The notes below the pieces were generated by a model. That model saw nothing but the letters and a program-made list of their open reading frames with translations. It made no database searches and was not told where the DNA came from. This document shows, one piece after another, positions 1 through 37,920 of a stretch of 37,920 nucleotides of DNA. A program made the position numbers and the translations under genes. The stretch lies in IMG/VR virus record IMGVR_UViG_3300017674_000012, positions 1 through 37,920 of that record. One strand, 5' to 3'. Source of the DNA: a virus. Positions within the stretch are counted from its first letter, which is position 1. Each line of letters starts with the position of its first letter.

Positions 1-408
1 TCAAGAAGGATTAGTGCTATTCGCCTTTGCGGCATCGCGCGTATTTTTTTGAACGGCTATGGCCGCAAACAAGCTCAACATAAACGACATGGCGTAAAAT
101 CCTTTTTCGCTCAGTGTGAGTGTAGCATTCCATAAGCCAATGATCAATAATACAATCGCCAGAATGGTGGAGAACCACGCAAGGCCATAGTAGATATTCG
201 TTACCGGAATTCCTTCCATTTGGTCGCGCACCACTTTTTGCAGTGATACAGCTGAGAAAAGTCCGTACATGAGAATTGTAAAGTAGTATCCTTTTTCATT
301 GAGCAACATTTCGGCATTCCACAAACCTACGAGGTAAGAAATCATACCGGCTAAGAGAGCAATCCAGGATGCTGCGACAAACGCACTAGATGGAGCTTGA
401 TTATTCAT
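1..408 (-). CDS. YiaA/YiaB family inner membrane protein
   Basis: This 135-residue protein has two copies of the YiaA/YiaB two-helix unit. Each copy has a hydrophobic stretch with a GLWNA motif followed by a helix before a charged QK..RD loop (about residues 12-60 and 73-122). Four membrane spans are expected and the protein should sit in the inner membrane. The family has no well-defined biochemical role. It is host DNA, divergent from the hydrolase gene at 559, and lies outside the prophage. The gene is complete: ATG at 408, stop at 1-3. Confidence 0.85.
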
Positions 409-558
409 AATTTATTGTTTAGTGATTCGATTACTATGGCGAATCGATTAGCCCAATTTGTGGTGATTTCCACCAGTCAATAATACTGAATATATTCCTA
501 CAACGAAAACCGAAGGAATCTTGTATCTTCGAATCACTAAAATTGTAATCCAATCATC
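409..558. promoter_or_regulatory. Divergent host promoter region with 11-bp inverted repeat
   Basis: This 150-bp gap separates two divergent host genes. A perfect 11-bp inverted repeat, TTAGTGATTCG at 419-429 and CGAATCACTAA at 530-540, places the same 11 bases in the leader of both genes. A -7-like box TATCTTCG at 524-531 (Bacteroidota consensus TAnnTTTG, one mismatch) precedes the plus-strand gene. TCGATTA also repeats at 427-433 and 444-450. A shared operator is possible, but the sequence alone does not prove one. Confidence 0.4.
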
Positions 559-1992
559 ATGAATAAAAAGATAATGTATTTCACCTTTCCGGTGATTCTG
601 TTAGTGGCCATTTATTTTATGGGTCCAACGCCATCTACGCCTGTTTATGATCCTACCATGCCAACGGTTCCACAAACTGCGGAAGAGTTGGAGAAATATG
701 TTGCGTTGCAGGAGAGCAAGCATCAACTAAAACCGGATAATGAAGCGCGTATTATTTGGGCCGACAGTTCCAAAAAGAAAACTCCGTATAGTGTGGTGTA
801 CATTCACGGTTTTTCAGCCAGTCAGGAAGAAGGTGACCCGATACATGAGTCCTTTGCGAAGAAGTTTGGATGCAACTTGTACTTAGCGCGTATGTCCGAT
901 CATGGTGTAGACACAACCAATCAGCTCTTATATTTTTCACCCGATCGTTGGTGGGCGAGTAGTAAAGAAGCGTTGGCCATTGGCAAAGCACTCGGTGATA
1001 AAGTTATTTTAATGAGCACTTCTACAGGCGGAACCATGTCGATTATGTTGGCTGCGGCCTATCCGCAAGATGTATATGCGATGATCAACATGTCGCCCAA
1101 CATAGAAATTAATGATGGCAATGCATGGCTGCTCAACAACCCGTGGGGCTTACAGATTGCAAGAAAAGTAATTGGGGGCGACTCACGTGTGTTCCCTCCC
1201 GATTCGTTGAAAGACAAATACTGGAATAATAACTACCGACTGGAGGCCATTGTGCAGTTGCAAGAGTTGGTGGAGACAGCCATGACGGCCGAGACATTTA
1301 AGAAAGTCACATGTCCATCGCTCACACTTTATTATTACAAGAGTGAGACCGAGCAAGACCCTACGGTGAAAGTGAGTGCTATGAAGGTGATGAATGAACA
1401 ACTCGGCACACCTGCCGATATAAAAGAGATGGTGGCCATACCGGGTGCTGGTGGCCATGTGTTGGGCTCGCATGTGGTGTCCAAAGATTTGCCTGCCGTG
1501 CTTCAAGCAGCAGAAAAATTTGCGCGTGAGAAGTTGAAGATGAAACCCGATTATGGCTTGCGTCCGATGACGCTGCCTGCGTATAAGGCAAGCGTGGAAA
1601 GCGATCCGGCTAATGAGTTGGTTGATTTAGAGAAATTTATACCCGGAGTAGTGTTAGATATTAAATATGCCACCGAAGATAATTTTACCAAATCGAAGAT
1701 TTACAAAAGTGCTCGTGCCTTTGCGCGCAAGCCGGTGGCAGCAGCCTTGTTGAAAGCTCAGAAAGAATTTAATAAGCTTGGATATGGCATAAAAATATTT
1801 GATGGCTATCGCCCCTATTCGGCTACGGTAAAATTTTACGAAGTGATGAATGGAGATTCAACGTATGTGGCGAGTCCGTATAAAGGTTCGCGTCACAATC
1901 GCGGCTGTGCGTTGGATATGACCATTTTTGATTTAAAGACGAAAGCAGATTTAACCATGTATAATCGGCACTTCAAAAAGTGCATTTTTTAA
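559..1992 (+). pseudogene. Alpha/beta hydrolase fused to VanX-type D-Ala-D-Ala dipeptidase, truncated by prophage
   Basis: An N-terminal membrane or signal segment (about residues 4-21) is followed by an alpha/beta hydrolase domain with an oxyanion-type HGF motif at 83-85, a nucleophile elbow STSTGG around Ser155 and a candidate catalytic His in GGHVLG near 298. From about residue 355 comes a VanX-type D-Ala-D-Ala dipeptidase domain with the DGYRPY motif (Arg418) and SRHNRGCALD (zinc ligands His446 and Asp453). The domain stops abruptly after DLTM at residue 467. The last ten residues are read from the phage end, so the family's ExWH catalytic Glu and third zinc ligand are absent. The hydrolase part could still fold; the dipeptidase part cannot be active. 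The hydrolase-VanX fusion itself is unusual. It may be ancestral, because the linker is continuous and in frame. Confidence 0.85.
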
Positions 1993-2010
1993 AATTCAAT
2001 TTGTGCACAA
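1958..2010. repeat. Phage terminus with GTGCA-type repeats (candidate transposase-binding sites)
   Basis: The phage starts with TGTATAATC. It is followed by the hairpin-type repeat GCACTT/AAGTGC (1968-1973 and 1978-1983, 4-nt spacer) and the perfect palindrome TTGTGCACAA at 2001-2010. Mu-type elements end in TG...CA and carry several end-binding sites for the transposase within about 100 bp of each end; these GTGCA copies fit that role. The assignment is inferred, since the other terminus is needed for comparison. From 2011 to 2126 there is only AT-rich noncoding DNA. Confidence 0.6.
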
Positions 2011-2126
2011 TTCTAACAAAGATTTTGAGGCTAAAAAATCGATAGCAAAAAAGCAATGTAAAAAATAGCTTAAAAGAGGGTTAAACCTACAACAATTTTA
2101 GGCAGATCAGTAGATCAAAAGCAGTA

Positions 2127-3086
2127 TTAAGCCTCGTATTGAATAAAAATCCAGCCTCGATTCATAGTATTGTCGTTGAAGGCTGCTGAATCAAAAAAAC
2201 CTGCTGCCTTTCTTTTTAAATAAACGGATGCGTCAATAGTGTTGATCGCATCAAGCAACTCATTTGAAGATAGTGTCAAAGGATACAGGTTAGTTCCCGC
2301 ATCATTCAGGATCATAACAGAAACATCTCTTATCTTTGTAAAATCAGCTAATCCATGAACTATAGTCACGTTAGCAGTTGATTGCATGTCCCAAACTCCA
2401 ATGTTAATAGTTTTCTGCTTAAAATAAGGACCCGAATTCTGAGTTCGAATTCCCCCTGTAATCTCTAATGCCCCGGTCATTACATCACCAGCTTTAGCAA
2501 CTTTTCCCGCAAGAGCTGTAGCCGTTGTTGTGGCAAAATTAGGATCATTTGAAAGAGCTGCAGCGAGTTCATTCAAAGTATCGAGTGTTGCTGGAGCTGA
2601 AGCGACCAAAGCAGCCAGCTGACCAGGAACATCCAATAAGTTGGTGTTTATCCGGGACTTAAAAGTCAATAGAGCGGAGAAGTCGCATAGTCCTGATCCA
2701 GAAACTCCGAAGCTCCAAACCAATTTGCGAACCTCGTGAGTGTTAAAAGTGTTGTTGTCTGAATAAACAACCGGGTCACCAGCTCGATAGGTTGTCTGAA
2801 GTGTAAGGACTGGCACCTGACCAACTGAAGCCACACCTACAAAAGCAGGAACTTCAAATACCTCGTTATTATAAAATACGACTCCTGCAGAAATGTTATA
2901 GTTTAATCCAGAACCGGAATTTACCAATCCAATCATTTGAGTTACGCCTGGAGCATTAACAAGCAAGGCATTCATGACTGAAGCTATGCTTTCCACATAG
3001 CTTTCTTGAATGTGCTCGAATGTTGATTTCTGAGCAAATAATGATCTGACACCGGCAACGATGTTACTCAAATTAATTTTCTTCAT
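2127..3086 (-). CDS. Tail fibre protein (distal end of tail operon)
   Basis: This 319-residue protein follows the gpI-like gene and overlaps it by 4 bp, which is where Mu and P2 carry their fibre (gpH) gene. The first 60 residues are a helical attachment region. The middle has the fibre-type patterns LVASAPATLDTLNELAAAL and KAGDVMTGAL, which recur in many tail fibres near the shaft. The C-terminal part is beta-rich and probably contains the receptor-binding tip. No chaperone gene follows; the next feature is the phage end. There is no signal peptide, unlike the three fibre-like genes at 4416-7843. Confidence 0.75.
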   Translation of the reverse strand: MKKINLSNIVAGVRSLFAQKSTFEHIQESYVESIASVMNALLVNAPGVTQMIGLVNSGSGLNYNISAGVVFYNNEVFEVPAFVGVASVGQVPVLTLQTTYRAGDPVVYSDNNTFNTHEVRKLVWSFGVSGSGLCDFSALLTFKSRINTNLLDVPGQLAALVASAPATLDTLNELAAALSNDPNFATTTATALAGKVAKAGDVMTGALEITGGIRTQNSGPYFKQKTINIGVWDMQSTANVTIVHGLADFTKIRDVSVMILNDAGTNLYPLTLSSNELLDAINTIDASVYLKRKAAGFFDSAAFNDNTMNRGWIFIQYEA

Positions 3087-3553
3087 ACGATAACAATATT
3101 GTAAGTAGTACCAAACATTTTATACTTGTTCACATAGCCAAGCATTTCAGCTGCAGAGAAAACGATCACCGCAGGAACGTTAATTGTAAAGCTATATTGA
3201 GAAATAGCGCCGACACCATCATAGATCAGGGCGCCATCTACAGTCGAACCTATAGTACTCCTTAAATCAGGAGATTCTCCTATATAAAGGCCATCATTTG
3301 AAATGCTATTTGTAGTAATGTAGATGCCGGCCCCAAATTCCTGAATCAATAACTGTTCTAATTTGATAGTCTGACCATTCCACTTGATCTCATCTACTAC
3401 AATCTGAGTGTAATTTAGAAACGAATCATGTATCGTTTGAAGAGGCTTCAAACATGCTTTTAACCAAGCAATTCTCTTAGCTTTCCTAAGCAGATAACCA
3501 AGCAATTGCTTGATCATTTTTAAGAAGTCTAACGAATAACTTGAAAGAGCCAT
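3083..3553 (-). CDS. Baseplate protein, gpI-like (Mu gp48 position)
   Basis: This 156-residue protein lies between the J-like and fibre genes, the normal place of P2 gpI or Mu gp48, which joins baseplate wedges to fibres. The N-terminal half is a basic helix-rich region (KMIKQLLGYLLRKAKRIAW). The C-terminal half is beta-rich with a YNIVIV end. Sequence similarity to gpI is not obvious to me, so the call rests mainly on gene order and size. It overlaps the next gene by 4 bp, suggesting translational coupling. Confidence 0.5.
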   Translation of the reverse strand: MALSSYSLDFLKMIKQLLGYLLRKAKRIAWLKACLKPLQTIHDSFLNYTQIVVDEIKWNGQTIKLEQLLIQEFGAGIYITTNSISNDGLYIGESPDLRSTIGSTVDGALIYDGVGAISQYSFTINVPAVIVFSAAEMLGYVNKYKMFGTTYNIVIV

Positions 3554-3554
3554 A

Positions 3555-4400
3555 CTATTGAGCTACGTAAGTGAACATTGTCGCAAAAGAAATGGCGGGA
3601 TCCTTCTCGATGTATCCACTAGCCGGTACATATACTCTCGATACGGTTGCATAGGTACCGGCATCTATTTTAGCCTGAACGACTCCTTCCCGAACATCAT
3701 TCACATTATCGACCTCTTGTACCGCATCGATCAACCTTGTGATGCTAAACTCTCCATTGAACTGTAAGTTGGCCAGGTAATTTGTAAAGGCAGCTTCGCA
3801 TAGAGCTTGCATGTCAACCAATGGCACTTGGCCATTAAAGTAAATTGTAAGAGGAGCATTTAGTTTATCTGAATTACCGCTGCTCACAACCAGTTGCATT
3901 CCTGCCCATTTGATCTGATTGATGTAGCTTCTCAGAGCGGTTAACTCACCAACACTTAATGCGACAGGACTTCCTGAGCTCAATTTAGCAACCTTAACGT
4001 AGCTGATTGACCCAGCACTTTGAATTGCACATCTCTTTACAATTTGATTAACATCGTTGATAACAGGATAATAGTATTTCGCAGATGTTAAATCAAAACT
4101 CAAGACATCTCCGTACTGAAATTTTAGAACTTCTTTTTGAAGCCACTTTTCCGTGCCTGGAATAGCACTATCAGCAATGGATTGAATTTCACTCTTCCTT
4201 TCTTCCCAGATGCTATTAACGATTACACTCATGGCGGCAAATAGCCACATCCACAAGTTATACTCAGCAGTTTTACTTATGCTGTTAACTCCATCCAAAG
4301 TGGCGTCTGAATTCACTTCATTGTAAATCAATGTATAGTATTCATCTACCCTTGCCTTGAAGGCTTGAAACTGAGTCAGTATATCGTTAACTGTAATCAT
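3555..4400 (-). CDS. Baseplate J-like protein (Mu gp47 counterpart)
   Basis: This 281-residue protein ends with the J-family pattern of a SITRLIDAVQEVDNVNDV segment (about residues 219-237) followed by a beta-rich tail. J-like proteins form the wedge scaffold of contractile-tail baseplates. The N-terminal region (ILTQFQAFKARVDEYYTLI) is helical. The next gene downstream is the gpI-like gene, as in Mu and P2. In those phages the gp25-like gene lies directly upstream; here four to five extra genes separate it from J. Confidence 0.7.
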   Translation of the reverse strand: MITVNDILTQFQAFKARVDEYYTLIYNEVNSDATLDGVNSISKTAEYNLWMWLFAAMSVIVNSIWEERKSEIQSIADSAIPGTEKWLQKEVLKFQYGDVLSFDLTSAKYYYPVINDVNQIVKRCAIQSAGSISYVKVAKLSSGSPVALSVGELTALRSYINQIKWAGMQLVVSSGNSDKLNAPLTIYFNGQVPLVDMQALCEAAFTNYLANLQFNGEFSITRLIDAVQEVDNVNDVREGVVQAKIDAGTYATVSRVYVPASGYIEKDPAISFATMFTYVAQ

Positions 4401-4415
4401 CTTGGTTCAGATCAC

Positions 4416-4829
4416 TTAATTAGCCGGCAAAGCACTATCACCAGTCAAAACCCCGGCAAGATTATTAAATATGTTATCCAGCTGCACTGAGTTGGTTATC
4501 TCTGCATCAGTTGGCTGCCCATTGCCATCCAGCACTGGAGTTGTTTTTGTGTACCCTGCCAGCCAGTAATGAGTTAATACTTTCATGTCAATTCCTCCAG
4601 CAGCTCCACGCACAAAAGCGTTGCCATATATCTGCTGCTTTTGCTTTTGCAAATTATCGATTACAATGACGTTGATAGCCGCGTTGGCCTTGGAGAAAAG
4701 AGCCTGATAAAGCCTTTGTTGAAAGACTTCATCTCGAGCAATGGTAGCTTTTTCGGAAAGTGTCAATGCCTGACAGTATCCGGCAATAGATACAAGTAAA
4801 AATACGGTAATGCAGATCAAATTTTTCAT
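4416..4829 (-). CDS. Small exported protein in tail region, unknown function
   Basis: This 137-residue protein starts with a clear Sec signal peptide (MKNLICITVFLLVSIAGYC, then QALT). The mature part is mostly helical with no motif I recognise. It is the last of three consecutive exported proteins inserted in the baseplate cluster. A phage protein carrying a cleavable signal would reach the periplasm or surface rather than assemble in the cytoplasm, which is hard to reconcile with an ordinary virion role. There is no lipobox, since the residue before Cys is Tyr. Confidence 0.6.
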   Translation of the reverse strand: MKNLICITVFLLVSIAGYCQALTLSEKATIARDEVFQQRLYQALFSKANAAINVIVIDNLQKQKQQIYGNAFVRGAAGGIDMKVLTHYWLAGYTKTTPVLDGNGQPTDAEITNSVQLDNIFNNLAGVLTGDSALPAN

Positions 4830-4843
4830 TTGGTTTTATAGTT

Positions 4844-6010
4844 TTAGAATTCGATCCATTCAATTGATACATTTATAACACCACCAGTTATGGTGGCGCC
4901 GTTCAAGTTCAAGCAAAGCCCTTGAGCTGTGCCTGACAAAATTATCGGTTTGCCATTCTCTCCAAACTCTAAAGTGTACTCAGAAAATTCGGGTGTAGCC
5001 GATGCTGAAATCGCCTGATACCACCGTCTAATATTTCCTAGAGATGTGCCAGGCGTTGGGTTTGCTGTGTACGCAATAGGTGTTGAGCTATTAGCGGCAT
5101 CCGTTGTTTCGTGCTGGGCTAATGAAAAGTTAGATGATGTGCCTCCGCTATTGGCGGTTGATCTTCTAACCAAAATAAAATCAACCATTCCGGTAGTGGT
5201 CTGTATTCCCGTAATTCTAATTTTGGTTATCTGCACAGTGGTTGTTGCATTTCCAAAGAATGCGACAATATCCGTAGCTGCGGCGGCAACCGTTATGTTG
5301 GCGCTAGCTGAATAAGTTCTTGCACTCGTACGGAATCCAGCGACATATTTCGCACCAAATCTATTGACTGTCACTTCGCTATAATCCCCTGCTGCGCTTG
5401 CTGAGGTTGTTAAAGCGTCCCTTCTTACACCAAGGATTGGAACTCCTGTATCACCAGATGAGGCTACAGCATCTTCTGCCTTACCTAATGACGTAGCGGA
5501 AGTTCCTCCTGTTCCTAAGTTGAAAGTTCCAATAGTGTTAGCGCCTGCCGGAAGTGGTGCAAATAGAGTATAGTAAAAATTATTGGTTATCGCTTTTATC
5601 CTAACATTTGCCGTTCCGGTTACTGCTGCCAAAGCAGAAACTCTTACAGTTTCCCATCCGGCTACGTTGACTGTGAATACGCCGACTGCTGCCGATGCTA
5701 TGGTCGCTGATTGCGCATTTGTTACTTGATTAGTCACCGCTAACGCATTTGTGACCGTCTGCCAAGTAGTTCCATTGTCCTGAGAAAGTTGAATAGAAAG
5801 CGCGCCGGTGTAAGTTCCGGCCACGTTTATACTCACCGTTGCCTGATTGTTTAAATCAAATCTGACAAATGATCCTGCTGTTGGAACACCTGTTAATGGG
5901 TTAAGGTTTTGCGTGGTGATTGAACCCGTTGCTATTCCTGTGCCGTTGCCAAATTGAATCTGAGCTAACGATGCAATTGGTAAGAGTAATAATAAAAATA
6001 TTTTCTTCAT
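4844..6010 (-). CDS. Exported beta-rich fibre-like protein
   Basis: This 388-residue protein has a Sec signal peptide (MKKIFLLLLLPIASLA, cut before Gln17, the usual Bacteroidota pattern). The mature protein is rich in Thr, Ala, Gly and Asn. It has beta-sandwich style segments, including TYTGALSIQLSQDNGTTWQ, a pattern common in phage-encoded structural and adhesin-like proteins. Its spacing of 14 and 12 bp from its neighbours indicates one operon with the other two exported proteins. It may be a fibre, a decoy or a surface protein; the sequence does not decide. Confidence 0.6.
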   Translation of the reverse strand: MKKIFLLLLLPIASLAQIQFGNGTGIATGSITTQNLNPLTGVPTAGSFVRFDLNNQATVSINVAGTYTGALSIQLSQDNGTTWQTVTNALAVTNQVTNAQSATIASAAVGVFTVNVAGWETVRVSALAAVTGTANVRIKAITNNFYYTLFAPLPAGANTIGTFNLGTGGTSATSLGKAEDAVASSGDTGVPILGVRRDALTTSASAAGDYSEVTVNRFGAKYVAGFRTSARTYSASANITVAAAATDIVAFFGNATTTVQITKIRITGIQTTTGMVDFILVRRSTANSGGTSSNFSLAQHETTDAANSSTPIAYTANPTPGTSLGNIRRWYQAISASATPEFSEYTLEFGENGKPIILSGTAQGLCLNLNGATITGGVINVSIEWIEF

Positions 6011-6022
6011 TGGTTTTTATAC

Positions 6023-7843
6023 TTAGTTAACAATTCTCCATTTTCCAGACACGCGCCGGATGATATAATTTGCGTTAGCAAGTAATTGAGTTACGACAGT
6101 TACATTGTCCGCTAGGAAGACAGGGGCGCCAGCCAACAGCCAAACAAAACCAGCTTCGTTGTTGTATATCTCAATGTAGTCACCATTGGTAGCTGTAGGA
6201 AACGTAATGGTTTTGTTTGTTGTAAGCGTAGCTGGCGGTAAGTATTTTACTGAATTTACTCCAATAGTAAAACTGGCATCGGTAGCATCTGCTGCAATGG
6301 TTAATCCAGAAGCGCTAACACTTGTCCAAGTTGCAGGTGCTCCAGCCCCTCCGCTCGTCAACACTTGTCCACTCGTCCCCTCACTTCCGCCTACCGATAA
6401 GCCGCCAGCATCTTTAAAGGCAAATCTTTCTGTGTTTGCGCTTGTAGCGAATCGGGCAATGTTTGTTCCTCCAGATAATCCCCGAACATCTAATCTAGTA
6501 CTTGCTGTTTGTGTATCAAGTGATGAGTTACAGATAAATACTGTTCCAATATTTGACCTAATAGCATTATGCGCCGCAGCTATTGATCCGGTTAAAGGAG
6601 GATCGTGGAGAAATCCTATATAGCTGTTAATTCCAGCGGCCGCAACCGGTGACCTTGAAAAAAATGCAACGTAATCAACGGTAGCGCCTCCAGAGGTAGT
6701 AAGAGTTTTATTGGTACTATAGTCAACAATAGTTCTGATACCTGCGCTTCCTGTAGATACTGTTCCTGTTGTCGTGTATCCAGTGTATGACCCAACAGTA
6801 GCGTAATTGGTCACTGAATTTGAAAAAGTCGTAGCGTTAACCGTTACGCCCCCAGCAATTAAACTAGATATACCTTGCAGTGTCCCATTATTTTGCAGGG
6901 TCATTGCATTAGTATAACCAGCGCCATTTACATTAAAAGCAAAAGAGAAAGTACCTATTGGATTCGATGTACCTGATGTCGGACTCATTAAAATTCTACC
7001 TTTCACGTTTTGAGATACAACTGGAGTTGTTGCCCACCCATTACCATCAAAAACTATTGATCCGGGATTTTGATTAAGTACAGCAGTTGCAGCATCAGAA
7101 TTTTGTAACCATAATCCTACACCATCTGTATTGGTTATCCCAATTCCATTGAAATTGAACCGTAGCGTATTGGTTGCTGAGCCTATAATGTTATTTGCAC
7201 CAGTTAACGTGCCACCAGAAGATAGTGACCATGCTCCAGCATTGGAGGCCGTTATGTCAGATAACAACGCAACTGTTCCACTAGCATTTGGTAGAGTATA
7301 ACTTCTATCTGCTGTATTTGACGTTCCATCAAAAGTTCTTACAAATCCATTTTGTCCTTTCCAGCTAAATCTATTTGATGCATCTGAATACAATCTAAAT
7401 CCACTACTTGGTGTAGCTGGAGTTGAGGACTGAACAATAAAACCATGATAGCCTGCACCCGCAGTTCCAGTAAGATCGCCACCAATTTTACTCAGAGCAT
7501 CGGTAATGCCATAACCACTGAGAGTAGTTGGCGTTCCTGTTATTTTACTCCATGCAAGTGAAGTAATCCAACTAGGATTAGAATAAGTACCTGAAGTCAA
7601 TACCACAGGATCAGTAATACCATAACCACTGAGCGTAGTTGGCTTTCCTGTTATGCTACTCCAGGAAATACTTGGCATTGAACTCCAAACTAAACTTAAC
7701 GAAGCTTTCTTAGTTGAACCTGACTGCACAACCGGAAAGACTTCCGTCCCGGACAGTGAGGAGGCCGCGGGAAGATCACTTACTTTCTGAGCTTTAGATA
7801 TCAGAAAGCCAAATACAAAGAATATAATTAGATAACCTCTCAT
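6023..7843 (-). CDS. Tail-fibre-like protein with signal peptide
   Basis: This 606-residue protein has a signal peptide (MRGYLIIFFVFGFLISKA, then Q). It continues into a fibre-type head region (VSDLPAASSLSGTEVFPVV) and two copies of the phage fibre repeat WS.ITG.PTTLSGYGITD (residues 61-78 and 98-115). The rest is low-complexity beta-helix style sequence, ending in a small C-terminal domain (about residues 510-606) with YIEIYNNEAGFVWL. This architecture is typical of tail fibres, apart from the signal peptide. The gene is in the late operon between a membrane protein gene and another exported protein gene. Confidence 0.7.
   Translation of the reverse strand: MRGYLIIFFVFGFLISKAQKVSDLPAASSLSGTEVFPVVQSGSTKKASLSLVWSSMPSISWSSITGKPTTLSGYGITDPVVLTSGTYSNPSWITSLAWSKITGTPTTLSGYGITDALSKIGGDLTGTAGAGYHGFIVQSSTPATPSSGFRLYSDASNRFSWKGQNGFVRTFDGTSNTADRSYTLPNASGTVALLSDITASNAGAWSLSSGGTLTGANNIIGSATNTLRFNFNGIGITNTDGVGLWLQNSDAATAVLNQNPGSIVFDGNGWATTPVVSQNVKGRILMSPTSGTSNPIGTFSFAFNVNGAGYTNAMTLQNNGTLQGISSLIAGGVTVNATTFSNSVTNYATVGSYTGYTTTGTVSTGSAGIRTIVDYSTNKTLTTSGGATVDYVAFFSRSPVAAAGINSYIGFLHDPPLTGSIAAAHNAIRSNIGTVFICNSSLDTQTASTRLDVRGLSGGTNIARFATSANTERFAFKDAGGLSVGGSEGTSGQVLTSGGAGAPATWTSVSASGLTIAADATDASFTIGVNSVKYLPPATLTTNKTITFPTATNGDYIEIYNNEAGFVWLLAGAPVFLADNVTVVTQLLANANYIIRRVSGKWRIVN
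7499..7663 (-). repeat. Direct repeat encoding tail-fibre GYGITD motif
   Basis: Two near-identical blocks of about 54 bp (7499-7552 and 7610-7663) encode the two WS.ITG.PTTLSGYGITD units of the fibre-like protein. The high DNA identity suggests a recent duplication, or recombination between fibre genes. Confidence 0.7.
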
Positions 7844-7854
7844 GTTTTAAAATC

Positions 7855-8235
7855 CTAAGCTGCTTCACTCTTTACCTTTCCATCTGCAACATCAGTCTTA
7901 TAATCAATCACCTTATTAATTTGATTGCTCATTACACCAAATACACGAGAAGCTATATCGGCACCTGTGTAACCCACAAAGGCAAAACCAAGCCGGATGT
8001 ATTGTAAAACAAGCTCATTGAATCCAATCAACTCATCCGTTACAACTAACGCAATCAAAATGGTTGTGACCGATGCGCCAAGAGACAACCAATCCTTTCT
8101 GAAGTAATCGCCAGGATTAAAAGAAACATTGCCAACACGTGACTTGTCGGCTAAGCTTTTAAGCTTTAAAAAAACCTGCAGAGCCATACCTAAAAGGCCG
8201 GCTACAAAGCACCACAAATACATTGCAATAGTCAT
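7855..8235 (-). CDS. Small membrane protein, possible second holin or inner membrane anchor
   Basis: This 126-residue protein has two to three hydrophobic segments (about residues 4-24, 50-68 and 80-100) and a charged C-terminal tail. It starts the cassette of exported proteins in the baseplate cluster. Its size and topology allow a holin, but a better placed holin candidate lies next to the lysin at 16946-17137. I do not recognise a family with certainty. Confidence 0.5.
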   Translation of the reverse strand: MTIAMYLWCFVAGLLGMALQVFLKLKSLADKSRVGNVSFNPGDYFRKDWLSLGASVTTILIALVVTDELIGFNELVLQYIRLGFAFVGYTGADIASRVFGVMSNQINKVIDYKTDVADGKVKSEAA

Positions 8236-8247
8236 ATATTTTAAAAT

Positions 8248-8787
8248 TTAAGATTCAGCCAACAAATAAGAACCATCTTCAGCAAGAAGAGGAGTACCAT
8301 CTTCATTCAGCAACACATTCGCCGGAACACCACTTGCATCTATATCAAAAACACCCGAGCAAACTTTGTGACTTATTGACCTCAAATAGTCACGCACATC
8401 AGTATTAACTACATCCAATTCATTAACTCTCAACTGTAATCCAGCTGCAGGAAAAGAATTTGGAGTAAGGTTATTAAGCCTTAGAAAAGAAATAAACCCT
8501 TCAATGCTTCCACTTTCCTGAAGTACTAGATCGATCAAGTTCTGTTCCGCGTTGACAATTGAAACAGATTGTTTTACAATAGGCTTTTTACTAAACAGAG
8601 GCTTCGAAGAGCTTAGCTCTGTCTTCAGCACTTCATTGATTACACATGAATTGTTTCCTGCTAAGTCTTCATAATCCACCGAAAAGCCATTCTCCTTACA
8701 AAAAGGAATGAGCGCTTCAATATGACCATAGGCACGAATGCAAAGGTCTACAGCACTTTCATCTTTGTATGTATCAATAGTTTTCAT
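8248..8787 (-). CDS. Tail protein with two gpX/LysM-like repeats
   Basis: This 179-residue protein has two related segments: about residues 13-48 (VDLCIRAYGHIEALIPFCKENG) and about 85-125 (LIDLVLQESGSIEGFISFLRLN). The pattern is [IV]D[LI]x(4)G[SH]IE..I.F...N. It resembles the short LysM-like gpX tail proteins, which bind between hub and tube, but here it is doubled. The C-terminus ends in a phage-typical LLNEDGTPLLAEDG motif. The gene overlaps the gp25-like gene by 4 bp (ATGA), so the two are coupled. The function is inferred from this resemblance and position. Confidence 0.55.
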   Translation of the reverse strand: MKTIDTYKDESAVDLCIRAYGHIEALIPFCKENGFSVDYEDLAGNNSCVINEVLKTELSSSKPLFSKKPIVKQSVSIVNAEQNLIDLVLQESGSIEGFISFLRLNNLTPNSFPAAGLQLRVNELDVVNTDVRDYLRSISHKVCSGVFDIDASGVPANVLLNEDGTPLLAEDGSYLLAES

Positions 8788-9071
8788 CGATAACTAGCAA
8801 CAACATTTACAATCCCTTCACTGGAAACCTCCAGCTTACTTATTAACAGCCCATCATTTTCAAATTGACGCTGTATCTCCTGATACAAATCGCCAATGTT
8901 ATCATCAACCAAATAATTTGTTAGTCCAACTCCAGTTTTCGGATATTGGCGCAGCTCACCTTTTTCAAGCCCCATCAAAAGCTGCTGATGTTGTAAGTCG
9001 CTGTCGCCAACTACAAAATCACCGCCCTCGATGCGCAAATCAAAATCAGTATCGAGTAAGTAATCTGTCAT
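8784..9071 (-). CDS. Baseplate wedge protein, gp25/gpW-like (Mu gp46 counterpart)
   Basis: This 95-residue protein has the size and pattern of the T4 gp25/P2 gpW family: an N-terminal DFDLRIEGGDFVVGDSDLQHQQ segment, GELRQYPKTGVGL in the middle, and an ISKLEVSSEGIVNVVASY beta strand at the end. Members are part of the wedge core that triggers sheath contraction. It lies directly after the spike gene, as in Mu and P2. Confidence 0.78.
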   Translation of the reverse strand: MTDYLLDTDFDLRIEGGDFVVGDSDLQHQQLLMGLEKGELRQYPKTGVGLTNYLVDDNIGDLYQEIQRQFENDGLLISKLEVSSEGIVNVVASYR

Positions 9072-9072
9072 C

Positions 9073-9591
9073 TCAATGCAAAAATCTTTGATCTGTTAAA
9101 TCCTCAAAATCGGGTAGCTCATCCGCTGCTACTGCAGCTTGCAATGCCGCTTGAAAAGAGCTTGGAGCACCGCTGCCGGCTTCAGCAATAGGCGCTCCAT
9201 TAATTACATTGATCAGATTGGTAAGCAGTGATTTTACTTTATCCAATTCCGTCTTCAGCTTGTCTTCCCAAATCACTACCGGTCCGTTTAAACCACCAAA
9301 CGACAGCACTCGAACGACCTTAGAACACTTCAGCACAAACCGATCGCTTTCGTTGTTGGATATCAATCCTACCAAAACCGTACTTCCTACTTCCGGAATC
9401 TCCACCAACCCATCAACTATTTCCTCATCGATGGAAGCTTTCAGGCGCACATCTGGAATTTCTGTTTCGTCAAACAGAGTAACCACACATGACAAGTTCA
9501 CTTCATTCACACTAACTACAGTAGCCGGCACGCATTGGATTGCTCCTTTAAATGCACTTTTCATGCGCTCAAATATTTCCTTATCACTCAT
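9073..9591 (-). CDS. Baseplate spike protein, gpV/gp45-like OB-fold
   Basis: This 172-residue protein has an N-terminal OB-fold-like region (about residues 20-95: CVPATVVSVN..LSCVVTLFD..EIPDVRL..and GSTVLVGLISNNESDRFVLKCS). This is the pattern of central spike proteins that pierce the outer membrane. After a helical stretch it ends in a short low-complexity tail. It lies between hub and gp25-like genes, as in Mu (gp44-gp45-gp46). Confidence 0.72.
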   Translation of the reverse strand: MSDKEIFERMKSAFKGAIQCVPATVVSVNEVNLSCVVTLFDETEIPDVRLKASIDEEIVDGLVEIPEVGSTVLVGLISNNESDRFVLKCSKVVRVLSFGGLNGPVVIWEDKLKTELDKVKSLLTNLINVINGAPIAEAGSGAPSSFQAALQAAVAADELPDFEDLTDQRFLH

Positions 9592-9593
9592 AC

Positions 9594-10616
9594 CTAAGCG
9601 CTTACTTTTATACCTGGAGAAATTTCCCTGCGCGCACCTCTCACACTGAAAGTTGTTAATACCGAATCAATAATGTAGCTGCCGGCACGGACTTCACCAT
9701 AGCGCGGGTCCTTCAGCTCCGTGATCATCAGTGGCTCAGCGTATGGATATAGGAAGGTTCTAAATTCGCCTTCAAAGCCTGTGAACTTATACTTCTCCAG
9801 ATCATTTTTAGCAAGATTCAGAAGCTCGGATTCATTGCTTACATTATAGTAATGAACTGTTCGAAGCTCTCCGGAAGCATCACCAACAATTTCTTTTGTT
9901 TCTACTTTCTTATTCTGCTTGGTAATTCCGATTGGCTTAATTCGAATCTGCGTATCCTCATTCTTACGATAGGTCAAATCACTATCAATAACATTCCATG
10001 CCAGGCTGTGCCTTACTGTACCATAAGTCTTTTGATAAGACAAACCGGTAAAAAGTGTCTTACCTTTGAAGTAGGAAGCTAACCCAAAATGATCACGTAT
10101 CTTTTCCAATGCTGTAGCTGCATTGTTCCCACTTTGGATAACAAAACCCTCCGTAAAATTCACTTCCGGAAGATCACGGCTCAAGTCAAGTGCAGCAGCA
10201 GGAAATTTCTTATTAACCTCATCAACCAGGTAAGCAACCACATCTTTCAGCGTAGCCTTATCTGCTACACTCCAGCTTTTTCTTACCGGAGTCCTCTTCA
10301 AGTACCAAACGCTATCCTCACATTCTATTTCAAATGGAATGTTTGGCTTAATGCGACTTACAATTCCTTCAAACTCCGTATGCTCAGCCAAGCCCAGGTA
10401 CTTCAGCTTAACGATTACCGGATCACCTACCTTGATGAAGCTTTCAAGCGTATTGCTTTTTAAATCAGGGCTGCGCACAAGCTTAGGAAGTTGAATAGTA
10501 CAAGTATCACCCAACTTGCGCCAGCTCTTCTCTATCTTCACCTCGTGACACTGGAGAAAGCGATAACTGCCTACGGTTATGTCACAGAACAAAACAAACA
10601 TGAGTATTAATTTCAT
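9594..10616 (-). CDS. Baseplate hub protein, gpD/gp27-like (Mu gpP/gp44 counterpart)
   Basis: This 340-residue protein has the pattern of contractile-tail hub proteins: an opening beta hairpin (ITVGSYRFLQCHEVKIEKSW), a DTCTIQLPKLV strand, a GDPVIVKLKYLG strand, an FEGIVSRIKP segment, and a later domain with IRDHFGLASYFKGKTLFTGL. The hydrophobic N-terminus is probably part of the first strand rather than a signal peptide. The ATG overlaps the upstream stop (ATGA). In the virion it would form the trimer holding the spike. Confidence 0.75.
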   Translation of the reverse strand: MKLILMFVLFCDITVGSYRFLQCHEVKIEKSWRKLGDTCTIQLPKLVRSPDLKSNTLESFIKVGDPVIVKLKYLGLAEHTEFEGIVSRIKPNIPFEIECEDSVWYLKRTPVRKSWSVADKATLKDVVAYLVDEVNKKFPAAALDLSRDLPEVNFTEGFVIQSGNNAATALEKIRDHFGLASYFKGKTLFTGLSYQKTYGTVRHSLAWNVIDSDLTYRKNEDTQIRIKPIGITKQNKKVETKEIVGDASGELRTVHYYNVSNESELLNLAKNDLEKYKFTGFEGEFRTFLYPYAEPLMITELKDPRYGEVRAGSYIIDSVLTTFSVRGARREISPGIKVSA

Positions 10617-11233
10617 TGTACACTTTCACTACGTTCTACTAATTCTAAATCAACCAACTCATCGCTCGTGCCGATGATCTCATAAGGCTGCACAGCCATG
10701 CCCCGGCATTCAGGAAAATCAAAATCATAAATTGCAATCTGAGTTATACCCCACATAGTAAGTATCGCATTCTCTATTGCAACACTTCCTGATTGAGTAA
10801 CAACTTCACGCAAAGCCCTCAGCTGCTCTTCCGGATAATCGTCCGGGTCATTTTCATTGATCAGCAAACCACGAATTCGAATGTTGTAATTGTTGAGATT
10901 GATTTCCTCCAGCACATTTTGACGGTTCAAAAATCCGACCGGGTCCAACCTTGTAATTTTGGTTTCAATGATCTCTTTACCACCTCGTATTCGAATGGTT
11001 GGCTCATTGGGCAATTGATAGCCGGCAATCTTTGTAGGCATTGAAAATTCAGTGCCACTAATTCCACTTGAAAACTTGAAAGCACCACGCAGGGCCCTGG
11101 CAGTTCCAACTGGAGATAATTTGACCTGCTTACTATCCAATACAAGCGTAGGATAAGGTGGGCGCAGCGTACCAAAAAAGGTAGTGTACACCTGGCTTAG
11201 ATCATATTGTATACCTTGTTGTCCCGGTGTCAT
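10613..11233 (-). CDS. Tail/baseplate protein between tape measure and hub (DUF6046-like)
   Basis: This 206-residue protein occupies the place of Mu gpN, between tape measure and hub. It shows a beta-rich region with KIAGYQLPNEPTIRIRGGKEIIETKI and the helix-strand RQNVLEEINLNNYNIRIRGLLIN, which I associate with the DUF6046 family of Bacteroidota phages. It overlaps both neighbours by 4 bp (ATGA), so translation of the three genes is coupled. It probably links tube and hub; the assignment rests on position. Confidence 0.55.
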   Translation of the reverse strand: MTPGQQGIQYDLSQVYTTFFGTLRPPYPTLVLDSKQVKLSPVGTARALRGAFKFSSGISGTEFSMPTKIAGYQLPNEPTIRIRGGKEIIETKITRLDPVGFLNRQNVLEEINLNNYNIRIRGLLINENDPDDYPEEQLRALREVVTQSGSVAIENAILTMWGITQIAIYDFDFPECRGMAVQPYEIIGTSDELVDLELVERSESVQ

Positions 11234-12855
11234 TGTGCCTGTGCGTAGTTAGCTGAGTTCACCACTTCAATCATTTTTTCAACTGCCACCTTCTTCATCT
11301 TATCCATCAGGCCATTGATTTCCATCTCACCATTTACTTTCTCAATATTGCCAATGCCATTAAGCGTGGATATGTTAATCGTCACATTGATGGCCTGCTT
11401 GCCACCACCGGTGATCTTGTCGGTTCCGTCTTTTTCTTTTTTGGATTTACCCTTAGTAGGTTCAGTTAATTCACCAAAAGAGTTACCAACACCACCACGC
11501 ATAGCTAAAAGCAATTTTTTTGCTGCTTCGCTACGATTGTTACTACTATTAAATTTGGTATACGCTTCCGTAGTCTCCTTTATTTTCTTACCCAACTTAT
11601 CAATATCATCGATTCTATTTTTGATATCGTCTTCACTCAGTTTATCACTGCCAATAAGCCGATCAAATACGGACGATTGAGATATTTTACCTGTGTTGAT
11701 TTCGTCTTGTAGTTTGTCAATTTCTTTTCGCCATCCTCCTATCTGCTTAAAATCCTTTTCAATATTTCTTTCAGCTGCCATGGAAGCAAATTCCAAAGAA
11801 GACAACTTATCTTTCACTTTACTGTCACTTAGTTTAGCTGATTTACCTGAAGAAAAATCACTTCCTAATTCAGGAAATTGATCTAGTATTTTTTGTTCAA
11901 ACTCCTTTTCAAAAGGTGTTCCTTTATAACCTTGATAGCTTTCATAAAGAGCCGAAAGCTCTCCACGTGCGTTGGTTTGTTTTTTGAATCCGGATATCGA
12001 AGATTTGATATCGCCATGATCCAACACTTTTATAATTTTATCTAACAGAGGCGACCATAGCCGATTGATGTTTTCACCAACTTGTGTAAAGGCTATTTCC
12101 AGCTTATCGGCCACAGTACTCATCTTACCTTCCACCGTTTGGCTTTGCTTATCCATCATGCCAAAAAACCTTCCACCTTCGCTGGTCGCACTTATAAAAG
12201 CGGCTTCTACCATTTTGGCAGAGATAGCTCCTTCTTCCATTTTCTTTTTCAGCTCGCCAATACTGAGTCCCGTTTTCTCACTGATTACCTGTAGTGGATT
12301 AAACCCACTATTTACCATTTGGAGAAGATCTTGCCCCATCAGTCTTCCTGCAGCCTGGCTTTGTGCAAAAGCGAGGGATAGCAGGCGAAGGCGTTCTGAG
12401 TTACCACCGCTCACATCACCCAACATCCTTAGTGTAGGAATTATCTTTTTTGCCTCCACACCAAAGCCTAACAATGTCTTACCGCTCGCTTGCAAATCGC
12501 GCGAAGTAAAAGGTGTTACGTTGGCAAGAGCTATCGTGTCGTTCAGCATTTTATTTCCTGCCTCAGCTCCACCAAGCATTACCTCATAACTAATTCGTGT
12601 TTGTTCAAACTCACGCGCAAGCGCGCTGGCTTTTGTGATTCCCATAGAAAGGCCGGCAATTAGAGCCGCTGGTCCTAAATACCGAGTCACCCCACTCAGA
12701 GCCTCTGCAAAAAAGTTAGAGCTATTAGTCGCTTTGTTCATGCTTCCACTAAAGGCATCCACTTTACTCTTACCACTAGAAGCAGCATTAGCCAGCCGAC
12801 TAATTTTGTCGGTGGCCTGATCTTTTAAGCGTATGATGTATTCGTAGACTTTCAA
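11230..12855 (-). CDS. Tail tape measure protein
   Basis: The N-terminal half has the tape-measure domain: FEQTRISYEVMLGG, LANVTPFTSRDLQASGKTLLGFG, NSERLRLLSLAFAQSQAAGRLMGQDLLQM and NPLQVISEKTGLSIGELKKKM. A charged helical C-terminal half follows. I place the start at the TTG at 12855, because TTGA couples it to the stop of the frameshifted chaperone (12852-12854) and the coding then begins with LKVYEYIIRLKDQAT. An upstream ATG at 12933 would instead overlap the chaperone extension in another frame. At 541 residues the protein is short; if the usual relation holds, the tail is about 80 nm. Confidence 0.82.
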   Translation of the reverse strand: MKVYEYIIRLKDQATDKISRLANAASSGKSKVDAFSGSMNKATNSSNFFAEALSGVTRYLGPAALIAGLSMGITKASALAREFEQTRISYEVMLGGAEAGNKMLNDTIALANVTPFTSRDLQASGKTLLGFGVEAKKIIPTLRMLGDVSGGNSERLRLLSLAFAQSQAAGRLMGQDLLQMVNSGFNPLQVISEKTGLSIGELKKKMEEGAISAKMVEAAFISATSEGGRFFGMMDKQSQTVEGKMSTVADKLEIAFTQVGENINRLWSPLLDKIIKVLDHGDIKSSISGFKKQTNARGELSALYESYQGYKGTPFEKEFEQKILDQFPELGSDFSSGKSAKLSDSKVKDKLSSLEFASMAAERNIEKDFKQIGGWRKEIDKLQDEINTGKISQSSVFDRLIGSDKLSEDDIKNRIDDIDKLGKKIKETTEAYTKFNSSNNRSEAAKKLLLAMRGGVGNSFGELTEPTKGKSKKEKDGTDKITGGGKQAINVTINISTLNGIGNIEKVNGEMEINGLMDKMKKVAVEKMIEVVNSANYAQAQ

Positions 12856-13588
12856 AGCAATGGTCGATTTGTTAAACTCTGTTTCAACTCCTCTTGCCTT
12901 ACATACTCCAGCATCTTCACTGCCATGGCCCACTGCTCATCACTCATTGAGTCAGGGTCTTCGCGCAGATAGTATTTAATGCAAGCGTTTTTCTGAAGTA
13001 TCCAGGAGGCAGAGAGTATTTCTTCTGCCTCCTTTAAAACTTTTTTACCTCAACGTATTTTTTATTCTTAACCTCACGCACCTTCAGAAGAGCGGCCATG
13101 TATGCAGGAACATTTTTACGCAGTTCACTTAACTGATCCGCTTCTAAAGCGACACGCTCCAGCAAATAGATGTTGCTCAGCAGTGGTTTATCTTCCGCAT
13201 TGCGATCATCGGCATAAGCCAAGTCCATGCGGGTTGCCTTTCTTACCAGCAGTTTAAATCCATCAATAACAATTTCGCAATTGCCATTTTCAAGCTCTTC
13301 TACTATAGCTTCAGGAATGTCAATGAGATTATCAGTTTGTTGCTCAATGCCAACTTTAAAAGCATCATCTTTTTTCAAATCTTCATCGCCACCCAGCCAA
13401 CAGTTGGCTAGAAGGGAGTCAACCATTTGCCGCACGCCCTTTTGCCGGGCCGCGACTATAGCTTTCATTCTGTTAAAGTCTGTAGTGGGATCAAAAACGA
13501 AAACCGACTTACCATCGGCAATCAATTCGCGGCAGTTACCTTCTCCGTATTTGGCCTGCCATTCTTTTTTTTGCTCTTCTATATTCAT
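12852..13588 (-). CDS. Tail assembly chaperone, -1 frameshift product (long form)
   Basis: After Lys183 a -1 slip on the heptamer at 13040-13046 opens 62 further codons (13040 to 12855) ending at TGA 12852-12854, giving about 245 residues. The extension reads as protein: EAEEILSASWILQKNACIKY, then SDEQWAMAVKMLEYVRQEE, resembling the short helical GT-type domain that recruits the tail tube protein. The extension overlaps the tape measure start by one codon. No ATG with a reasonable leader begins this frame, which argues against an independent gene. Confidence 0.82.
13004..13046 (-). other. Programmed -1 ribosomal frameshift signal (slippery site plus hairpin)
   Basis: On the minus strand the zero-frame codons GTA AAA AAG contain the canonical heptamer A AAA AAG (13046 to 13040). 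Six nucleotides later comes a perfect 10-bp stem, AGGAGGCAGA (13033-13024) with TCTGCCTCCT (13013-13004), around a 10-nt loop. Heptamer, spacing and stem match the standard bacterial stimulatory layout. The stop codon of the short form lies between heptamer and stem. Confidence 0.88.
13034..13588 (-). CDS. Tail assembly chaperone, short form
   Basis: This 184-residue protein precedes the tape measure gene and follows the tube gene, the place of Mu gp41. It has acidic and helical segments with NGNCEIVIDGFKLLVRKATR in the middle. The zero-frame product ends VEVKKF, and the heptamer A AAA AAG overlaps its last codons. As in lambda G/GT and Mu gp41-gp42, this short form would coat the tape measure protein together with a longer frameshifted form. 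The leader shares a 17-bp sequence with the early gene at 34408. Confidence 0.75.
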   Translation of the reverse strand: MNIEEQKKEWQAKYGEGNCRELIADGKSVFVFDPTTDFNRMKAIVAARQKGVRQMVDSLLANCWLGGDEDLKKDDAFKVGIEQQTDNLIDIPEAIVEELENGNCEIVIDGFKLLVRKATRMDLAYADDRNAEDKPLLSNIYLLERVALEADQLSELRKNVPAYMAALLKVREVKNKKYVEVKKF

Positions 13589-13619
13589 ACTGGTTGGGTT
13601 TAAAAAATTCTCTCAGTTG

Positions 13620-14057
13620 TTACACATTCCACTGAATATCACCAATGATAACCGGTAGCGTAATCTCAATTTTCTGATCGCCCTGGTTGACTGGCACTTC
13701 ACACTCGGTAAACTCGACATACTTTAAAATATCGGTAGTTATCCCTATGCTGTCTTCAGGCGCATAGGCAGCAATAATATCAAATGGCTTGATTCGTATC
13801 ACACCTCCACCGTCAACTCCCTGGCTTTGCATGAGAGCTCTCAATTCGGAAAATAGAACCTTTACCTCTCCTTCATAATTGATATTCCCACGACTACGTG
13901 CGATCGGTTTTTTGCCTGCTCCATGCACGTTGCTTTTCTCTTGCATTTCTTTGTACTTCAACCCGAGCAAACCTATAACAGGGCGCCCGAGCATTACTAC
14001 CTGCAAGTCCTTATACCCATACTCTTCCGAGTTAAATGATCCTATCAAGTCTGCCAT
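13620..14057 (-). CDS. Tail tube protein (Mu gpM counterpart)
   Basis: This 145-residue protein lies directly downstream of the sheath gene and before the chaperone, the fixed order of contractile tails. It has a beta-rich sequence with YEGEVKVLFSELRALMQSQG and a C-terminal strand KIEITLPVIIGDIQ. Tube proteins form the inner tube through which DNA passes. Size and position agree; motif recognition is weak. Confidence 0.72.
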   Translation of the reverse strand: MADLIGSFNSEEYGYKDLQVVMLGRPVIGLLGLKYKEMQEKSNVHGAGKKPIARSRGNINYEGEVKVLFSELRALMQSQGVDGGGVIRIKPFDIIAAYAPEDSIGITTDILKYVEFTECEVPVNQGDQKIEITLPVIIGDIQWNV

Positions 14058-14069
14058 AACTTTGTTTTT

Positions 14070-15269
14070 TTAAAGCTCAAATCCGAGGTCAATTACCAAT
14101 TGCTTTCCGTATCCTTTTGGGGTCACTCTTACCTTGATGGGAATAATGCCGGTAACAACAATATTTACCTGGGCACTGATTTCACTACTCACGCTGCTTA
14201 CCTCTTTATCCTTTCCCGGTTGATTGAAAGCTGAAAGCAGGGCTTTGTCAATTTTAGCCTGATAACTTTTTGCAATGGCCGCGAGTAAGAAGCCATCTTC
14301 ACCAACTTCTAAATCATCAAGGATTTCATCCACGTAGGTCTTTTGAGTGACAATGATGGCTTTGTCGATCACACGGCCCAGTGCTATGGAATCGTAGTCA
14401 TCGGTGGCCGGAGCAGCTGTTGGGTCATCATTGAAATAGTATCCATTGCGGTTTGGATACTTGCGCATGAAGATGTAACCCTTGTTATGAATTTGGTCAA
14501 TCTGACCACCGCTAACAATAGTGAATGTTTTGGTGTCAGTGGATTGATTGGTTAAAAAAGCTGCCTGGATACCTAAGTCACCATCTTTCACGCGACCGAT
14601 ATTTCTTTGCACCGGGTTAGCTGCAAGGCGTCCTATGACTAATCCGATAGAAGCATTTTTGCTACCGGAAACATCAGTGCCAATGCAGACAGCTACTGAA
14701 TTGAAAGCGCTTGCTTTCAGGTCTGAAAGAGAGCCGATAGTACCTTGAAAATCGCGGCCATCTAACACCGTTCTAAACGGCTTAAACTCGGCTCTGAATT
14801 CATTATGAAGAGCATGGGCTTTTGCTGCAGCTGCTATCACATCAGCATCCAATTGACCTGTGTATGTTGCAACATAGGCTCCGTCCGGAACGCGAGTAAC
14901 ACCAACTATTCGGATTCTGCCATCTGCATCGTTGAGAAGCTTTTTCAAAATCGAGTTAGCCGTATCACAAATGGTAGACATTGTGCTGGTCTTAGCCACA
15001 ATCATAATCCAAAGCTCTTTTCCGCTGCCAGCCTCAGCATAGAAGTCCTTAATCGTTTTCCAAACATTGGTAGTGTTGGTAACGTCATAGGCACTGGTAA
15101 TGCCAATCGCTTCAGCTTCAGCCAACGTAAACAACTGCTTACTCACACCCAGTGCCAAACCGGTTGCAGCAACACCGGTCATTACAATGCCGGCAACACC
15201 ATCCTCTGTGGTGATCACCGCATCAAGAGCTCCATTCGCTAAGGTTATTGAAATACCAGGTGCAGCCAT
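14070..15269 (-). CDS. Tail sheath protein (DUF2586-like, Mu gpL counterpart)
   Basis: This 399-residue protein starts with PGISITLANGALDAVI, a pattern I associate with the DUF2586 sheath family of Bacteroidota phages. Long alternating domains follow, and the C-terminal strand KVRVTPKGYGKQLVIDLGFEL corresponds to the sheath's donor strand. Its presence shows the virion is myovirus-like. It is followed 12 bp later by the tube gene. Confidence 0.82.
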   Translation of the reverse strand: MAAPGISITLANGALDAVITTEDGVAGIVMTGVAATGLALGVSKQLFTLAEAEAIGITSAYDVTNTTNVWKTIKDFYAEAGSGKELWIMIVAKTSTMSTICDTANSILKKLLNDADGRIRIVGVTRVPDGAYVATYTGQLDADVIAAAAKAHALHNEFRAEFKPFRTVLDGRDFQGTIGSLSDLKASAFNSVAVCIGTDVSGSKNASIGLVIGRLAANPVQRNIGRVKDGDLGIQAAFLTNQSTDTKTFTIVSGGQIDQIHNKGYIFMRKYPNRNGYYFNDDPTAAPATDDYDSIALGRVIDKAIIVTQKTYVDEILDDLEVGEDGFLLAAIAKSYQAKIDKALLSAFNQPGKDKEVSSVSSEISAQVNIVVTGIIPIKVRVTPKGYGKQLVIDLGFEL

Positions 15270-15294
15270 AAAGCTTTTATCTTAGTGTTAAAAA

Positions 15295-15780
15295 TTAGTT
15301 TCCTTTTGATTTACCTTTAGCAGCAGCAGCTTTCTGAGCCTTTGCGCTTGCAGCCTTGGTTTTATCTGCTTCAGGAGTTTTAGATGCTTCGGCTTCTGCA
15401 GCTTCTGCAGCTTTCGCATTCTCCTCGTCCTGAATTCTCACGCGCTCTTCCTCTGCAGCTTTCGCATCCTCTTCCTCCTGAATTCTCACGCGTTCGGCTT
15501 CTGCAGCTTTCTCAGCCTCCTCCTGCTCGATTCTCAGGCGCTCAGCTTCAGCAGCTGCTTGCTCCTTTTCAAAATCCTCATTCGAGAAATCGGATGGATC
15601 ATTGCGATATACCGGGATGAGCTTATCATCCGGATTTTTCTCCGTGAATTGCTTCTGATGGTTAAATCCATCGTGCATATTTTCCTTCAGGAAAACATTG
15701 CCATCGGTGGCAACAAAAATCACATCAGCGTTAGGGTAGTTGTCAAAGTACTCAGCGTACTTCTCGCGTAAGTCTTTCAT
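15295..15780 (-). CDS. Coiled-coil protein with 16-residue charged repeats
   Basis: The start is set at the ATG at 15780, which overlaps the spanin stop (ATGA). The protein has 161 residues. A globular N-terminus (about 1-70, VIFVATDGNVFLKENM) is followed by three 16-residue repeats of the type AEAERVRIQEEEDAKA (residues 77-124) and a Lys/Ala-rich tail. The repeats predict a long single helix or coiled coil. It stands between lysis and sheath genes. Its function is unknown; head-tail or scaffold roles are possible. Confidence 0.6.
   Translation of the reverse strand: MKDLREKYAEYFDNYPNADVIFVATDGNVFLKENMHDGFNHQKQFTEKNPDDKLIPVYRNDPSDFSNEDFEKEQAAAEAERLRIEQEEAEKAAEAERVRIQEEEDAKAAEEERVRIQDEENAKAAEAAEAEASKTPEADKTKAASAKAQKAAAAKGKSKGN
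15409..15552 (-). repeat. Three tandem 48-bp coding repeats
   Basis: Three imperfect 48-bp units encode the 16-residue charged helical repeats of the coiled-coil protein. Copy-number change between related phages is likely, as is usual for such repeats. Confidence 0.8.
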
Positions 15781-16373
15781 AGTTTTATTCGGTTGGTTTT
15801 TATAAAAAAAAAGAGAATTCCAGCAAGAAGGGTAAGCCCGGAAATCCATCGGCATACTTTATCGATCCATCGAGTTACATAGACAGGCACTTCTTTCTTT
15901 TCAGATGAGACTGAACTTTTGTAGTGGTATAACTCTTTGTCCAGGGCAATTGCGACAGCGGTCACACTATCACAATTTGATTTTGCCTCTATGTTGCCGG
16001 CAGCATCTATGCTTAGATCAACGGAGGAAGTTTTACTTTTCGCTTTCCATGTTTTAGGCTTAAACACCGGCACAACCTGATCAGGTTGTTTTGGGCAAGG
16101 ATTTGTTTTTTTTGTGCTATCAGGAAGGGAGGTTGTACGAAAGCCATCCCATTTAATCGAATTGAAATCAAGCTCTGCTTTTCCTTTTACGCTACTGGAG
16201 TCTTCTTTAACCGTTAACTTAACAGCCCGAGCAGTAGTACGTTCATAAGTACTATCATTCTTCTTGACTTCTGATGTGGAGGACACCACGCCAGGAGCGC
16301 GGCACCCCGCCACAATCAAAAGTACCCAACCAGTGAGCAGAAGAGATTTTAACATCGTTTGGATGGCTTTCAT
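15777..16373 (-). CDS. Unimolecular spanin (lipoprotein with C-terminal membrane span)
   Basis: This 198-residue protein has an N-terminal lipoprotein signal ending in the lipobox VAGC (Cys24) and a hydrophobic C-terminal span (about residues 176-191, ISGLTLLAGILFFF) followed by a short basic tail. A protein anchored in the outer membrane by lipid at one end and in the inner membrane at the other matches the u-spanin design of phage T1 gp11, which fuses the two membranes at lysis. It follows the lysin gene by one base, as spanins often do. Its middle region is charged and low in hydrophobicity, consistent with crossing the periplasm. Confidence 0.8.
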   Translation of the reverse strand: MKAIQTMLKSLLLTGWVLLIVAGCRAPGVVSSTSEVKKNDSTYERTTARAVKLTVKEDSSSVKGKAELDFNSIKWDGFRTTSLPDSTKKTNPCPKQPDQVVPVFKPKTWKAKSKTSSVDLSIDAAGNIEAKSNCDSVTAVAIALDKELYHYKSSVSSEKKEVPVYVTRWIDKVCRWISGLTLLAGILFFFIKTNRIKL

Positions 16374-16374
16374 T

Positions 16375-16923
16375 TTAAAATTCTTTTAATAGCGTGTAGG
16401 TAAAATACTTTTGACCGCTCAACTTGCAGAGAGCCATCAACTCAGAAAACTCTGCCGGATTATTTAGTACTTGACAGCCGGCACTCCAACTATCAATTGT
16501 TTTGCTTATTACCGTTTCACTGGCTCGATGGATGTTGATACCAAACAATCCCGTATCGAGCAAACTGGTTTCATCACTCTTGCCATCAAGATTTTTATCA
16601 CGGTGAACTGTGACCGGACGCACTTGCACCAAAGCCTCATATCGACCGCGATGCTTTCCAATCTCCCAACATCCTACATATTGTCGATCGGCCTGAAGGA
16701 CGGCCGCACCCTTTGGATTCAGCAGCTTAGTTAGCCAGCTTGCCCCTGGATTAGTGGTGCATGTAAACTCTTTCTTCTCAAGATTTGAAATCACATAAAG
16801 CTTATCGTCAAACTGATTTGGTAAGTCTGCTTTACTTCGAACTCCTACCAAGTGAAAAGAGAACCAACCTAAATTCAACTTTAGGCAGCGATCTTTTAAT
16901 TCGATATAAGAGTATGTTTTCAT
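16375..16923 (-). CDS. Endolysin candidate with L,D-transpeptidase-like (YkuD-related) catalytic motif
   Basis: This 182-residue protein has the motif GINIHRAS (His132) followed by SWSAGCQV (Cys150), the spacing and residues of the YkuD/L,D-transpeptidase active site (HG..x14-17..[ST]HGC). Phage versions use Ser-Ala/Leu-Gly-Cys. There is no signal peptide, so release would depend on the holin. The protein lies between the small membrane protein and the spanin. It could cleave L,D bonds in peptidoglycan and act as an endolysin; a structural cell-wall-modifying role is the alternative. Confidence 0.65.
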   Translation of the reverse strand: MKTYSYIELKDRCLKLNLGWFSFHLVGVRSKADLPNQFDDKLYVISNLEKKEFTCTTNPGASWLTKLLNPKGAAVLQADRQYVGCWEIGKHRGRYEALVQVRPVTVHRDKNLDGKSDETSLLDTGLFGINIHRASETVISKTIDSWSAGCQVLNNPAEFSELMALCKLSGQKYFTYTLLKEF

Positions 16924-16945
16924 TTTTTGCTTGAATGGAGGATTT

Positions 16946-17137
16946 CTAGCCTCCTAGTTTTTTATGAATCCACTTCAAAAGTTTGTTGGCGTAAAATCCA
17001 ACCACAGCTCCAATCACTGCCATTAATACTGTCTCTAAAAGATTATTGACAGTTATCAACCCAAGTACACTTCCTAGTACCGTGCCGACCGTTCCACCGA
17101 TCGTGCCTTCCATGTTATCAGCCAATTGCCCAGACAT
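16946..17137 (-). CDS. Holin candidate
   Basis: This 63-residue protein has two glycine-rich hydrophobic segments (about residues 13-31 and 35-52) and a basic C-terminus (KLLKWIHKKLGG). Size, two-span topology and position just upstream of the lysin and spanin fit a class II holin. No sequence family is recognised. Confidence 0.6.
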   Translation of the reverse strand: MSGQLADNMEGTIGGTVGTVLGSVLGLITVNNLLETVLMAVIGAVVGFYANKLLKWIHKKLGG

Positions 17138-17205
17138 TTTATGGTGTTAAAAATTCCCCTTCCGGAATAGGAAGGGGAATCTCATAAATGTTAAAATGTA
17201 TTCTA

Positions 17206-18123
17206 TTACTCGCCCTGGTAAAGCGTGATCACACCCAGCTCAGAGTTTCTACCACTGCTACCACCTGAGCGCACCATTGCGTTCATGGAAATACCTCCAG
17301 CCAGGTCGGGACGCGGAGCAGGATCCATGTTCACTAAAACCTGTCCTTTCACATAACGAACAAATTGAGGATGGTAGAAAATTGCAGAGTATGAGTCTGT
17401 AGCAGCTCCAGCTGCACCGATCGCTTTCTTTGCACCAGCAGCAGAGTACTTGGTAGTCTTACTGCGCACATAGATGTCGAAGTTGAACAGCTTATCCACA
17501 GCACCATCAGCTAACAACTTGTTGTTGCTATCGGTACCGCTTCCGTACGCTTTTTTGATCGCGAGTAAATCTTCGTAAATATCAGGCGTACACACGCAAC
17601 GGCCCCCCGTACTAGGAAGGTTAGAAAAACGCCATGCGCGCAAAACTTTTAAAATGTCTGCCTCGGTTGCAATGCGCTTCAAGTTACCGCCAGCAAACGC
17701 CTCGTTCACACGAGTAGCAGCACCTGTAGTAGCAAACTTCAAGCCGGCCACACTATTCGCCCAACCAAACATAGTACGATCAGCAATTTGATCTTCCAGG
17801 CTCATGCGATGCTTATCCAGCTTCGCCTTACGTTTATCATAAGAAGTCAACAACTGATTGTTATAGGTGATCACCTCCGGAATGGTAACCAATAAATTGG
17901 CTCCATAGGTTTTCTTGGAGTCCTCTTCCGTGCGCATCTCCAGCGGGAACTTTGTCGGATCAACAATTACTTGTGCCGCTCCATTTTCATCCTGAGGAAT
18001 CTCAATGTTCTCTGCATCGATAGCAGCATCATCGCTTTTGCAACCAGCGTAAAAGCTATTGTCCGGAAACAATTGACCTTGCAGATCGCTGCTAAAAATC
18101 CTCCTGAATACTTCGTTTGCCAT
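17206..18123 (-). CDS. Major capsid protein
   Basis: This 305-residue protein lies downstream of the protease/scaffold and decoration candidate. Its features fit an HK97-fold capsid protein of Mu gpT type: FPLEMRTEEDSKKTYGANLLVTIPEVITYNNQLLTSYDKRKAKLDKH (the spine helix region), then RWRFSN-type mid domain and a C-terminal AGGISMNAMVRSGGSSGRNSELGVITL strand. There is no evidence of a cleaved delta domain, which fits a separate scaffold. It precedes the lysis cassette. Confidence 0.85.
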   Translation of the reverse strand: MANEVFRRIFSSDLQGQLFPDNSFYAGCKSDDAAIDAENIEIPQDENGAAQVIVDPTKFPLEMRTEEDSKKTYGANLLVTIPEVITYNNQLLTSYDKRKAKLDKHRMSLEDQIADRTMFGWANSVAGLKFATTGAATRVNEAFAGGNLKRIATEADILKVLRAWRFSNLPSTGGRCVCTPDIYEDLLAIKKAYGSGTDSNNKLLADGAVDKLFNFDIYVRSKTTKYSAAGAKKAIGAAGAATDSYSAIFYHPQFVRYVKGQVLVNMDPAPRPDLAGGISMNAMVRSGGSSGRNSELGVITLYQGE

Positions 18124-18150
18124 AGTGGTCTCTTTAAAAAATTTAGATGT

Positions 18151-18501
18151 TTAGTTGATCTGAACAGCAGCTCCTTGAGGACGGAAGATTCCATCGCTAC
18201 CAAGCTCAAAAGCTTGCGTGAAAGTCTTGTTGATTGCACCGGCAATAACAGGAGCCAGCATTGCCGTTCCGAATGTTAAGCTTCGTGCAGTACCATCAGA
18301 GCTCACTTCAATTTGCAACTCGGCACCGGCAGAGCCGGAACGAGCAATCTCCGGATCAACCGTAAGATTCAGCGTACAGTTACCGGTAAGAGCAAGCTTT
18401 AATAGCGTCTTCCGATTTTCAATGGTCACGGCTTGGACCGCTGCAAAAGCAGGGGCTTTGACGTCAGGGCCACCATCGGGCCACATGATTTTATCCGGCA
18501 T
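18151..18501 (-). CDS. Head decoration protein candidate
   Basis: This 116-residue beta-rich protein with a hydrophobic and Ala-rich core lies between the protease/scaffold and the major capsid gene. The same place holds a small decoration or stabilising protein in many phages. I recognise no specific motif, so the call rests on position and size. Confidence 0.45.
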   Translation of the reverse strand: MPDKIMWPDGGPDVKAPAFAAVQAVTIENRKTLLKLALTGNCTLNLTVDPEIARSGSAGAELQIEVSSDGTARSLTFGTAMLAPVIAGAINKTFTQAFELGSDGIFRPQGAAVQIN

Positions 18502-18531
18502 AGTGTTTCTTTGTTAAATCGTTTAAGTTTT

Positions 18532-19083
18532 TTAGTTGAAAGAACTTGCCTTGATTTCTGCCTCCGTAGGCTCATGACCGGTGTAATCCTTGATCAGCTT
18601 GGCAACGGCCTTCCAATCTTTTTCAATCAAAGCTTTAAGCTTCTCGGGATGCTTACACCATTCGGCATAACCCCAGTTGGCCTCTTCACCGGCAGGCTTA
18701 GCTTTCCCACCCAGGGCATTCAGCACGTCGTTCAAATTCAAAGGGGCTTTACCTGCTTCAGATGGGTTCTGTTCGGTGGCCGCAGCAGCTTGCGCAGGCA
18801 GTAAATCAATTGCAGCTTGCACATCAATACCAGCTAAAGTTTTGATAGCATTCAACTGCTTTTCATCGGTTACACCACGCGCCTTCGCAAGTGCCAAAAC
18901 GTTTCCAACAATCAAGTCACCGGAAGCTTCGGGTTTACCAGGAGCAGCAGGAGCCGGAGCCGGAGGATTAGCGGCTACAGCTGTAGCAGCTTTGGCCTTC
19001 ATCGCGGTGATCGCATTTTTGATTTCGTCTTCAGTAGCATTGGCACCAAGGCCAAGCAAGGCAATCAAATCTTCTTTTTTCAT
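18532..19083 (-). CDS. Possible nested scaffold gene (Mu gpZ-like)
   Basis: An in-frame ATG at 19083 (MKKEDLIALLGLG) begins exactly at the linker between the protease and helical domains and gives a 183-residue scaffold-only product. Mu and lambda make their scaffold by internal initiation in the protease gene. The leader is A-rich like other genes here, but no independent signal confirms initiation. Confidence 0.45.
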   Translation of the reverse strand: MKKEDLIALLGLGANATEDEIKNAITAMKAKAATAVAANPPAPAPAAPGKPEASGDLIVGNVLALAKARGVTDEKQLNAIKTLAGIDVQAAIDLLPAQAAAATEQNPSEAGKAPLNLNDVLNALGGKAKPAGEEANWGYAEWCKHPEKLKALIEKDWKAVAKLIKDYTGHEPTEAEIKASSFN

Positions 19084-19713
19084 TTCGGTTTGTGTTGTGT
19101 CAGTTGTGAATTGCGAGTAGTGAGCCGCCATTTCTAAAATCGAAGCATTCTCTTTTTCAAAAGGCTTTACATTGCCTTCAATAATCTCATCGATAAGACC
19201 TTCCGCTAAAGCTTGCTCCGGAGTAAACCAAGTATCCTTTCCATCGGCCATCCAATTGTCGAGAATCCACTTCACGTCTTTTCTCTTGCTACGCCTGGAA
19301 AGGATCTCTGCTAAAGTTTTGTTCAGGCTTTCAAGCATATCCGCATAATCACGAATGCCGTTCACCTGACCATAAACACCACCCGAACCGGCATGAACCA
19401 TCAGACGTGTGCCCTTTACCATTTTTCGCTTGTGGCAGCTTTGCAGAATGACAGCACCCATCGATGCGGCCATGCCTTCTACAATGCCTGTGATGAATAT
19501 CTCTTGCGTATTCATCTGACTCATGATGGCAAGCCCTTCAAAAATGCTTCCTCCCGGACAATTGATCTTACAGTTTACTTTTGCATAGTTTTTGGCTTTG
19601 GCTTCAGAAAGTTTTTTAATGAAATCCTCCGCGTTCACCTTGCTCCATTCGCTCACGCTGCCATACATTAGCACGTCAACTTCAGAATCAGATTTCGCAC
19701 GGAGCTCAAACAT
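18532..19713 (-). CDS. ClpP-like prohead protease fused to scaffold domain
   Basis: The protease domain (residues 1-180, numbered from the ATG at 19713) has the S49/ClpP features GGSIFEGLAI, nucleophile Ser84 in GMAASMGA and His107 in MVHAG. The third catalytic residue is probably Asp158 or Asp160. The protein continues into a helical, Ala/Pro-rich region (about 211-393) that looks like a scaffold. The start at 19713 is chosen because the family begins MFE[LI]..KS and an alternative TTG at 19746 would add an odd extension. This is the Mu gpI/gpZ equivalent. The protease cleaves the scaffold during head maturation. Confidence 0.85.
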   Translation of the reverse strand: MFELRAKSDSEVDVLMYGSVSEWSKVNAEDFIKKLSEAKAKNYAKVNCKINCPGGSIFEGLAIMSQMNTQEIFITGIVEGMAASMGAVILQSCHKRKMVKGTRLMVHAGSGGVYGQVNGIRDYADMLESLNKTLAEILSRRSKRKDVKWILDNWMADGKDTWFTPEQALAEGLIDEIIEGNVKPFEKENASILEMAAHYSQFTTDTTQTEMKKEDLIALLGLGANATEDEIKNAITAMKAKAATAVAANPPAPAPAAPGKPEASGDLIVGNVLALAKARGVTDEKQLNAIKTLAGIDVQAAIDLLPAQAAAATEQNPSEAGKAPLNLNDVLNALGGKAKPAGEEANWGYAEWCKHPEKLKALIEKDWKAVAKLIKDYTGHEPTEAEIKASSFN

Positions 19714-19902
19714 TTTTTTTCGTGGCGTTTCAAATAAGTGGCTCAAAAATGATTCACCTTTGCGCGCGGTGCAAGCGCATGTTTAGTGTGGCTATTAATT
19801 CCAAGAGTCTCACTTATTCAAATCAATAGTCTCCCTCAACAACACCTTTCGACACGCCCGTTTTCAGTCCATTTTTGTCGCAGACAAAAACACTCACCTA
19901 TC
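19714..19902. promoter_or_regulatory. Divergent late control region
   Basis: This 189-bp gap separates the two oppositely transcribed late blocks. The octamer CATTTTTG occurs on each side pointing toward its own operon: minus strand 19751-19744, 30 nt before the protease ATG, and plus strand 19870-19877, 25 nt before the terminase GTG. Both are one base from the Bacteroidota -7 consensus TAnnTTTG. The plus copy has a TTTC 19 nt upstream, a spacing typical of these promoters. A weak base in both may mean that an activator is needed, as with Mu late promoters. Confidence 0.45.
19872..19890. repeat. Perfect 8-bp inverted repeat overlapping terminase promoter
   Basis: TTTTTGTC (19872-19879), spacer GCA, GACAAAAA (19883-19890). 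It overlaps the promoter-like octamer and the likely transcription start, 12 bp before the terminase start codon. It could be an operator, or it could form a stem in the leader of the mRNA. Confidence 0.55.
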
Positions 19903-20367
19903 GTGATCGACAAGAAAAGTGCAGCGCAAGAGCTCTTCAACGCTGGTTGGGCAGGCAATCAAATCGCCTCTATCTTAGAGTTGAGCGAGCAAACTATTTC
20001 CACATGGAAGACAAAGCACCGGTGGGAAGAAAAACGCGCTACCAAAAACATGGGCCGCGAAGTCGCCGAAGATCGTGTATGGCGATTGATCAATTTTCAA
20101 TTGCGTGTGCTGGACATGCAAGTCGATGATCAGGAAGATAAGCTCAAAAAGAAAGACATCGAAAAGCTTTCTCCACTCGACAAGGGTGATGTCGATGCGC
20201 TTCAAAAATTGTGGACAACTGTCAAAGCCAAACAACTCGACTGGTCCGTGCTGGTTAACAACATCAAAGATTTAACCGGCTTCATTGCCGAGCGTGATGT
20301 TGAACTCAGCAAACAACTGCTCAATCACTGTGATGACTTTCTCAATTTCAAGCGAAAAAACTTATGA
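19903..20367 (+). CDS. Terminase small subunit
   Basis: This 154-residue protein, taken from the GTG at 19903, starts with KKSAAQELFNAGWAGNQIASILELSEQTISTWKTKHRWEEKR, a helix-turn-helix of TerS type (about residues 3-40). A long helical oligomerisation region follows. The gene overlaps TerL by 4 bp (ATGA). The frame stays open upstream, but that part lies in the control region and encodes no conserved sequence. TerS would recognise phage DNA and feed TerL. Confidence 0.75.
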   Translation: MIDKKSAAQELFNAGWAGNQIASILELSEQTISTWKTKHRWEEKRATKNMGREVAEDRVWRLINFQLRVLDMQVDDQEDKLKKKDIEKLSPLDKGDVDALQKLWTTVKAKQLDWSVLVNNIKDLTGFIAERDVELSKQLLNHCDDFLNFKRKNL

Positions 20368-21983
20368 GTTGGAAAATCCCTGATAAAACATATAAAGATT
20401 GGCTGGAACATTGTGCGCGTATCCGATCGTCTACCTCTGCCATTCAAAAAAATATTTTCGAAACAGCCGAACAGCGTTCCAAGAGAATCAAAGAACTACT
20501 CAAACCTCAAAATTTTGAGAAGGCTTGCCGCTATTACTTTGGCCACTACATCGATGCTGACTTTGCATGGTTCCACAAACAGGCAGGTAAAGAGATTCTT
20601 ACCAACAACGATTTAATGGCTGCCCTGGAGTGGCCACGCGAACACGCGAAGTCTGTTATTATAGATGTATTTATACCCATGATTTTAAAGGCTCGTGGCG
20701 AGCTCACTGGCATGCTACTGGCCAGTGAAACAGATGCGAAGGCCGCTGTATTGCTCGGTGACTTGCAAGCCGAGCTGATGGAGAACAAACTTTTCATTGC
20801 AGACTTTGGTGAACAGCGCACTATTGGCAGCTGGAGCGAAGGCCACTTTACAACCACTGACGGAATCGGGTTTTGGTCTTTTGGTATTGGCCAAAATCCT
20901 GCTGGTGTAAGAAAGGCCGCTAATCGGCCTAACTATGGAGTGGTTGATGATGCCGCTAACAAGCGCAGAAGTAAAAATCAAGATCGCATCAAAGCCGATG
21001 TTGATTGGGTTCTTGGAGACTTCCTGGGATGTTTAGCTATCAAAGCGTCCCGCGTTGTTTTCGCCAACAACCGCACGTGTAAAAATGACCTGATGGCTCA
21101 CTTGGTTGGCGATGTGAAAGAAGGCGATCCAATTCGAGAAGGACTGAAGCATATAAAAGTCTATGCTACCGAGGACCCGGTAACACATAAAAAGTTACTC
21201 ATTGAAGATGGAGGGGTTCCCTCATGGAAGGAGCGCTACACCGTGGAGATGCTTCAGAAACGCATGCGCAAAATGGGGTTGCGAAATGCGATGCGTAACT
21301 TCTATCACGAAGACATGGCCGATGGTGACATCTTCAAAGATGAAGACTTGCCATGGTCTCCAATACTAGCACTTGATCAATACGAAGCGCTCATTACTTA
21401 CAATGACCCTTCTTATAAAGATACCGGTGACACCAAAGCAATTGTGCTGGTGGGCAAGAGTGGAAGCAAATACGATATCATTTGGGCATGGGTTCGTCAC
21501 GCTTCACGGAAAGCTATGGTTCAAGCGCATTATCTAATTGATGATGTCGTGCATGGCAAAACGAATATTGTAGGCTCAGGCATTGTTCGCGGCAAAAGAG
21601 AAGTAAACTGCCGGCATTATATAGAGGCCAACTTTATACAAGAAGATCTCTACATGGCCGAGTACAAAAAAGAAGGCAATGCCCGAAACCGGCAGCTTCG
21701 TATTCGCGGAGACAAAAGAGCCAAGCCGGATAAGACCGGAAGGATTGAAGACTTAACACCAATTGCTGAGAGTGGCTGTCTTCGATTCAATGAGAAGCTT
21801 CGTAAAGATCAGGACATGATTACCCTGCGTGAGCAATTTTTGGCTTTCCCAAATGGTCATGATGACGGCCCCGATGCAGTGGAGGGAGCAATCTATCTTT
21901 TAAATAAACGCAACAACAGCAATGGAAGAAAACGACAGGGCCGAACCGGCTCCTACACCAAATCGGATAACCGAAGAGGATAG
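20364..21983 (+). CDS. terL: Terminase large subunit (Mu gp28 counterpart)
   Basis: This 539-residue protein has a deviant Walker A WPREHAKS (residues 90-97), a Walker B YGVVDD (191-196) and a nuclease domain with Asp348 in YNDPSYKDTGDTKA and GHDDGPDA (498-505) near the C-terminus. This is the standard ATPase-nuclease layout that drives headful packaging, here of DNA joined to the host by transposition. The last 62 bp overlap the next small gene. Confidence 0.9.
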   Translation: MSWKIPDKTYKDWLEHCARIRSSTSAIQKNIFETAEQRSKRIKELLKPQNFEKACRYYFGHYIDADFAWFHKQAGKEILTNNDLMAALEWPREHAKSVIIDVFIPMILKARGELTGMLLASETDAKAAVLLGDLQAELMENKLFIADFGEQRTIGSWSEGHFTTTDGIGFWSFGIGQNPAGVRKAANRPNYGVVDDAANKRRSKNQDRIKADVDWVLGDFLGCLAIKASRVVFANNRTCKNDLMAHLVGDVKEGDPIREGLKHIKVYATEDPVTHKKLLIEDGGVPSWKERYTVEMLQKRMRKMGLRNAMRNFYHEDMADGDIFKDEDLPWSPILALDQYEALITYNDPSYKDTGDTKAIVLVGKSGSKYDIIWAWVRHASRKAMVQAHYLIDDVVHGKTNIVGSGIVRGKREVNCRHYIEANFIQEDLYMAEYKKEGNARNRQLRIRGDKRAKPDKTGRIEDLTPIAESGCLRFNEKLRKDQDMITLREQFLAFPNGHDDGPDAVEGAIYLLNKRNNSNGRKRQGRTGSYTKSDNRRG

Positions 21984-22113
21984 AAAATATTTTGCCTTCT
22001 ACAAGCTGGAAGTACAAGCTATCAGCGGAAAGGTGCACCGCCTCATATTACGTGAACAGGTAGCATGCAGGTGCCCTGCCCATTTTATTCAATTCAATTT
22101 TTTCTACAACTAA
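21922..22113 (+). CDS. Small hypothetical protein overlapping TerL end
   Basis: This 63-residue protein begins inside the last codons of TerL (MEENDRAEPAPTPNRI) and ends 6 bp before the gp36-like gene. The first 20 residues are Pro/Glu-rich. The C-terminus has CRCPAHFIQF, perhaps metal-binding. Tight packing into the operon supports a real gene; no family is recognised. Confidence 0.5.
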   Translation: MEENDRAEPAPTPNRITEEDRKYFAFYKLEVQAISGKVHRLILREQVACRCPAHFIQFNFFYN

Positions 22114-22119
22114 AGAGTT

Positions 22120-22596
22120 ATGGCCGATTCAAACTACATATCTAAAGCAGACTATAAATATCAGATGCGCGCTGAGCGTCTGGATCAAATCTTAGAAGCT
22201 GCCGATGAAGACGAAGACTTATTGCTTGATACAGCTGAAGGCGATGCCATAGCCATCATCCGCGATCACTTGGGCAAGAAGTACAACATGGATGTTGAGT
22301 TTGCCACCACTGGTGAGGCTCGTAACAAAGTAGTATTGAGATGGGCAAAGGTTCTGGTCATTTACTTTATATATGAGCGCATCCCGGACGAGATGATGCC
22401 TGAGCGCGTCAAAGACAATTATGAGCTCGTGATCAAACTGCTCATGAAAGTTGAGGATGGGAAGAAGGATGTACTGGGTCTTACCCCCATTCAAGTAACC
22501 AACGAAGCAGGCGAAACCGGCACTTTTACACGAAGAAGATGGGGCAGTATCGACCAGCGAGCAAATGATGGGGGTTCACCACGCAACAGAAATTGA
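22120..22596 (+). CDS. Mu gp36-like protein (DUF1320-type), head-tail connector candidate
   Basis: This 158-residue protein follows the gp36 pattern: YISKADYKYQMRAERLDQIL, an AEGDAIAIIRDHLGKKYNM segment, and VKDNYELVIKLLMKVEDGKK near the C-terminus. Gp36-like proteins usually lie by the portal and are thought to be head completion or adaptor proteins. Just after it, 22597-22700 holds no gene; a short GC-rich stretch there could fold but has no clear function. Confidence 0.72.
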   Translation: MADSNYISKADYKYQMRAERLDQILEAADEDEDLLLDTAEGDAIAIIRDHLGKKYNMDVEFATTGEARNKVVLRWAKVLVIYFIYERIPDEMMPERVKDNYELVIKLLMKVEDGKKDVLGLTPIQVTNEAGETGTFTRRRWGSIDQRANDGGSPRNRN

Positions 22597-22700
22597 TCGT
22601 AGAGGCCATTTCTAACGAGTTCTAACGCTATAAAGCCACGAGGGCGAGGTAATGAGCCTGCCAGCCCCAAATTAAACGCACCAACACAAATTCAAATACC

Positions 22701-23975
22701 ATGAAATTAGGTCTTTCTTTACCCAAATCGTTATTACCGGATTTCTTGCGAGCCGACAAGAAGGCAATTGCCAAGCTTACCACCGAACTGGAGACACTCA
22801 AAAAACAATCCTCCAGTGTAAAGAATCCAAAACGCGTAAGCCTCAACCTGAGCCAGCGCAGAAGCTACATGGCCACCATGCAGCAGGATGAATTAAAAGC
22901 TGCAGTATTGATTGCACGCGATCCGCTGCGTCCACGCAGATCGATGCTGCTGGCCATGTACGATGAGGTGTGGGAGAATGATGGTCACTTGATTGGCGAG
23001 TCCCGCAAAGCCATCCTCAAAGTGGTCGGCTCTCCATTCGGTCTTTTCAAACTGGGCACCCAAGAGATTGATGAGCAAGCCACCCGCTTGTTTCAAAAGA
23101 AGTGGTTTGAAGATTACAGAAAGTATTTTCAGGAAGCCAATTTCTTCGGCCACTCACTAGTGCAGTTTGCTGAGTGGGTGAAGAGCGAGGAGAAAGGCAT
23201 GGAGTGGGAAGTAAAAAGAGTAGAGCTCATCCCGCGCGAGCACGTTCGTCCGGAGGAAGGATTATTTGTTTTAGATGTAAGCGATGAAGTCGGCATTCCT
23301 TTCCGCGAAGAGAAGTTTAAAAAAGGTTTAATGCTCATTGAGATGGGCGACAGCAAATACCTCGGACTGCTTTGTGTAGCTACCAAAGAATTCATCTGGA
23401 AAAACTACAGTCGAAGTGACTGGAGCCGGCACAGCGAAAAATTTGGAATGCCAATGGTCGCTATCAAAGCGGCTACCGATGATAAGACGGAGCTGGATAA
23501 GCTCGAACAAATGGCTCGCAATTTCGGCGAGAACCTTTGGATGATCCTCGACCCGGAAGATGAGATCGAGTTGAAAGAGCCCACCTTCAAAGATTCTTAT
23601 AACATATATAAAGAGCTGGCTGCGTTTGCGAATTCAGAAATCTCAAAGGCCATCTCCGGAGCCACCGGCACCAGCGATGAGAAATCATTTGTCGGAGCTG
23701 CAAAAGTTCATGAAGATATCTTGAATGAATTTGTTGAAGCGAACAAACGCGCTGAGACTTATCATATCAACGAAGAGCTGCTTCCATTCCTGCGCGAAAA
23801 TGGATATCCAATTGAAGGGTTAGAATTCAGATACATGAGTTACCAGGATAATGAAGACCCGGAGAATGACGATGCTGAGTCTACCGATGGTAAAAATGCA
23901 AATCCCAAAAAGAAAGGTCAAGGAGGTGGCCTCATAAAAAAGTCGCAACAGGCTCGGTATCGCTATCGTTTTTAA
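22701..23975 (+). CDS. Portal protein (DUF935-type, Mu gp29 counterpart)
   Basis: This 424-residue protein shows the DUF935 portal features: a helical N-terminus, VSLNLSQRRSYMATMQQDEL, ARDPLRPRRSMLLAMYDEVW, and a C-terminal clip/stem region with NSEISKAISGATGTSDEKSFVGAAKVHEDIL. The zero-frame product ends with a short basic tail, QARYRYRF, after a Lys/Gly-rich linker (from about residue 395). At residues 412-414 the codons ATA AAA AAG contain the slippery heptamer that leads into the MuF frame, so some ribosomes would make a portal-MuF fusion. Confidence 0.85.
   Translation: MKLGLSLPKSLLPDFLRADKKAIAKLTTELETLKKQSSSVKNPKRVSLNLSQRRSYMATMQQDELKAAVLIARDPLRPRRSMLLAMYDEVWENDGHLIGESRKAILKVVGSPFGLFKLGTQEIDEQATRLFQKKWFEDYRKYFQEANFFGHSLVQFAEWVKSEEKGMEWEVKRVELIPREHVRPEEGLFVLDVSDEVGIPFREEKFKKGLMLIEMGDSKYLGLLCVATKEFIWKNYSRSDWSRHSEKFGMPMVAIKAATDDKTELDKLEQMARNFGENLWMILDPEDEIELKEPTFKDSYNIYKELAAFANSEISKAISGATGTSDEKSFVGAAKVHEDILNEFVEANKRAETYHINEELLPFLRENGYPIEGLEFRYMSYQDNEDPENDDAESTDGKNANPKKKGQGGGLIKKSQQARYRYRF
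23936..23942 (+). other. Slippery heptamer A AAA AAG, predicted -1 frameshift into MuF
   Basis: The zero-frame codons ATA AAA AAG place the heptamer A AAA AAG exactly in phase for -1 slippage. An AGGAGG element lies 9 nt upstream, the SD-to-slip distance of the E. coli dnaX signal. The -1 frame is open for 111 codons to the MuF ATG at 24275 and then to 25271. No strong downstream stem is evident. This is the same heptamer as in the tail chaperone gene. Confidence 0.72.
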
Positions 23976-25273
23976 TCGATCAGCTTCACACCTGTTGTTT
24001 TCACGAACCGCATGCTGAAGGCGATTCTTTTAGTTTAGATAAGTACGTTCGAAAGGCTATCGAACGAATTTATAACAATCGCATTGCGCTGGGTCAACCT
24101 GATCCCGACTTAGTCCGGGAAACTTCTCGCATACTTTGGGAAGGTATTTTAAAGGGTTGGGAAAACAATCCGGACAAATTAGAGTTTGGCAGCCAAGAGC
24201 AAAGGCTATTAATACAGCTTCGTTTCAACACAGCCATTACAGCTATCTTCAAACACCATCAAAGCTCACTGGCTATGGCCCGCGAGCTGGTAGATGAAAA
24301 CGGTAAGCTCAGAAGCAAATCAGAATTCTTCAAAGCCGTGAAGGATAAAGTAGATAAAGACTACAACAAGAAATGGCTGGAGACTGAATACAATACTGCC
24401 GTTGCCTCCGCACAGCAAGCGCGCAAATGGATGAGCTACGTTCGCAAAGGTGGATCGATTACCTACGTTGCTGTAATGGATAAGCGCACGCGTATTGAGC
24501 ATGCTGGATGGAACGGAGTAACACTTCCGGTAACAGATGTCTTCTGGAAAAATCATTTCCCCCCTAATGGTTTTAATTGTCGCTGCACAACCAGGTGGGC
24601 AGGCACTGAAGCCGAAGATGTGCGGCCCACTACGTTTGAAGATATTCCGGAAGCCTTTCAAAACAATGTAGGGATGACCGGCAAAGCATTCACTGATGCC
24701 TTGCCTTACTTCACTACCGATGGAGCTTTCGCAAAAAGAGCCGGCGAGTTATTTGGCTTCAAGCCGGCTGTTGATCTTGCTAAGTTCGAAAACAACTTAC
24801 TGCTCTACGAAAGCTTGCTGAAGGAAACTGATTTCAAGGTAGAGTTCACCGACAATCTCTCCGGAGGATTTGTGTTTAGTCACGTTAAGAAAGCAAATGA
24901 TTACTCCGCAAACTTGAAAGCTGCAAAGCTGCTGGCCATCCGAGGCGATGCGGTTGTCATTCGACAAGTAATCAATCATCACGGAGCAATCAATCCGGAT
25001 ATTGAGTTGAATAGTCTACTCACAGAAATCAAGACCAATAAAACAGCGACAGCAAACGCCATTGATCAGGCATTGAAAGCTGCCGGTAAACAAGCCACAC
25101 AAGTAGTCCTCAATATTGAAAGCAATATCACTGGCGAGAAATTGAAAGAAGCCATCAAATATAGAATCACGCGCAGCACAAGCATTCAGAACTTGATTGT
25201 CATATACAAAGGCTCAATGTATGAATTTGACAGAGCCAAGATTTTGATGGGAGACTTTTGGTTTAAGGATTAA
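23942..25273 (+). CDS. MuF-like minor head protein with C-terminal CdiA-type nuclease domain, read by -1 frameshift
   Basis: The MuF domain's DKRTRIEHAGWNG segment and the PPNGFNCRC motif lie at 24479-24586 (residues 69-104 from the ATG at 24275). Upstream, 111 codons from 23942 read as protein (DSFSLDKYVRKAIERIYNNR, SRILWEGILKGWENN) with no ATG, GTG or TTG, so this part is likely reached only by frameshift from the portal. The fusion would have about 857 residues. The C-terminal region (about 200-315 from that ATG) has the KAAKLLA, NPDIELNSLLTEIKT and DQALKAAGKQATQVVLNI segments of the CdiA C-terminal tRNase (BECR-type) domain, with candidate active residues Glu251 and Lys253. MuF-toxin fusions are known in temperate phages; the portal fusion is inferred. 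Confidence 0.75.
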   Translation, partial: VATGSVSLSFLIDQLHTCCFHEPHAEGDSFSLDKYVRKAIERIYNNRIALGQPDPDLVRETSRILWEGILKGWENNPDKLEFGSQEQRLLIQLRFNTAITAIFKHHQSSLAMARELVDENGKLRSKSEFFKAVKDKVDKDYNKKWLETEYNTAVASAQQARKWMSYVRKGGSITYVAVMDKRTRIEHAGWNGVTLPVTDVFWKNHFPPNGFNCRCTTRWAGTEAEDVRPTTFEDIPEAFQNNVGMTGKAFTDALPYFTTDGAFAKRAGELFGFKPAVDLAKFENNLLLYESLLKETDFKVEFTDNLSGGFVFSHVKKANDYSANLKAAKLLAIRGDAVVIRQVINHHGAINPDIELNSLLTEIKTNKTATANAIDQALKAAGKQATQVVLNIESNITGEKLKEAIKYRITRSTSIQNLIVIYKGSMYEFDRAKILMGDFWFKD

Positions 25274-25274
25274 T

Positions 25275-25347
25275 AAAAAAAGAAGGGGCCAGAACGAATC
25301 TGCACCCCCGTGGGGCCTGGCATCACTGCCCTGCCACTACAAAGATA
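25275..25347 (-). ncRNA. Predicted antisense small RNA with own promoter and terminator
   Basis: On the minus strand TATCTTTG (25347-25340) matches the Bacteroidota -7 consensus TAnnTTTG exactly. TTTC lies 19 nt upstream as a -33-like box. Transcription from about 25334 would give a GC-rich RNA of about 60 nt. It can pair GCCAG with CTGGC (25317-25321 with 25288-25292) around an inner CCCC/GGGG hairpin (25305-25308 with 25312-25315), and it ends at a seven-T run (25281-25275). It lies between the toxin stop and the gpG-like gene, opposite the late transcript. Base pairing, promoter and T-run together make an RNA gene more likely than chance. Confidence 0.5.
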
Positions 25348-25359
25348 GATATATTTTAT

Positions 25360-25821
25360 ATGATACGAAACATTCGATCCGGAAAGGAACTAGCACAAGA
25401 GATCAAAGAGTCGAGTGGCGCATTCTTAACATTACTCAAAAAGCGCCTGCCCGAAAAGGTTGCCGTAGTGCTGGAGAAATCCATACATGATTCATTCGAT
25501 AAAGAAGCTTACCAGGACGGCAAAAGCAACAAATGGAAAGAGCGTAAAGAAACTGTTACTCCAGATCGTAAAATACTGATCGGTAAAGGCTCCGGCAAAA
25601 TGCATCGATCTATTGAAGTAGAGCATTCTGAATCAGAAGTAAGAGCAATGAGCGATGTAGAATACTTCAATGTTCACAACGAAGGATTAAAGGCCGGCCG
25701 CGGCGCAGGCTTCACCATGCCCAAGCGCCAGATGGCGCCTATTGCCGGTGAAGGCAATCCGGAAGTGGACAAACAAGTAGAGAAGTGGCTTGATGATGAA
25801 ATGGATAAAATTTTTAGTTGA
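25360..25821 (+). CDS. Virion morphogenesis protein (Mu gpG-like tail completion)
   Basis: This 153-residue protein follows the gpG pattern: an N-terminal helix, the mid-motif SNKWKERKETVTPDRKILIGKGSGKMHRSI, and FTMPKRQMAPI, the FxMPxRPFL-type sequence typical of the family. It sits just after the MuF gene, as in Mu (F then G). The predicted antisense RNA promoter overlaps its start. Confidence 0.78.
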   Translation: MIRNIRSGKELAQEIKESSGAFLTLLKKRLPEKVAVVLEKSIHDSFDKEAYQDGKSNKWKERKETVTPDRKILIGKGSGKMHRSIEVEHSESEVRAMSDVEYFNVHNEGLKAGRGAGFTMPKRQMAPIAGEGNPEVDKQVEKWLDDEMDKIFS

Positions 25822-26048
25822 TGGTAAATATTGATACCGACAAATGGTTCTTTGTTCTGGGCGATAAAAAACCGAGTATCGAATGCCCTTCTTGTGGCTG
25901 TCAATTGTTAGGCGATCGCGCCATTCAGGGAGTCAAGGAAAATGGCGAAGTCTATAACTCAGTTGTGTGCCCTTGCGGCTTTCATGATTATGTCAAACTA
26001 CTGGGCTGGAATAAAGGGCACATTCAGCGAGGTAAAAAAACGAACTAA
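25821..26048 (+). CDS. Small zinc-ribbon protein
   Basis: This 75-residue protein has two metal-binding pairs, CPSCGC and CPCGFH, the pattern of a small zinc ribbon. The ATG overlaps the gpG-like stop by one base (TGATG). It may bind nucleic acid or another virion protein. The function is unknown. Confidence 0.6.
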   Translation: MVNIDTDKWFFVLGDKKPSIECPSCGCQLLGDRAIQGVKENGEVYNSVVCPCGFHDYVKLLGWNKGHIQRGKKTN

Positions 26049-26067
26049 CTCTTAACACATTACATCT

Positions 26068-26622
26068 ATGTTCACTTATTCTTTTGAAGCTTTAAAAGCA
26101 CGTCTTTCCAGTAAGGTACCAGAACTACGCGAAATTGATTGGTACATGAATCAGGATGATACGAAAGACAAGAATGCAGCATTGCGAGTATCGCCCGCGC
26201 TGTACCTTGAATTTAATCCGGTAACCACTCAAGACCTAGGCAGAAACATTCAACAAGCAGAATGTGAGTTTAACCTTATTCTGTTAACAGATTGTGTATT
26301 CGACACCGGTTCAAAGCGACTGAAAAAAGACAACGCTAAAGACCACATGCAAATTTTTGACAACGTGTACAAAGCAATGACAGGCTATAGTGCCAAGCTC
26401 AGCGTCATCCCTGCTTTTGCAGCATTACTTAACACGAGCGATGATCAGCGTTTATTCAACAGCATTTCACGCATAGCAATCACTCCACCACACAATCCAC
26501 GAAAAGCCTTAATGAAGAGTATTCAAAGATTCAAATGCATGATGTGGGATCACGCTGCGCTACCTCAATACAACCCTCCGGTTACACCTCCGCAATTGCA
26601 AATCACACCTCAAATTGATTAG
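26068..26622 (+). CDS. Tail terminator or completion protein candidate (Mu gp37 position)
   Basis: This 184-residue protein with mixed alpha/beta pattern (LREIDWYMNQ, RVSPALYLEFNPVTTQDLGRN and CEFNLILLTDCVF) resembles the alpha/beta fold used by tail terminators. It follows the gpG-like gene in the connector block, where head-tail joining proteins are coded. Assignment rests mostly on position. Confidence 0.5.
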   Translation: MFTYSFEALKARLSSKVPELREIDWYMNQDDTKDKNAALRVSPALYLEFNPVTTQDLGRNIQQAECEFNLILLTDCVFDTGSKRLKKDNAKDHMQIFDNVYKAMTGYSAKLSVIPAFAALLNTSDDQRLFNSISRIAITPPHNPRKALMKSIQRFKCMMWDHAALPQYNPPVTPPQLQITPQID

Positions 26623-26652
26623 CCAGCCGGTTGAACTTTAGATAGGCCCATG

Positions 26653-26682
26653 CGTTGTATTTGCAAGCAACGATTTTTTTTT
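26653..26682 (+). terminator. Rho-independent terminator of packaging operon
   Basis: CGTTG (26653-26657) pairs with CAACG (26668-26672), followed by A and nine Ts (26674-26682). The stem is short, so termination may be partial. It stands between the tail terminator candidate and the small HTH gene. Confidence 0.5.
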
Positions 26683-26738
26683 CTTTACTTTGTTGTATGG
26701 TTGAGTCCTTACAACAAAACGTAAATAGTCGATTGCCG

Positions 26739-26993
26739 ATGGGTGAAAGGCCCCAACTTGCCTTTTTTAACATGGCAGAATTTACAAAGGAAGGAGTAAA
26801 CGAAAAACCAGAACGCATTCGAAAGATCATCGAACAGCGCAAGCGCAACACCGAGTTTCGCAATGAGGCTATTCGAATGAAGTTTAATCAGAAGTATAAT
26901 GTTGATCGCAAACGCTACGATGATGTGATCACCGAGCTGGCCGAAGAGTTCCATCTGGCCGTAAGCACTATTGAGACTGCTCTGAAGGGCTAA
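26739..26993 (+). CDS. Small HTH protein at end of plus-strand block
   Basis: This 84-residue protein (taken from ATG 26739; ATG 26697 is possible) contains KRNTEFRNEAIRMKFNQKYN and DVITELAEEFHLAVSTIETAL, a helix-turn-helix resembling small Bacteroidota phage and mobile-element proteins. Its promoter may be separate: TACTTTG at 26686-26692 with TTTG at 26660-26663, one base off the usual spacing pattern. It ends tail to tail with the exported-protein gene, overlapping it by 4 bp. It may be a regulator; nothing shows its target. Confidence 0.55.
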   Translation: MGERPQLAFFNMAEFTKEGVNEKPERIRKIIEQRKRNTEFRNEAIRMKFNQKYNVDRKRYDDVITELAEEFHLAVSTIETALKG

Positions 26994-27505
26994 TTAAAAA
27001 AAGCTTGTATTGAAATCAATTGTTTATCAGAAATATTCTGGTATACTTTTAAGAAATAGTTTCTGTCTCTCGATTTAAACTTTAAGACCAATCTCCCTTT
27101 ATTAGACTCGGTTTCTTCTGAGATAAACTCATGTTCCTTTAATAGTTCATCTTTCCATTTTTCGGTAGATTCAGTCTTTATTCTTATAGTAACACAAGTA
27201 TCATTCTTATAGAAATATTCGTATGAACTCATGTGCATTTCTCTGTCCACTCTAACGTCTACAATCATTTGACATGTTTTATCAAATACAACGCCATTTC
27301 CTTTTGAGAAGAAAGGCCCTTTCTTCTCATTATTCTTAAACAATTGAGTAACTCCATCAACTGTATATCCTTGAGAAATATACTCAGGATAGATAAATTT
27401 TAATGTCTGCTCATCCTTTTGCTTTTTCTTTTGAGCATAGCCGTTGTTGAATGAGCATATTAAAACAAGAAGGACAAAAAACGCGGTTTGATACTGTGCT
27501 TTCAT
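26990..27505 (-). CDS. Exported protein at end of early operon
   Basis: This 171-residue protein has a signal peptide with cleavage before Gln25 (NGYA, then QKKKQ). The mature protein is charged and beta-rich (GQL..KGPFFSKGNGVVFD, EYFYKNDTCVTIRIKT) and no family is recognised. It starts one base after the previous gene's stop. A secreted product from a phage's early region suggests a lysogenic-conversion or exclusion gene, but this is a guess. Confidence 0.6.
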   Translation of the reverse strand: MKAQYQTAFFVLLVLICSFNNGYAQKKKQKDEQTLKFIYPEYISQGYTVDGVTQLFKNNEKKGPFFSKGNGVVFDKTCQMIVDVRVDREMHMSSYEYFYKNDTCVTIRIKTESTEKWKDELLKEHEFISEETESNKGRLVLKFKSRDRNYFLKVYQNISDKQLISIQAFFN

Positions 27506-27506
27506 T

Positions 27507-27872
27507 TTATTTAGTTTTAGAGAAAGAAACTAGTTTATTAAGTTTATCATTTAACCCTTTTGCTTTTGAATAAAGCTCAACATTACCACCAAAATACATT
27601 GGATTTTTCATACTTAGAAAAGTATCAAAATCTTCTTCATCGGGAAGATGTTTCTTCAGTTCATTCATTGCCCTGAAAGCAATTTCACCAACACTAACTT
27701 CACGCACAGGAGTTGATGAACTTAATTCTTCAAACGTGATCTTAGGATACAATTTGATGATTTGGCGAAAATCACTCATCGGCATTTTAGTTGTGACTGT
27801 GTAAAACAACTGACCCCAAGATGTGAATCCGCATCTTTCTAAATACTCTTGTGTTACTGTAGGGTTATTCAT
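27507..27872 (-). CDS. Hypothetical protein in early operon
   Basis: This 121-residue soluble protein is predicted to be helix-rich (FRQIIKLYPKITFEEL, EIAFRAMNELKKHLPDEEDF). It lies directly upstream of the exported protein gene and may be cotranscribed with it. No domain is recognised. Confidence 0.5.
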   Translation of the reverse strand: MNNPTVTQEYLERCGFTSWGQLFYTVTTKMPMSDFRQIIKLYPKITFEELSSSTPVREVSVGEIAFRAMNELKKHLPDEEDFDTFLSMKNPMYFGGNVELYSKAKGLNDKLNKLVSFSKTK

Positions 27873-27892
27873 AGATTTTTCGTTTGTTAAAA

Positions 27893-28306
27893 TTAAAGCA
27901 TCTCCAACTCAATCACAAATACCCATTTTCCTACATCTTCCGGCTCGCACCATTTTGCTTTTGGTTTCCCGATCCGGATCCGCTTTACCTTGGCAAGCTT
28001 CACAGGTCTTTCTTTTTGGTAGCCAAGTGACAGCTCCACCCATTCAAAAGTTCTAAACACGCTATAATACGCTTTGAACACTTCTTTCGGATCGTGCCCA
28101 TTCCAAGTGATATCATAATAGAAGTCATCAGGAATGTTGCTGTTCTCACCTGAGTGCTCTTCAGGAAGTATTGAGTAAACCAACCTTCTTATCCAATAGG
28201 GTTTGATTTCACGGTATTCTTCTTTCTTACCATTGCTTAACATATCAAACCATTTCTTCTTCAATACGAGGCGCAATACCTTCGACTTCTTTATTTGCTT
28301 TGCCAT
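27893..28306 (-). CDS. ASCH-domain protein
   Basis: This 137-residue protein, taken from the ATG at 28306, has VLRLVLKKKWFDMLSNGKKEEYREIKPYW near the start and KIGKP-like strands with GKWVFVIEL at the end. These match the ASCH/YqfB-like beta-barrel of RNA-binding or nucleoside-processing proteins. Phage versions are common in Bacteroidota; the substrate is unknown. Confidence 0.65.
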   Translation of the reverse strand: MAKQIKKSKVLRLVLKKKWFDMLSNGKKEEYREIKPYWIRRLVYSILPEEHSGENSNIPDDFYYDITWNGHDPKEVFKAYYSVFRTFEWVELSLGYQKERPVKLAKVKRIRIGKPKAKWCEPEDVGKWVFVIELEML

Positions 28307-28340
28307 ATCGATGAGTAAGGGGTTTTGCTTGCAGGAGATT

Positions 28341-28745
28341 TTAGTGCTTATCATAAACCGTTCTCATTAATCTTTCTATAGGCTCCGGAAAAGCTTCTTC
28401 TTCGATAAAATGATTAACCTCAGTATCCTTAAAAATTGCGTTCACTAATTGAGAGAAGGTTGTTGTAAACTGATACATATCTACCTCAACAGCCTTTCCT
28501 TTTTCTTTTCGCTGTTTAACAGTATCATGTCTATACTTTTTTAATGTCACGCAAATCACATTGCTTGTAAACTTATCGATCACAAGTTCATATTGCCTGT
28601 ACTTATCCTGTTCATCATTCAAATAAGGTAATGAGCCTGATCGAGTAGGTATGTTAGCCATGATAGAGCATCTAGTTGATACATTCTCACCTTGGTACGC
28701 AAACTCCTGTTTACCTACTGGGATTATAGATTTAAATTTTAACAT
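28341..28745 (-). CDS. Hypothetical early protein
   Basis: This 134-residue protein (ATG 28745 preferred, to avoid overlap) has a beta-rich N-terminus (LKFKSIIPVGKQEFAYQ) and a helical C-terminus. No motif is recognised. It is part of a run of small early genes read as one operon. Confidence 0.5.
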   Translation of the reverse strand: MLKFKSIIPVGKQEFAYQGENVSTRCSIMANIPTRSGSLPYLNDEQDKYRQYELVIDKFTSNVICVTLKKYRHDTVKQRKEKGKAVEVDMYQFTTTFSQLVNAIFKDTEVNHFIEEEAFPEPIERLMRTVYDKH

Positions 28746-28758
28746 AATTGGCAGTTGA

Positions 28759-29280
28759 TCATTTTGATTCAATAAAAACTACTGTACCCTCTATTTCAGC
28801 TAGATTTCGCGGGTGGTTGGTTTTAACTTCCTTGATGATCAGCCCATACAAAGATTGAAATGACTTCCTTTCTTCTTCCCACATGCGCAGCGGCTGGTGA
28901 GCTTTAAAACTTCTTCCTTCCGAAACCAGATGAAAGTCTACATCAATAAATCTACCGATGTAGAAATGCGATCCGTGTTCACAATAAAGCACTTCTCCGA
29001 GCGCATCCACATACATCCTTACAAGGTCTTGTTCACCTTGGAACTCGATTTCATATCTAGTCGTTTTTTTCAACCATGAACGAAACTGCTTGTCGTTCTG
29101 AAACTTCAGGTCTTTGAACCTTGGCACAAACTTCTTTTGGACAGTTTTACCATAAAAAGCCTTGAACCGATTTCCCTCTTCATACATTTTTTGATGATGC
29201 TCACACATTTGAGCTCCTTTTTTTGTACGCGTGTAACATCCACCTACAGCGCACTGTCTTACAAATACTACATTGTTCAT
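28759..29280 (-). CDS. Small zinc-finger-like early protein
   Basis: This 173-residue protein (ATG 29280, after the upstream stop) starts with CAVGGCYTRTKKGAQMCEHH, a Cys4/His-type metal site, followed by a basic stretch. The rest is mixed alpha/beta with HPRNLAEIEGTVVF at the end. It may bind nucleic acid. No family name can be given. Confidence 0.5.
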   Translation of the reverse strand: MNNVVFVRQCAVGGCYTRTKKGAQMCEHHQKMYEEGNRFKAFYGKTVQKKFVPRFKDLKFQNDKQFRSWLKKTTRYEIEFQGEQDLVRMYVDALGEVLYCEHGSHFYIGRFIDVDFHLVSEGRSFKAHQPLRMWEEERKSFQSLYGLIIKEVKTNHPRNLAEIEGTVVFIESK

Positions 29281-29281
29281 A

Positions 29282-29785
29282 TTAGATTGATTTTTTGTTT
29301 TCTTGATCATACCTAGTTTTTTCCCTACCATAATTCAGATAAGGATTCTTCATCGCGTGTTGAACCTCCATTTGATTGCGTCTTCTAGTCTCCCATATCT
29401 TTGAGTAATCCTTTACCATTGGTTTGTGTCCCTTCTTGAATCGATGCGCTTTGCCGGCTTCAGTTATTCTATCAATCGTCTTCTGATCGTTAGGAGGTCT
29501 TCTTTCTTGGGCCATTTTAGAAATGATATCTTTTCTTTTTTTTAAAAAGTCAGGCTCTTTCTGTATTCCCAGTTGGCGAGCTTTCCTGATGAGTGTCCTA
29601 GGGCTTACTCCCAGCTCCTGCGCTTTGAATATTTCACTCATAGCTGCCACGTCTTCAGCATTCATTAATAAAAAGGCCGTACCAGTTTTAACAAACTCAC
29701 TTGGCATCACCTTTATCTCTATTCCAGCATCTGTCTTTAGAAGCGTTGCAATCTTTTGCAAATCAGCAGCGGTTAGTTTTTCCAT
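29282..29785 (-). CDS. DNA-binding early protein with HTH (NUMOD-like)
   Basis: This 167-residue protein (ATG 29785, MEKLTAADL) has LGVSPRTLIRKARQLGIQ (HTH) followed by basic helices RRPPNDQKTIDRITEAGKAH, which resemble the DNA-binding repeats of homing-endonuclease-associated proteins. Its first half contains AADLQKIATLLK. It may regulate early genes. Confidence 0.55.
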   Translation of the reverse strand: MEKLTAADLQKIATLLKTDAGIEIKVMPSEFVKTGTAFLLMNAEDVAAMSEIFKAQELGVSPRTLIRKARQLGIQKEPDFLKKRKDIISKMAQERRPPNDQKTIDRITEAGKAHRFKKGHKPMVKDYSKIWETRRRNQMEVQHAMKNPYLNYGREKTRYDQENKKSI

Positions 29786-29798
29786 TGAATTATTAAAT

Positions 29799-29972
29799 TT
29801 ATTGTTGTACGTTTTTCTTCTCAACAATCAGTCCCTTCTTTATTGCTGCCTGAGCAACAGCTGAAATAGTCTCTCGGTTTTTTCTCGAAAGCTTACTTTG
29901 CTTTCTCAAAATCAAATTGTACTCCTGCGCGATTCCTTCAAGTTGCGCTTGTGTTAACTGTTCAACTCTCAT
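29799..29972 (-). CDS. Short basic early protein
   Basis: This 57-residue protein, starting at the ATG overlapping the upstream stop (ATGA), reads MRVEQLTQAQLEGIAQEY and continues as a basic helix. The translational overlap supports it as a real gene. Confidence 0.55.
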   Translation of the reverse strand: MRVEQLTQAQLEGIAQEYNLILRKQSKLSRKNRETISAVAQAAIKKGLIVEKKNVQQ

Positions 29973-30682
29973 GTTAAATCCTTTAATCGTTTAGGTTGAA
30001 TAATTCTATGTTCATGGCCATCCTTCCACACACCTGTCTTACTTTGGTTGTGAAGCCTGGCATTCCTTTCGGTTCCTATTTCCTGAAGCTCTGCCTGATA
30101 GTCGTGAAGCCATTGCATGATCACCGCAGCATCTATTCGGTTATAAACCTTGCCTCGTTGCCCATTTTTTATTTGATGGAAGCACAGACCAATATCTTCT
30201 ATGGTCAAACCACCAAACTGATATACAATCCGGAGAGCTACCTCCTTCACCATTGGCACACTCATCATCTCACTGGTGTGGTGATATTCAACTACACCAA
30301 CAATCAATAATGAAAGGGTATCTAATAGCTCCTGCTCGCGGCTTTCTCCAGTTTCTGATGCTGGCAGGTTTCTATATTCAAAGAGCGTATAAATAGCCGG
30401 CACCTCTTCGAGTTTGCTCTTCAGTTCTATACCTATCTTCTTCAAGGTTGCCATGTGTTTGATACGGTCCTTTACGCCTTTATTCTTTTTGAAGAAAAGC
30501 CAAGACTTTCTCATCTGTACCAGTTGCTCTTCCAAATCAATTCTTAGCTCACGTGCATCCATTATTTTATGCACACTGGTTACACTCAACTCGCGTATGG
30601 CGAGCGAAATGTTATTGCTTTGTAAGGCTTTGCTTAAAGCGCTGCAAGTCGTCTTTGGCTGCTGTTTTTGTATCTGCCCCAT
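29969..30682 (-). CDS. Early protein with DUF6633-like C-terminal pattern
   Basis: This 237-residue protein has helical segments and the motif GGLTIEDIGLCFHQIKNGQRGKVYNRIDA (about residues 163-190), which resembles proteins of Bacteroidota phages and plasmids and may be tied to replication. It overlaps the previous gene by 71 bp, an unusually long overlap; the true start may be later. Confidence 0.5.
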   Translation of the reverse strand: MGQIQKQQPKTTCSALSKALQSNNISLAIRELSVTSVHKIMDARELRIDLEEQLVQMRKSWLFFKKNKGVKDRIKHMATLKKIGIELKSKLEEVPAIYTLFEYRNLPASETGESREQELLDTLSLLIVGVVEYHHTSEMMSVPMVKEVALRIVYQFGGLTIEDIGLCFHQIKNGQRGKVYNRIDAAVIMQWLHDYQAELQEIGTERNARLHNQSKTGVWKDGHEHRIIQPKRLKDLT

Positions 30683-31157
30683 TCTTTATCTTTAATAAAA
30701 TTTCGCCGATCTTATCGTTTATGTCGCGTAGCTCAATGCGATTGCGCAAGTAGTCATTCAATCTGTTCCAATGCGAAAAAATGAATTCAATGCCGAGCAA
30801 AACATTCTTATCGTCACTTGGCTTATCATTGCTGTTCATGAAGCCTCTTACATATTTGATAATGCCTCGCATGGCTTCAGAGTTGATAGCGGCCTTTCTT
30901 CCGGTCATATCCAGATAGGCACCTCGTTCTTTGAGGAAATTCCTATACACGCCCATGGCTGAATTATACAGTTCGTTACCGGTATCTTCAGTACGCTCCG
31001 GCCCCTTTTCAGCGCTAGTTTTAGCACCGTTAGAATAAGCCTTTACCACATCAGTTTTGACAGCCCGGAGTATCTCCGGATCGTTCATTCCTTGAGGGTG
31101 AGCGATGTAGCGGTCCAGCGTTGTAATCTTATCTTCGTAGGTTACTTTCTTACTCAT
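30612..31157 (-). CDS. Hypothetical early protein
   Basis: This 181-residue, mostly helical and charged protein has GRKAAINSEAMRGIIKYVRGF in the middle. It starts within the GemA-like stop (ATGA). No family is recognised; it is probably a phage-specific early protein. Confidence 0.55.
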   Translation of the reverse strand: MSKKVTYEDKITTLDRYIAHPQGMNDPEILRAVKTDVVKAYSNGAKTSAEKGPERTEDTGNELYNSAMGVYRNFLKERGAYLDMTGRKAAINSEAMRGIIKYVRGFMNSNDKPSDDKNVLLGIEFIFSHWNRLNDYLRNRIELRDINDKIGEILLKIKNGADTKTAAKDDLQRFKQSLTKQ

Positions 31158-31534
31158 TTGCTTTTCGTTATCTCCTTACCATACCAAAATTTGACAGCAC
31201 TAACACACTTATTGAGTTCTGCCAAGCTTAGCTTATTGAGCGGTTTTTTAAACTTGCTTTCCACCCACTGATCTATTTTTTCGTAGTTGGGTTTACCTTC
31301 ACCAGTTGTATAATCGTAGTTGGGCATGATGCACAGATAATGAATCACAGCACTTCGTGGTCGCTTTGTACGATTATTCCATTCTGTTTTTAGATAATCC
31401 ACACACTCCAGCTGTTTGTCGGCAGATAACAGTCGAAAGCTTGTGGCCCCATACTGCTGCATGATTTCTAAGTAGCGGTCTTTCCATCCCAGTAGGTGAA
31501 GAAAGTGCCAAAGTTGTTGCATTGGTGTAGGCAT
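31154..31534 (-). CDS. GemA-like early regulatory protein (Mu gp16-like)
   Basis: This 126-residue protein has the GemA/DUF1018 pattern: QQLWHFLHLLGWKDRYLEIM, ADKQLECVDYLK, then NKLSLAELNKCVSAVKFW. Mu GemA modulates host gene expression. It is the first gene after the noncoding region and terminator. Confidence 0.55.
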   Translation of the reverse strand: MPTPMQQLWHFLHLLGWKDRYLEIMQQYGATSFRLLSADKQLECVDYLKTEWNNRTKRPRSAVIHYLCIMPNYDYTTGEGKPNYEKIDQWVESKFKKPLNKLSLAELNKCVSAVKFWYGKEITKSK

Positions 31535-31800
31535 TTTATTTTTCTGTTTTAAGTTTTAAAAAACCGACTGAATTACTTCAGCCGGTTTTAGGTCTTCCAG
31601 TGATTCCGAGTAAATGGGACGGCTCCCCATGAAAAGCCGCACACAACGGCTCGGTTTATCTATATCTTAGGTGCATGTTCCCAAACCTTTTTGCGGATGA
31701 AAAAGGCCGAAAGGCCACACCTGTAGATTAAGATCATCTGGCGCTCAGAGCTGACCCGGGGCCATGTTCATAACCGTTGCGTCCTTTCTCAAACAAATCG
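31535..31800 (-). ncRNA. Structured noncoding stretch with alternative hairpins
   Basis: This 266-bp stretch is the largest gap in the early operon and contains no coding sequence beyond a 25-codon reading frame. On the minus strand it can form ATGGG/CCCAT (31614-31618 with 31626-31630), AGCCG/CGGCT (31635-31639 with 31647-31651) and a perfect 7-bp CCTTTTT/AAAAAGG (31686-31692 with 31700-31706). The last competes with a GGCC/GGCC hairpin (31705-31708 with 31713-31716). A terminator ends the region. It may be a small RNA or an attenuator; no known RNA family is recognised. Confidence 0.45.
31558..31589 (-). terminator. Intrinsic terminator inside early operon
   Basis: On the minus strand AAACCGGCTGAA pairs with TTCAGTCGGTTT (12 pairs, one G-U, loop GTAA; 31588-31577 with 31572-31561), followed by a T run through 31558. 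It would end or attenuate transcription between the Gam-like and GemA-like genes. Confidence 0.75.
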
Positions 31801-32355
31801 TTAAGCGCTTGGCTGCGCTCGTTTAATTTCAACAGTCTCGTTCACCTTTAAGTCTACGTCCATGGCAATTAATGGCGCTCGCTTCTCTGCATCAGTGAAT
31901 ACTTTTTTAATCTCTTTCAGTTTGAATTTTACCTCAATCAGGTGAGAGAACTTTTTCAAGAACTTGCTTAGTGAAAAATTGGGGCCTGTTTTTACCTCGG
32001 CCTCTGATTTAATATGCAGGTAGAAACCTTCATCAAACTTCCAGTTGCCTTCTACGAATAAAGCGACATTCTTTTTGTTGCGTTCACCGATTTCAAGCAG
32101 CTCCCTCTTTGCCGATTCCATCGATTCAGAAATCTTCGTGAACTTCGGTTGAAAAATCTCACGAATAGGACTCAACTTTCGGTCATGTTCCTCCTGTAGT
32201 GGAGCGGCCTTCTCATTATAGTCAAACAGCAACTCATCGTGATCTTTCTGTAAATCACTATAATCTTTCATCAGCTGCACAGCTCGCTTTTTGTCTCTTG
32301 CCAAAGCTTCTTGCTCCAGCTCTTTTTTTAAATTTGATTGCACTTCTTTGTTCAT
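31801..32355 (-). CDS. gam: Mu Gam-like host-nuclease inhibitor
   Basis: This 184-residue protein has the Gam layout: an N-terminal coiled coil (about residues 15-90) followed by the beta-rich GNWKFDEGFYLHIKSEAEV and the helical end. Gam binds DNA ends and protects them from RecBCD-type nucleases. It lies in the early region, as in Mu. Confidence 0.7.
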   Translation of the reverse strand: MNKEVQSNLKKELEQEALARDKKRAVQLMKDYSDLQKDHDELLFDYNEKAAPLQEEHDRKLSPIREIFQPKFTKISESMESAKRELLEIGERNKKNVALFVEGNWKFDEGFYLHIKSEAEVKTGPNFSLSKFLKKFSHLIEVKFKLKEIKKVFTDAEKRAPLIAMDVDLKVNETVEIKRAQPSA

Positions 32356-32367
32356 ATAAACTTGGTT

Positions 32368-32763
32368 TTATTGGTGTACTAATAAGGGTTTTGTCACAAC
32401 ATTCATCATCACGGTGTTGGGGTATTGCTTTACATTACGCCAGTCGTGATAGTCTTCATAAAAGGTCCACATGTGCTTTTGAAAGATCACGCGAATGGTC
32501 ATTCCTGGTAGGTAGGCAAATCCAAAATTTCCCTTCTTGGTTTTGATCATCAGCTCCCGATCGCGCTCAGCCCACAGCTCGCGCCACCACATCCAAAAAG
32601 CCGGATGAGCCCTCAAAGCATCAATCAATTCCGGATCATCCTTAAAAGCGCTCTCTAGGTAGCTGCATCCGTACTCTACTTTCAGAGTAAACACAGCCTC
32701 AGCATTCAAGTCAAAAAACTTGACGGTGTCGCTGGTAATGGTATCGATCAATCGGGTATCCAT
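32368..32763 (-). CDS. Hypothetical early protein
   Basis: This 131-residue protein is rich in aromatic residues (HPAFWMWWRELWAERDREL, TIRVIFQKHMWTFYEDYHDW). It starts within the stop of the ATPase gene (TAATG) and is followed by the Gam-like gene 12 bp later. No domain is recognised. Confidence 0.5.
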   Translation of the reverse strand: MDTRLIDTITSDTVKFFDLNAEAVFTLKVEYGCSYLESAFKDDPELIDALRAHPAFWMWWRELWAERDRELMIKTKKGNFGFAYLPGMTIRVIFQKHMWTFYEDYHDWRNVKQYPNTVMMNVVTKPLLVHQ

Positions 32764-33407
32764 TATTCAAAAAGTTGTGGCTCTGGCTTTGCATCATACT
32801 CCGCATTGTGCGGATTCTTCCAAATCACATAAGGCTTATTACCTCCAAATCGGCTGGTAATCTTCGCTTTGAAATTGTGCACCTTCACTTTGATGTCACA
32901 CATGTAGCGAATCTTTTTCGCCACTGGATCAAATGGATCATCCCAACACACTATGATGATGCTCTTGTTTTTAAACTTCTCGTGCAGCATCTTGAATTGC
33001 TCAAAAGTCAGCTTCATATAATCATGTGAGTCGAGTACGAGAACCTTTCCAGTATTGCGACCGCATAGGCGCTTAAACCACTCATCGAATACGCGTTGAC
33101 TTTTATCGCACATGGTCCATTTGCCCGGAGTAATCTCGTTCATGTTGTTGCGCACAAAAGCAGACTTCAAAGTTTTGCTCTTGCCCTGCTCTACATTGTT
33201 CAGGTTTACCTTTCCGTAATGCATGGCCAGCACTTTGCACAATCGCATCACATATTCTGTTTTACCATGCCCGGACTTTCCGTGGATCAGCATTCGAAAC
33301 CCTTCGCTGATGTCGCCCAGGTGTTCGTGCCATTCCTGTGGCAATGTTATATCATTGAAGTTCCACGCTCCAATGTCATTCACGCCGTAGTTTCTAATCT
33401 TTGCCAT
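32763..33407 (-). CDS. P-loop ATPase, second in early operon
   Basis: This 214-residue protein has a Walker A GKSGHGKT (residues 43-50) and a Walker B KVLVLDS (121-127) followed by aspartate and histidine. The P-loop comes close to the N-terminus, as in RecA- or AAA-like proteins. It is separate from the MuB-like protein and may load or remodel proteins on DNA during replication; its partner is unknown. Confidence 0.65.
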   Translation of the reverse strand: MAKIRNYGVNDIGAWNFNDITLPQEWHEHLGDISEGFRMLIHGKSGHGKTEYVMRLCKVLAMHYGKVNLNNVEQGKSKTLKSAFVRNNMNEITPGKWTMCDKSQRVFDEWFKRLCGRNTGKVLVLDSHDYMKLTFEQFKMLHEKFKNKSIIIVCWDDPFDPVAKKIRYMCDIKVKVHNFKAKITSRFGGNKPYVIWKNPHNAEYDAKPEPQLFE

Positions 33408-33594
33408 CTGTTAGTTGAGATTTGATTTTATCAATTGCTTTTGATTCAAGAAGAGTACTGAGACGAGTGAGGTTACTTTCAATTTCATGCAACATTTGAT
33501 GATGCTCTGCTCTCAAGACAACCTCATTCTTATTCTTTGCTACTAGGTGCCTCGCACCCCGCACAAATTCAATTTGCTGGCTCAGGTTGCTCAT
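33394..33594 (-). CDS. Small early protein overlapping neighbours
   Basis: This 66-residue protein (ATG 33594) is a predicted helix-rich, coiled-coil-like protein: MSNLSQQIEFVRGARHL and LHEIESNLTRLSTLLESKAI. It overlaps both neighbours by small amounts. No family is recognised. Confidence 0.5.
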   Translation of the reverse strand: MSNLSQQIEFVRGARHLVAKNKNEVVLRAEHHQMLHEIESNLTRLSTLLESKAIDKIKSQLTDGKD

Positions 33595-34408
33595 GGGTTG
33601 GCTCAGTCTCATATACTTGCTCATACAGATCAAGAGCGTTCCTTAAATCACTTCCAAGCTGGCGCTTGATCTGACCGTCCTCAATGCTTTCTACATCTAC
33701 CTCATCGATAAAGTTGAGCGCACGCTTCGCACTTTCATAAAGAGTCTGCTCTGCAGTCTTCTCACCGGCTTTATTGCCTGGTCTTTCCATCAAAGCATCA
33801 GCTGCAGCTTGACCAACCCACTGGGCAACAGTCAAATTTTGCTCAATGCCTTCCAGCATAACCACAAGCTTTGTCTCCAGCACTCCGTGTTTCAGATCAA
33901 TGTTCCTCCGGAACATCTTTACAAACTCGATGTGGTTTGATAGAGTGAATGGCCGTTCCATGCCGGCTACTATGTCATACATCAACTTGTAGAAGTTAGG
34001 CGCACCATGAACGAAGAATCTCACGCCAATCAGCGATTGTAAAATCGCCTGTTGCATCTTAATCTCATTCTCAATCCACGGAAGGTTTCTCTCTGGATCA
34101 TCTGAATTCAAATCTTTTTTCAAACAATCAACAAAAGCGTTCACACTACTGATCTGAACTTCAATGTCACTCACATCCACAGCTTCAGCTTCAGCCGGCT
34201 CTTCTTTGGCTGCAACGGGTTGCTTGTACTTAAATGACTTTTGAGGCTGATCTTTAAACTTGGTAATCTTGTCTTGTAAAAAGTCGATGTCCTTTTCGTT
34301 GGCGGTTATCTCCTGCACATTTAGCTCGGGCTCTTGCCTCAGTGCGGCAAGTACGGTTTGCATTTCTTTCAGGTCTTTTTCTAGTTTTTGAATTTGTTCT
34401 GTGTTCAT
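33569..34408 (-). CDS. Early protein with N-terminal coiled coil
   Basis: This 279-residue protein has an N-terminal coiled coil (EQIQKLEKDLKEMQTVLAAL) followed by a helical region. It is acidic at the C-terminus (ETEPTHEQPEPAN). It shares the 17-bp leader sequence TTCATACTGGTTGGGTT (complement) with the tail chaperone gene. No function is known. Confidence 0.5.
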   Translation of the reverse strand: MNTEQIQKLEKDLKEMQTVLAALRQEPELNVQEITANEKDIDFLQDKITKFKDQPQKSFKYKQPVAAKEEPAEAEAVDVSDIEVQISSVNAFVDCLKKDLNSDDPERNLPWIENEIKMQQAILQSLIGVRFFVHGAPNFYKLMYDIVAGMERPFTLSNHIEFVKMFRRNIDLKHGVLETKLVVMLEGIEQNLTVAQWVGQAAADALMERPGNKAGEKTAEQTLYESAKRALNFIDEVDVESIEDGQIKRQLGSDLRNALDLYEQVYETEPTHEQPEPAN

Positions 34409-34433
34409 ACTGGTTGGGTTAAAAGTTTATTTT

Positions 34434-34625
34434 TTACTGGTAATTCGAATCAAGTTCTAAGTCGGCATCCAAGTCAGCTTTGCCTAGTAGCTCCTCATCA
34501 TTCTTCTTGATCATTCCATTCAATGCCTCTTGCAATTCGCACAACATATCTTGGTAATCGTCCGGTGAGTAGTTTTTCTTCTGGTCTTCAAGCTGCTTTA
34601 CAAAATCGGTTGAGTACTTTTTCAT
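34434..34625 (-). CDS. Small acidic early protein
   Basis: This 63-residue acidic helical protein (MKKYSTDFVKQLEDQKKN) sits between the MuB-like gene (9 bp upstream) and the coiled-coil gene. No motif is recognised. Confidence 0.5.
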   Translation of the reverse strand: MKKYSTDFVKQLEDQKKNYSPDDYQDMLCELQEALNGMIKKNDEELLGKADLDADLELDSNYQ

Positions 34626-34634
34626 TTGGGGGTT

Positions 34635-35606
34635 TTAGGCTACTTTTAAATTCTCTTTCTTTCTCGCGGCAGGGCAGTAGATTTCAATCACGCTCAGCAC
34701 ATCTCTGCCGCCCTGGTCAGCTTCGCGCATCACGCGTTCAATCATAGAAGTCAACTGTGCAGTGTTAGGGCATTTGTGGAACATCGCGCGCACATGGTCC
34801 TTACTGGTTATTCCATAGTGCCGGCAAATGTCAAAGGCATCATCAATAGTCAGCTGGAAGAGCTGGATAATTCCACCCTCGCGTAGGCGTCTGAGTATTT
34901 GTGGGAAACATCCCTTCATCCGCATAGCCTTTTTCTCCAGCTGGCTTTCAAACTCATTCGCACCAATAAACACGATGCTCGTGTATCCCTTCAGGTCATC
35001 CATCACGCGCTTCATACTTTCCCAGGCACGATCTTTCAAGTTCTCTGCCTCGTCAATGATCAGCTGCGAATCGGCTTCGTATAGCTTTTTAATTGCGTTC
35101 TTACGCAGATCGTAAATAGGTCCCGAAGCTTGGATTCCCAAAGCGTGAGCCAGCTCAACAAAAAAGCTCTTCGCGGTCAAGTCACCATCGCATCGCACAT
35201 AGTAGGTGTTCTTTGGGTTTTGGCGCATGTACTGCATGGCAGCATAACTCTTGCCCTCTCCGGTCAATCCATCAATCAATACCGGCATGCGGCTTTCGCG
35301 GGCATCAGCAAACGTGCTCATGCATGCTAGGAAGTTGTCAGTGTCATGGTGTCTTCGGTAGCTCTTGCGCACTGTGTAGTTAATCGCTTTGGCTATGCGC
35401 AAAAAGTATTTGTCGTCTATGGGCGTTTGCTTTTGACCGGTCGTTATCTTGCCTTTCAGCAAGTCATTCCAGTATGCTACGGAGAAGCTTTGGCCACCGT
35501 TCATCGCCTTCACGTATTCGCAAAAGGCATCTTGGCTCAGCTTACCTTGCTCAGCATAATTGCGAGCAGCTTCTACAATCTGTTGTTTCGTGTTTTTGTC
35601 AAGCAT
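34635..35606 (-). CDS. MuB-like AAA+ ATPase, transposition target selector
   Basis: This 323-residue protein has an N-terminal HTH-like region (residues 20-55), a Walker A GLTGEGKS (113-120), a Walker B LIIDEAEN (182-189) and arginine-rich sensor helices (FPQILRRLREGG). This is the MuB/IstB-type layout: MuB forms filaments on target DNA, directs the transposase there and stimulates strand transfer. Gene order transposase then MuB-like is that of Mu. Confidence 0.85.
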   Translation of the reverse strand: MLDKNTKQQIVEAARNYAEQGKLSQDAFCEYVKAMNGGQSFSVAYWNDLLKGKITTGQKQTPIDDKYFLRIAKAINYTVRKSYRRHHDTDNFLACMSTFADARESRMPVLIDGLTGEGKSYAAMQYMRQNPKNTYYVRCDGDLTAKSFFVELAHALGIQASGPIYDLRKNAIKKLYEADSQLIIDEAENLKDRAWESMKRVMDDLKGYTSIVFIGANEFESQLEKKAMRMKGCFPQILRRLREGGIIQLFQLTIDDAFDICRHYGITSKDHVRAMFHKCPNTAQLTSMIERVMREADQGGRDVLSVIEIYCPAARKKENLKVA

Positions 35607-35619
35607 AATTTATTGGGGT

Positions 35620-37920
35620 TTAAATAAGTCCTTTTCGTTTTGCATTCTCTTGCACTAACTGTCTGCGCTCCTGTTCCAAGCTTTTCTGTTCTTGTCTGCT
35701 CACTGGCACCTCTTCACCATTGGCTCGTAAAATCCGGTCTTCGTAGTAGCGTTTTGCGCTTTCAGCTTCAGGGTTCCTCAGCGCCTCTTCAAAGAGTTCT
35801 TCAGGGTTTATAAACTTCATGCCGGCAATCAGCTCTTGCGCTTCCGTTAAACTCATATTGCTGATGTCTAATCCATACTCGCTCGCTTCAAGCTCAAGCA
35901 GCTTGCGATTAATTCCTTCAACATGCTGAATAGGTTTTAATCGGTTGGCTCTCATAGCAGCTGCGCGGCCCTGGTCTTCTGCTGTCTGCTCAGCTTTGTT
36001 TTTTACCACGCGTTTCAGTCTGCCCAGTGTGGCAATAAACTGATCATCTTCTCCGAACACATCCACACTGCTCATGTCGCTTTCGTCATAGTACACCTTC
36101 ACCTTATAGCCTTTCATCATGGCATGAGTGTGTAAATAGTACTCTTCAAACTTGTATTCGTATGGCTTCCGATTCACTTCAAAGGCAACTAGTCCGTTGC
36201 GCACAGCTACTACTGTACTTTGATTGAGCAGCATCGAAATGTTTTCTTGCGGAATCACCGGTGCATTTGGGTTGATGTTATCCATGCACTCCTGCCAGCG
36301 GCTTTTTGATCGGTTGTAGGTATCATGGTTAAACACATTGATCATCTCAATAATGTTTTTCACCGCTTGCGAGTACCCATCAACAAAATTTCCTTTCCTA
36401 TAATCAGGATTTGGTTTTCTGTTCTTATCAATGGCTGTAATATTTGTTCCCTTCCAATGTGGGTAGTTCTGTGCCAGTCGGTTTACCTCTTGCACAAAGC
36501 GCTCTGCAAAACGTGCCTTTGGGTTGCTGGCTTTTCCTTGAGTGTCGTTGGGTGTAGGCTGTGTATTGTGCTGCACCGTAGCTTCAAAAATGTGTCTAGT
36601 TTCTTCAGCGAGGTTACCGCTAAATCGGTCACTCTCTATTTCTATGTAACTTCTGCCACCCATTCGGTTCAGGTGATTTCTCCACATGTTGCGCACCATC
36701 AATCCATCTTCCACCATTCCAATGTCATAGCCGGTGATCGCTTCACTCTTTTCATCCCACACGGCTACTACTGTCAACATGATTTGTTTAGGCACCAACT
36801 TCTCTACACCTTTCTTATCAACAACCTTTACCATCACGCGGCTATTAAAGTCAACCTGAAATCCATCATAGCCTCCTTTGCTCAAACTATACTGGCCACG
36901 CTTACCATATACATGCGGCAACATCTTATCGGCAAAGTTGTAGCCGTGGCGTTCTCGATCGGTGTATTGGCGTACTTCATTGCTGGTTAAAAAATCTTTG
37001 ATCGCGCTAAGCTTTACAGCAGGGGTTCTGTTTTCTTTTTTGCACTCGTACTTATACCTGCGCTCAATGTTTTCAAAATCAAATTTGTTGCCGCTTCCAG
37101 GGTTAGCATACAAGTACACAAGAGTGCGCGCGTTCCACTCACTAAAGTCAATCTTCCCGCTCGGAAGCAGTATCCGCTCATTTTCATTTTCGTTCAGAGC
37201 TCCAAGTATTCTTCTGTGCTGGTTGCCAACGTTCTCATGAAGTAGAGTTGCAAGAGCAGCATCATTGGCTTTCGCATCGAGCTCTATTTTTGTCAGAGGC
37301 TCGTCTTTCAACTTTTCAAGTTCCTCTTCCATGGCTTTCGCCCACTCCAGTTCCTTACGTTGTAGCACAGCTACATTAGTGATTTTAAAACCATACAAGT
37401 ATTTACCCTTCGCTTTGCGCATATCGCTGATCAACTTTTCTACAACCGCTGCGCGTAGCAGTGCTTTGGTACCAAAGTTTATCTTCCTAGTTTGTGTGGG
37501 TGTTTTGTAAGCATTCAATAATCTAAGCCAGCCGGCAGCTCGCTTTAGGTCCTCTGCCTTCAGCTGGTCGCTTGTGCGCTTCAAGAAAAATTGATAGTCA
37601 GTAATTAATTGGTGGCGCTTGTGTAATTCTTCGAGACTGTAGCATGCTTCATCATAAATATTCAGCTGTGCTTCAGTGGTATTCGCCTGGCATTGCTTAA
37701 CTAGATCTATGCGGGTCGGCAGTTTAGATTTTGTCGGCTCAGGAAGCGAGTCGTAATCAATAAGCTTAGTTCTCTTATCTGATTCCAGGGCCCGATACCG
37801 CCAGCTGTTTATTTTGCCTGATCGATTTCTTTTTAGGCCAGTTTTTATTGCATCATAAAGAATACCCCACGCTAAGAGCTCATCAACAAATAGCCATATT
37901 TTATTACTTTCGAGTATCAT
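35620..37920 (-). CDS. Mu A-like DDE transposase
   Basis: The 766-residue protein starts with an HTH-like end-binding region and has a DDE catalytic core with Asp357 (GFQVDFN), Asp431 (ESDRFS) and Glu473 (ARFAERF), inside an rve-like domain preceded by KMLPHVYGKRGQYSL. The C-terminus is a helical region with the motif VPVSRQEQKSLEQERRQ. The ATG at 37920 is the window edge and is probably the true start, because the N-terminus looks complete (MILESNKIWLFVDELLA). It cuts and joins phage ends to target DNA. Confidence 0.88.
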   Translation of the reverse strand: MILESNKIWLFVDELLAWGILYDAIKTGLKRNRSGKINSWRYRALESDKRTKLIDYDSLPEPTKSKLPTRIDLVKQCQANTTEAQLNIYDEACYSLEELHKRHQLITDYQFFLKRTSDQLKAEDLKRAAGWLRLLNAYKTPTQTRKINFGTKALLRAAVVEKLISDMRKAKGKYLYGFKITNVAVLQRKELEWAKAMEEELEKLKDEPLTKIELDAKANDAALATLLHENVGNQHRRILGALNENENERILLPSGKIDFSEWNARTLVYLYANPGSGNKFDFENIERRYKYECKKENRTPAVKLSAIKDFLTSNEVRQYTDRERHGYNFADKMLPHVYGKRGQYSLSKGGYDGFQVDFNSRVMVKVVDKKGVEKLVPKQIMLTVVAVWDEKSEAITGYDIGMVEDGLMVRNMWRNHLNRMGGRSYIEIESDRFSGNLAEETRHIFEATVQHNTQPTPNDTQGKASNPKARFAERFVQEVNRLAQNYPHWKGTNITAIDKNRKPNPDYRKGNFVDGYSQAVKNIIEMINVFNHDTYNRSKSRWQECMDNINPNAPVIPQENISMLLNQSTVVAVRNGLVAFEVNRKPYEYKFEEYYLHTHAMMKGYKVKVYYDESDMSSVDVFGEDDQFIATLGRLKRVVKNKAEQTAEDQGRAAAMRANRLKPIQHVEGINRKLLELEASEYGLDISNMSLTEAQELIAGMKFINPEELFEEALRNPEAESAKRYYEDRILRANGEEVPVSRQEQKSLEQERRQLVQENAKRKGLI

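Follow-up and report, generated by a model that had tools for sequence, protein, structure and literature searches.

Why would a phage place genes for fibre-like proteins with export signals in its baseplate operon, when the assembly of tailed phages is assumed to be an entirely cytoplasmic process? The question is raised by the window, the whole 37,920-nucleotide stretch of viral DNA analyzed here, for which the original prediction was that a membrane protein and three proteins with Sec signal peptides separate the wedge and gpX-like genes from J. The four open reading frames, encoding proteins of 126, 606, 388 and 137 amino acids (aa), lie at the coordinates described, on the minus strand (Table 1), and the last three begin with strong Sec signal peptides. 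The gaps between them are 11-15 bases, within the late baseplate operon, and their GC content (0.42-0.445) is like that of the other genes of the phage. The gene order of the window phage runs DUF2586-type sheath, D-like hub, W, X, J and I. The 18 phage records with relatives of J include 15 from Flavobacterium or Winogradskyella phages, and the records inspected are classed as Winoviridae; a Mu transposase C-terminal domain lies in 35620-37920 (E 2e-4, just short of the Pfam cut-off), and 34635-35606 encodes an AAA/TniB-like ATPase. The window phage is a transposable, Winoviridae-related Mu-like myophage, its host is a Cytophagales-type bacterium (Bacteroidota), and the 319-aa protein encoded after I is its ordinary cytoplasmic fibre.

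Table 1. The cassette and neighboring baseplate genes of the window (↓, predicted cleavage).
Feature	Position	Strand	Remark
D-like gene	9594-10616		
W (gp25-type wedge) protein	8784..9071	(-)	
X (LysM/gpX-type) baseplate protein	8248..8787	(-)	upstream border of slot
126-aa membrane protein	7855..8235	(-)	first gene of cassette; putatively holin-like, from position and topology
606-aa tail-fibre-like protein	6023..7843	(-)	Sec signal peptide
388-aa protein	4844..6010	(-)	signal peptide (SLA↓Q)
137-aa helical protein	4416..4829	(-)	signal peptide (GYC↓Q)
J-type baseplate protein	3555..4400	(-)	downstream border of slot; phrog_38413
I-type baseplate protein	3083..3553	(-)	
319-aa signal-less tail protein	2127..3086	(-)	after I; also in closest relatives

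Signal peptides were called by a heuristic combined with comparison of relatives. Each of the three N-termini combines a positive n-region with a hydrophobic core (mean KD 3.1-3.3), and the residue preceding Q is small: MRGYLIIFFVFGFLISKA↓QKVSDLP in the 606-aa protein (residues 1-18, with cleavage predicted at SKA↓Q), MKKIFLLLLLPIASLA↓QIQF in the 388-aa protein and MKNLICITVFLLVSIAGYC↓QALTLSEK in the 137-aa protein. These are the features of the Bacteroidetes Q-rule, which on average 71% of the signal peptidase I substrates predicted for that group follow (PMC5837995), and cleavage is predicted for each protein. The window phage encodes another Q-rule protein at 26990-27505, outside the virion genes. 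The N-terminus of the D-like gene product is flagged by the heuristic too; comparison with relatives exposes this as a false positive. As a signal peptide followed by Q occurs in 19 of the 1311 ORFs in the fetched loci, with many of the 19 in host flanks, three consecutive cases are not a matter of chance. Start-codon error was considered and rejected: the first internal ATG appears only at residue 56 of the 606-aa, 275 of the 388-aa and 82 of the 137-aa protein, and the sole near alternative start is in the 137-aa gene, where codon 22 is TTG. The signal peptide of the 137-aa protein is approximately 35% identical to that of its counterpart in the partial contig L011, and the whole protein 54%, with the signal peptide and Q both kept; neutral-drift simulation to that identity retained both features in around 1% of runs. 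On these comparisons the export signals are real and under selection.

The window proteins carry no lipobox at the cleavage site, and searches of Pfam and NCBIfam with E values as high as 1 gave no type IX C-terminal sorting domain; we therefore identify no route by which they would be displayed on the cell surface, as would be needed for the decoys suggested in the original prediction. Periplasmic glycosylation was rejected as the reason for export, with no enrichment of D-S/T-hydrophobic motifs (0 found in the 606-aa protein, 2.4 expected), as was disulphide formation, with 0-1 Cys in the mature proteins; neither feature would explain a need for maturation in the periplasm, which counts against docking at lysis, the reading favored below.

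Consideration of related phages places the cassette in context. Genes do intervene before J, as had been predicted, but the interruption is not special: about 18-21 of the 27 related loci have extra genes in the W/X-J interval, and as J frequently lies apart from the wedge genes in these phages we regard the interruption itself as ordinary. The suggestion that the cassette is optional is borne out by the varying content of this interval, which is a slot where fibre and lysis genes vary between phages. Flavobacterium phage lotta (gp046) and three further Winoviridae loci (L003, L012, L092) have, like the window, a large fibre-type gene between X and J; unlike those of the window, these fibres have no signal peptide and are of cytoplasmic type, and the "structural" annotation of gp046 rests on sequence similarity, not mass spectrometry. 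What is unusual in the window is the signal peptides: in the loci that are complete, the other large fibre-type slot genes all lack one. We found no relative of the whole cassette in IMG/VR or the genomes searched, where only its ends or single genes recur. These ends are seen in two partial contigs: L011 encodes the 137-aa protein with its diverged signal peptide followed by J, and L069, whose D protein is only 25% identical to that of the window, encodes X followed by a signal-peptide fibre. Both contigs have Q-rule sites, and together they replicate the arrangement independently at its two ends.

The 126-aa membrane protein has two or three hydrophobic stretches and matched nothing in family profile searches. 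The 606-aa protein consists of the signal peptide, an N-terminal module (KVSDLPAA...VVQSGSTKKA) and two SGYGITD-type repeats (residues 70-76 and 107-113); the repeats match PHROG tail-fibre and head-decoration families (phrog_7389 and phrog_3018), consistent with the tail-fibre repeats foreseen for this gene, and it is the only one of the three with a relation to tail-fibre families. The 388-aa protein shares its C-terminal part with phage proteins from L002 and L056 and with OscarSo gp10; the L002 relative has a signal peptide and adjoins the major head protein, and none was seen in the L056 relative. Its structure model (pLDDT 37.9) was too poor for a structure search. The 137-aa protein was modeled confidently as helical (pLDDT 79.8), with no significant match in PDB and BFVD structure searches. 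Sequence searches of the PDB gave no relatives.

Signal-less counterparts indicate how the exported proteins may be built. The 78-kb phage contig L060 encodes, beside a giant fibre gene, a signal-less protein 49% identical to the mature part of the 137-aa protein; it starts MASLTLSEKA where L011 reads AQ↓LTLSEKA, so that the signal-less start corresponds to the predicted mature N-terminus. An xISDLP module lies at residues 2-13 of signal-less proteins of phi92, Shewanella phage 1/40, DSL-LC05 and CRP-5. In phi92 gp140 (phrog_9017 tail fiber protein) and S140_166 of Shewanella phage 1/40, encoded directly after the hub, the spike and one further gene, an xISDLP...TKK module in common with the 606-aa protein begins at residue 3-9 with no signal peptide before it; the remainder of these proteins is unrelated to the 606-aa protein. 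As the signal-less relatives start at the predicted cleavage point, we propose that an export tag has been put before ordinary virion-type proteins and that the docking end of the cleaved forms would be intact; gene position suggests that the N-terminal module serves this docking role. The claim that proteins exported with cleaved signals cannot join a virion is thus not supported in the form given; lysis also mixes periplasm and virions.

Tagged fibre genes similar to that of the window also occur in a few unrelated phages. A scan for the module behind a signal peptide gave true matches in three of six contigs (L066, L067 and L069), and because the pattern required an export site this establishes existence, not frequency; matches in L070 and L071 (one shared gene) were internal, and that in L068 was out of frame. 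In the siphophage-type contigs L066 and L067, as in the 606-aa protein, the signal peptide immediately precedes the module (QKISDLPAA / QKVSDLPAA), and the L066 gene matches tail-fibre PHROGs and comes after the central tail-fibre gene. Unlike the window, both are GC-rich, belong to an unrelated phage type and have an extra module-bearing lipoprotein. P. gingivalis Nixviridae prophages likewise have genes whose products carry signal peptidase I sites of the Bacteroidetes type; they are reported with unassigned function and not as fibre-type proteins of a baseplate operon (PMC10367356). Our search of the open-access literature, narrower than a full literature search, returned no description of Sec-exported tail fibres. 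It is doubtful, though conceivable, that these cases form a recurring class of tailed phages whose fibres and small partners pass through Sec and are attached to virions outside the cytoplasm.

Taken together, the sequence shows a slot, conserved signal peptides on the proteins encoded in it, and predicted mature N-termini that are intact; we conclude that the window lineage probably exports a fibre set to the periplasm late in infection. Given their host-style export tags, the three proteins are probably already outside the cytoplasm when the cell lyses. The co-exported set carried by the slot would comprise a long fibre of 606 aa, an accessory protein of 388 aa that is rich in beta structure, and a helical protein of only 137 aa. 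In all three, a host-type signal peptide stands ahead of an otherwise ordinary virion-type N-terminus; the tight operon spacing supports a late set. Late in infection the Sec machinery would export all three, signal peptidase I would cut before Q, which the host presumably cyclises to pyroglutamate, and the mature proteins would gather in the periplasm and work outside the cytoplasm. Conjecturally, the matured set would meet freed virions at lysis and dock through its intact N-terminal module. We favor this envelope-processed fibre and adaptor set only tentatively, rating it below an even chance. If docking outside the cytoplasm does occur, part of tailed-phage assembly would take place in the envelope or after lysis; more broadly, virion-type proteins with selected host-style export signals in a baseplate operon would imply either an extracytoplasmic step of tail assembly or fibres turned into exported exclusion factors.

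The latter possibility is nearly as likely as docking at lysis. Because lysis frees cytoplasmic fibres too, meeting virions afterwards would not by itself call for export; this favors a function before lysis. The need for export would be explained if the fibre-like proteins, exported late, attached from the periplasmic side to incoming tails or to the receptor that the phage itself uses, and so prevented superinfection or kept progeny from being lost on the dying host. T5 Llp, which is exported, encoded beside the receptor-binding protein gene and blocks FhuA from the periplasmic side, is, with the related Cor proteins, a precedent for such action (PMC9586334), and in L066 and L067 a small lipoprotein that shares the module (xVSDLP...SEYV.AVQ) is encoded so as to overlap the 5' end of the gene for the signal-peptide fibre. 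However, Llp is a small lipoprotein, whereas the window proteins have no lipobox and retain a virion-type N-terminus; the small, helical, adaptor-like 137-aa protein is an improbable receptor blocker, and no cassette protein matched the PADLOC defence models.

The other explanations are less likely. The signals might stay uncleaved: the proteins would then fold and be assembled in the cytoplasm like any other virion part, and their hydrophobic N-terminus would act as a membrane-touching or tail-docking element. Membership of virion-type families and a location among baseplate genes agree with this, as do the major capsid proteins of P. gingivalis phages, for which signal peptides are likewise predicted and maturation by the prohead protease of the phage has been proposed (PMC10367356). 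We consider it unlikely, as there would be no reason to keep a Q-rule site in every Bacteroidota example if cleavage were irrelevant, and the signal-less relatives lack any such N-terminal extension. Less probable still are moron-like, fibre-derived envelope proteins that alter the host surface for the lysogen or in lytic conversion, as might be drawn from the Q-rule proteins of P. gingivalis prophages, proposed to be outer-membrane modifiers (PMC10367356), and from the second Q-rule protein of the window phage. Synthesis during lysogeny, raised in the original prediction, is not indicated: the cassette is tightly spaced within a late operon, a scan for a Bacteroidota-type promoter of its own gave chance-level matches only, and outer-membrane or surface-sorting signals were not found. 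An artefact of prediction or assembly, which the false positive in the D-like core protein could suggest, is very improbable, being largely refuted by the matching arrangement of L011 and L069, and the GC content of the cassette fits the rest of the phage. The same slot holds a different Q-rule protein, gp56, in the cultivated relative Peternella_1, which makes that phage well suited to asking whether slot proteins are exported.

The membrane protein and the three signal-peptide genes of the cassette lie where the original prediction placed them, and its claim of clear Sec signals held for all three proteins, which score strongly on a hydrophobicity and charge heuristic. In each, glutamine follows the earliest plausible signal peptidase I site, as it does in an average of 71% of the signal peptidase I substrates predicted in Bacteroidetes (PMC5837995). 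Signal peptide and glutamine together occur in only 19 of the 1311 ORFs of the fetched loci, many of these in host flanks. Among core genes the heuristic wrongly flagged at least the D-like protein, and a call on its own is therefore not trustworthy without comparison. In a simple simulation of unselected drift of the 137-aa gene's signal peptide to the observed identity, signal peptide and Q site were retained in about 1% of runs, which argues for selection on this signal peptide.

The cassette had also been singled out for separating the wedge and gpX-like genes from J. The separation is real but is not an oddity, since extra genes besides X lie between W and J in 18-21 of 27 loci where both are recognisable (automatic count 21; the lower figure allows for L009, part of L052, L093 and L098, where the extra genes may include an unrecognised X). 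An interrupted W/X-J interval is thus typical of this phage group, its contents being fibres in loci L003, L004, L005, L012 and L092, lysis genes in L008 and L042, and mixtures elsewhere. Unlike the slot itself, the signal peptides are out of the ordinary; only 4 of 53 slot genes encode one with a Q site, namely the window's three and unannotated gp56 of the cultivated Winogradskyella phage Peternella_1, a 121-aa protein with no visible relation to them. The variable fibre slot is the known part; the export signal would be the new one. Q-rule proteins were noticed earlier in Bacteroidota prophages as genes of unknown function (PMC10367356), and a hankyphage paper notes the absence of signal peptides from phage diversity-generating targets (PMC6199706); in the open-access literature searched, no description of fibre-type proteins with a Sec tag within a baseplate operon came up.

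Two partial contigs independently repeat the arrangement. In L011, from a Cytophagales MAG, the protein encoded directly before J has 132 residues, is related to the 137-aa protein at 54% identity and bears its own signal peptide, MKTLIATLLVFASLVASA followed by Q. L069 is distantly related, its D protein sharing only 25% identity with the window's; there X is directly followed by MKKLILFIPFFISLTITA and then QKISELPAATT..., related to the 606-aa protein across the signal peptide and first module. A scan for A-Q-[KTN]-x-S-x-L-P-A-A matched two GC-rich siphophage-type contigs, L066 and L067, in which QKISDLPAA or QKVSDLPAA comes immediately after a signal peptide; as the pattern required the export site, this demonstrates recurrence, not frequency. 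The L066 gene matches tail-fibre families and lies downstream of tape measure, distal tail and central tail-fibre genes. In both contigs a small lipobox protein that shares the VSDLP...SEYV.AVQ module of this signal-peptide fibre lies just upstream, overlapping the fibre gene by four bases, and the two genes are possibly a paired system.

Signal-less relatives begin at the predicted mature N-termini. The relative of the 137-aa protein in L060, a 78-kb phage contig, starts MASLTLSEKA and aligns exactly past the point where the exported forms would be cleaved (AQ-LTLSEKA in L011, CQ-ALTLSEKA in the window); its gene directly follows a 1804-aa fibre-like gene and precedes genes matching virion structural families. 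The module opening the mature 606-aa protein, KVSDLPAASSLSGTEVFPVVQSGSTKKA, stands at residues 2-13 of signal-less proteins of phi92 (gp140, tail-fibre PHROG), Shewanella phage 1/40, DSL-LC05, CRP-5 and Moabite, and in the first two phages its gene comes after hub, spike and one more gene. The 388-aa family has a signal peptide in L002, a GC-rich phage where the gene directly follows that for the major head protein, and none in L056. Once cleaved, the cassette proteins would thus resemble complete proteins of virion type, the export tag sitting before an otherwise ordinary N-terminus.

Positions of features in the window and in comparison loci
Feature	Position	Description
I	3083-3553	contractile-tail module
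J	3555-4400	contractile-tail module
137-aa protein	4416-4829 (-)	cassette
388-aa protein	4844-6010 (-)	cassette
606-aa protein	6023-7843 (-)	cassette
126-aa membrane protein	7855-8235 (-)	cassette
X	8248-8787	contractile-tail module
W	8784-9071	contractile-tail module
D-like	9594-10616	contractile-tail module
Tape measure	11230-12933	contractile-tail module
Sheath	14070-15269	contractile-tail module
Hydrolase/dipeptidase fusion	559-1992	host gene, cut
Endolysin-type gene and lipobox protein	15777-16923
63-aa hydrophobic ORF	16946-17137
171-aa protein	26990-27505	Q-rule signal peptide
Relative of 388-aa protein	L002 7575-8990	signal peptide
Peternella_1 gp56	L006 9000-9365	Q-rule signal peptide
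Small lipoprotein-type gene	L066 8354-8581 (reverse-complement coordinates)	lipobox and module
Small lipoprotein-type gene	L067 175-516	lipobox and module
184-aa protein	L096 5436-5990	Q-rule signal peptide
184-aa protein	L097 4665-5219	Q-rule signal peptide

In the 37.9-kb IMG/VR record, one end carries genes for a Mu-type transposase and ATPase, and the other about 2 kb of host DNA. The host gene there, a hydrolase/D-Ala-D-Ala dipeptidase fusion, is cut by the prophage end after residue about 467; complete relatives from three genomes within the searched order match only to residue 467-468 (68-69% identity), and the cut marks the phage-host junction at about 1963-1985. One of these genomes, the Cytophagales MAG, also has the closest J (79%), so the record is most likely a prophage with one host flank, and the host most likely a Cytophagales-type bacterium. 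Cultured-phage relatives of J are mostly from Flavobacterium and Winogradskyella phages, and the records examined are classed as Winoviridae. At 15777-16923, an endolysin-type gene (phrog_33083 match) adjoins a lipobox protein with a C-terminal hydrophobic stretch that resembles a one-protein spanin, and the 63-aa ORF may be the holin.

The three cassette proteins are probably exported, a well-supported inference. Gaps of 11-15 bases within the baseplate operon, and a scan for an own cassette promoter that gave nothing above chance, suggest late expression. Their destination would most simply be the periplasm, since no lipobox was found in them and family searches found no type IX sorting domain. 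One tentative reading is that the exported fibre set would dock to virions at lysis. In keeping with this, the docking end is intact, the whole set is exported together, small helical partner included, and the slot has no signal-less fibre. An exclusion role, equally tentative, ranks closely after it; since lysis would free cytoplasmic fibres in any case, only pre-lysis or envelope events would call for an export signal, and T5 Llp, which closes its receptor from the periplasmic side, sets a precedent (PMC9586334). The data fit both uses, docking at lysis being placed slightly first.

Q-rule signal peptides also occur in other positions. The 171-aa protein lies outside the virion genes and had no match in the family search. 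Two prophages within one genome (L096 and L097) each encode a 184-aa protein of this kind a short distance upstream of the sheath gene.

Follow-up and report, generated by a model that had tools for sequence, protein, structure and literature searches.

A predicted −1 ribosomal frameshift yielding two tail assembly chaperones in a transposable phage related to Winoviridae

The virus record IMGVR_UViG_3300017674_000012, whose 37,920 nucleotides constitute the window analysed here, carries on its minus strand a small gene, G, placed between the tail tube and tape measure genes as in the lambda G/GT class. Close to the stop codon of G, a second reading frame opens in the −1 register. Does this arrangement encode one tail assembly chaperone or two? 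In our view, a programmed −1 ribosomal frameshift is very probably at work here, and is predicted to give two chaperones from one gene.

Anatomy of the element and its predicted products

The features of the locus, read from the sheath gene towards the tape measure, are the following.

14070–15269, minus strand: tail sheath, DUF2586 (Pfam DUF2586, E=6e-50; PHROG 907, E=1e-34)
13620–14057, minus strand: tail tube protein, upstream neighbour of G (PHROG 4579 tail protein, E=5e-18; also phrog_9206 'major head protein', E=6e-25), named tube from its position after the sheath gene
13034–13588, minus strand: gene G, predicted tail assembly chaperone of the 0 frame, 184 aa, C-terminus VKKF before the stop (ORF; PHROG 19076, E=5e-13; AlphaFold pLDDT 96)
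13040–13046, minus strand: slippery heptamer A AAA AAG, in phase
13034–13036, minus strand: 0-frame stop TAA, one codon 3′ of the heptamer, a spacing shared by 76 of 91 relatives with a canonical heptamer
13024–13033, minus strand: 5′ arm of the hairpin, AGGAGGCAGA, candidate stimulator (sequence and fold z-scores)
13004–13013, minus strand: 3′ arm of the hairpin, TCTGCCTCCT, candidate stimulator (sequence and fold z-scores)
12855–13040, minus strand: T extension in the −1 frame, 62 codons, predicted three-helix domain of a GT fusion (open frame; AlphaFold pLDDT 94)
12852–12854, minus strand: −1 frame stop TGA, overlapping the tape measure start (TTGA)
11230–12855, minus strand: tape measure protein, start TTG at 12855–12853 (PHROG 9959, E=1e-50; Pfam TMP_3, E=3e-22)

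The reading phase at the slip site is GTA AAA AAG TTT TAA, that is X XXY YYZ in phase, and the heptamer lies exactly where the first-pass annotation had put it. A spacer of 6 nt, TTTTAA (13039–13034), leads to the stem, whose two arms are perfectly complementary over 10 bp around a loop of 10 nt; here too the coordinates proved right. The −1 frame has no stop codon between 13040 and 12855 and contains SDEQWAMAVKMLEYVRQEE. Added to the first 183 residues of G, its 62 codons would give a GT fusion of 245 aa, in agreement with the length first proposed, and the overlap between its stop and the tape measure TTG is likewise borne out.

The window also carries Mu-type transposase, DUF6046 and baseplate hub genes. 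At 559–1992, a host-type gene (hydrolase with M15 D-Ala-D-Ala dipeptidase) ends in mid-domain, at position 123 of 199 of the profile; the break is close to TGTATAATCGGCACTT, at about 1958, and it is probably here that the integrated transposable phage begins, its left end disrupting a host gene.

In the mechanism that we propose, most ribosomes would stop at the TAA codon and release G. A minority would come to a pause at the hairpin while tRNA-Lys occupies A AAA AAG; both tRNAs could then re-pair one base back, on AAA AAA, and translation would continue in the −1 frame to produce GT, in which the three-helix T domain follows G. By analogy with lambda, G would bind the tape measure protein along its length, GT would recruit subunits of the tail tube through its T domain, and the G:GT ratio, which the slip determines, would matter to assembly. 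As ribosomes finishing the T frame would stop on the tape measure start, translation of the tape measure may be coupled to frameshifting, which the sequence makes plausible. Such an overlap is common in the family but not universal: among 126 related viral loci, described below, the extension stop and the tape measure start overlap as NTGA in 27 and adjoin as TAATG in 10, and in a further 43 a possible start falls between −20 and +12.

AlphaFold folds the extension of the window into three helices, the first of which begins at the slip site. The model of the T domain has no significant structural match in the PDB, and neither has the G model when searched with Foldseek alone. With VIA-align, the best 3 of 971 PDB chains for G are 3fgx on residues 6–98 (Z 6.9), YqbN (3klu) on residues 100–177 (Z 5.5) and the HK97 tail assembly chaperone (2ob9) on residues 100–179 (Z 4.1). 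The Z-scores, all below 8, are modest, and the sequence-profile matches of G to the PDB are marginal (3fgx, E=0.018), but the identity of the structural matches fits a tail chaperone. The two halves of the modelled protein resemble different solved small phage-type proteins, 3fgx for one, YqbN and the HK97 chaperone for the other. The G family comprises one-domain (about 100 aa) and two-domain (about 180–220 aa) forms, the short relatives corresponding to the first domain only.

Conservation of the frame and the slip site

A direct search with the G protein in viral and genome contigs gave no relatives, since G diverges fast; a sheath search with a single protein had no more success. Relatives were therefore collected through hub and sheath alignments, so that the slip site played no part in their selection. 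With iterated profiles, G and the extension were recovered together in 150 loci, or 126 once duplicates were removed, and the addition of genome contigs brought the number of distinct sites to 142. By hub protein, the closest named relatives are Winoviridae, with Flavobacterium and Winogradskyella as hosts. Where the host is named, the related proviruses of genome contigs come from Bacteroidota; the one exception, a Candidatus Kapaibacterium record, yielded neither G nor the extension.

The extension lies in the −1 frame in all 126 distinct viral loci. The +1 frame is closed around the slip site, and the arrangement is not that of a Mu-type −2 shift. The slip box A_AAA_AAN occurs in 89 of the 126 relatives; each of the remaining 37 has an in-phase Z_ZZN tetramer at the same spot or a few codons away at most; A_AAG predominates, for example in GAA_AAG, GTA_AAG and GCA_AAG. 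Across the 142 sites there are 106 heptamers and 36 tetramers, and none lacks both. Elsewhere in these G genes, an in-phase A_AAA_AAN is found at 0.18% of codons (28/15,815). The codon that supplies the first A is a valine, leucine or isoleucine codon ending in A in 79 of 89 cases (CTA 25, ATA 23, GTA 21, TTA 10), even though these genes use CTA and ATA sparingly, for 7% of leucine and 18% of isoleucine codons, respectively. On the sheath tree, heptamer and tetramer have replaced one another at least eight times.

Two loci, L124 and L137, read GAT TTT TAG near the G stop in place of the slip site, with a T_TTT tetramer directly before the stop. In another, L014 (4447–4499), the 0-frame stop comes 21 nt past the heptamer and not 6; as the distance from heptamer to hairpin is unchanged, it appears to be the hairpin spacing, not the stop, that is constrained in this locus.

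The −1 frame is under purifying selection. The median dN/dS of the extension is 0.08 over 111 pairs from 42 loci (the window itself is in none of them, its relatives being too distant), and differences at the three codon positions in the same pairs number 596, 248 and 1922. According to the first-pass annotation, the proposal would be refuted if conservation analysis showed the −1 frame or the stem to be free of purifying selection; the low dN/dS, together with the compensatory stem changes in one clade reported below, did not bear this out.

Three other readings of the locus have to be weighed. Were it a neutral coincidence, an overlapping ORF remnant would have met a chance run of A and a chance inverted repeat. 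The heptamer alone is compatible with this: AAAAAAG occurs 27 times in the whole window against 21.6 expected, with no significant enrichment, so that the case rests on phase, place and conservation. With 126 of 126 loci in frame, a dN/dS of 0.08, covariation in the stem and a synonymous-codon signal all contradicting it, we give this reading practically no weight.

Alternatively, the extension could be a small gene T of its own, with its own start and no fusion by frameshifting. It is annotated as a separate hypothetical of 42–47 aa in the Flavobacterium phages lotta8-1 (gp39) and fF4, and the window extension does have an internal ATG (MSDEQW...). Such starts are nevertheless rare in the family: any of ATG, GTG or TTG falls within the first 8 extension codons in only 11 of 126 loci, and ATG itself within the first 8 codons in 2 and within the first 20 in 28. 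A separate gene also fits poorly with a first helix that begins at the slip site and with the conservation of extension residues 1–2, mostly A-L, and would leave the conservation of the slip box without a reason. We therefore judge it very unlikely, and retain the fusion of G and T by a −1 shift.

Candidate stimulators: hairpin and Shine-Dalgarno-like sites

In the window, the local RNA fold has a z-score of −3.59 against shuffles and of −3.70 against synonymous-codon randomisation that preserves the −1 frame protein. Over the 126 loci the mean fold z is −1.17 at the site, compared with −0.003 to −0.28 at six control offsets, and 24% of loci fall below −2.5 at the site versus 0–6% at the offsets. 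The synonymous-codon z behaves in the same way, with a mean of −1.24 at the site against −0.35 further down. Strong stems mostly begin 4–8 nt past the slip box. In a Flavobacterium-type clade with a 14-bp helix, 84% of cells are paired, against 25–59% when slid, and 6 pairs have changed on both sides. The state of the hairpin has changed 17 times on the tree (z threshold −2). As about two thirds of the relatives are devoid of a strong local hairpin, the stem is not a universal requirement; judging from these sequence comparisons, it is a real but lineage-specific candidate stimulator.

Some relatives have an SD-like sequence upstream of the slip site. Of the 142 loci, 25 have a GGAGG, AGGAG or AAGGAG core there, nearly always 7–8 nt before the slip site, where phase-matched positions of the same genes would lead one to expect 2.6; 17 of the 25 are AAGGAGG exactly 7 nt from the heptamer position, as in L008, L144, L151, L152, L188, L189, L191, L199, L202 and others. 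The excess is due in part to the encoded K-E-A residues. Codon choice adds to it: K-E followed by a codon starting with G is written AAGGAGG in 17 of 28 cases here but in 36 of 154 at other places of these loci (Fisher p 1.5e-4, ignoring relatedness). On the tree, this element has changed state 11 times. Among its carriers are prophages of Bacteroides, where the site GAGATCAAGGAGGCTACCTTAAAAAAGCTATAA contains AAGGAGG, and of a Marinifilaceae bacterium. The window has no SD-like sequence at dnaX-type spacing, its upstream region reading AAAAAATACGTTGAGGT.

We also asked if SD-like site and hairpin exclude each other. The data do not support it (Mann-Whitney p=0.32; Fisher p=0.63; 11 independent pairs, uninformative), hence we do not claim that one replaces the other.

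Bacteroidia ribosomes are reported to hide their anti-SD and not to recognise SD sequences (PMC9976891, PMC8710568). At the ORF starts of the same loci we see little sign of SD use (27/193, against 20/193 in the control), which fits these reports. An SD-like prfB site is nonetheless retained by many Bacteroidia, although its efficiency in F. johnsoniae is low (PMC12421855). It is conceivable, though we hold it at slightly less than probable, that in part of the family, including the Bacteroides and Marinifilaceae prophages, an internal SD (AAGGAGG ending 7 nt before A AAA AAG) stimulates the −1 shift despite the reportedly hidden anti-SD, and that stimulators (hairpin or SD) and slip sites (heptamer or tetramer) are gained and lost in one orthologous gene whose shift persists throughout.

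The third alternative is that RNA polymerase, and not the ribosome, changes frame by slipping on the A run. Such a run is indeed present at the site and reaches 8–10 A in 13 of 126 relatives. That of the window has only 6, as have those of 65 of the 126, and 39 have 4 or fewer, which is short for transcriptional slippage; moreover, the A-poor tetramer sites retain the same frame change, and hairpin and SD-like elements point to the ribosome. Slippage by the polymerase is thus, if anything, a shade less likely than a separate T gene, and ribosomal frameshifting remains the preferred explanation.

The search of related phages for extension, heptamer and stem, suggested by the first-pass annotation, has a mixed outcome: the extension is found throughout, the heptamer in part, and a clear hairpin in only a quarter to a third of relatives. 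The element is not the uniform reference for its class that had been put forward: 37 of 126 members lack the heptamer, clear hairpins are in the minority, and some members have SD-like sequences upstream.

Known systems, annotation and significance

Lambda shifts at GGGAAAG. The present locus is unlike it in its slip site, A AAA AAG, in its contractile tail and in the single codon left before the stop in most relatives. It is like lambda in the −1 shift near the gene end, between tail tube and tape measure, and in the production of a short form and one with a C-terminal extension; the −1 frameshift of lambda G/GT and the corresponding assembly model are known (PMC5009743). Phage Mu, also transposable, with a contractile tail and a recoded chaperone gene, uses a −2 shift for tail assembly (PMC5009743), in contrast to the −1 found here in 126 of 126 loci. 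The mechanism had been described as known from lambda and Mu alike: the proper parallel is lambda, as Mu is a −2 case.

The same heptamer with a downstream hairpin is found in E. coli dnaX and in IS elements, where A_AAA_AAG and A_AAA_AAA make up 72% of frameshift heptamers (PMC4066793); gene and function are unrelated to ours. The upstream SD-like sequence of dnaX has a counterpart in part of the family only, and the window has the hairpin alone. Shifts on A_AAG tetramers are known from B. subtilis cdd (CGA AAG) and IS1222 (PMC5009743, PMC4066793). Many heptamer-less relatives likewise use GAA_AAG, GTA_AAG or GCA_AAG at the same position, with the difference that tetramers and heptamers here interchange within one orthologous gene.

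The Winoviridae phages Peternella_1, lotta8-1 and FPSV-S1 share the order of sheath, G, extension and tape measure with the window. Their slip sites are GTA AAA AAG, ATA AAA AAG and TTA AAA AAG, respectively, with possibly GGA AAG in Flavobacterium phage fF4. In the latter (5860–6975), the gene in the DUF6046 position comes directly after G and its extension, with no tape measure ORF between them. The frameshift is annotated in none of these four isolates, whose records either leave the extension unannotated or give it as a separate hypothetical.

The G family, PHROG 19076, is of unknown function there (52 of 54 members). Pfam has no family for G, the extension has neither a PHROG family nor a credible Pfam one, and neither G nor T matches a named chaperone family of either database. 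We found no record of the element in this phage family, although literature coverage is incomplete and an earlier notice elsewhere is possible. Tail chaperone frameshifting and both A AAA AAG and A_AAG sites are already known; the element of the window is in itself ordinary, and the family-wide pattern of stimulators is the interesting part.

Altogether, the finding suggests a function for PHROG 19076 and for a T domain that neither Pfam nor PHROGs contains; the examined Winoviridae isolates and Bacteroidota prophages would have their annotation corrected by it. The natural variants of heptamer and tetramer, hairpin and SD around one conserved recoding event constitute a test bed for −1 shift rates. 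Finally, the SD-like sites are relevant to a question raised by the prfB +1 site (PMC8710568, PMC12421855), namely whether the anti-SD of Bacteroidia ribosomes can become exposed during elongation.

What the first reader, a model, noticed from the sequence alone, without database searches (positions are those of the whole stretch)
22701..25273. Portal and MuF-nuclease genes joined by a predicted -1 frameshift into one polyprotein
The portal gene ends 10 codons after an in-phase slippery heptamer A AAA AAG (23936-23942). The -1 frame then stays open for 111 codons to the MuF ATG at 24275 and on to 25271. Those 111 codons contain no ATG, GTG or TTG yet encode MuF-family sequence (DSFSLDKYVRKAIERIYNNR), so a normal start for the full MuF protein is missing. 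The simplest explanation is recoding, giving about 857 residues: portal, MuF, nuclease. That would set a fixed low ratio of fusion to portal, tying a toxin-bearing head protein to the portal ring. Portal-MuF coupling is known in other phages as genetic fusion; recoding for this purpose is not something I know to be described.
Basis: partly seen in the sequence, partly recalled or inferred. Interest (0 to 1): 0.93.

Follow-up and report, generated by a model that had tools for sequence, protein, structure and literature searches.

The report
Frameshift fuses phage portal to MuF
In a large family of Mu-like phages, mostly of Bacteroidota, ribosomes appear programmed to slip backwards at the end of the portal gene, so that some portal subunits carry an extra head protein with a toxin-like tail, and the slip signal is kept even where the two genes are already fused.

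Summary
The portal gene (22701-23975) has an in-phase A AAA AAG at 23936-23942. MuF lies in the -1 frame with no ATG/GTG/TTG for 111 codons, giving an 857-residue fusion.
Survey: 157 portal clusters at 80% identity. Of 89 testable -1 loci, 85 carry an in-phase A6 or T6 heptamer in the overlap (3.7 expected).
Three signal types occur: (i) A6-A8 with GGAGG 9 nt upstream (the window, -15.6 kcal/mol to anti-SD); (ii) T TTT TTC with a covarying hairpin; (iii) A9-A11 runs, possibly transcriptional slippage.
Unexpectedly, 52 of 53 clusters with portal and MuF in one reading frame keep a slip motif at the junction (31 of 31 in the main fused clade keep T TTT TTC). The portal tree needs at least 10 changes of the fused state. 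So the conserved feature is a two-product locus in either frame parity, as in dnaX.
No paper in the searched library describes it. Function (a mixed portal ring carrying MuF and its toxin domain) is inferred; no product has been observed. Novelty: new variant of a known kind.

The parts
22701..23975 (+). Mu-type portal gene (gp29-like), 424 aa, the frame-0 product
   Evidence: PF06074 E=1.8e-51; phrog_113 portal
23920..23926 (+). AAGGAGG, Shine-Dalgarno-like element; GGAGG ends 9 nt before the heptamer
   Evidence: duplex with anti-SD -15.6 kcal/mol, whereas 37 of 38 gene starts tested in the window have no such element; GGAGG at exactly 9 nt in 9 of 38 A-type clusters; position
23936..23942 (+). 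slippery heptamer A AAA AAG in X XXY YYZ phase
   Evidence: conserved in homologues
23945..23998 (+). downstream RNA structure, outer stem 23945-23952 with 23991-23998
   Evidence: 60-nt fold -16 kcal/mol, z = -4.0, 1 of 200 shuffles as stable; its 2-nt spacer is shorter than usual
23942..25273 (+). MuF part of the fusion in the -1 frame (443 codons plus stop)
   Evidence: conserved before the first ATG
24275..24277 (+). first ATG in the MuF frame, inside the conserved MuF region
24320..24592 (+). Phage_Mu_F domain PF04233
   Evidence: residues 127-217 of the translation of 23942-25270
24992..25210 (+). CdiA_C domain PF18451, predicted toxin-like domain
   Evidence: residues 351-423, 35.8 bits against a cut-off of 26.6

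Best explanation
A programmed -1 ribosomal frameshift makes two proteins from one locus: the 424-aa portal, and an 857-aa portal-MuF-CdiA_C fusion. Ribosomes pause at A AAA AAG, helped by an internal Shine-Dalgarno-like AAGGAGG 9 nt upstream and an RNA structure downstream; the two tRNAs re-pair one base back and translation continues into MuF. Shown by sequence and comparison: phase, conservation, coding before the first ATG, stimulator-like elements. Inferred: that both products are made, that they co-assemble into one portal ring so that MuF and its C-terminal domain sit inside the head at the portal, and that slip efficiency sets how many of the 12 subunits carry it.
For: In-phase heptamer in 85 of 89 testable -1 clusters against 3.7 expected. 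T-type: hairpin 5-6 nt downstream, 98.8% of cells paired, 23 double-changed cells, 0 of 500 shuffles as high. Wobble fixation: in 80 T-type clusters (48 in -1, 32 fused) eight different residues precede FF and every such codon ends in T, against 19.7% T at third positions. GGAGG at exactly 9 nt in 9 of 38 A-type clusters; a strong SD in 10 of 14 short-run and 2 of 24 long-run clusters, Fisher p=1e-4. Window structure z=-4.0. Pre-ATG coding pattern. 52 of 53 one-frame clusters keep a slip motif at the junction. The same phage carries a second A AAA AAG plus hairpin at its tail-chaperone position.
Against: No protein or ribosome-profiling data. Bacteroidia ribosomes are reported not to recognise SD sequences because their anti-SD is sequestered (PMC9976891), though prfB in the same class uses an SD-dependent frameshift (PMC8710568). 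The window's spacer between heptamer and stem is 2 nt. Four of 89 -1 clusters lack an A6/T6 heptamer (L057, L080, L102, L138). Some relatives have separate ATG-started MuF genes (L002, L003), so the fusion is not needed in every lineage.
Confidence: 0.88

Rival explanations
1. Transcriptional slippage: RNA polymerase adds or drops an A, and the mixed mRNAs are read normally.
For: About two dozen relatives have A9-A11 runs at the junction, mostly without the SD-like element, as in Thermus dnaX (PMC5009743).
Against: The window has only six A. Phase-specific conservation, the covarying hairpin in T-type loci and the 9-nt GGAGG are ribosomal features.
Confidence: 0.06
2. MuF starts independently at a non-standard start codon or by termination-reinitiation near the portal stop; the heptamer is incidental.
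For: Mu and Pseudomonas H70 make MuF from its own start overlapping or abutting the portal; some Bacteroidota relatives do so too (L002, L003).
Against: Those cases have an ATG at the junction; here there is none for 111 codons, and the heptamer is conserved in phase, even in fused genes.
Confidence: 0.04
3. MuF is made only from ATG 24275 as a shorter protein, and the upstream open frame is unused.
For: The ATG exists and gives a 332-aa ORF that still includes the Phage_Mu_F domain.
Against: The 111 codons before it are conserved as protein.
Confidence: 0.02
4. Assembly error or a pseudogene frameshift.
For: The window is an IMG/VR-type viral record.
Against: The same arrangement is seen in many independent contigs and in isolate phages such as Peternella_1, TCUEAP3 and BKO1-TP1.
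Confidence: 0.005

Closest known systems
Bacterial dnaX (tau/gamma), -1 frameshift at A AAA AAG
   Same: Same heptamer, SD-like element about 10 nt upstream (E. coli spacing from own knowledge), downstream stem-loop; either frame parity, and transcriptional slippage in some species (PMC5009743)
   Different: Unrelated proteins; DNA polymerase clamp loader, not a virion part
Tail assembly chaperone G/GT frameshift of tailed phages (Xu, Hendrix, Duda 2004, cited in PMC7911831)
   Same: Conserved -1 frameshift adding a C-terminal extension to part of the product of a morphogenesis gene
   Different: Different gene pair, next to the tape measure gene; this phage carries such a site separately (13046-13040, minus strand)
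Genetic portal-MuF fusions: Microbacterium phages clusters EA/EB (PMC7302621) and Porphyromonas phage013a
   Same: Same two parts joined
   Different: Described or annotated as plain fusions; the Porphyromonas gene carries T TTT TTC plus a hairpin. The Microbacterium genes were not examined here
Predicted slippage within the SPP1-gp7-family gene of Paenibacillus phage Emery (PMC4168068)
   Same: Predicted frameshift in a MuF-family head gene
   Different: Within MuF, not joining portal to MuF; a single phage; unverified
MuF polymorphic toxins; SPP1 gp7 (PMC5576092)
   Same: MuF gene directly after portal, C-terminal toxin domains; gp7 binds the portal at 1-2 copies per capsid
   Different: Separate proteins there; no frameshift mentioned
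RF2 gene prfB +1 frameshift in Flavobacterium johnsoniae (PMC8710568)
   Same: SD-like stimulator at a recoding site in an SD-poor lineage
   Different: +1, autoregulatory, different gene

Membership tests
Programmed -1 ribosomal frameshift (X XXY YYZ) | slippery heptamer in phase inside the ORF overlap | tested here: met
Programmed -1 ribosomal frameshift (X XXY YYZ) | downstream RNA structure at suitable spacing | tested here: met
   window z=-4.0 but with a 2-nt spacer; T-type relatives 5-6 nt with covariation
Programmed -1 ribosomal frameshift (X XXY YYZ) | conservation in homologues beyond protein constraint | tested here: met
Programmed -1 ribosomal frameshift (X XXY YYZ) | trans-frame product observed | not testable with these tools
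   needs proteomics or a reporter
dnaX-type stimulated A AAA AAG signal | SD-like element about 9-10 nt upstream | tested here: met
   a functional resemblance, not homology
MuF / SPP1 gp7 superfamily | PF04233 domain and gene directly downstream of the portal | tested here: met
   (59 of 59 members)
MuF / SPP1 gp7 superfamily | low-copy, portal-bound in the virion | not testable with these tools
   known for SPP1 gp7 (PMC5576092)
Tail assembly chaperone G/GT | located between major tail and tape measure genes | tested here: not met
   the locus is portal/MuF; PF06074 and PF04233

The most novel reading that the evidence does not exclude
The portal ring of these phages is a programmed mosaic: recoding, by ribosomal slip or in some lineages by transcriptional slip, and in either frame parity, sets how many of the 12 portal subunits carry the MuF-toxin arm; and in the window's lineage the slip is driven by SD pairing in hosts whose start codons do not use SD.
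Probability: 0.5. Interest if true: 0.9.

Novelty: new variant of a known kind. Interest (0 to 1): 0.82.

Why it matters
Portals are described as homo-oligomers (own knowledge). A conserved two-product portal locus in many phages would mean mixed rings, a simple answer to how a low-copy MuF protein is loaded at the one special vertex, and a delivery position for polymorphic toxins. It also corrects gene calls: MuF proteins here are annotated from late ATGs, or as part of plain portals. The recurrent change between fused and shifted forms, with the slip motif kept, makes the ratio question testable. The internal SD adds a second case, after prfB, of SD-linked recoding in an SD-poor lineage.

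Tried and rejected
A single-protein scan for relatives of the window portal found none; the 9-sequence alignment A1 was too diverse to scan with, so smaller alignments were used. A sample of 395 genomes drawn as the phylum of G001: of 23 loci with portal and MuF, 11 carry the slip motif and 12 do not; the latter are mainly the highest-scoring PF06074 matches and mostly have a start at or near the portal stop. So the module belongs to one portal lineage, not to all Mu-like portals. The AlphaFold2 model of the MuF part was poor (mean pLDDT 52.8) and was not searched. No solved-structure match to the C-terminal region. T-type fused loci do not show unusually near -1 stops (median 22 codons), so early termination as such is not shown to be selected there; A-run fused loci do have near stops (1-5 codons in 17 of 18). 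Ten literature searches and 15 papers gave no portal-MuF frameshift; subscription papers are mostly absent from that library.

Full report
What is there. The window is a 37.9-kb viral record of a Mu-like transposable phage: Mu transposase C-domain and an AAA protein at the far end, terminase, gp36-like, portal, MuF and gpG-like genes in order. The portal gene ends at 23975. In phase, ten codons earlier, is A AAA AAG (23936-23942). The MuF frame is open from 23894 to 25273 and has no ATG, GTG or TTG before 24275. A tandem -1 slip joins K414 to V415 and gives 857 residues. The C-terminus matches CdiA_C above its cut-off.

The pre-ATG part is translated in the MuF frame, on comparative evidence. 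Against L054, L056 and L134 it aligns as protein, and nucleotide changes fall mostly at third codon positions (alignment).

Survey. Loci came from phages, genome contigs and viral contigs. 298 loci gave 179 with MuF in the -1 frame, 82 with portal and MuF in one ORF, 15 in other frames and 22 without a usable MuF. Clustered at 80% portal identity there are 157 clusters: 93 in -1, 53 fused, 11 in other frames. Of 89 testable -1 clusters, 85 have A6 or T6 in the X XXY YYZ phase in the overlap; 3.7 are expected from the rate in portal bodies. Other phases also contain such hexamers (36 and 32 clusters), largely because long A runs cover several phases.

Three signals. (i) Short A runs (6-8): the window and its nearest kin. 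GGAGG lies exactly 9 nt upstream in 9 of 38 A-type clusters; duplex energy is below -8 kcal/mol in 12 of 38 against 1.6% of background positions. In the window the element binds the anti-SD at -15.6 kcal/mol while 37 of 38 gene starts tested show nothing comparable. A strong element is found in 10 of 14 short-run and 2 of 24 longer-run clusters, p=1e-4. Part of the GGAGG conservation could be the Gly-Gly it encodes; the exact spacing in remote L175 and L200 argues that this is not all. (ii) T TTT TTC, most often one codon before the portal stop, with a hairpin 5-6 nt on; 22 sequences give 98.8% paired cells and 23 double changes, no shuffle reaching either, and slid controls fall to 29-57%. 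(iii) A9-A11 runs, where transcriptional slippage is possible; the two mechanisms were not separated here.

Fused loci keep the signal. 32 of 53 fused clusters have in-phase T TTT TTC/T with a GC-rich hairpin-like sequence after it, 18 have an A8 or longer run, two more have in-phase A6 (L074, L075), one has none (L068). In these a slip yields a shortened portal, the mirror of the window. Since the MuF frame is already open there, this conservation is not a by-product of choosing shifted loci. Across 80 T-type clusters the codon before FF encodes eight different residues and always ends in T, against 19.7% T at third positions. On a portal tree the fused label needs 13 changes, 10 forced by starred branches (FastTree, so rough).

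Mechanism. Shown: the signal, its phase, its conservation, the reading of the upstream MuF codons. Inferred: both products are made, and co-assemble. [quoted passage not shown] A fusion on some of 12 portal subunits would place MuF there directly. A low fixed ratio is not shown; parity reversal fits moderate efficiencies better (the dnaX argument in PMC5009743). C-terminal domains vary among -1 members: CdiA_C in 18 of 59, Gln_amidase in 5, PBECR2 in 3, so the cargo is of the polymorphic-toxin kind; no activity is shown.

SD puzzle. Bacteroidia ribosomes are reported to hide their anti-SD (PMC9976891), yet prfB in the same class keeps a perfect SD-like stimulator (PMC8710568), whose authors suggest that a pause lets the 16S tail free itself. 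The window's element would be a second such case. That its host is one of the Bacteroidota is inferred from SD-less starts and from relatives, not shown.

Limits. Outgroups: Mu overlaps portal and MuF by 20 nt with an annotated RBS; Pseudomonas H70 has abutting genes. In a 395-genome sample 11 of 23 portal-MuF loci carry the motif. Four -1 clusters lack it. Nothing here measures a product. Literature.

Noticed in passing
window 13046-13040, minus strand: A second in-phase A AAA AAG, ending the gene 13588-13034 just upstream of the tape measure gene, with a hairpin 6 nt on (z=-4.5, 0 of 200 shuffles) and a 65-residue open -1 stretch: probably the tail assembly chaperone frameshift.
   Followed up: partly
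window, all genes: 37 of 38 tested gene starts lack a Shine-Dalgarno element.
   Followed up: yes
L336, L337, L339, L347: Very remote portals (13-17 bits to the portal profile) also have an A-run slip site with MuF in the -1 frame and, in three of the four, no start codon for 336-654 nt.
   Followed up: no
L008 (Porphyromonas phage013a): Annotated as one 854-aa portal; carries T TTT TTC and a hairpin at the portal-MuF junction, so a shorter portal is predicted.
   Followed up: partly
window 559-1992: Protein with a Peptidase_M15 domain, a candidate endolysin-type enzyme near the phage end.
   Followed up: no
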